Source: a virus
IMG/VR virus record: IMGVR_UViG_3300030331_003801
Span: 1 to 31,440 of that record
DNA: 31,440 bases
Strand: one strand, 5' to 3'
A program made the translations under genes and the position numbers. Positions 1 to 31,440 of this stretch are shown in pieces (position 1 is the first letter of the stretch; each line of letters begins with the position of its first letter). Below the pieces are notes generated by a model. That model was not told the origin of the DNA and ran no database searches. It saw only the letters and a list, made by a program, of their open reading frames with translations.

Positions 1-1
1 A

Positions 2-3000
2 GCAGCAAAAAGTGCAGATTTTATAGACCCAAAAGACCCAAATGATCCTACAATAGACATACCTGTGCCAGCAGGAACTTACATGAAATTAAATAATGTA
101 AATTTTGCAGCCACAATGACTAATAATAATGTTATTGATGTAAGGGAAAACCCTGCAACAGCTGGCCAAAATCACACGTATCCTTTAATGGCCTACCCTT
201 TATTTGATACTAAAACTACTTTTCCTAATGGTAATTACGATTTACCATTAGGAACAAAAGTTGTATTAGAAATAGAACAAATACGTGAAGGTAGAGGAAG
301 AAGTTGTGAGTTTAGAACTAGTATTATAAGTCACGAGTTTATTTGTAGTCAAAGCTACGACGATTGGGAACAATTTGTAGCGGGAGAAAATTTTGAGGGA
401 GTCATAGAGAATAATGCAGCTGTATTTCCTACAGTAGTTACAGATGGTAATAACCCTGTAAGTAATATTTTTATAAATTCTGTTGCTAGAGATACCGCAG
501 CTAAAAGCACAATAAATAATGCAACTGATAATCAGTTATTTAATGCTAATGTTTTTGGTGGAGATACAGACAGCCCATCTAGTAGAGCAGATTTAAATGA
601 TAATAATTACTACAGATTGTATGAAAACACCTCTAATGATAATTATTATTTATTGGTTTCGGGTACAAGATGTTGTGGTGGAAATTCTAAAGGAGACTCA
701 GTAGTAAGAGTTGGTGTTACTGTTTTTAGAAGAGAAGCAGAAATAGTTTTTGAAACTGAACCAAAAGACACTCTTCCAGATTTATGGTTTGAAGGAAGTC
801 AGTCTTTTGAAGTAGATACTTTAGGTCAGCATTTGGGTAATGTTGTTAATCAAAATATAAGCCAAGGTGTTGCTGGAGTTGTAAGAACTAATTTTTCTAA
901 CTGTTTTACTTTTGGTAATGGTGTTGAAAGTTATAAAATTAGAGACTCAGTAGTAGGTAAACAGTTTAATTTAGGTAACAGAAATTTCACCACAAATAAT
1001 ACTACGTTTCAAAAGGCGCACAGATTTGCAGATTTAACTTACAGTGGTGTATTTAATGATGAAACTAATGTTAACAAACTAAACGAATTTAATTTAGGGC
1101 TTGCAAATTTTAAACCACTTGAAGAAACTTTTGGTGATGTTGAAATATTATTTGCTAGAAGAGATGATATATTAGTATTACAAGAAGATAAAATATCTTA
1201 TGTGTTAGCAGGCAAAGATTTACTGACTGATGCAGATGGCACTGGACAATTAACCTCTGTTCCATCGGTGCTCGGTAAACAAATAGCTAGAATAGAAAAC
1301 TATGGAATCAGTAACAATCCAGAAAGTTTTGCTGTTTGGGGTGAAAGTAAATATTTTACTGACGCAAAAAGAAGCGCAGTTATACATTTGATAGGAAGCT
1401 CGATGGCTAACGAACAGTTAAAAGTAATATCGGAGGCAGGAATGAGAAGCTTCTTTAGAGATTTATTTACTTCTTCTTTTACTACTCAAAAGCTTGGAGC
1501 GTATGATCCATATATGAATGAGTTTGTATTAACCTCAAACACTATCTTAAAACCTGAAGTTGCTAAATGTACAGCTTGTGGTGTTACAAGAAATATAACA
1601 ATACCAGGGGGAGATACTTTTATTTATTGTGTTGATTTAGAGCCTCAAGAAGGCACAGTTGTGGTAAGATATGAGTTGCCATTAGAAGGGCCACAAGACA
1701 TTATTACAGAAGCTACATCACAAGATATTATAACAGAAGGAGGCGATGTAATTCAAACAGAAGGAGGAGTGGGTGTTATTGGTTATACTATAAAAGCATA
1801 TTACAATAATGTAGAAACAACAACTGGCGTGGTTTACACAAGCGGCACTTTTACTTTTGAAAAAGATGCAACAACAGTAAACCAAGTAGTTATTGAAATT
1901 ACATCTACAGCAACAGTGGATGATACAATTGAGGTTACTGTAGAGTGTCCTTCAGGAACATTATTAAACGTTTATAGTGTGTGTTTAACAGATGCAGTTG
2001 ATGCGGGTAAATTTATTCATAACGAAGCAAGTTGGTCGGATGGTTATTTATTTTCAAATGTTCAGTCCGAATTAGTAACTTTTGGAACTGGTACTGGTGC
2101 GTTTGTTATTTCACAATATAAACCAGTGGTAGGAAATCAAGGAGTAGGAATTATACCAACTGACAACTCGGTTATGACAATGGGTGTAAATAAAATAAAA
2201 TTCGACGATTTTGTTTTTGACACAGCAAATAATTCATTAGGGTTTGTAAGAAGCTCAACATTATATCAAAACAATATTACTGATATAACAACATTAGTTG
2301 GTTTAGAAACCACAATTCCTATTAATAACTTAGCAGCTCCAGACAAGTATACTGGTAGTTTTACAGTGCCAGCGGGAGGTAACCATTTATATTTAATTTA
2401 CGATTATAGAAATCCAAATAGAGTAACCCCAACTCCACCAACTCCATCTATTTATGACTTTACTAGGTATACTCAATGTCAAGGCCCAGACACTATAGTA
2501 TTTAGAGCACTAACAGGGTACACTTTCCCCGCAGTTGCTAGACATGAAGGTGTGTGTTATCAAAAACAAACACTTGTTTCTGCAATATCAAGTATTGATA
2601 TTCCAACAGGATCAGAGACTTTTGTAGATTGTGCAACTTGTGAGGCAGCAGCACCTCCCCCAACTCCAGCTTCTGCTCCACTATTAACAACAAACAGCTC
2701 TTCAAACGTTACATCTGTTTCCTTTACTGCTAACGGTAGTTTAGACACAGCAAACGGAACTGTAACGTCAAGAGGTTTTTATATAGGAACAAACTCTTCT
2801 TATATAAGTAACACTCAGTATGCAGTGAGCGGAACAGGATTAGGTAATTTTAGTTATAATTTTGCAGGAGCAACACAAGGAACAACTTATTATGTAACAG
2901 CTTACGCAGTAAACGAACATGGAACAGGAGTTGGTTTAACTGTATCAACAACTACAACAGCAGTATCTTATAATTACGTAGAATATAAAGGATGTACAGA

Positions 3001-4585
3001 TTCAACTGTTACTCAAATATTTAGAAGTTTATCTACAATACCTTTTCCGCCTGTAGTTAAATATAATGATGTTTGTTATCATGACTTTTCACCTACACCT
3101 ACTCCAACAACTGTAGATGTTCCTTCTACTCAGTATGAGAGCTGTCCTCTGTGTGAAGAAACATTAGGTGGCGATGATGGTGGTACTGGCGGCGATGATG
3201 GCGATGATGGTGGCGGAACAGGTTTTGACACAGAAACATTTACAATACAACTGTGTGATGGAACAGGCCCTTCTTATATTATAACTATTAACAATATTCC
3301 TTTAACTGGATCAGTCACAAAAAGTAGTTTTGTTGTTAATTCTTCCGTAAGATTAAATGGTAATTATGGACAACCAGTTTCTACTTATCCAGAGTTTGAT
3401 GGAGACGCTAATTATAAAATTACAGCAGTAGGTACAGCAAATTCTTTAGTAACACTAGCTTATGTGGCTTTTGTTGAAGATTGTAGTGATTGGCCAACTG
3501 ATGATCCACCTCCACCACCTCAATTATATTATAGACTTATAGGGTGTCCAAAATCAAGTGGAAGCACACCTCAAGATTGTTATCTTTTGACTGCAACACA
3601 GCCTAACGCTGACCAAAGATTTGTAGATGGTGCGTCAGGAGGCTCGTCAGGAATAAATTATAATTTTTATAAATATAGCGGTGATCAAGGATTAACTTAT
3701 AATGGAGGTATACTATGTACAAACATTCAACCTGTAGGAACAAGCACAGGATGTCCTCCTGTTCCTACACCAACGCCTGTTGGCCCAACGCCTACACCAA
3801 ATACCATAGAAGTTTTCTTCCAAGTAAAAGAATGTTATACTTCAAGTAGCGCTACAACATATTATTATAAGGTTACAAACTGGGCAGGAGATCCAAACAT
3901 GCCTGCAGATCAGTTACAAAATGTTCTTGATGCATTTGTAGGTAGAGCTATGACAGTAAGCGGAGGTAATGACGACTCAAAATATTGGGAAATAGTAGGT
4001 GCAGATCAAACACAAGGATCTAATTATACAGTAACTTATGTAGAAATCCAAAGTTCTTGTGCTGGCTTTGCCCCTGCGCCGACTCCAACACCTACGCCGA
4101 CTCCGCCGCCTATAATTTATGGTCAGTATTTAGCTTGTGATGGAGGTGACAATGTTGCTTATGTAAGTGGGCCTTCTGGAACAACTTTCCCTAATGTATT
4201 AAAGATATCAGGTATTTGTTATGAATATTCAACTCTTGGGGGAAGCACTGGTGCTGACTATACAAATTATGACGACTTTACTTCATGTTCTTTATGTCAA
4301 GGAACTACGCCGACTCCACCTACGCCGCCGCCGAGCCCACCTACACCAACTTGTTTTGCTATAAACAATGTATCAACAGGGTCATCAGCGTTATCAGCTT
4401 GTAATGCGTTTCGTTCAGAAACAATGTATTTTGATGCTTCATCGCTTTGTCAAGCTACAGCATTTTATAGAACAAATGATAGCTGTGGAAGTTTAGCAGC
4501 AGCTACTTATGTGTCTGATGGAAGTTATTCAAGGCAATGGTTTGGAAATTATTTTGGTTCATGTGAACTTTGTCAGCAATTATAA
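2..4585 (+). CDS. Large modular phage tail/nozzle-type structural protein (5' end outside window)
   Basis: The reading frame is open from base 2, so the gene almost certainly begins upstream. The first in-frame start-like codon is a GTG at 65, and residues are numbered from it (1506 aa). Residues 1 to about 500 form a globular region whose style (QLGAYDPYMNEFVLT-type segments) resembles podoviral tail-tube, nozzle or 'muzzle' proteins; this assignment is tentative. From about residue 790 the protein becomes a chain of small beta-rich domains joined by Pro-Thr linkers: a Cys-rich module at 797-861, an FN3-like domain at about 865-968, a second Cys-rich module at 969-1033, a Gly-Asp linker at about 1035-1053, three further beta domains, a third Cys-rich module at 1352-1414 and a Cys-rich C-terminus ending CELCQQL. 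This architecture suggests a surface-exposed tail or receptor-binding protein. The next gene follows after 34 bases. Confidence 0.75.
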   Translation, partial: AAKSADFIDPKDPNDPTIDIPVPAGTYMKLNNVNFAATMTNNNVIDVRENPATAGQNHTYPLMAYPLFDTKTTFPNGNYDLPLGTKVVLEIEQIREGRGRSCEFRTSIISHEFICSQSYDDWEQFVAGENFEGVIENNAAVFPTVVTDGNNPVSNIFINSVARDTAAKSTINNATDNQLFNANVFGGDTDSPSSRADLNDNNYYRLYENTSNDNYYLLVSGTRCCGGNSKGDSVVRVGVTVFRREAEIVFETEPKDTLPDLWFEGSQSFEVDTLGQHLGNVVNQNISQGVAGVVRTNFSNCFTFGNGVESYKIRDSVVGKQFNLGNRNFTTNNTTFQKAHRFADLTYSGVFNDETNVNKLNEFNLGLANFKPLEETFGDVEILFARRDDILVLQEDKISYVLAGKDLLTDADGTGQLTSVPSVLGKQIARIENYGISNNPESFAVWGESKYFTDAKRSAVIHLIGSSMANEQLKVISEAGMRSFFRDLFTSSFTTQKLGAYDPYMNEFVLTSNTILKPEVAKCTACGVTRNITIPGGDTFIYCVDLEPQEGTVVVRYELPLEGPQDIITEATSQDIITEGGDVIQTEGGVGVIGYTIKAYYNNVETTTGVVYTSGTFTFEKDATTVNQVVIEITSTATVDDTIEVTVECPSGTLLNVYSVCLTDAVDAGKFIHNEASWSDGYLFSNVQSELVTFGTGTGAFVISQYKPVVGNQGVGIIPTDNSVMTMGVNKIKFDDFVFDTANNSLGFVRSSTLYQNNITDITTLVGLETTIPINNLAAPDKYTGSFTVPAGGNHLYLIYDYRNPNRVTPTPPTPSIYDFTRYTQCQGPDTIVFRALTGYTFPAVARHEGVCYQKQTLVSAISSIDIPTGSETFVDCATCEAAAPPPTPASAPLLTTNSSSNVTSVSFTANGSLDTANGTVTSRGFYIGTNSSYISNTQYAVSGTGLGNFSYNFAGATQGTTYYVTAYAVNEHGTGVGLTVSTTTTAVSYNYVEYKGCTDSTVTQIFRSLSTIPFPPVVKYNDVCYHDFSPTPTPTTVDVPSTQYESCPLCEETLGGDDGGTGGDDGDDGGGTGFDTETFTIQLCDGTGPSYIITINNIPLTGSVTKSSFVVNSSVRLNGNYGQPVSTYPEFDGDANYKITAVGTANSLVTLAYVAFVEDCSDWPTDDPPPPPQLYYRLIGCPKSSGSTPQDCYLLTATQPNADQRFVDGASGGSSGINYNFYKYSGDQGLTYNGGILCTNIQPVGTSTGCPPVPTPTPVGPTPTPNTIEVFFQVKECYTSSSATTYYYKVTNWAGDPNMPADQLQNVLDAFVGRAMTVSGGNDDSKYWEIVGADQTQGSNYTVTYVEIQSSCAGFAPAPTPTPTPTPPPIIYGQYLACDGGDNVAYVSGPSGTTFPNVLKISGICYEYSTLGGSTGADYTNYDDFTSCSLCQGTTPTPPTPPPSPPTPTCFAINNVSTGSSALSACNAFRSETMYFDASSLCQATAFYRTNDSCGSLAAATYVSDGSYSRQWFGNYFGSCELCQQL
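2453..4303 (+). repeat. Three copies of a Cys-rich ~62-residue protein module
   Basis: Three divergent in-frame copies encode the same pattern: about 2453-2648, 2969-3160 and 4118-4303. Each has Tyr-x2-Cys near the start, a Phe-Pro-x-Val core, a Val/Ile-Cys-Tyr triplet and a final Cys-x-x-Cys (CATC, CPLC, CSLC). The FN3-like domain separates copies one and two; four other segments separate copies two and three. The four conserved cysteines could bind a metal or form disulphides. The protein C-terminus (CELC at 4570-4581) looks like a degenerate fourth copy. Confidence 0.75.
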
Positions 4586-4619
4586 TTTTAATAACTTTAT
4601 ATAAATTAAATCAAATTTA

Positions 4620-5876
4620 ATGTACGAAATACCTAATTTTCTTTCACACGAAGAATGTGATGAATTAATTAAACTGATAGATGAAAATCACCAAAGGTCT
4701 TCAGTTGTTGTGGGAGGCACAGATAGATCAGACATAACAGACCATAGAACTTCAAGCACAAGCAATTTAGTATCATCTCAACCTCCAGTCGGAGATATAC
4801 ATTCAAAAATTGCAGATTATTTAAATTTACCTCTTGAAAATGGAGAGTCGTTGCAAGGTCAGCTTTATAAACCAGGGCAATATTTCAAACCACATAATGA
4901 TTATTTTAGTGGGCCTGCATATAAAATGCACTGTCTAGCATCTGGAAACAGAACCCACACTTTAATGGTTTACTTAAATGATGATTTTACTGGAGGTGAA
5001 ACTAACTTTCCTAAACTTCAACAAAGTGTAAAACCTGAAAAGGGTAAAGCTGTATGGTGGAAAAATATGCACGAAGGCCAGACCGTAGATACAACTTTGC
5101 ATGAGGGGGTAGCTGTTGACACAGGTAAAAAATATATTGTTACATCTTGGTGGAGAGAAAACAAATGGGATGGCGCAGGAGATTTAAATAAATACAATGA
5201 ATATAAAAATCTTGAGCTTGTTAATAAAGACACAAATATTAAAGAGGTTGAGAAACCTAATATTAAAAGTGAGATAGTTAAAGTAACGTCTAATAAATCA
5301 AATGAAAATTTACCTATACCAAGACTAACAACAAACGGTTTTGAGTTAATTAAATGTCCGCCTAAAATGTGGTCTTTAATTACTGAGTGTTATGATTTAT
5401 TAAAAGATAAAGAAATAGAAGAGCAGTTTGAGGGAAAAGATAAATATGTCCCTGGTAAAAGTAAAATATTAAACTTTGGATTATTGCCAACTGTAAAAAC
5501 AATTCTTCATGAAGAGCTGCAAAAAACTCACGAAGATTTTTGTGGAAGAAAACTTGAACCTACCTATATATATGGAATTAGATCTTATGAATCTGGCTCA
5601 ACACTTACCGAGCACGTAGACAAAATAGACACTCATCATATATCGTCTATTATAATTGTAGATAAAGATTTAACTTGCGGTTGCCAAAACAGAAAATATG
5701 CAGATGATTGGCCGTTAGACATAAAAGGTCATGACGGAGAGTGGTATAAGGTATACGCACAGCCTGGAGATATGATACTTTATGAATCTGCAGTATGTGA
5801 GCATGCACGTAAAGAAATATTTGGAGGAAAATACTTTAGAAACTTTTATATACACTACAAGCTTCAAGACTTGTAA
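4620..5876 (+). CDS. Tandem 2-oxoglutarate/Fe(II) dioxygenase, N-terminal half prolyl-4-hydroxylase-like
   Basis: This 418-aa protein holds two complete double-stranded beta-helix dioxygenase domains. The first (about 1-180) has the iron triad His92-x-Asp94 and His161, the prolyl-4-hydroxylase motif GGETNFP at 125-131 and a 2-oxoglutarate-binding Lys171 ten residues after the distal His. The second (about 232-418) has His332-x-Asp334, distal His395 in CEHAR and Arg407 as the likely 2-oxoglutarate ligand. A charged linker (about 180-230) joins them. Such enzymes hydroxylate proline or other side chains using O2 and 2-oxoglutarate. The gene lies between two structural genes with long Pro-Thr linkers, which makes virion prolines plausible substrates (inference). 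No promoter element is obvious in the 34-base gap upstream. The family call is firm; the substrate is not known. Confidence 0.9.
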   Translation: MYEIPNFLSHEECDELIKLIDENHQRSSVVVGGTDRSDITDHRTSSTSNLVSSQPPVGDIHSKIADYLNLPLENGESLQGQLYKPGQYFKPHNDYFSGPAYKMHCLASGNRTHTLMVYLNDDFTGGETNFPKLQQSVKPEKGKAVWWKNMHEGQTVDTTLHEGVAVDTGKKYIVTSWWRENKWDGAGDLNKYNEYKNLELVNKDTNIKEVEKPNIKSEIVKVTSNKSNENLPIPRLTTNGFELIKCPPKMWSLITECYDLLKDKEIEEQFEGKDKYVPGKSKILNFGLLPTVKTILHEELQKTHEDFCGRKLEPTYIYGIRSYESGSTLTEHVDKIDTHHISSIIIVDKDLTCGCQNRKYADDWPLDIKGHDGEWYKVYAQPGDMILYESAVCEHARKEIFGGKYFRNFYIHYKLQDL

Positions 5877-5902
5877 TAAAAAGATAGCACCAATAATTTT
5901 CG

Positions 5903-5910
5903 TAAATTTG
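5903..5910 (+). promoter_or_regulatory. Bacteroidetes-type -7 element (TAAATTTG)
   Basis: TAAATTTG matches the Bacteroidetes -7 consensus TAnnTTTG. It lies in the 50-base gap after the dioxygenase gene, 16 bases before the ATG at 5927. No well-spaced TTG -33 element was found, so this may be a weak or phage-specific promoter. The spacer to the ATG is A/T-rich with no Shine-Dalgarno sequence. Confidence 0.5.
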
Positions 5911-5926
5911 TACATAATAAAAAATT

Positions 5927-7525
5927 ATGTCTGTCAATACATGTAAAACATTTGAGTTAATATGTCCTGTTGAGTCTACACAAAAGTGTACCTGGGAAAT
6001 AGGATGTTGTTCTGAAGAGTTTTCAGGTATAGAAGAAATAGATCTTCAACCTAATCAAAGAACTTTAGTGTGTCTGGATGTAGATGGTTTATATGGGCAA
6101 ATTAACGGTTCTCCTTATGCAAGATTAATTACGCCAGGTAATGGCTTACCAGCGGAGGCGACTGATGAAGATTGTAACACATACTGTGGAGATCAAGATG
6201 TAACCCCGATACCCCCTACACCAACGCCTACGCCTACGCCTACGCCGCCTATAACGCCTACGCCTACGCCTACCCCATCTGCAGTTACATGTTTACAAAG
6301 AGAAAACACAGTCTCTTTTGGAGTTGAAAACGGTGTTAATGTTTTTAAATTTAATGGTGTTTACGCCACTCCTTTTGCAACCACCGTAGGCACATATATT
6401 TTAAAAGATATACCAGCTGCACACCCTATAGCTTTTCATAATTTTAATTTGACAAATGTTTTTACATACACAGGGACAAATGCAGTAGGGCCAAAAGTAG
6501 GTTTGGATGGCAACACATATACTTACTACTGGGGTGATGTAACTATTACAGTAGTAGGAGGATATGGAACTATTAGCTATGAGTGTTACTATCACGGATA
6601 TATGGGTGGACAAAACAATTTAGTTTATAATGGAAATGTGTGTACACCGCCTACTCCGCCGCCTACTCCGCCTACTCCGCCTACTCCGCCGACTCCTAGT
6701 ACAGTGCCGCCAATACCTTCTCCCATAACAACCAACTATACACTTACTTATAGCCAAGGTGTGCAAGGATGGCCGTCTTTTTATTCTTTTGATCCAGATT
6801 ATATGGTTGGTATGAATAACTATTTATATTCTTTTAAAGCTGGTAATTTGTATAGACACAACACTAATGAAACTAGAAATAATTATTATGGTATTCAATA
6901 TAATTCACAGATAACAACCGTGTTTAATCAAAACCCTTTAGAAGCTAAAGTATTTAAAAGTTTAAATTTAGAGGCAGATTCGCCGTGGACAGTAAGTATG
7001 GCTTCGGATATTCAAGAAAGAGGTTTTGTAGATTCTAGGTGGTTTGATAAAAAAGAAGGTTCATACTTTGCGTATATAAGAAAAACAGGAACTACTCCTG
7101 CATTTGCTGGAGAGTATGCATACAGATCAGCGCAAGGTATTGGTAAAGCAACTTCATGGTCTGAGGCAAATAACATATTAACTCTTAATTTTTCCGTAAA
7201 TCCTGCAACTGATATTAGTATGTTAAGTATTGGTGATTATATTTATTTTTCTGAAGGAGCTTATACTACCATCAGTTTTAGTGGACAAATAACCAATATA
7301 GAAATTAATATTGCAAGTGGTATAAACAGAATATTTGTAAACACAAACTTTACACAAAGCCTTATTATAAGTGAATCAACGCCTTTTATTTTAGGATTAA
7401 GAAACACAGAGGCTGAAGATGTAGGAATGCTAGGTCATGAAATGACAATAACACTCGAAAATGCTAACACTACGGCGACAGAATTATTTGCTGTAGAGTC
7501 GGAAGTTATGAAAAGCTTCCCGTAA
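5927..7525 (+). CDS. Pro-Thr-linker structural protein with a cupredoxin-like domain
   Basis: The protein has 532 aa. Residues 1-90 are a Cys-rich beta domain with seven cysteines. A Pro-Thr linker covers about 93-118. Residues about 120-240 form a small beta domain with HPIAFH (His166, His171) and a later CYYHGYM motif (Cys220, His223, Met226), which resembles the ligand set of a cupredoxin (blue-copper) fold. A second Pro-rich linker covers about 239-266. Residues about 270-532 form a C-terminal domain with FYSFDPDYMVGMN and YRHN segments of a type I associate with phage tail structural proteins; I cannot name the family. The TAAATTTG element precedes it and the GNAT-like gene follows. It is probably a tail-fibre or baseplate-type component. 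Copper binding is inferred from motif spacing only. Confidence 0.7.
   Translation: MSVNTCKTFELICPVESTQKCTWEIGCCSEEFSGIEEIDLQPNQRTLVCLDVDGLYGQINGSPYARLITPGNGLPAEATDEDCNTYCGDQDVTPIPPTPTPTPTPTPPITPTPTPTPSAVTCLQRENTVSFGVENGVNVFKFNGVYATPFATTVGTYILKDIPAAHPIAFHNFNLTNVFTYTGTNAVGPKVGLDGNTYTYYWGDVTITVVGGYGTISYECYYHGYMGGQNNLVYNGNVCTPPTPPPTPPTPPTPPTPSTVPPIPSPITTNYTLTYSQGVQGWPSFYSFDPDYMVGMNNYLYSFKAGNLYRHNTNETRNNYYGIQYNSQITTVFNQNPLEAKVFKSLNLEADSPWTVSMASDIQERGFVDSRWFDKKEGSYFAYIRKTGTTPAFAGEYAYRSAQGIGKATSWSEANNILTLNFSVNPATDISMLSIGDYIYFSEGAYTTISFSGQITNIEINIASGINRIFVNTNFTQSLIISESTPFILGLRNTEAEDVGMLGHEMTITLENANTTATELFAVESEVMKSFP
6206..6276 (+). repeat. Pro-Thr microsatellite (ACGCCT-type hexamers), first linker
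   Basis: Near-perfect tandem ACGCCT hexamers encode alternating Thr-Pro. The codons are ACG, CCT and CCG, richer in GC than the ACA/CCA/AGA-type codons around them. Such tracts can change length by slippage while staying in frame. Confidence 0.85.
6644..6697 (+). repeat. Pro-Thr microsatellite (CCGCCTACT-type 9-mers), second linker
   Basis: Tandem 9-base units encode repeated Pro-Pro-Thr. The unit length differs from the first linker of the same gene, so the two tracts expanded separately. Shorter versions of both kinds occur in the first gene near 2430-2450, 3768-3800, 4075-4112 and 4309-4350. Confidence 0.85.
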
Positions 7526-7531
7526 TTTTAG

Positions 7532-7539
7532 TATCTTTG
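7532..7539 (+). promoter_or_regulatory. Bacteroidetes-type -7 element (TATCTTTG)
   Basis: TATCTTTG matches TAnnTTTG and ends 7 bases before the ATG at 7547, in the 21-base gap after the previous stop codon. It would start a transcript with a very short or absent leader. No clear TTG -33 element is present at the usual spacing. Confidence 0.45.
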
Positions 7540-7546
7540 TGAATAA

Positions 7547-7954
7547 ATGAAATTTAATTTAAGAAAATTAGAAGAATCAGACTATAAACTACTGATACAA
7601 TGGTGGGAACAATGGGGTTGGCAAGCACCACCTCAAGAATTTTTACCAGAAAACGGTGCAGGCGGTTTTATTGTTTCGACTGAAGAAACACCTTTGTGTG
7701 CTGGCTTTATTTATTTTAGCAATTCAAAAGTTGCTTGGATAGATTGGATCATATCAAATAAAGAATATGAAGATAAAGAATTAAAAAATGAAGCAGTGAA
7801 ATATTTGCTGCATACTTTAACAAAAGTAGCGCAAGAAACAGGCTTTAAATTTGCTTATACTGTAACTAGCAATGAAGGTTTAATTAAGAGTTTTAAAGAA
7901 ATGGGATACAATATAGGATACGAAAAGAACACAGACTTATTAATAAAATTATAA
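7547..7954 (+). CDS. Small GNAT-like (acetyltransferase-fold) phage protein
   Basis: The 135-aa protein starts with an RKLEESDYKLL segment typical of the first strand and helix of GNAT acetyltransferases. A WW-x-W cluster and an FLPENGAGGFIV segment follow. The core strands are AGFIYFSNSK and VAWIDWIISN, and the end is a C-terminal helix-strand region. The usual acetyl-CoA loop (Q/R-x-x-G-x-G/A) is not recognisable; EYEDKELKNEAVKYLL stands in its place, so catalysis is uncertain. I know related small proteins from structural clusters of marine phages. It sits between the cupredoxin-like structural gene and the internal-virion-protein genes, with one base before the next ATG, so it is probably co-expressed with late genes. 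It could modify a virion or host protein. Confidence 0.6.
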   Translation: MKFNLRKLEESDYKLLIQWWEQWGWQAPPQEFLPENGAGGFIVSTEETPLCAGFIYFSNSKVAWIDWIISNKEYEDKELKNEAVKYLLHTLTKVAQETGFKFAYTVTSNEGLIKSFKEMGYNIGYEKNTDLLIKL

Positions 7955-7955
7955 T

Positions 7956-8579
7956 ATGGGAGCAACTATAGCAACATTAGCAGCTACGGCCATACAAACA
8001 GTAGCTGGATTCAAACAATCTGCAGACGCACAAAGAACTGCAAGGGCAGCAGAAGCTGACGCAAACCTTAAATTTCAACAAGCTGAACAAGAGTTAAGTA
8101 AAAATTATTTGGAAGCGGTATCTGTGGCTAAAGAACCTTTTGAAGAACAAACAAAACTTTTAGAATCAATAGGAGCTACACAACTCCAAGCTATCACAGA
8201 GGGTAGCCAAAGAGGAGCGGCAGCAGCTGGATCTATTGGTGCAGGTCTTCAAGAGCTGAGTAATCAACAAAGAGCAGCTAAATCAAAAGCAATACAAGAT
8301 TTGCAAACACTTACAGCTCAAGAGGACGCTAGGTTGGCTGGCGCAAGAGCTGGTATAAATTTAGATTACGCAAAAGGTGCTCAAGAAAAAGCAGCAGAAA
8401 ATAGAATGTTAGCTTCAGCTGCGAGACAACAAGGATTAGAAGGGTTAGCGGCATTTACAGCAGAAGGAATTCTTAACTTGCCAAATTTATTTGCAGGTGA
8501 AGAAAGAGATACAAGCTTGGATGGTGTCGATGTGTTTGATAAGATGGATACAGAGAGTATATTTAACCGAGAGGAATAA
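7956..8579 (+). CDS. Probable internal virion (ejection) protein, T7 gp14-like in style
   Basis: The protein has 207 aa and is rich in Ala, Gln and Glu. The N-terminus is a hydrophobic helix (GATIATLAATAIQTVAGF) and the rest is predicted long alpha-helical coil with Ala-Gly-rich patches near 80-100. Size, composition and position directly before two larger helical proteins match the podoviral trio of internal core/ejection proteins (T7 gp14, gp15, gp16). No catalytic motif is visible. The flanking gaps are 1 and 3 bases, so it is translated as part of one late operon. A head-tail scaffold or tail-sheath chaperone role cannot be excluded by sequence alone. Confidence 0.5.
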   Translation: MGATIATLAATAIQTVAGFKQSADAQRTARAAEADANLKFQQAEQELSKNYLEAVSVAKEPFEEQTKLLESIGATQLQAITEGSQRGAAAAGSIGAGLQELSNQQRAAKSKAIQDLQTLTAQEDARLAGARAGINLDYAKGAQEKAAENRMLASAARQQGLEGLAAFTAEGILNLPNLFAGEERDTSLDGVDVFDKMDTESIFNREE

Positions 8580-8582
8580 ATT

Positions 8583-10094
8583 ATGTCATACGGATACGTT
8601 AGAAATGAAGATATAAAGCCAGTTGACTGGAGCAGTATAACTAAAATAATTACTGACAGGTTTGCTAAGGCTGAGAAAGAAGAAAAAGAGAGGGAAACCA
8701 CTACCTCAGTAGGTGATAAAACTATAGCTGATTTAGCTGCTAAATTACCGTATGGTCAAAGTCAAGGGCAAAATGATTTTCTTTCTCAAATGTCAGATGC
8801 TTTAAAAAAAGCAGGTGTAAAAAATGCAGAGAGATATGCCGAAGATCAGAATAGTCAATTGTATTTAAGGAATACGAACGCCATGAATACAGAGATTACT
8901 AATTTTATAGATGCGGGAACTATATACAATCAAAGAGTAACGAAGTATTATGACGCATTAAATAAAGGAGAGACAGGCATGTTAGATGGAATATTGTTTG
9001 ATAGAATACAAGATGGTTTTGATTTTAGAAATAAAACCCCTTTTATAGATGAAAACTATAACACTTTTATTTTAACAAAAAATGATGATGGGACTCTCAG
9101 TATGGAGGACAACCCAGGTAAAATATTTAATTCAAGCGATTTAGCAATTTTATCTCAAAGACCTTTTTCAACATTTGATATTATTGAACAAACACAAAAC
9201 GCAGTTAAAATATTAGGTGATGCTTCAGACATACAACTAGCAGATGGGACTGTAGTGTCGGGTATTGCTATAGCAGGTAACCCAAAACTACAAGAGACCC
9301 TAGGTGTGCGTTATGATCAAGATGTAGCAAGTGCTATTTCAAGCTCAAAAGAAGATTATTTAAACGCCGCTACTCAAATACCTTCAAATGTATATGAAAT
9401 ACTTTTACAAAGTGGTTATACTCATACATTTAATCCAAAGGAACAAAGTGATACAGTAATGCTTCTTAATGGAGATGGAAGCATTCCTACTGATTCAAAA
9501 TTTTACACCAAATATGTGGAGGCTGCTAAAGCAAAACTAGGTCAAGCTTTTGATAGTCAATTATCTGTAAGTTATGCAGAAGCTCCTGTTGAGGATGAAT
9601 TAGATGAAGAGTTAAAAAAATTAAGAATTAGTGCTCAAGAGTTGGCTAATGCATATAATCAAGTAAGAAACACCAACTTCTTTGAAGACAGCAAAATTAC
9701 AGACAAGCAAGAGCAAGAAGCAATAAATGAAGAAATATTTAGATACGCAGTTGGTTTATTTAATTTAGATAATGCAACAAACGCAACAGAAGAGTTTGAA
9801 GTTTTAGATAAAGGATTAGCTGCTCTAGGTTTTACACTTGACGAGACATTAGATGATGATTTAAGAGGTCAATTCTTGAATGATAGTAAAATTACTATAG
9901 ATATAACTTCAAGAGCTACTAACCAAACTATTCCTATAACAATACCTAGCGGTATAACAGCCCCAGGTATGATAGATTTAGTAAATCAATTGTATGCATC
10001 AAGATTATTAGATGAAAACTTATTAAGAAGAATGTCGCAAAATGCAGGACTTATTAATGAGGACGGAGTGTTAATACCACCTAAAACTAAATAA
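8583..10094 (+). CDS. Hypothetical virion protein, probable second ejection protein
   Basis: I do not recognise this 503-aa protein. It is acidic, mostly helical in appearance, and has no signal peptide, transmembrane segment or catalytic motif that I can see. The N-terminal 50 residues are highly charged (KAEKEEKERE). A Glu/Asp-rich stretch lies near 335-350 (EDELDEELKKL). The gene starts 3 bases after the gp14-like gene and is followed 11 bases later by the giant 1657-aa gene. By position it would correspond to the middle-sized internal virion protein of podoviruses (gp15-like), but there is no motif to prove this. Confidence 0.5.
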   Translation: MSYGYVRNEDIKPVDWSSITKIITDRFAKAEKEEKERETTTSVGDKTIADLAAKLPYGQSQGQNDFLSQMSDALKKAGVKNAERYAEDQNSQLYLRNTNAMNTEITNFIDAGTIYNQRVTKYYDALNKGETGMLDGILFDRIQDGFDFRNKTPFIDENYNTFILTKNDDGTLSMEDNPGKIFNSSDLAILSQRPFSTFDIIEQTQNAVKILGDASDIQLADGTVVSGIAIAGNPKLQETLGVRYDQDVASAISSSKEDYLNAATQIPSNVYEILLQSGYTHTFNPKEQSDTVMLLNGDGSIPTDSKFYTKYVEAAKAKLGQAFDSQLSVSYAEAPVEDELDEELKKLRISAQELANAYNQVRNTNFFEDSKITDKQEQEAINEEIFRYAVGLFNLDNATNATEEFEVLDKGLAALGFTLDETLDDDLRGQFLNDSKITIDITSRATNQTIPITIPSGITAPGMIDLVNQLYASRLLDENLLRRMSQNAGLINEDGVLIPPKTK

Positions 10095-10105
10095 TATATT
10101 AGAGC

Positions 10106-13100
10106 ATGGAAGAAATAATATACGAAACACCTAACGGCAGAGAGTATACTGAAGAACAGCTTAGAGATAAGTACGGTGAACTTTTTGATTCTTATGTTGC
10201 AAACGGAACATTCAAAAAAAAAAACACTCCTCAGCCTACGGCTTTACCTTCGGAAAGTTCTTCATCGGGGTTCTTATCAAAGTTTAGAAGGAGTGAAGGA
10301 AGTGTACAGCCCACACGTTTTGAAGATATTTCTCTTATAAAAATAAACGAAATGCCCGAAAACTTTTACAGACGTGAGGGTTTTTTAGGAGAAATTGATG
10401 ATACTAGAGAGCTTTTTAATAAAAAAGCTGCTGCTTCAACTAAACGTATTGCGTCGGGAATAGCAAGAATACCTACGTTTGTGCAAGAATTTGGCGCTTC
10501 AATTAGAGGTACATTTGACGCTGAGTATGCTGATATGTTAAATGAAATGACACTAGATGAAAGAGAAAGGTACTTTAGAGCAACTGGATTAGCAGACGCA
10601 TCCGATAGATTATTAAAAGAAGCAGAAGAAATAGAGTCTACTTTAGATACTTATTCTACTTCTATTGCAGAGGACTTTGGTGCATTTAGAGTAGGTCAAG
10701 GATTACAAAGATTAATAGGAGAGATAGGTGGCGCAGTTCCTAGTGTTGCTTTAGTTTTAAGTAACCCTTTTGGGTTTGCTGCATTAGGTTCGGGTACTGC
10801 TGCTGATAAATCAAGACAAATACAAAAAGCAGGAGGAGATTTAAATTTTAAAACCACATCAAACGCTTTAGGAACAGGTGTTGCAGAAGCAGCTTTTGAA
10901 TTGGTTACTAGAAGCTTTGGTAAAAGAATATACAAAGCATTAAACGGATTACCAGAAGATCAAGCTAAACTGGCTTTACAAAGTGCAACTAAAGAATTTG
11001 CAAAAGGTTTTGGACTTGAAGGAGCTTCTGAAAGTTTAACTTTAGGAACAGAAGAAGTATTAGACGCTTTGTTGTTAGAGGATGAAGAAAAGTTCCAAGC
11101 ATCTTTTTATGACTATTTAGATACATTTATGATAGGAGGTTTTGTTGGAGGGCCTCTTAGATCTGCACCTGTTGGTTTTGCCAAAGTAATCCAAAAAAGA
11201 GAAAAGGATAACTTAGATAAGATAATTGCAGAAACAAAATACACTGATGTAATAGATGCATTTAAAAAACCTTCAGGTAGTTTTGAGGTAGACATTGATC
11301 AGCAATCTATTGTTAATGTACCTGCTGTTGAATCATTTTTAAAAGCAACATTACAAGGGCAGGTAAACAGAGGAGAAATAACTCAAGCTGAAAGTGACTC
11401 TATATTACAAAACTATGAAACTTCAGTAGCTACTTTTAATGCTGTTAGCAATTTAAATTTAAATGAGGAGCAAACTAATGAAGCTTTAAAATTAGTTCAA
11501 AGAAAAACTGAACTCAAAAAATTAATAGCCAACAAAGATGAAGCTATTGCGCAAAAGGAATATGATGAAATTGCAGCTATTGATGAAAAGTTAAAACAAA
11601 TTAGTAAAAGCAGTCAAGGTGTTGTCACGGAAGCAGAGGCTTTAATTGAAGAAGCTCAAAAGACACAGCAAGAAGAAGGTGTTGACCAACCAGCAGTGGA
11701 AGTAGATCAAAAAGTTATAGACGACACCACTACTGATAATGTAAGAGAAAGAAGAGAAACTTTGATAAACGCTTTGACTTTAGAAGGAGTAGACCCTACA
11801 CAAGCCGCTTCCTTAAGAAGAAAAGCTTTTATAGATATTATAAAAAAAATAAAACCTACAGGTCAACTTGCTGCAAGAAACGCTAAAGCTTTAATTAGAA
11901 AGATGGATAAAATAAATTTTAATAAAGCTAGCAGTGTACAAAAAACTTTACGTGAAATAATAAATACTTTTGATACTACTGCTGTAAGAGCTCAAAAAAA
12001 GGAAGCAGTAGGTTTGCAAAAAAGTATAAAGAAAGCAGCTAACAATCCTAAACTTGAAGTCAACCAATCTAATGCAGCAAAAGAGTTTGCTAAAATAGAT
12101 CCTAAAGAAGTAGATGATTTAGGAGCTTATATAACAAAAGGTAAAGAAGTTTTAAATGGTATTAAATCTTCTAAAATAGTTAAAGGGAAACTAGTTGTAG
12201 CGCCAACATTTAATTTAAAAGACATAATTAATTATTCTGTAAAGGAACAAAAAAAACAAGAAGAGAGACAATCTCAAATTGAAAAGGATGCATTTGAAGA
12301 GTTAACAGATGTAGACTCTAATACATTATCTTTAAATGAAATAAGAGAAGTTATTAGAGAATCCGAACAATCAGAAAAATCTGACGCTTTTATAAACAAC
12401 AAACTACAAAGTAAAGCGGTCATAATTAAAGATGCTATAAAAAATGCTTTTGATGTATACGCAGGCATTGTTGGAGATCAACTCAAAACAGGCGTTGATT
12501 CTTTTAGTGGTAATGAGGTGGATGTATCGGAGGCAGACGCTAGATTAGTTGAAGACTTTATGAAAATTAATCCAGCTGAATTTGAAACCACTGCAGAAGC
12601 TGTTCAAGCTCTTGATGCTTTAATAAATTTTGCTACAAACTCTAATGTAGGAGGCATGGGTAACGTAGTTGCTAGATATAACGGAAAAAAAAGTATTGAA
12701 AATTTCAAAGACGAAGGTATTAAAGCAAAATCTTTAAGAGGAATATTAGGTAGAGTTCCTTATATAAAAAACTTTAAATCCTTTGGTAATTGGGTGGCAG
12801 GTATTGCAAGCACACCTTTAGCTATTGAAACAATATTTCAGTCTCAAAGGTTAGGTAGAAAATTTATGAAAGCCTCTGGTTTACAAGATTTTATTAATGG
12901 AGTAGCTAAAGGAAAAAAAATAATGAGAGAAATAGGTGAAGAGTATGAAAGAGAATTTAAGAAAAAAAATAAATTAGGTATCAAAAAATACGTAAAGGCC
13001 AATGGGGAAAAATTTAACAGCGCATACAATATTACTGAAAGAGGGCTGTTGGGTTTTATGAGAAGGACAGTGGATGGAAGTGAAGCAGAACAAAATACCG

Positions 13101-15079
13101 AGTTTAGAAGAAGAAAAGATTTAATAGAAGCTTCTATTATTCAATTAAAAAATTTAGGAAATTTTGTAAAAGCTGATTTCTATCAACAAGCATTTGACAA
13201 ATTACTTAAAGGTTCAAACAATATAGCGGAAGTTGAGGCTAAAGCTGATCCAACAAATATACGTGCGGTAGAATGGATGACAAATAAATGGGCTGAGTTT
13301 TACCCACAATTAAGAGAAGTAAATGAAACCATTTATAATCAATCTTTGGAAAACGATATTAATTATACATCTGATTTAATATCTTCTTATACCGATCAAC
13401 AAAAAATTGATTTTGATACACCGGTTTATGACAGCCAAGAATATGTAAATAGAGCTAAAATATATGATAAACAAACTGGCGTTTTAAAACCTAATCAGCG
13501 TATATATCCTGACGCATTAGGAAATAATAGATATGTAAATTTAAATTTTGACAGAGGTCAGCTTAATGCTATGAGAAAAGCTATTACAAACATTGAAACA
13601 GCTTACACAACTCAGTATATGAAAGGTTTTTTTGAATCTCAATCTTACCAAGATATATTTCCAGAGGGTACATTTAATGAGCAAAGAATTATAGATAGAA
13701 AAGTAAAAAATTATGTAGCAACTCAAAGGGGTATAAATTATAAAAATGTTGGAGAAGAAAAACAAGCTGAAGCTTTTGATAAACTAGCTTCTATAGGTGT
13801 AGCTAGAGCTTTATCTGGATTTGGTCAGTTTATAAAACAAACTGCACCTATTGCTAGTACTGTAATAACCGCAGGCCCTATAAATACAGCTATGGCAGTT
13901 GGATTGTATTTTTCTAATAAAGGTGCACGAAAATTTATAGACAATTCACAGAGATCTATCACAAATAGGGGGGTTGCCTCTTCCGTTGTTTTAGATAGTT
14001 TAGATTCACAGGCAGAAAAATTAGCTGTTGATGGAGAAGGGAGAAATGTTGTAACATTTTTAATTGATCCATTGTCTAAGTATAGTAAAATGGGTTTAGA
14101 TTTTTTTCTTAAAAACTCCGATGTTGCTACTGCTCAAATTTCTTTTTTAGCTCATTACTTGAATAGAATGAATTCTTTAGGAAATAATGAAATTTTTGAA
14201 CCTGGATTTAATTGGGGAGAACATGAAATAAACGATGAAGCAGGAGATTATGCGCAGGCAAAAGTAGATAGAGAGCAAAACGTATCTGATCCTGCTTTAC
14301 AAGGAGAGTTATTTACTAACAGAACTTTAGCCGTTAGAGCGGGTCTTCAGTTATTTATGCCTTTTGCGAACTTTTTATTAAATAGAAAAACTAGTATGTA
14401 TAGCGATATAACAGCTTTATCTCCTGGTAGTCAAGCAAGTGAACAAGATAGAATCGAGTCAGCTAGATCTTTAGTGGGATTTGGTGCAGAGGTAGCTTAC
14501 TTTAATTTCTTAGCGTATCAACTTGCATTAATTAATTATGGGTTGTCGGATGACATGATAGAGGGTATTGGTGATGATGAAATTGAACCAGAGGAAGCTA
14601 AAAAACGTAAAGAAAACCTTTTAAAAGGAAGAGCAACAAGTATTGCTGAAGATATATTTTCGCCTCTTCCACCTTTGTCGCCTTTGGTTACTGAGCAACT
14701 CAATAAAGTATTAAAGATGATTGATGAAGGAGAAGATCCATTTCAGTTTTATGAAACCAAGAGAGCTTTTGTTGATGATCTTGGTTTAGTTAGAATCGGA
14801 ACAGAGGTTTTTAATAATACTAAAGAATACGTAAACATTGCTTCTACAGGAGAGATAACTTATAAAGATAATCAAGGTAAAGAAAGAGTATATAAATTAG
14901 ATAAAGAAGATTTAGAATTAGCTAAATATACCGCGCTTTTACAAACAACCTTTGCATTTGGATTCCCTAATGATTTTGGTAGAGTTGCAAATCAAAATAT
15001 AAAATTTCTTAAAAGAAAAGCTAAAAGACAAACTAAAAGATATCGTTTACCTGCTAAATCACCTGCTAAATTAGATTAA
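10106..15079 (+). CDS. Giant internal virion / DNA-ejection protein
   Basis: This 1657-aa protein has an N-terminal segment (ETPNGREYTEEQLRDKYG) of a type often seen at the start of large phage internal proteins. Amphipathic or hydrophobic stretches occur at about 206-230, 339-350, 1243-1271, 1414-1425 and 1457-1481. The middle (about 430-830) is a long charged helical, coiled-coil-like region. The last 25 residues are strongly basic. Length, hydrophobic patches and position after two smaller helical genes fit the T7 gp16-type role: carried in the head, ejected with the DNA, and perhaps forming part of a channel across the envelope. I see no lysozyme or transglycosylase motif, so any wall-cleaving activity must be elsewhere or too diverged to see. 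Confidence 0.55.
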   Translation: MEEIIYETPNGREYTEEQLRDKYGELFDSYVANGTFKKKNTPQPTALPSESSSSGFLSKFRRSEGSVQPTRFEDISLIKINEMPENFYRREGFLGEIDDTRELFNKKAAASTKRIASGIARIPTFVQEFGASIRGTFDAEYADMLNEMTLDERERYFRATGLADASDRLLKEAEEIESTLDTYSTSIAEDFGAFRVGQGLQRLIGEIGGAVPSVALVLSNPFGFAALGSGTAADKSRQIQKAGGDLNFKTTSNALGTGVAEAAFELVTRSFGKRIYKALNGLPEDQAKLALQSATKEFAKGFGLEGASESLTLGTEEVLDALLLEDEEKFQASFYDYLDTFMIGGFVGGPLRSAPVGFAKVIQKREKDNLDKIIAETKYTDVIDAFKKPSGSFEVDIDQQSIVNVPAVESFLKATLQGQVNRGEITQAESDSILQNYETSVATFNAVSNLNLNEEQTNEALKLVQRKTELKKLIANKDEAIAQKEYDEIAAIDEKLKQISKSSQGVVTEAEALIEEAQKTQQEEGVDQPAVEVDQKVIDDTTTDNVRERRETLINALTLEGVDPTQAASLRRKAFIDIIKKIKPTGQLAARNAKALIRKMDKINFNKASSVQKTLREIINTFDTTAVRAQKKEAVGLQKSIKKAANNPKLEVNQSNAAKEFAKIDPKEVDDLGAYITKGKEVLNGIKSSKIVKGKLVVAPTFNLKDIINYSVKEQKKQEERQSQIEKDAFEELTDVDSNTLSLNEIREVIRESEQSEKSDAFINNKLQSKAVIIKDAIKNAFDVYAGIVGDQLKTGVDSFSGNEVDVSEADARLVEDFMKINPAEFETTAEAVQALDALINFATNSNVGGMGNVVARYNGKKSIENFKDEGIKAKSLRGILGRVPYIKNFKSFGNWVAGIASTPLAIETIFQSQRLGRKFMKASGLQDFINGVAKGKKIMREIGEEYEREFKKKNKLGIKKYVKANGEKFNSAYNITERGLLGFMRRTVDGSEAEQNTEFRRRKDLIEASIIQLKNLGNFVKADFYQQAFDKLLKGSNNIAEVEAKADPTNIRAVEWMTNKWAEFYPQLREVNETIYNQSLENDINYTSDLISSYTDQQKIDFDTPVYDSQEYVNRAKIYDKQTGVLKPNQRIYPDALGNNRYVNLNFDRGQLNAMRKAITNIETAYTTQYMKGFFESQSYQDIFPEGTFNEQRIIDRKVKNYVATQRGINYKNVGEEKQAEAFDKLASIGVARALSGFGQFIKQTAPIASTVITAGPINTAMAVGLYFSNKGARKFIDNSQRSITNRGVASSVVLDSLDSQAEKLAVDGEGRNVVTFLIDPLSKYSKMGLDFFLKNSDVATAQISFLAHYLNRMNSLGNNEIFEPGFNWGEHEINDEAGDYAQAKVDREQNVSDPALQGELFTNRTLAVRAGLQLFMPFANFLLNRKTSMYSDITALSPGSQASEQDRIESARSLVGFGAEVAYFNFLAYQLALINYGLSDDMIEGIGDDEIEPEEAKKRKENLLKGRATSIAEDIFSPLPPLSPLVTEQLNKVLKMIDEGEDPFQFYETKRAFVDDLGLVRIGTEVFNNTKEYVNIASTGEITYKDNQGKERVYKLDKEDLELAKYTALLQTTFAFGFPNDFGRVANQNIKFLKRKAKRQTKRYRLPAKSPAKLD

Positions 15080-15080
15080 A

Positions 15081-15278
15081 ATGCCTTTTGTAAGTAAAGC
15101 ACAAAGAAGATATTTATACGCTACCAATCCCGAGCTGGCGGCAGAGTTTGAAAAAGAAACTCCAGCTAGTGCTGTTTTACCTGATCGTGTAAGTCGTCAA
15201 ACTAAAAGAAGAAATCGTCTTACTCAAAGAAGAAGACGAAGATCTCGAAGGGAGATGCGAAGAAGGCTTAGAAAATAA
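15081..15278 (+). CDS. Small Arg-rich phage protein (MPFVSKAQRR family)
   Basis: The protein has 65 aa. The first half (MPFVSKAQRRYLYATNPELA) is a pattern I recognise from many short proteins in phage structural operons. The second half, about residues 36-65, is dominated by Arg and Lys, with runs such as RRRRRSRR, and should bind nucleic acid or another acidic surface. It starts one base after the stop codon of the giant ejection protein and ends the plus-strand late operon. Possible roles are DNA condensation in the head or a virion cargo protein; neither is shown by the sequence. Confidence 0.75.
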   Translation: MPFVSKAQRRYLYATNPELAAEFEKETPASAVLPDRVSRQTKRRNRLTQRRRRRSRREMRRRLRK

Positions 15279-15293
15279 ATCTATAGATAGACC

Positions 15294-15306
15294 ATAGCAA
15301 AGCTAT
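15294..15306. terminator. Weak hairpin between convergent operons
   Basis: ATAGC-AAA-GCTAT forms a 5-bp stem with a 3-base loop in the 68-base gap between the two convergent operons. Neither side carries a clear T-tract, so it is a poor intrinsic terminator. It is listed because some termination signal is expected here. Confidence 0.2.
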
Positions 15307-15346
15307 ATTAATAATTATAACCAATATGAACTGAAACTTTGGGTGT

Positions 15347-15727
15347 TTAAAATTTAACATATTTGAAATCTTTTCTATTGTTAAAGGTAATAATTAAATC
15401 TTCATTTTCTTTATCCCATTTTATATCACCTTTTATTTTTTGAGGGTTTATATATAATATTCCATCATAGCAGCCCCATATAATTACAGAATTTATTCTT
15501 TTGTCTATAAGTTTTATAAGCTTTCTAGCTAAAATTTTTAAGGGAAACGCTTGCCTTATTGTAGTTTCCAATACATATACTTCCGCATATCCCTTAATTA
15601 TATTGTTTACATCAACTAACTTGTAGGCAACATCTTGATAGCCAAGTTTTTTAAACGCCAATCCTTTAAGTTCGGTAAACGCAGACAATGTCTTTTTTTC
15701 TGCTGACACAATTAAATTTAATTCCAA
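15347..15727 (-). CDS. Conserved-looking phage hypothetical protein
   Basis: The 126-aa protein has mixed alpha/beta character. The N-terminal segment LIVSAEKKTLSAF is followed by VNNIIKGYAEVYVLETTIRQ and VIIWGCYDGILYINP. The alternating hydrophobic strands suggest a compact soluble fold. I have the impression of similar proteins in phage early regions but cannot name a function. It is the last gene of the minus-strand operon and lies one base downstream of the metallophosphoesterase gene, so the two are probably co-translated. Confidence 0.55.
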   Translation of the reverse strand: MELNLIVSAEKKTLSAFTELKGLAFKKLGYQDVAYKLVDVNNIIKGYAEVYVLETTIRQAFPLKILARKLIKLIDKRINSVIIWGCYDGILYINPQKIKGDIKWDKENEDLIITFNNRKDFKYVKF

Positions 15728-15728
15728 T

Positions 15729-16448
15729 TTATAATTCCATTAAACAATTTATAGCAGTGTGACCTCCTATAACAACCCCACAACCTATAGCTTGTCGTTT
15801 AAAATTTTTTGCATAGGCAGCAGCGTAACTTTTGGCATCAATTCCACAACCTACCTGCATACCAAATACCCTAAACTTTTTTCCAACATACCACTGCACA
15901 TAAGCGGAGGTATGAGTGTGACCACATACTGAAGACATCATATTATTTCTTGCCTTCATTGCAGCTTGACTTCCTTCGCCGTGCTCATATAAAACTTCAT
16001 CATAAATAACATTTTCTAGCCATCTCCATTTATACGTACCTAGTACATCATTATAACTTTTAATCCATCTCTTTGGTATTTGTGAATCGAAAGCTCTTCG
16101 CATTATCATACGATCGTGGTTTCCTATCATAACATCTGCTTTAGGAAAACTTGCATACCATTTCTGTACATCCTCAATAGCAAGCTCAAGCTCATCACCA
16201 CCACCCAGCCCATCAGGATCAGTAGTGTGAAAACTAGAGTAATGATTGTCGATAATATCGCCGATAAAAATAGTTTGATTACAATTGTATTTTGCGTAAA
16301 TGTTTTCACAGAACTCTAAATACCCAGTCAAAGTAAACGGGGCGTGAAGATCACCTATCACTAATATCCGTCTTTCTTTCTTGGTTAAATTTTCGTATGC
16401 CGCTCTTTTATTTCCAGAGAGGCGTGGTCTTATTTGGTTAAAACTCAT
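15729..16448 (-). CDS. Calcineurin-like metallophosphoesterase
   Basis: The 239-aa protein carries all the metal-binding motifs of the family in order: GDLH (Asp33, His35), GDIIDNH (Asp64), GNHD (Asn110, His111), a single His at 156 in YEHGEG, and GHTH (His177, His179). It should be a di-metal hydrolase of phosphomono- or phosphodiesters. Phage members are often annotated as DNA- or nucleotide-processing enzymes, but the substrate cannot be read from sequence. It lies at the distal end of the replication operon. Its first 11 bases overlap the end of the upstream 62-aa gene. Confidence 0.85.
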   Translation of the reverse strand: MSFNQIRPRLSGNKRAAYENLTKKERRILVIGDLHAPFTLTGYLEFCENIYAKYNCNQTIFIGDIIDNHYSSFHTTDPDGLGGGDELELAIEDVQKWYASFPKADVMIGNHDRMIMRRAFDSQIPKRWIKSYNDVLGTYKWRWLENVIYDEVLYEHGEGSQAAMKARNNMMSSVCGHTHTSAYVQWYVGKKFRVFGMQVGCGIDAKSYAAAYAKNFKRQAIGCGVVIGGHTAINCLMEL

Positions 16449-16626
16449 CTTGAAGGTTATCTTTCATGTGTCTGAGCTTTGTTATAAGTTGAGTAATGTC
16501 TGTATTTAATTCTTGATATTCTTGATCTATAAGGTTCTCATATATATTGGCTACCGATTCATTCAACTCATTCATAATATGATTGACGTTGCTTATCCTC
16601 TTTCGCTCTAATACAGATAACTTCAT
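16438..16626 (-). CDS. Small helical hypothetical protein
   Basis: The 62-aa protein is charged and apparently entirely helical, with a heptad-like spacing of hydrophobic residues that could form a coiled coil (NVNHIMNELNESVANIYENL). No homologue is recognised. The gene is accepted because it overlaps the metallophosphoesterase gene by 11 bases, lies 4 bases after the upstream gene and fills the operon without leaving a gap. Confidence 0.5.
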   Translation of the reverse strand: MKLSVLERKRISNVNHIMNELNESVANIYENLIDQEYQELNTDITQLITKLRHMKDNLQDEF

Positions 16627-16630
16627 CTTA

Positions 16631-16858
16631 TTACTGCTCTCTTAACATCATACCCCCCCAGTATTTGTCTATTGTTTTTATAATTCTATATATTTTTCTT
16701 GATTGTTTCTTTGCGTTTTCTATCTCTGACTTTGAAGACGTTCGTCCTAAATTACAATATAAATCCGCATCTATTTCTAATAACTTGTCTATCTTTTTTT
16801 TATTATTCCAAGATGTAAATCCTGCAATCTTTTCAATATCTTCAATAGTATATGTCAT
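16631..16858 (-). CDS. Small basic hypothetical protein
   Basis: The 75-aa protein is Lys-rich and helical. Its N-terminus (YTIEDIEKIAGFTSWNNKKK) has the look of a small helix-turn-helix, with a Leu/Ile-rich second helix, but no definite DNA-binding signature was identified. It sits 24 bases downstream of the DnaA-like gene and 4 bases upstream of the 62-aa gene, in the same operon. A regulatory or DNA-binding role is possible. Confidence 0.5.
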   Translation of the reverse strand: MTYTIEDIEKIAGFTSWNNKKKIDKLLEIDADLYCNLGRTSSKSEIENAKKQSRKIYRIIKTIDKYWGGMMLREQ

Positions 16859-16882
16859 AAACTGTAAACAATCTATTTAAAG

Positions 16883-17431
16883 TTAAATAATTTTTTCCAA
16901 ATTTTTGTTTAATACATCATATTTTTGCTTCATGTGATGTGGTTCGTATCCATAATTTTTTTTAGCTAAATGAAAAAAATCGTCATACTCTTTTAATAAA
17001 GCATTTTTAATAAACCTTTTTAAGTTGTCGCACTTTTCGTTTAAGTAAATATTTTGCTCTATTAAATCATCTATTGTAAAATATTGATCTTTTGAAGTAG
17101 CAGTAGAAAGTTTTTTTGTTAATTCCTCTCTAAGCTCATGATATGGATCTAAATACTCTCTGTCGTTTGTAAACTTTAAATTTTCAAATTGTTGTAATCC
17201 GTGCATAACTGTTGCGTGATTTTTATTTACCATTTCGGCTATTTGATTTAAAGAACAAAAAGTAAAATCTTTACACAACCTATAAAATATATATCTTGCG
17301 TAAACGTGAGAGCGAACTCGTGTTACTACATCTAAGTTTACTTGAAATTTGTTTTCTACAATTTTTTTTATTATTTGTAAAGACCTAGTGTATTTAGGTC
17401 TCATTCTTGATTGTCTTTTTTTGCGTCTCAT
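16883..17431 (-). CDS. DnaA domain-IV-like DNA-binding protein (182 aa)
   Basis: Residues about 40-90 match the DNA-binding domain IV of bacterial DnaA: ARYIFYRLCKDFTFCSLNQI followed by AEMVNKNHATVMHGLQQ, with the hallmark His72-x-Thr-Val. There is no AAA+ ATPase domain, so this is a stand-alone binding module plus a helical C-terminal half (about 105-182). DnaA domain IV recognises DnaA boxes in the major groove; a phage copy could mark the phage origin or compete with host DnaA. The annotated start overlaps the upstream gene by 38 bases. A second ATG at codon 10 (17404) would reduce this to 11 bases and is equally possible. Confidence 0.75.
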   Translation of the reverse strand: MRRKKRQSRMRPKYTRSLQIIKKIVENKFQVNLDVVTRVRSHVYARYIFYRLCKDFTFCSLNQIAEMVNKNHATVMHGLQQFENLKFTNDREYLDPYHELREELTKKLSTATSKDQYFTIDDLIEQNIYLNEKCDNLKRFIKNALLKEYDDFFHLAKKNYGYEPHHMKQKYDVLNKNLEKII

Positions 17432-17744
17432 GTGATTTAATTAAATTTAAATAGTCTAAATATTCGTCGCTATCTGTTATATCAAACTTATAAAAAACAG
17501 GATAGCCTTCTCTAATTGTTATAAAATGGACTTTAAAAAACAAAGCCCTTTCTATATTGACCACACCAACCATATAGTTTAAAGGTAGTGTTAAGCCTTC
17601 ATCAGATATTTTTATAGCAGCGATATCTATTTGTTGAATAATTGTGGCTGCATATTTTTTTGGTAATGATTCGATTTCTTCCAAAAGCTCTACTTCTAAT
17701 TGATATATAAACTCATCCCCTGTATACTTCTGCGAAAAATCCAT
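17394..17744 (-). CDS. Hypothetical protein, possibly toxin-like/RelE-like in layout
   Basis: The 116-aa protein shows a helix-rich first half (FIYQLEVELLEEIESLPKKY) and strands such as YMVGVVNIERALFFKVHFIT and YPVFYKFDITDSDEY. This order loosely recalls RelE/ParE-type or phage-derived Gp49-like folds, but no diagnostic residues are present and I would not assign one. The gene overlaps the VRR-NUC gene by 32 bases and the DnaA-like gene by up to 38, so it is embedded in the replication operon. Confidence 0.5.
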   Translation of the reverse strand: MDFSQKYTGDEFIYQLEVELLEEIESLPKKYAATIIQQIDIAAIKISDEGLTLPLNYMVGVVNIERALFFKVHFITIREGYPVFYKFDITDSDEYLDYLNLIKSHETQKKTIKNET

Positions 17745-17952
17745 AACTTTTTAATTCTTTTATTCTATATTCTTGAAGCTTTGATAGCTTTCCATTCTTT
17801 CTTTTAATCTCAAAAAATTTCACTCCTTTATCTTTATGTAGTGCAACTAGATCAGGTATACCATTCTTATTTGTTTGAACAAGTTTTATTACATAAAAAC
17901 CTTCAGCTTCAAGCTCTTTGATTTTCTTTGACTGAATTTGCTGTTCGGTCAT
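17713..17952 (-). CDS. VRR-NUC family nuclease
   Basis: The 79-aa protein is the minimal VRR-NUC (PD-D/E-x-K) fold. An N-terminal helix is followed by GIPDLVAL (Asp34), FFEIKRKNGKLSKLQ (Glu48-x-Lys50, Gln60) and a closing helix-strand. Phage proteins of this size are typical stand-alone members and are thought to cut branched or Holliday-type DNA structures. Its ATG lies one base after the stop codon of the SNF2-like helicase, matching the known linkage of VRR-NUC domains with such helicases. The pair probably acts on recombination or replication intermediates. Confidence 0.85.
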   Translation of the reverse strand: MTEQQIQSKKIKELEAEGFYVIKLVQTNKNGIPDLVALHKDKGVKFFEIKRKNGKLSKLQEYRIKELKSYGFFAEVYRG

Positions 17953-17953
17953 A

Positions 17954-19189
17954 TCACAAAGTTAAGAATTCCTTTTTAAAAATACTTGTGGTATAATCTC
18001 GTTTGTTTATTACTGCCTTGTATATTTTATTCTCAATACCGTTATTAGAAAATATCCAGTATAACTTATTTTCTTTTGTATACTTTGTAGTCATTCGATC
18101 ACGAGACTGCCAGTAACTTGTTGCGCTATAATCTATATTGTAATAAACGAGGCAATCTGCCTCTTTTAAACTTATACCTTCTCGCCCACTTTGAATTTGT
18201 AAAGCAATTGATTTAGTTTTTACTTCTTTAAACTCATCTAAATCAGTAGTTAATTTATCTTCAAAAACTTTTTTCAATACATCAAGCTCTGCTTTATATT
18301 TGTAAAATATTCCAATCTTTTTATTATGAAAAAATTTTTTAATAAACTCAGCCTTTGATAGATCTAGTATTTGAGTAGCACCGCTTTCAAATTTTATTGT
18401 TCCAGAATAGATTTGATGAAGCTTAGTCATTAACTTTATAGGTGTGTCACCTAATATTACCTCATCCTTTCCTTCAACAACTCTATCTTTTCGTAATCTT
18501 TTAGCTATATCGTATGTCTGCTCTTGCATTTGAACCTTCAATATTTGTTCAAATGTTTCAACTTTAAAGCCTGCTTGCTTTTGTGAAAAGGAAATCATAT
18601 ATGGTTTCATTTTTTCCATAATCTCTCTCTTTCCGTTCGAGTAATCTCTTACAATCAAACCGTTAAATTTTTTTTCAGTTACATTAATATATTCACGAGC
18701 AAACTTATAAAAGCTGGTGTGTTCTCGAAAAGGATTTCCAGGGCACATATAGATCTGATGATATATTTGGCTAAAGTTTTCTGGAGTAGGAGTGCCAGAC
18801 ATTAAAATGACATAAGGTTTTTGTGTGTCTACTAAATTTTTAACCATCTGGCTTCTCTTGCTAGGTTTTTGAAGTTTGCCCATGCAATGAGCTTCGTCTA
18901 AAATTAAAAAGTCGCAACGCTTCCTAACTTTATGTAAGCTTTCATAATTAATTATTTCAATATCAAATGCGGGATTTAGTAGATCATAATCTTTTTGAAT
19001 AAATGATATAGCTTTTTTCTTTGTAACAAAAAGAACTGATGTAGCATTCATGTTTTGACAAATACCTAGTGAGGTTAATGTTTTACCTGTTCTAACCTCC
19101 ATAGCTAAATAAACAAACTTATGGATGTTCAATATTTTAATTGAACTATTTATTATTGTAGTTTGATAATCTCTAAAACGGAACTTCAT
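17954..19189 (-). CDS. SNF2/DEAH-type superfamily 2 helicase
   Basis: The 411-aa protein has the superfamily 2 motifs in order: Walker A EVRTGKT (31-37), motif II DEAH (98-101), motif III SGTP (131-134), and late motifs QSGREGISLKEAD and QSRDRMT that form motifs V and VI. The layout matches the short SNF2-like helicases of phages, which translocate on double-stranded DNA and probably remodel replication or recombination structures. Its first 17 bases overlap the end of the primase-helicase gene, and the VRR-NUC gene follows after one base. Confidence 0.85.
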   Translation of the reverse strand: MKFRFRDYQTTIINSSIKILNIHKFVYLAMEVRTGKTLTSLGICQNMNATSVLFVTKKKAISFIQKDYDLLNPAFDIEIINYESLHKVRKRCDFLILDEAHCMGKLQKPSKRSQMVKNLVDTQKPYVILMSGTPTPENFSQIYHQIYMCPGNPFREHTSFYKFAREYINVTEKKFNGLIVRDYSNGKREIMEKMKPYMISFSQKQAGFKVETFEQILKVQMQEQTYDIAKRLRKDRVVEGKDEVILGDTPIKLMTKLHQIYSGTIKFESGATQILDLSKAEFIKKFFHNKKIGIFYKYKAELDVLKKVFEDKLTTDLDEFKEVKTKSIALQIQSGREGISLKEADCLVYYNIDYSATSYWQSRDRMTTKYTKENKLYWIFSNNGIENKIYKAVINKRDYTTSIFKKEFLTL

Positions 19190-21575
19190 TTTCTTCTTCA
19201 GTTTGTTTAAATATAATCCATCTACCTGTATGATCTCGCCCCTCTTCTGCAGGTTCTTTATATTTATACATACTATAAGAATGTAACCATTTATAAAAAC
19301 GCGTTCTGCTTATTGTCATTTTTGCTTTTGGTGCATAGTCTGGGTATTCGTTTATAAATTCAAAATACAATTCATTTTTATATATACGAGTGTTAGGCAT
19401 AAGTTTGGTGTTCGGCTCTATACCTTTTAATAACCCACACCATTCTATGAAATCGTGTGAAGTTTCAGCAGACAACTGTCTAACTTTTAGGTTCACAAAC
19501 TGTGATTCAATTAAACCTGTTCTTAAGTAAGTTTGCAAACAAGATATCATATAGTTATCAAATTCACACCACTCGTTGTCATCCCAATCTCCAAAAAATA
19601 GTTTACCAAACTCGTCTAAAGGGGTGTTTTGTTTATTGTAATGTTGATGAAGCTCTAGTTCCCACTTTCTTCTAGCAAAACTATTTCCCGCTCCTCGAAT
19701 TGCATAATTAGTGGTTATTGCAATCTTTGGACTCTTGCTGAATGGTATCTTTATAGCGTCCTTGTTTTTCTTTTCAAGAGTAAGACCTTCAGTTACTACA
19801 CTAAACAATCTCTCAAAGTCAAAATATTTTTTTACATCATCAAAACATAGTATCTGGGTGTCGGCTGATACTAATTGATATGCAAAAGACTTTTCAAATG
19901 CAAATGACTTTCCGTCTATTGTAACAAGCTTTTTCATGTGCGATAGTGCATTCATAAAAATACCTTTACCTGTTCCGCCCTCTGGATTGTCGGATATAAC
20001 CTCGTCATTAAGAATAACAGCAGGACAATAAGATAAATTTTTATGTCCGTGCATCAAAAATCCGATAGTAGATTTAAATGATTCAATTCTATCTTGGTCG
20101 TCTCCACAAATATTATTAATGAAAGTTTTATAATCTGATCCACTACCTTCACACACCTTAAACATTCTATCTATCACATGGTCTTTCCATACATACCCCC
20201 CAAGATCTAAATAATCTATGGTTGTAACCTCGTCTTTAGATATTCTAACAGCACAATTCTTATAATATAAATAAGAAGTGTTTTGCGTATCTGCTATAAA
20301 ATATATATCAATAGTGCTTAAAAGAGTTAGAAATTCCTCTCTAAATAGCCTAGTTTGGTCTGCAAAGTAATTGTATACTGACACATCTTCATAATGATAC
20401 AGGCTATCTAAAACAAAATCTTTGATTTCTTTTTCGCTTGTGTGATCAATAAGGTTGTTAGTTACTTTTACAAAAACATAATTCTTACTACCCTCTGGAC
20501 AATATTTATAAAAACCGTTATCCTCTAAAAACTTTTTAAAGACAATAGGTATAGCTTTGATTACACCTTTGTCACTTTTACTCCAAAATTTTACGCTTTC
20601 CTCCTCTGCTTTTTCTAACACGGAGTCTATGACCTCCGTCTCCAATTCCAACTCCTCTAATTGACGACGGATAACTTTTTTTGCCTCTCCCCGTTTTAAT
20701 CGTTGGGTTATATGATTAATTGTTTCAGTATCCTCGTAATATTTAGTTCCAAAATTTACCGTGTTACTGTAAGCTGAATTTATGGTTGTTTCAATTTCTT
20801 TTTTTGTAAAGGTAGATGATGAGTATTGGTTACACACATATTCAGCTAAACCTTTGTTGATTCCATAGTCATTAAATGCCATAGCTAATACATACACATT
20901 GTGGTTTCTTTGACCTTCATTCATTGGATAGTTTTTCTGCCACCATTTTACTAATATGTCTACTATTTTATTTTCATCTGATATTTTTATAGTGGGCTTG
21001 TCTCTGTAAGTATTCTTTTCTTTGTACTCCTCCTCTGCTAATGTTTCCCAAACAAAGGAGTTCTCATTTATATATATTAACGGATCATAAGACTCATAGC
21101 ATACTCTGCTTATATTTTTTGTTGTCCTATCAAAGTAATTTGAATTAAATTCTTTTTCTAAAGCATTGAAATATTTGCTGTGATTCTCGGCGTCTGGTGG
21201 TATTCTTACTAATACTTTTAAACCATTACCGCTTGGAGAAACAAATATGCTGTGAACATATTTATTTTTTATAAACCTTTCTTTGTCTTGTAATAAATCT
21301 TTTTGCTTTGGATAGCCGTCAAAGTCTAAACAAATAATACCGCTATGCTCTATAATTGAAGTGTCTTTTCGTTTGTTAAACTTTCCGCTGAAACATATTG
21401 CGGGTAATTTTTTTTTAAGTTCGTTTCTTTTATTCTTATCATCCTCGCCCCTTATTTCAGCAATTAAATCTTTTGAAGTTCCCTCCTTGATTCTTTTTAA
21501 AATAACATTTAACTCCCTGTAAAAAGGCGCTTCAGTTTCTTTAATGTTTTGAAATATAGTTATCGTATTCTCCAT
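19173..21575 (-). CDS. Primase-helicase (VirE/BT4734-like N-terminus, SF3-type helicase C-terminus)
   Basis: The chosen start is the ATG at 21575 (800 aa); a TTG at 21599 would add eight residues read from a hairpin and is less likely. Residues about 1-165 match the VirE/BT4734-like primase-associated domain, with IICLDFDG near 77-85 and SPSGNGLKVLVRI near 109-122. A PriCT-like helical segment follows at about 210-285. The C-terminal part carries a Walker A loop NPEGGTGKG (about 528-537), Walker B ILCFDD (about 573-580) and an ITTNY sensor (about 618-623), as in SF3/D5-type helicases. It should synthesise primers and unwind DNA at the phage fork. The N-terminal type is characteristic of Bacteroidetes mobile elements and phages, which supports the host assignment. 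Confidence 0.85.
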   Translation of the reverse strand: MENTITIFQNIKETEAPFYRELNVILKRIKEGTSKDLIAEIRGEDDKNKRNELKKKLPAICFSGKFNKRKDTSIIEHSGIICLDFDGYPKQKDLLQDKERFIKNKYVHSIFVSPSGNGLKVLVRIPPDAENHSKYFNALEKEFNSNYFDRTTKNISRVCYESYDPLIYINENSFVWETLAEEEYKEKNTYRDKPTIKISDENKIVDILVKWWQKNYPMNEGQRNHNVYVLAMAFNDYGINKGLAEYVCNQYSSSTFTKKEIETTINSAYSNTVNFGTKYYEDTETINHITQRLKRGEAKKVIRRQLEELELETEVIDSVLEKAEEESVKFWSKSDKGVIKAIPIVFKKFLEDNGFYKYCPEGSKNYVFVKVTNNLIDHTSEKEIKDFVLDSLYHYEDVSVYNYFADQTRLFREEFLTLLSTIDIYFIADTQNTSYLYYKNCAVRISKDEVTTIDYLDLGGYVWKDHVIDRMFKVCEGSGSDYKTFINNICGDDQDRIESFKSTIGFLMHGHKNLSYCPAVILNDEVISDNPEGGTGKGIFMNALSHMKKLVTIDGKSFAFEKSFAYQLVSADTQILCFDDVKKYFDFERLFSVVTEGLTLEKKNKDAIKIPFSKSPKIAITTNYAIRGAGNSFARRKWELELHQHYNKQNTPLDEFGKLFFGDWDDNEWCEFDNYMISCLQTYLRTGLIESQFVNLKVRQLSAETSHDFIEWCGLLKGIEPNTKLMPNTRIYKNELYFEFINEYPDYAPKAKMTISRTRFYKWLHSYSMYKYKEPAEEGRDHTGRWIIFKQTEEENEVPF

Positions 21576-21628
21576 AAAAAAAAGGAGGTGGCAAACCAAT
21601 TAATATGAAAAAAAGAAATCCACCTCCC
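21576..21628 (-). terminator. Hairpin plus T8 directly before the primase ATG (attenuator candidate)
   Basis: In transcript sense, GGAGGTGG (21627-21620) pairs perfectly with CCACCTCC (21591-21584) around a 28-base loop, and eight T residues (21583-21576) follow. The ATG of the primase-helicase comes immediately after. This has the shape of an intrinsic terminator placed inside an operon, so it may be partial. The left arm also contains a perfect anti-16S sequence (GGAGGTG) that has no start codon at the right distance. Confidence 0.55.
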
Positions 21629-21649
21629 GATTTGATTGTTATTAAATTT

Positions 21650-21904
21650 TTACACCCAATCGAGTTCTTCTGACTCTTTAGGCGCTTGTGTCGGTTCCCA
21701 TGTATCTATTTCAGCATAGGGATTTCCGTCCTTTGAGATTTTTAGATCAATGTTAAGCCAACCGCTTTTATGATTGTCTTTCATTGTTGCTGTAAAATCT
21801 TTGCAATTTATTGCAAGAGTACCGACTATAAAGTCTGGTCTTCCTGCTTTTTGTTTAAAAATTAATCCGTTTGGAAAAATTTTATCTTCGCTTTTATTTG
21901 CCAT
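21650..21904 (-). CDS. Small single-stranded-DNA-binding-like protein
   Basis: The 84-aa protein is predicted mostly beta: FPNGLIFKQK, FIVGTLAINCKDFTATM and WLNIDLKISK alternate like the strands of a small OB fold. The C-terminus is acidic and ends with an aromatic and hydrophobic residue (ESEELDWV), as in SSB tails that recruit replication partners. It lies between the RecE-like nuclease and the primase-helicase genes, which is where an SSB would be expected. The assignment is by composition and context; it is shorter than bacterial SSB and may be a different OB-fold protein. Confidence 0.5.
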   Translation of the reverse strand: MANKSEDKIFPNGLIFKQKAGRPDFIVGTLAINCKDFTATMKDNHKSGWLNIDLKISKDGNPYAEIDTWEPTQAPKESEELDWV

Positions 21905-21924
21905 AATTATATAAATTAAATTAA

Positions 21925-22725
21925 TTATAAAACCCCTGTAATAATTAAGGATTCTATGTCTTCAGTAGGATTATCGCCGTGTAATCTATTATATTCGCTC
22001 ACAGCTTTTTCTACTTTTGCTTTTCCACTTTCTATGAATTGATCAGAGCAAGTAAATACTCCCACATCATAATAGTTTTTTTTAGTCCTAACGCTGTACT
22101 TTTTCTCTTTACCTATAACAACAAATATCATAGGCATAGAAAAGAGTTCTTGATATATATAAGCTTGACTATCGTAATAATAAAAAGGTGCATTACGTAT
22201 GAATTTACGCACATCTCTTGATGACTTTACATCTATGATAACAGGAGAGTTGTCTTTATCTCTAGTTATTATATCTGCCTTTCCTTTAAAATTTAAGCCG
22301 TGCATTTTTTTTATCATTGGCGTTTCGTATTGAGCGTCAAAGTTTGTTATCCACTCTTGTATGGAGGTTGTTTTTGGATTGTTCTCGTCCATAAACCAAT
22401 CTACAATTTCTTTAATCTCATCCGCTTCACTTCTTTTTAAAGCGAAACTTACATTGTTATCCTCGCAAAATTTTTTATACTTCGCGTCTCTACGGACAAC
22501 ATCTGCTATGAGAAAATCTTTTGCTTTCGCTGGTTCTAGGATAAGCTGGTGCATATAGCGACCTTTAGCAAAGTTCTCGTTATCCTCTATTTTATTTCCG
22601 TACTGCTCTGGATCTTCGATCAAAGTTTGAATATCGGAATTTGAGATATACTGACGCCCTAAATCGCCGTAGTACTCCTCGTCGCTTCGTAATCTTTCGA
22701 TTATTTTAACTTCTTTTTTTGACAT
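21925..22725 (-). CDS. RecE-like PDDEXK exonuclease
   Basis: The 266-aa protein carries a PD-(D/E)XK nuclease core: KGRYMHQLILEP (54-65, including His59), FKGKADIITRD (Asp141), PVIIDVKSSR (Asp155, Lys157) and a downstream YDSQAYIYQ motif (Gln177). This order matches RecE/exonuclease VIII and the DUF3799 family, which resect double-stranded DNA ends 5' to 3'. The start overlaps the end of the annealing-protein gene by 20 bases. The two probably form a two-component recombination system like RecET or lambda Red. Confidence 0.85.
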   Translation of the reverse strand: MSKKEVKIIERLRSDEEYYGDLGRQYISNSDIQTLIEDPEQYGNKIEDNENFAKGRYMHQLILEPAKAKDFLIADVVRRDAKYKKFCEDNNVSFALKRSEADEIKEIVDWFMDENNPKTTSIQEWITNFDAQYETPMIKKMHGLNFKGKADIITRDKDNSPVIIDVKSSRDVRKFIRNAPFYYYDSQAYIYQELFSMPMIFVVIGKEKKYSVRTKKNYYDVGVFTCSDQFIESGKAKVEKAVSEYNRLHGDNPTEDIESLIITGVL

Positions 22726-23359
22726 CTTCTAAAAATTGCTCTAACTCTTTATCATCTTTAACTTTATATTTAGTAGCAAGAGATTTTATTATTTTCTCTG
22801 CTGAAAATCCATTCTTTTGATGTTCTAAATATTTATTTAAAGCTTCTTCCCAATTATCAACTAGTAATGTTACCTCTGGAGTTTTCTCGTCCTTTGCTTT
22901 TGCCTTTGCTTTTGCCTTTGGTTTTGACTTAAGTGCGGGCTTCTCGTCCGCTTCCTCGCTTGGAAAACTCTCATTCTTATATATATAAAAACCTAGTCCA
23001 AACATTGCTAGATTTTTAGTTAAGCAACGCATTAAACAGCTATTGATGTCAAATGAGTTTGGTTCAAATATTGGTTTATTATTATAATTAAGTATAGGTA
23101 ACCACATTTGTAGTGTTTCCCCTTCGATAGTAACTGATGTATGACAAAACCCTCCTACTTTTTCCTCGAAAGAATAAGGTTGATTTGTTTCTGGATTTAC
23201 ATAATAAGTATATGTTGCGCTTGGAAATCTTTTTTTGACTTCTGCCCAAGCGTGCGACCAAGATAGGTAAGTAAACTGACCTCTCTTTTCTGTGTATTCA
23301 TTGACATTTATCTGTGATAAAGTGTCAAAAGTGCTTAGTTTTTGATTTGATTTATTCAT
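22706..23359 (-). CDS. DUF1071-type single-strand annealing protein
   Basis: The 217-aa protein begins with the DUF1071/Sak-type pattern: YLSWSHAWAEVKKRFPSATY, then MWLPILNYNNKPI and the conserved INSCLMRCLTKNLAMFGLG helix. These proteins anneal complementary single strands in phage recombination. A Lys-Ala-rich linker (SKPKAKAKAKAKDE, about 143-156) joins the core to a C-terminal helical region (about 165-217) that may recruit a partner. It precedes and overlaps the RecE-like exonuclease gene, the usual partner of an annealing protein. Its own start overlaps the upstream gene by 8 bases. Confidence 0.8.
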   Translation of the reverse strand: MNKSNQKLSTFDTLSQINVNEYTEKRGQFTYLSWSHAWAEVKKRFPSATYTYYVNPETNQPYSFEEKVGGFCHTSVTIEGETLQMWLPILNYNNKPIFEPNSFDINSCLMRCLTKNLAMFGLGFYIYKNESFPSEEADEKPALKSKPKAKAKAKAKDEKTPEVTLLVDNWEEALNKYLEHQKNGFSAEKIIKSLATKYKVKDDKELEQFLEDVKKRS

Positions 23360-23750
23360 TTTGATTTAATTTTTGGGTGATAAGATAATATTTTTTTGTG
23401 ATTTGTTCCCTACTTTGTTTAAATAATTTTATTCTTTTGGCGCTTTTAGTTGTATTTAACTCTATTGCCATTTGCTTTTTTATGTTCTCAAGTTTCTCTT
23501 TATACTTTTGAAGTGTCACTAAATAGACTCCTCGTTTCCATCCATGATTTGTATATAACATATAGTCCTGGTCACTACACTCTCGATAATATTCTCCTTT
23601 TTTAGTTGGATCATAGATCTTGATCATACCCTCCTCGTCCTTTGTGATTTTAACTCCAAGCAACATAAAGGCATAATAATTTTCTGCGGATAAATTGCAG
23701 GTAGAAAAATCGTTAGACGCCTCCTTGAAAATTTGATCAAGGTTAAACAT
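23352..23750 (-). CDS. Hypothetical protein of the recombination cluster
   Basis: The 132-aa protein has a helical N-terminus, a short central strand region (YMLYTNHGWKRGVYLVTL) and a long basic C-terminal helix (KYKEKLENIKKQM onward) that could form a coiled coil. No domain is recognised. It overlaps the DnaA-like gene by 8 bases upstream and the annealing-protein gene by 8 bases downstream. Translational coupling with these suggests a role in the same replication or recombination step. Confidence 0.55.
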   Translation of the reverse strand: MFNLDQIFKEASNDFSTCNLSAENYYAFMLLGVKITKDEEGMIKIYDPTKKGEYYRECSDQDYMLYTNHGWKRGVYLVTLQKYKEKLENIKKQMAIELNTTKSAKRIKLFKQSREQITKKYYLITQKLNQNE

Positions 23751-24039
23751 TTACCTTTGATAGTTTATCAACAATTTTTTTTAGATCAGGGTCGTTAAGA
23801 TGTTGTTCCATCATTTTTAACCCATACAATATAGTTTGATGGGCAATCGGATGATTATTTTTTTCCATATAGTTTTGTATATCCACAAGTTTCATTCCTC
23901 GTTCGTAACATATATAGTATAAAAAATGCCTACCCATTACAAGCTCGGTGGCTTGGTTCTTTTCAAAAAGTTTTTTCGGTTTTATTTGCAGGTGTTGTGC
24001 AATGTTATTTGCCACCTTCATAAAAATTTCATATTTCAT
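23743..24039 (-). CDS. Second DnaA domain-IV-like protein (98 aa)
   Basis: Residues about 30-80 resemble DnaA domain IV: GRHFLYYICYERGMKLVDIQ followed by a loop and HPIAHQTILYGLKMME, where His67-Gln-Thr-Ile takes the place of the usual His-x-Thr-Val. There is no ATPase domain and the whole protein is little more than the DNA-binding module. The other DnaA-like gene of this window is 6 kb away in the same operon. The two differ enough that recent duplication is unlikely. A role in origin recognition or in gene regulation is inferred. Confidence 0.65.
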   Translation of the reverse strand: MKYEIFMKVANNIAQHLQIKPKKLFEKNQATELVMGRHFLYYICYERGMKLVDIQNYMEKNNHPIAHQTILYGLKMMEQHLNDPDLKKIVDKLSKVNV

Positions 24040-24042
24040 AAT

Positions 24043-24276
24043 CTAATCTAATAATATTAAGTACGCCTTCGCGTTGTTAGTTCTAAACCAATCCAATCCC
24101 CTGCGTAAGCCGTCCCAATTTTGTATCATTTGACATCCCATAGTATAATCGTATATACTTAATTCTAAATTGTTAAGGGTGTACTTCTCTCCAGAGAATT
24201 GATTTGTTACTTCTGCACCCTCCTCGTAAATTATTCCCTCGAACCATTTAGGAGGTTGTTGTTTCTTTTTAGTCAT
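24043..24276 (-). CDS. Conserved small phage protein (PPKWFEGIIYEEG type)
   Basis: The 77-aa protein has a well-formed pattern that I recognise in marine phages without a known function: PPKWFEGIIYEEGAEVTN, a conserved middle (LELSIYDYTMGCQM) and an end with GLDWFRTNNAKAYLILLD. The aromatic and Gly positions suggest a compact fold. Its start codon overlaps the stop codon of the upstream micro-gene in an ATGA arrangement (24273-24276), so it is probably translated by re-initiation. It lies 3 bases before the small DnaA-like gene. Confidence 0.65.
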   Translation of the reverse strand: MTKKKQQPPKWFEGIIYEEGAEVTNQFSGEKYTLNNLELSIYDYTMGCQMIQNWDGLRRGLDWFRTNNAKAYLILLD

Positions 24277-24431
24277 AGTTTATTTATTGCATTATTTATC
24301 TGCTCGTCTGTATAGTTATCCTCTTTTAAAAAGTTTCTAATTTCTTGTACAGCGCCCTCTCCTAAATTTTCCCAATCAGTATTTTGTACAGAGCAAAATA
24401 AATCAATCCATTCTTTTAAATCTTTTTCCAT
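24273..24431 (-). CDS. 52-aa acidic micro-protein
   Basis: The 53-codon frame encodes a 52-aa acidic protein beginning MEKDLKEWIDLFCSVQNTDW and ending NNAINKL. The last 20 residues (YTDEQINNAI region) look like a short helical pair. No homologue is recognised. Its stop codon overlaps the ATG of the next gene (ATGA), its start is 2 bases after the upstream stop, and the frame fills a gap that would otherwise be empty. These three points are the reason for calling it. Confidence 0.6.
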   Translation of the reverse strand: MEKDLKEWIDLFCSVQNTDWENLGEGAVQEIRNFLKEDNYTDEQINNAINKL

Positions 24432-24433
24432 AA

Positions 24434-24589
24434 TTATAATTTTAAATCGTTTATAAGTTTATTAATAAACTCATCTTGATCAGATGAACTTAAGGCGTTC
24501 TTTCCTCGTTGGAAAGTTATAAGCGCGTTCCTCGTGTTAGATATTTTTTTCTGAAGCGCTTGTGTTGAAAGATATAAAAACTCATTCAT
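24434..24589 (-). CDS. 51-aa micro-protein
   Basis: The frame encodes 51 aa beginning MNEFLYLSTQALQKKISNTR. It is basic in the middle and acidic near the end (SSSDQDEFINKLINDLKL). No domain is recognised. The start codon overlaps the upstream stop codon (ATGA at 24589-24586). Two copies of the TCCTCGT motif lie inside it and force CGA and AGG arginine codons, which are otherwise uncommon here. Confidence 0.6.
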   Translation of the reverse strand: MNEFLYLSTQALQKKISNTRNALITFQRGKNALSSSDQDEFINKLINDLKL

Positions 24590-24741
24590 AACTTTAAATC
24601 TTCAATAGCGTTTTGCAGTTCTTCAATCTTATCCTGGATTCCATCCAAGTCCCAATTTAATTTGGGGTCTTTATCGGTACGAGCGTTGTAGCATTCCTCG
24701 TAAACTTCATCAAGTAAAGTCATTATATGTTTTACATTCAT
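24586..24741 (-). CDS. 51-aa acidic micro-protein
   Basis: The frame encodes 51 aa beginning MNVKHIMTLLDEVYEECYNA and ending ELQNAIEDLKL. It looks like two acidic helices and could be a small protein-binding or anti-host factor, but nothing specific is recognised. Both ends overlap neighbours by the ATGA arrangement (24738-24741 and 24586-24589), which places it in a chain of translationally coupled genes. Confidence 0.6.
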   Translation of the reverse strand: MNVKHIMTLLDEVYEECYNARTDKDPKLNWDLDGIQDKIEELQNAIEDLKL

Positions 24742-24953
24742 AACTCTAAAAGTTTTAATTTGCGTTTGTACTTCCTGGCTAGGTTTGTCTTAAAAATAAT
24801 TTTTTTGATTACCTCTTTGTCTCGAACGCTTGTAAGCTGATCTAATCTTAACCTCTCGCATTCGTTATGCAAGCTGATCATAAATTTATATACATAAATC
24901 TTATGTCGCTTGACTCGGTTTCGTGTCTGAAAATATGTTAGTATAGATTTCAT
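24738..24953 (-). CDS. Small basic hypothetical protein
   Basis: The 71-aa protein is strongly basic with Arg/Lys-rich helices and could bind nucleic acid. The longest frame starts at 24953 and overlaps the upstream zinc-finger-like gene by 53 bases. The internal ATG at 24881 (47 aa, starting MISLHNECERLRL) would avoid the overlap and is a reasonable alternative. The stop codon overlaps the next ATG (ATGA), which supports the reading frame. Confidence 0.5.
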   Translation of the reverse strand: MKSILTYFQTRNRVKRHKIYVYKFMISLHNECERLRLDQLTSVRDKEVIKKIIFKTNLARKYKRKLKLLEL

Positions 24954-25095
24954 TTAATTTGATTTGATTATCGTAGTAAATCTTTTCACGCTTGTTACAC
25001 TCTCGGCAGTAAAAAACTTCCTCGCTATATTCTCCATAGTAGTTATAGCTTTCTATTTTTTTCTTATCGGGTGGACAATTTTTGCAAAAAGACAT
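24901..25095 (-). CDS. Small zinc-ribbon-like protein
   Basis: The 64-aa protein has two Cys pairs, FCKNCPP (Cys4, Cys7) and FYCRECNKRE (Cys30, Cys33), spaced as in a zinc ribbon. The remainder is charged and helical. Such mini-proteins in phages often regulate transcription or bind RNA polymerase, but that is only a family-level possibility. It lies 31 bases downstream of the 37-aa frame at 25127-25240. Confidence 0.6.
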   Translation of the reverse strand: MSFCKNCPPDKKKIESYNYYGEYSEEVFYCRECNKREKIYYDNQIKLNEIYTNIFSDTKPSQAT

Positions 25096-25126
25096 TTATA
25101 AAATTTGTATAAAATTAGTAAAAAAT

Positions 25127-25240
25127 TTAGTTCTTATCTACTAATCGTGATAGTTTTTTTATTACTCTTTTTATTTCCTCCTGGTTAAGTGTTTGAGCAA
25201 TAAGAATTATTGCTTTGACTTTTTTTTGATATTCATACAT
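25127..25240 (-). CDS. 37-aa basic micro-protein
   Basis: The frame encodes 37 aa beginning MYEYQKKVKAIILIAQTLNQ and ending KKLSRLVDKN. It is a single amphipathic basic helix pair. It fills the gap between the zinc-ribbon gene and the hairpin at 25257-25303. Support is limited to its position, its ATG after an A/T-rich leader and its clean frame, so it may be spurious. Confidence 0.4.
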   Translation of the reverse strand: MYEYQKKVKAIILIAQTLNQEEIKRVIKKLSRLVDKN

Positions 25241-25256
25241 AATTGATTCTTATTTT

Positions 25257-25303
25257 AAAACCCCCCTCACTAGAGTAATGACTCGTCGTTGACTATTGGG
25301 GGG
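25257..25303 (-). terminator. C6/G6 hairpin with short T-tract after the Api92-like gene
   Basis: In transcript sense CCCCCC (25303-25298) pairs with GGGGGG (25266-25261), and TTTT follows. Inside the long loop a second perfect stem GAGT-CATT-ACTC forms. The structure begins 7 bases after the stop codon of the 180-aa gene. It could terminate or pause transcription between the proximal and distal parts of the early operon. Confidence 0.45.
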
Positions 25304-25310
25304 CAGACTT

Positions 25311-25853
25311 TTAATCCTCGTGATAAAATTCTTCTAAAGTTTCGTAATATTGGTCTCCTAGATTTGCATAGCAGTACCAACCGCTTGGAAAAGTTACTCC
25401 TCTTTCCCTTTCAAAATCATAAGGCAAATAATAAAATTCGTCTTCGTTCTCGTCGTGTTTAGGATTCTCCCACACCCAGTCTGGTTCGTCCCACTCTTTC
25501 TCAAATATTATCTCTCCGTTGCTGAACTCAATCTCTCCTCCCCATCCCTGTTCCTCCTCGTATATATAAATGAAGTTGGGAACTGATTTTGCCAATGTGC
25601 GTAAAAAAGAATAACTCATCTTGTCCCACGCAGTCTCGAAATGAAGGAAACCATTATAGTATGATTGACGACAAGCGCCCCATTTGTTTCCCCATTGAAA
25701 AAGATTCCACTCGTACCAGTCTTCGTCGTCAGCAGGACGGGGGATAAGCAACATTGCTATTCCCCCCTCAAGTTCTTCGCTCTCCTCGTGCAAAAGTTTT
25801 AATGTTTCCTTTTTGTCTGTTGTTTTAACAGAATTATAAACCCAGTTTGGCAT
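25311..25853 (-). CDS. Api92-like / DUF1281 family phage protein (ferredoxin-like fold)
   Basis: The 180-aa protein starts with MPNWVYNSVK, the hallmark of the Api92/YubB-like family, and has the family middle with NLFQWGNKWGACR, an FETAWDKMS segment and a C-terminal region rich in Trp, Tyr and acidic residues (FPSGWYCYANLGD). The fold is ferredoxin-like. These proteins occur in phages and plasmids; their function is unknown. The gene lies 3 bases downstream of the 86-aa gene and is followed by the C6/G6 hairpin. It is strongly acidic overall, unlike most of its neighbours. Confidence 0.8.
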   Translation of the reverse strand: MPNWVYNSVKTTDKKETLKLLHEESEELEGGIAMLLIPRPADDEDWYEWNLFQWGNKWGACRQSYYNGFLHFETAWDKMSYSFLRTLAKSVPNFIYIYEEEQGWGGEIEFSNGEIIFEKEWDEPDWVWENPKHDENEDEFYYLPYDFERERGVTFPSGWYCYANLGDQYYETLEEFYHED

Positions 25854-25856
25854 AAC

Positions 25857-26117
25857 TTAATATATTACAGGTATTACAGGAAGGTCTTTGATATTTGTTG
25901 AAATAGCGCCCCCGTCATTACCTTCATCATCTGCCATAGGTACAAGCCAATATTTATTATCAAGCTGTATTGCGATAGGTACTTTGTACCAATCATATCG
26001 TTTCGCTTCCTCGTTAGGTAGGTATTGAATTTTTGTAATCTTCTTTCCAAGTAGTGCTTTTTCAACCCTCCTCGTCCAAAGCTTTCTAATCTTCTGATCG
26101 TGTGTAGTTTTGCTCAT
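25857..26117 (-). CDS. Conserved small phage protein (DDEGNDGGAI type)
   Basis: The 86-aa protein shows a clear conserved core: GKKITKIQYLPNEEAKRYDW, then PIAIQLDNKYWLVPMADDEG, NDGGAI and a final LPVIPVIY. I have seen this pattern in phage hypothetical proteins; it looks like a small beta-barrel. Its start overlaps the end of the upstream 83-aa gene by 32 bases, and the Api92-like gene follows 3 bases later. Function unknown. Confidence 0.65.
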   Translation of the reverse strand: MSKTTHDQKIRKLWTRRVEKALLGKKITKIQYLPNEEAKRYDWYKVPIAIQLDNKYWLVPMADDEGNDGGAISTNIKDLPVIPVIY

Positions 26118-26337
26118 TGTAAGGAAATTTAATGTTTAACTTTAATTTTTTGAATGTTCTAGACGCTTCCTGGAAATTTTCAAGGTAGCGTTCGTCTCTA
26201 TATCCTCGATAGTCGGGGTGGTAAACTCCTCGTATCTTCATAATTGCTAGCGTCAAATCGTGGACGATAGCCAAATCGCTTGAGGGGAAATCGTTTATTA
26301 ACTCGAAAAACTCCTCGTCTTCTTTTATTTGTGTCAT
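26086..26337 (-). CDS. Hypothetical acidic protein
   Basis: The 83-aa protein has an acidic N-terminus (MTQIKEDEEFFELINDFPSS) and a middle with IRGVYHPDYRGYRDERYLEN. No domain is recognised. Two CGA-GGA (Arg-Gly) pairs in this stretch coincide with copies of the TCCTCG motif. The gene follows an untranslated leader of about 92 bases that contains a small hairpin and overlaps the next gene by 32 bases. Confidence 0.5.
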   Translation of the reverse strand: MTQIKEDEEFFELINDFPSSDLAIVHDLTLAIMKIRGVYHPDYRGYRDERYLENFQEASRTFKKLKLNIKFPYNEQNYTRSED

Positions 26338-26362
26338 AGTTTTATTTTTAAATTTAACAATC

Positions 26363-26382
26363 GGGGATCTAAATTGACCCCC
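26363..26382 (-). other. Leader hairpin upstream of the 83-aa gene
   Basis: In transcript sense GGGGTC pairs with GA-T-CCCC (one bulged T) around a six-base loop. It sits in the 92-base untranslated gap 26338-26429, about 25 bases before the ATG at 26337. The transcript-sense sequence GGGGGTCAA also resembles the GGGGTCA repeats near 30.15-30.31 kb. Confidence 0.35.
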
Positions 26383-26429
26383 ACGCTCTACACTTAATGT
26401 TCTCTTTAAAGTCGTGCAGTCGACTAGCC

Positions 26430-26585
26430 CTATATTATTTTTTTTAAGTTCTCTAAATCGTTATTTATTTTCTCGATAAGTTTAATTATCGGACGCTCGC
26501 TCGCGTTTCTTGTCGGACGCGTTGGCGTCTCGACAATTTCAATTTCATTAAGTAATTTGATTATCTCTTTAATATTAAGTTGCAT
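26430..26585 (-). CDS. 51-aa micro-protein
   Basis: The frame encodes 51 aa beginning MQLNIKEIIKLLNEIEIVET, with a central Arg-Pro-rich stretch (PTRPTRNASERP) and a basic helical end (INNDLENLKKII). It overlaps the last 11 bases of the amidotransferase fusion gene, a common arrangement in this operon. No domain is recognised. It is called on its start context, clean frame and overlap. Confidence 0.5.
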   Translation of the reverse strand: MQLNIKEIIKLLNEIEIVETPTRPTRNASERPIIKLIEKINNDLENLKKII

Positions 26586-27654
26586 AATAAAAGTCATTAT
26601 AGTTCTCGTCTTCTAAGGGCGTGCAATACTCTAAGCAGTTGTGACAATAAAACTCGTTAGCGTGTGTATCGTAGTCCAACATCTCCGCGCATGTTGGACA
26701 CTCCTCGAATAACTTTTCCGTCTCTCGTACTATCTGCGGGATAATTTCCGTGCGGTGCGGTGGCGTATAAGTTGGCGTGTATGTGTAATCATAGTACCAA
26801 TTATGAAAATATCTTTTAGATACCTTAAACTCGTCCGTTAACTCCTCGTCTTTGAACTTTATCTTATCGTTAAAGTAAAGCCAACAATTTAAAGTTTTGC
26901 CTTTTACTTTTATTGGTGTCTTCCTCCTCTCGTAGTGGTTGGGGTGTCCCTCTAAACTATCAAGACGCGCTAAACATTCTTTGTTTACTTTGTAAACTTC
27001 GACTTTGATATGATGTCCCTTTCCTTTCTCGTCTATTACATAAGGAATCCCCCTAGATACCATTGGAAATTTAAAAGCAGTTGTCCCTTTGCCTACAAAG
27101 TTTTGAGCAGTTAATAAATAGTGGTTACCTCCGTTCTTTTTGAGTGTACCATATACAGCGACTAGCGTATCTTTTTTAAATCTAGTATTAGAGAATAAAA
27201 TCCCGTCTAACTTCGTCCACTTCTCGCGGTTGAAGATTTGATAAAACTTCTTTCTCGTATTTATGGTAACGAATCGGCAGTCATATTTTGCCAATGCTTT
27301 TTTCCATAATCTACGGGGTGCAAGTGGTAACAATTCAGCAAGCGCTTGAGTATCGCATTTATCGGTATTGCCTAACTCGTGAATCGTCCCGTTTTGGTAT
27401 AAGCTTTCGTCCGTGTTGGGAATCTTAAACGGGTGTATGTTAGCTTTGTTTATCTTCCCTATTGTCGCGTATCTAAAGTGCGCAATATAAGGGCGGTTAC
27501 TTTGTAGTATCGCCCATTGTTTCGATTTTAATTTAATCGTAGTATAATCATCTAGCCAAGTAATCCCTAGTCCGTGCGGGTTTAACTTACTAGCGGAATC
27601 AAGCGTCTGCTTTGACAATCTCTTTCCCTTTTTATTTATAATTATTAAACACAT
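26575..27654 (-). CDS. Class II glutamine amidotransferase fused to gamma-glutamyl cyclotransferase and zinc ribbon
   Basis: The 359-aa protein has three parts. Residues 1 to about 160 are an N-terminal-nucleophile amidotransferase: Cys2 after the initiator Met, HFRYATIG at 59-66, IHPF, NGTI at 88-91 and a CDTQ motif near 100. These match the glutaminase site that releases ammonia from glutamine. Residues about 163-265 are a GGCT/AIG2-like cyclotransferase with VYGTLKK (167-173) and LDSLEGHP, where Glu235 is the expected catalytic acid. Residues 319-340 are a zinc ribbon (CPTC and CHNC). It is the first gene of the early operon, and a terminator separates it from the amidoligase gene just upstream. 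Together these suggest making and breaking of amide or gamma-glutamyl bonds. The substrate is unknown. Confidence 0.85.
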   Translation of the reverse strand: MCLIIINKKGKRLSKQTLDSASKLNPHGLGITWLDDYTTIKLKSKQWAILQSNRPYIAHFRYATIGKINKANIHPFKIPNTDESLYQNGTIHELGNTDKCDTQALAELLPLAPRRLWKKALAKYDCRFVTINTRKKFYQIFNREKWTKLDGILFSNTRFKKDTLVAVYGTLKKNGGNHYLLTAQNFVGKGTTAFKFPMVSRGIPYVIDEKGKGHHIKVEVYKVNKECLARLDSLEGHPNHYERRKTPIKVKGKTLNCWLYFNDKIKFKDEELTDEFKVSKRYFHNWYYDYTYTPTYTPPHRTEIIPQIVRETEKLFEECPTCAEMLDYDTHANEFYCHNCLEYCTPLEDENYNDFYYAT

Positions 27655-27673
27655 ATTTATTTGATTTGATTTA

Positions 27674-27681
27674 CAAAACTA
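27674..27681 (-). promoter_or_regulatory. Bacteroidetes-type -7 element for the early operon (TAGTTTTG)
   Basis: In minus-strand sense TAGTTTTG matches TAnnTTTG and ends 19 bases before the ATG at 27654. No TTG is found at the usual -33 spacing; a TCCTCGT copy lies about 28 bases upstream instead (27709-27715). It is the only candidate promoter found for the roughly 12-kb early operon. Confidence 0.5.
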
Positions 27682-27777
27682 ATACTTTTTTTCTACATTA
27701 TATATACTTCCTCGTAAATCTTTATTTCGTACTCTTTCGTTTCTCGTTTTTATCAACTTGAATTTTTCTGGACTTCA

Positions 27778-27818
27778 TCAGATCTAACCAGGTCCAGACC
27801 AGGTGCAAACCAGATCGA
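27778..27818. repeat. Four helically phased 9-bp repeats (iteron-like)
   Basis: Four copies of a YCAGRTSNA motif follow each other: TCAGATCTA (27778), CCAGGTCCA (27788), CCAGGTGCA (27799) and CCAGATCGA (27810). The starts are 10, 11 and 11 bases apart, about one helical turn, so a protein could bind all copies on one face of the DNA. The region is non-coding. It may be an origin iteron set or an operator array for the early promoter. Confidence 0.65.
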
Positions 27819-27828
27819 AAAGCTATTG

Positions 27829-27855
27829 TGATCTAAAAAAAATATATTTAGATCA
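27829..27855. repeat. Inverted repeat with 9-bp arms and AT-rich centre
   Basis: TGATCTAAA (27829-27837) and TTTAGATCA (27847-27855) form perfect arms around nine A/T bases. It lies 11 bases after the phased repeats and shares the core GATCTA with the first of them. It could be a dimer-binding site or an easily melted origin element. Confidence 0.6.
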
Positions 27856-27884
27856 GACAAATTGAAAGCACATAAAACAGGGGT

Positions 27885-27910
27885 AAAAAAAAGCCCGCAA
27901 TTAAGCGGGC
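27885..27910 (-). terminator. Intrinsic terminator of the amidoligase operon
   Basis: In transcript sense GCCCGC pairs with GCGGGC around a six-base loop, followed by eight T residues (27892-27885). It begins 25 bases after the amidoligase stop codon. This is the clearest intrinsic terminator on the minus strand and separates the amidoligase operon from the early operon. Confidence 0.85.
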
Positions 27911-27935
27911 AATTTTCAAGAGATAAGAATTTATA

Positions 27936-28874
27936 TCAGTCGACTAATTCAAATCCCATAGGGTGCGCGTAATCGTTGTCATTTGAGCGCGCATAGTCGG
28001 GCAAAAAGCCAACTATACTTCGACTACATTTGCCCGTATCGATTAGCTTTTGAAAGTCGATAGCATAATCAACGATACTATTAACGCGGGCGCTGTCGAT
28101 ACTTCCATCAGCGCGCGTATACATACGCTCGAGTATTGGGCGAACTCTTTTAATAGCCGTATTGAACCGAGCGTTGGGACTATTGACGGCAATATCTACC
28201 AACTCGAAAAATAACTCATAACGCCTAATTAACGAACCCGTTGACGATACAGCGGACGGCAAACGCCACTCTAAAAGTCCCCCGCCTTTGCAAGTAGTAA
28301 CGCCCCTATTGGTGCGCCCATACTCTAAAAACATATTGCCGTTACAAGTCGGACGCGATAATCTACCTTTATATAAAGCGTAAATTATACCCGCGTGCGG
28401 TCTCATTCTTGCGCGAAGCTGTTTTGAATCCAACCCTTCAGCGCGTAGTGTTATATGACCCCCGCAAGATATATCATAGGGACTATCCAACACGGGTGAC
28501 GCGTTAACTATCATATTCATAACCTTATTACGAAGATAGCCCATAGGGACTAGCGGTAGAATATTTGTGATAGCTTCCCCGCTATTGCCCCCGTGCGACA
28601 ATGAACTATCGGACTCATAACCTTTAAACAGCGCATATTCTTTGCGCGCGCTAGAATCTATATCAGTTTTTTCAACTTCAAATCCTATCGTAAAGTTTGA
28701 ACGAACATATTTTTTGCCCGCGTCAACATCTCTAAAATATCGCGACTTAACGCCTTTGAAATCGGCACGCGTTACGAGTGATAAATCACGGGGGTTTGCC
28801 CCCCCGTGATACCCATACTGGCGCGCACGCGTTCGGTCGCCCGTAGGTGCGAAATGAATTGTGTTTCTACTCAT
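27936..28874 (-). CDS. GS-fold amidoligase (ATP-dependent COOH-NH2 ligase)
   Basis: The 312-aa protein carries the signature positions of the amidoligase family: GFEVE (Glu66, Glu68), a DSSL motif (Asp89), Glu100 before a NILPL strand, CGGH (His140) and LEWRLPSA (Glu202, Arg204). These correspond to the metal- and ATP-binding residues of the glutamine-synthetase-like fold. Members ligate amines to carboxyl groups and are often encoded beside glutamine amidotransferases and GGCT-like cyclotransferases; here such a fusion is encoded at 26575-27654. The N-terminal 55 residues are Arg-rich and unassigned. The gene uses many CGC/CGT/GCG codons, unlike the AGA-rich late genes. Its ATG overlaps the upstream stop by 8 bases, and a terminator follows. 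The target could be a protein, peptidoglycan peptide or metabolite. Confidence 0.8.
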   Translation of the reverse strand: MSRNTIHFAPTGDRTRARQYGYHGGANPRDLSLVTRADFKGVKSRYFRDVDAGKKYVRSNFTIGFEVEKTDIDSSARKEYALFKGYESDSSLSHGGNSGEAITNILPLVPMGYLRNKVMNMIVNASPVLDSPYDISCGGHITLRAEGLDSKQLRARMRPHAGIIYALYKGRLSRPTCNGNMFLEYGRTNRGVTTCKGGGLLEWRLPSAVSSTGSLIRRYELFFELVDIAVNSPNARFNTAIKRVRPILERMYTRADGSIDSARVNSIVDYAIDFQKLIDTGKCSRSIVGFLPDYARSNDNDYAHPMGFELVD

Positions 28875-29598
28875 TTTCTTGCGGAATTAAGTTAGATATA
28901 TGCTCTACGATTATATTTGATAATCTTCGCAAGCTTTCGGGGGAATTGGTTTGCAAGCCCCCGCCCGCGCTATATTGAAACGATACTCTTTCGCCCCTAA
29001 TTGTAAAATTACCCTCAATCAAAGTGGACGCGTTAGCAACTTCATCTTGGATATTTTCGGGGGTAACTTGCGACAAATTTTCAGCGCTTATAGTTTTGTA
29101 AATATCTTCTTTCGCTGTTGCCGATAAGCTAGAAAAACTCCTGCCCAAGTCGGTTTCAACTTTCGTGATATTCTTAACTAATTTGTTGAAAGTATCGCAA
29201 TCAACTTTCGTTTTTCGCTCATTGAAATCAGCGTACTCAACAGCTTTTTTAAACGCTGTTAAATATCCGTTTGCTCTACGCCCCGTTAAATGTTCTGCAC
29301 ATTTTTTGAAACGATAAGCACGCGTTACAGAATTGCCCAAAAATACACGGGCAATATCTTCAATTTTCCACGCGGTTAACCCCGCGTTAGCAAAAGCGCT
29401 TTTAACTAGTTCGTTATTTTCGCTTTGCTCTAAAATCTCAATTATCAAAATACCTTTTTGCTTTTGTATTTCGAGCGCTTGAAATTTATTTTCGCGCGCT
29501 TCATTTTTTAGAGCTGTAAACTCATCTATTTTCAGCGCGCTTTTTATAGCGTCATTGTTATCGATTATCGATAATTCGGACGCGTTTAAATTAATCAT
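28867..29598 (-). CDS. Unrecognised helical protein co-encoded with the amidoligase
   Basis: The 243-aa protein is not recognised. It appears mostly helical, with a charged first half, a segment (DIARVFLGNSVTRAYRFKKC) that could be part of a helix-turn-helix, and a C-terminal beta-like patch (FTIRGERVSFQYSAGGG). It overlaps the amidoligase ATG by 8 bases, so the two are probably made together. It shares the GC-rich, CGCG-rich composition of the amidoligase gene. It might be the substrate carrier or a regulator of that enzyme. No function is claimed. Confidence 0.6.
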   Translation of the reverse strand: MINLNASELSIIDNNDAIKSALKIDEFTALKNEARENKFQALEIQKQKGILIIEILEQSENNELVKSAFANAGLTAWKIEDIARVFLGNSVTRAYRFKKCAEHLTGRRANGYLTAFKKAVEYADFNERKTKVDCDTFNKLVKNITKVETDLGRSFSSLSATAKEDIYKTISAENLSQVTPENIQDEVANASTLIEGNFTIRGERVSFQYSAGGGLQTNSPESLRRLSNIIVEHISNLIPQENE

Positions 29599-29648
29599 AT
29601 TAATTTGTTTAAAATTAAACTTCTAATAAGATATTGCGGTCTCATCAG

Positions 29649-29684
29649 CGCCAACATAATTGGCGGACACGGGGGAAAATCCCC
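29649..29684 (-). other. Two tandem hairpins in the leader of the 243-aa gene
   Basis: CGCCAA-CATAA-TTGGCG (29649-29665) is a perfect 6-bp stem. GGGG and CCCC (about 29671-29684) form a second 4-bp stem. Both lie in the 100-base gap between the 94-aa gene and the 243-aa gene. No T-tract follows, so they look like leader structure or RNA-processing sites rather than a terminator. Confidence 0.35.
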
Positions 29685-29698
29685 ACGCGTTTCGACCT

Positions 29699-29983
29699 TT
29701 ACGAAAATATATTCTTTGCAATTTTATTATCCGTTAAGTCGGTTAATAGCCAACTTATATGAGACAAATCAACATTATCAATATTAACATATTTTTGCAA
29801 GCCGTAATCTTTCAATAAAAAGTGAACGATTAAATTCAAGCGCCCCAAATTTTCGGGGGTTTGAAAGTTAACCCTATCGTTGAAATTTTTGCATATATCT
29901 AGGAATAATCTCTCTTCGTTTGAGATACGCAAATCGCATTCGCGAGTATCAAAATTCATTGGTTTATTTATTACTTTTTTCAT
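29699..29983 (-). CDS. Hypothetical protein, first gene of the amidoligase operon
   Basis: The chosen start is the ATG at 29983 (94 aa, beginning MKKVINKPMNFDTRECDLRI). The longer frame to 30052 would add 23 residues rich in Phe, Asn and Tyr and lacks support. The protein is helical, with a hydrophobic middle (RLNLIVHFLLKDYGLQKY). No domain is recognised. It is preceded by an A/T-rich leader of about 200 bases downstream of the promoter with the palindromic operator. It probably belongs to the amidoligase transcript. Confidence 0.5.
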   Translation of the reverse strand: MKKVINKPMNFDTRECDLRISNEERLFLDICKNFNDRVNFQTPENLGRLNLIVHFLLKDYGLQKYVNIDNVDLSHISWLLTDLTDNKIAKNIFS

Positions 29984-30192
29984 ATTATTATTTTTAAAAT
30001 TATACTTCAAGTTAGTAAAAATTTCGTAAAAATCTAGTAGAAAATTAATCAACTTTAATCAACTCTTTTTGTAGATCTGTTTATCGCTAGTTAACAATCT
30101 GGTTTCCAGATGATTAAAAACTTTTTTGTCTCTAAAAATATTAAGGGGGGTCAACTTTGTTTGGGGGGTTATGGGGGAAGTCCCTTTATCCC

Positions 30193-30221
30193 CAAATTTA
30201 AAAAGTGTCACGCGTGACAAA
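30193..30221 (-). promoter_or_regulatory. Minus-strand promoter with 14-bp palindromic operator
   Basis: In minus-strand sense a TTTG (30221-30218) is followed after 17 bases by TAAATTTG (30200-30193). This fits the flavobacterial promoter form TTG-N17-23-TAnnTTTG. The perfect palindrome TGTCACGCGTGACA (30206-30219) lies in the spacer and overlaps the -33 element, as expected for the operator of a dimeric repressor. The promoter would drive the amidoligase operon starting at 29983, with a leader of about 200 bases. Confidence 0.65.
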
Positions 30222-30392
30222 TTGGGGTTGACGGGGTCACTAGATTTGAGCGTCTACAAAAGCTCAAAAATTTTGCGCTAGTCCCAAAAAATGCGGGACG
30301 GGGGGGTCAAAAAAAAATCGGTTTTGGTGCGCGACGGTGCGGTCGTGTGCGCGTGTGTTATCTCAAGCCCCTAAGCGTCTCAAAAAAAATTG

Positions 30393-30400
30393 TACCTTTG
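30393..30400 (+). promoter_or_regulatory. Bacteroidetes-type -7 element at a near-leaderless start (TACCTTTG)
   Basis: TACCTTTG matches TAnnTTTG and ends only three bases before the ATG at 30404. A transcript from it would start at or next to the ATG and so be leaderless. No TTG was found at the usual upstream spacing. Confidence 0.45.
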
Positions 30401-30403
30401 TGT

Positions 30404-30544
30404 ATGAGTCCAGAAATTGAAATACATAATAGAATCAGAATAGGATTTGCATTAGGATGGGCTTACTATGGTAGAGATGAAGATCATGATTGGAGTGAAA
30501 TTACAATCTACCTAGGATTAATAAGTGTAGTAATTAAATATTAG
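30404..30544 (+). CDS. 46-aa conserved-looking micro-protein
   Basis: The protein begins MSPEIEIHNRIRIGFALGWA and ends SVVIKY. It has a Gly-rich helix followed by an acidic loop (GRDEDHDWSE) and a short beta end, suggesting a compact folded mini-protein. I think similar mini-proteins occur in marine phages, without known function. The start at 30404 is preferred to an upstream ATG at 30347, because the bases between are low-complexity and overlap the promoter element. Confidence 0.6.
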   Translation: MSPEIEIHNRIRIGFALGWAYYGRDEDHDWSEITIYLGLISVVIKY

Positions 30545-30548
30545 TAAT

Positions 30549-30740
30549 ATGATGAAAATGGAAATGCCACAACAGGACAATTTTGTTGATGGTTTATATA
30601 TTAAAGACGGTCAACTTATAAATGGTAGACCTGATTCTATAAATGGAATCGCAAAAGCTGCAATGATGAAAAAATCAAGAGAGGATATGAAGAAGATAGA
30701 CATGATTACTGCAGCAATTCAAGCAAGTAAAATGATTTAG
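30549..30740 (+). CDS. 63-aa hypothetical micro-protein
   Basis: The protein starts MMKMEMPQQDNFVDGLYIKD, so the true start may be the first, second or fourth codon. It has a short N-terminal beta region and a basic Met/Lys-rich C-terminal helix (KAAMMKKSREDMKKIDMITA). It starts 4 bases after the previous stop and ends 30 bases before a strong terminator, forming a two-gene operon. No domain is recognised. Confidence 0.6.
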   Translation: MMKMEMPQQDNFVDGLYIKDGQLINGRPDSINGIAKAAMMKKSREDMKKIDMITAAIQASKMI

Positions 30741-30770
30741 TTTATTAGTTTATTTTTGATTTGATGAAAG

Positions 30771-30800
30771 AGAGATTATCTAAGGTAATCTCTTTTTTTT
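30771..30800 (+). terminator. Intrinsic terminator after the two plus-strand micro-genes
   Basis: AGAGATTATC and GGTAATCTCT form a 10-bp stem (one G-T pair) around a TAA loop, followed by eight T residues (30793-30800). It ends the 30404-30740 operon and isolates the groEL gene. Confidence 0.85.
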
Positions 30801-30818
30801 ATCTATATATGTCAATAA

Positions 30819-30898
30819 TCGACACAAATAGTGTCGAAAAAGTGTCGATATTTTATATTTAATCTATTGATTTTCAGTATTAGTGTCGAAAATGTCGA
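30819..30898. repeat. TGTCGA repeat cluster upstream of groEL
   Basis: Four direct copies of TGTCGA (30832, 30843, 30884, 30893) and one inverted copy lie in this stretch. The inverted copy forms TCGACAC-AAATA-GTGTCGA (30819-30837), a perfect 7-bp-arm inverted repeat. The two direct pairs have spacings of 11 and 9 bases. The sequence is not the CIRCE heat-shock operator. The rest of the gap 30801-31035 is AT-rich, with an (AT)n run near 30944-30957. Confidence 0.6.
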
Positions 30899-31012
30899 TT
30901 TTAAAGAGATATTTTAGAAATATTTTACACACACTAGGATAAATATATATATATATAATAAATTAACCACGAAAATTGACATATTGACACACGATTATAA
31001 AATAAAAATTTA

Positions 31013-31020
31013 TATATTTG
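31013..31020 (+). promoter_or_regulatory. Bacteroidetes-type -7 element of groEL (TATATTTG)
   Basis: TATATTTG matches TAnnTTTG and ends 15 bases before the groEL ATG. The nearest TTG (30984-30986, in ATTGACAC) is 26 bases upstream, longer than usual. A/T-rich bases and no Shine-Dalgarno sequence separate it from the ATG. Confidence 0.5.
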
Positions 31021-31035
31021 AGAAAATTGAATTAA

Positions 31036-31440
31036 ATGAATAACATCAACCCGAAAAAACTTCACTTCGATGAAAAGGGGAGAAACAAATTAGCAAACGG
31101 TATAAAAAAAATTGCTAAAGCTGTCAAAAGTACACTAGGACCACTAGGTCACACAGTATTAATAGAGTCACAAGAACACACACACGGTATAACGGTCACG
31201 AAAGATGGGGTTACTGTAGCGAAGTCGATTACTCTGATGGATTCTGTGGAGAATTTAGCAGTAAGAATGGTAAGAGAGGCGGCAAGTAAAACAGCAGCTA
31301 ATGCAGGTGACGGAACAACCACTGCAATTGTGATAGCAGAAAAGCTCATACTAGAAGGTATGAATAAAATTACAGGAGATGACAATAAAACTCTGATCCT
31401 TCGTGAACTTGTTGCGTCTTCTGAAAAAGTCTTAAGTAAT
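31036..31440 (+). CDS. groEL: Phage-encoded GroEL-type chaperonin (3' end outside window)
   Basis: The visible 135 residues match the N-terminal equatorial domain of group I chaperonins: AVKSTLGPLGHTVLI (29-43), TKDGVTVAKSI (55-65) and the ATP-binding AGDGTTTAIVIAEKLI (90-105), with Asp92. E. coli GroEL has these at nearly the same positions, so the N-terminus is complete; the rest lies past the window end. GroEL folds proteins in an ATP-driven barrel. Phage copies are uncommon and are usually proposed to fold capsid or tail proteins or to replace host GroEL. Nothing shows a groES gene before it. The upstream TGTCGA cluster may control its expression. Confidence 0.9.
   Translation, partial: MNNINPKKLHFDEKGRNKLANGIKKIAKAVKSTLGPLGHTVLIESQEHTHGITVTKDGVTVAKSITLMDSVENLAVRMVREAASKTAANAGDGTTTAIVIAEKLILEGMNKITGDDNKTLILRELVASSEKVLSN

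Follow-up and report, generated by a model that had tools for sequence, protein, structure and literature searches.

Why does one operon of a phage carry the same short word over and over, always in one orientation? The question is raised by IMGVR_UViG_3300030331_003801, a complete IMG/VR record of 31,440 bases classed as linear, which we analysed over its whole length and refer to as the window. Relatives of its primase were found on contigs of up to ~60 kb, so that the record probably represents about half of a genome. Profile searches of the window proteins recognised a BT4734-like N domain in the primase, as well as a crAss muzzle C-terminal domain, a Sak annealing protein and an exonuclease, and tblastn matched the window to Flavobacterium, Polaribacter, Nonlabens, Cellulophaga and Bacteroides phages; together, these matches point to a probable Bacteroidetes phage. 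The operon that carries the word is called early here, a provisional label derived from its genes and from a predicted host-type promoter in the related locus L010.

Copies of the word and their placement

Exact counting over the whole window returned 26 plus-strand copies of TCCTCG between 19692 and 27714/27715, 18 of which extend to TCCTCGT. On the minus strand, which is how the transcript reads, the word is CGAGGA, with A as the preferred preceding base (ACGAGGA, 18 of 26); CGAGGA never occurs on the plus strand, giving 26 sense and 0 antisense copies. The base that follows is G in 12 copies, A in 9, T in 5 and C in none, and the site amounts to a 6-bp core with two weak flanking preferences. 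CGAGG is found once on the plus strand, at 18148, and there are three near matches CCTCG, at 20000, 20228 and 24237. An earlier note made by eye from the sequence had every one of its counts, and the strand bias, exactly right; the spacing of about 230 bases that it gave is close to the measured median of 240, the copies being spaced irregularly, in a manner indistinguishable from random placement.

The copies and the features around them are as follows; gene starts were called mechanically.

19692..27715, minus strand: motif-bearing stretch with 26 CGAGGA (18 ACGAGGA)
21600..27719, minus strand: dense block with 23 copies, equated with the early operon (genes from the GGACT-like one through the exonuclease, plus a gene of 84 aa)
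27893..27910, minus strand: intrinsic terminator parting the early operon from the upstream genes
27709..27715, minus strand: lone non-coding copy, 55 nt upstream of the first early gene
26575..27654, minus strand: first early gene, gamma-glutamyl cyclotransferase-like (GGACT), copies at 26702 and 26843
26356..26425, minus strand: predicted Pistol self-cleaving ribozyme within the early operon (RF02679, 50 bits)
26086..26337, minus strand: small early ORF, copies at 26203, 26227 and 26312
25857..26117, minus strand: small early ORF, copies at 26008 and 26069
25311..25853, minus strand: early ORF, copies at 25315, 25555 and 25783
24901..25095, minus strand: small early ORF, copy at 25019
24586..24741, minus strand: small early ORF, copy at 24695
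24434..24589, minus strand: small early ORF, copies at 24503 and 24529
24043..24276, minus strand: small early ORF, copy at 24221
23743..24039, minus strand: DnaA domain IV-like helix-turn-helix protein (Pfam Bac_DnaA_C, below the curated cut-off), copy at 23896
23352..23750, minus strand: early ORF conserved in relatives, copies at 23529 and 23632
22706..23359, minus strand: Sak single-strand annealing protein, copies at 22953 and 23163
21925..22725, minus strand: PD-(D/E)XK exonuclease, copies at 22460 and 22676
19173..21599, minus strand: primase, last three copies at 19692, 20731 and 21442
15347..19172, minus strand: downstream same-strand genes (helicase and others), no copy

Twenty-three copies thus fall within 6.1 kb that open with the leader of the GGACT-like gene and close with the 84-aa gene preceding the primase; the density falls off in the primase, which holds three, and the 23 kb outside the block hold none. 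At the early density, 14.4 copies would be expected in the 3.8 kb of downstream same-strand genes and 7.1 in the 1.9 kb of minus-strand genes upstream, beyond the terminator, against 0 observed in either; the 15.2 kb of late genes are likewise free of the word. Non-coding DNA is not preferred (1 copy versus 1.5 expected), 25 of the 26 copies lying inside genes. Copies located 15-75 nt after start codons are in excess in the window (P about 0.006, post hoc), but the tendency was not seen by eye in L010, and a preference for gene starts was set aside.

The non-coding copy may lie upstream of the transcription start: about 28 nt downstream of it, at 27674-27681, is the sequence TAGTTTTG, which we take to be a possible Bacteroidetes -7 element, Bacteroidetes promoters having the -33/-7 form. 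The surrounding intergenic region (27655-27935) contains, in addition to the terminator, direct repeats ACCAGGT and inverted TGATCTAAA/TTTAGATCA arms, and might be an operator or an origin.

Selection on the nucleic acid

The earlier note had expected roughly one copy in the motif-bearing stretch. The expectation is in fact higher, at 1.9 under an order-1 Markov background, 3.3 under order 2 and 5.8 (maximum 14 in 4000) in synonymous-codon shuffles that keep the proteins and the pooled codon usage fixed, yet the 26 copies observed, 25 of them coding, are nowhere near these values and the excess remains highly significant. An order-3 background was discarded because it absorbs the motif itself.

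All three codon frames are used, as had been noted, albeit unequally: 17 copies read xxC-GAG-GAx, 6 read CGA-GGA and 2 read xCG-AGG (shuffle means of 4.5, 1.06 and 0.26, respectively), and one is non-coding. Most copies therefore employ common Glu codons, and the rare CGA and AGG codons that the word was thought to force are found in just eight, although these two costly frames together exceed their expectation of 1.3 as well. Codon choice tells the same story. Within the motif genes, the ratio of GAG to GAA is 15:5 in C-GAR-GA contexts and 3:10 where GAR-GA follows a base other than C, whereas in C-GAR contexts of the downstream same-strand genes it is 0:10. The synonymous-shuffle null and this choice between GAG and GAA support the proposal that selection acts on the nucleic acid and not on the protein. 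A quirk of codons or composition, such as Glu-rich proteins or a codon-pair preference, or else chance, is a very improbable explanation: the prevalence of the Glu frame (17 of the 25 coding copies) and a mild excess of other frame-0 words in many relatives speak for it, but it is at odds with the shuffles, with the eight copies in the costly frames, with the lack of the word in the phage's genes outside the operon and with independent enrichment in both operon halves.

A variant word in a relative and rapid turnover

For comparison, 80 primase and 80 GGACT loci were fetched, and none of the other relatives among them shows an enrichment of CGAGGA comparable to that of the window. No closer relatives were found in the viral_contigs collection, nor any near match among annotated phages. 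In a blind scan of 68 homologous early blocks, the window included, the window came out on top, followed by L142 (another handle for the L010 record), with the word CCMGGAG (9 sense, 0 antisense, 0.4 expected). The same nine sense copies of CC[AC]GGAG, with none antisense, compare with a synonymous null of 0.65 in the same operon, and CCAGGAG by itself is present seven times against 0.53 in synonymous shuffles, in all three frames (that of one gene being uncertain). When enrichment of a word was demanded separately in each half of the early operon, the window again ranked first among 58 operons (CGAGGA, 11+11) and L010 second (CCAGGA, 5+4). Across the whole 61 kb L010 record, 9 of 19 CCMGGAG copies fall within the 4.1 kb of the early block. 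The L010 enrichment was found after scanning many records, and its weight derives from the second rank combined with the near-identical word, one letter away from that of the window, the same operon, in which it has the same orientation, and the synonymous null.

The early blocks of L009 and L011 lack the motif even though they are 77% and 75% nucleotide-identical to L010 over the block, and several L010 sites differ from L009 by synonymous letters. Thus, the motif is real, oriented with transcription, limited to one operon and quickly evolving. Given the closeness of L009 and L011 to L010, it appears to come and go quickly, and its function would not be family-wide.

Other words proved less convincing. 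A general C-N-AGG-R motif is in mild excess in L013, L015 and L049 and does not persuade outside the window and L010. AGACATC (L173/L179) and CAGACMA (L215/L219) are oriented, exceed their synonymous nulls and occupy all three frames; they do not stand out in the split-half test, and count as unproven candidates of the same kind. Separately, CCAGGA/CCAGGG is enriched in the early blocks of L010, L038 and L049 and absent from those of many relatives (e.g., L057-L059 and L061) where 2-4 copies would be expected, as if CCAGG were avoided.

Candidate readers of the word

The absolute orientation and the confinement to a single transcription unit suggest a signal recognised either on the RNA itself or by the machinery that transcribes it. 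Of the candidates proposed in the earlier note, a binding site for a DNA- or RNA-binding protein is the one that remains, and we have developed it further. Our tentative preference, held with somewhat less than even confidence, is that CGAGGA is a recognition word on the early transcript for an RNA-level factor, most likely an RNase or an RNA-binding regulator. The word, at its best ACGAGGA followed by G, A or T, would be written many times into the early-operon transcript and read by a factor of phage or host origin, the likeliest being a sequence-specific endoribonuclease or RNA-binding regulator, so that the whole early message could be shut off or otherwise treated at once, much as early mRNAs of T4 are inactivated by RegB at GGAG. 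Three of these steps we infer: the reading of RNA and not of DNA, the action of the reader on early messages, and shut-off as the sign of the effect.

What favours RNA is a short, uninterrupted word that sits in coding sequence with no bias towards intergenic gaps and has a GGA[G/A/T] core resembling RegB targets, which are GGAG/U in T4 early mRNAs (PMC3014915). In keeping with this reading, the copies run from the leader region down the early unit, fade in the primase and are absent downstream. Against it, the copies show no preference for predicted unpaired RNA (accessibility test, P = 0.57), the non-coding copy may precede the transcription start, and L009 and L011 lack the motif. Like the RegB targets, the word is centred on GGA and lies on the sense strand of early transcripts; unlike them, it is longer, fixed and inside coding regions, RegB sites being located mostly in intergenic translation initiation regions with an A-rich 3' context (PMC3014915). 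Its 6-7 nt are also comparable to the targets of MazF-type RNases, whose reported length is 3-7 bases. No RegB homologue, nor any other gene of RegB, RelE or MazF type, was recognised by Pfam or PHROGs in the subset of early-operon and neighbouring proteins that was scanned, from what is probably half a genome and with most early ORFs being orphans. The predicted Pistol ribozyme would indicate that the early-operon transcript can be processed, and we claim no link between it and the motif; none scored above threshold in eight nearby relatives, and none was found in L010.

A bolder reading, which we consider less likely than not, is that some phages of this Bacteroidetes-infecting group carry a lineage-specific, 6-7-letter sense-strand barcode in their early coding sequences, read by a co-evolving phage factor. 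With such a barcode the whole early message, or the DNA behind it, could be distinguished both from late messages and from relatives, at the early-to-late switch or in superinfection.

The leading rival, itself rather doubtful, is of all DNA readings the nearest to known biology and places the reader on double-stranded DNA, where a phage regulator bound to an asymmetric site would halt or modulate RNA polymerase in the transcribed orientation. The stoperators of the cluster A mycobacteriophages (L5, Bxb1 and TipsytheTRex) are asymmetric words of this kind, present in many copies of one orientation with a consensus that differs slightly among related phages (PMC9283540, PMC6550527), and the window matches them in its orientation with transcription, its copy number (26, theirs being about 20-30) and its drifting consensus. 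In addition, one copy, at 27709, is located at the putative early promoter. However, stoperators are 13-14 bp long and lie mostly in short intergenic gaps throughout the genome, whereas the word has 6-7 bp, keeps to one operon and lies in coding sequence without favouring the gaps between genes. Stoperators also have a known repressor, acting as a monomer to stop elongation, while the window offers only a weak candidate, the fast-evolving gene at 28867-29598 (minus strand), just upstream of the early operon, in which a helix-turn-helix-like segment was discerned by eye. Of all records tested, the window, L010 and L011 alone carry this gene, at 28-29% identity. Its structure model is poor (pLDDT 46) and its database matches are weak, those to Pfam helix-turn-helix families being confined to the relatives; moreover, L011 has a near-identical segment of the candidate and still lacks the motif.

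The window further encodes two separate DnaA domain IV-like helix-turn-helix proteins without an ATPase domain (16883-17431 and 23743-24039, minus strand; Pfam Bac_DnaA_C). As readers they were rejected, their recognition segments being alike in L009, L010 and L011, of which L010 alone has the motif.

The remaining candidates of the earlier note fare worse. A Chi-like role, in which a host nuclease of the RecBCD/AddAB type reads the word and spares the phage DNA, is quite unlikely. Chi is short, oriented and host-dependent, with host-specific letters, and can be over-represented in phages (PMC3784561), and a change of host would agree with the rapid turnover of the word among relatives. Chi is, however, spread along chromosomes, whereas the word keeps to a single operon of 6-8 kb; the phage also has a single-strand annealing protein and an exonuclease of its own. 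In addition, among 148 genomes drawn from the phylum around an Aureispira-labelled MAG contig (L137/G014), there was none in which ACGAGGAG stands in conspicuous excess over a reversed control; this phylum, taken as Bacteroidota, may not be the host's.

A role in replication or DNA metabolism, as a primase recognition site, a lagging-strand start or the target of a strand-specific nickase like those of phages tf, T5 and phiKMV, is improbable. The nick sites of these phages are likewise short words in many copies on one strand only, 14 TACT/RTGMC sites in the case of tf (PMC3517423), but they are spread along the genome and similarly placed among relatives, whereas the copies in the window are confined to the early operon and their positions turn over. 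The motif does start near the repeat-rich, AT-rich intergenic region at 27.65-27.93 kb, which could be an origin, but it is missing from the downstream replicon DNA, and indeed from 23 kb of the replicon. Primase recognition, as suggested in the earlier note, is further disfavoured by primases 74-79% identical to that of the window in L009, L011 and L012, which have no motif.

Collectively, the early transcripts, or the DNA that encodes them, seem to carry a tag for a recognition factor. If confirmed, this would amount to a regulatory code superimposed on genes, common to a whole operon and changing its letters between close relatives. The word is also a clean statistical example of selection on nucleic acid overriding codon choice in a virus. 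To our knowledge, early-gene control in Bacteroidetes phages is poorly understood, and a predicted target word in two phages makes it testable.
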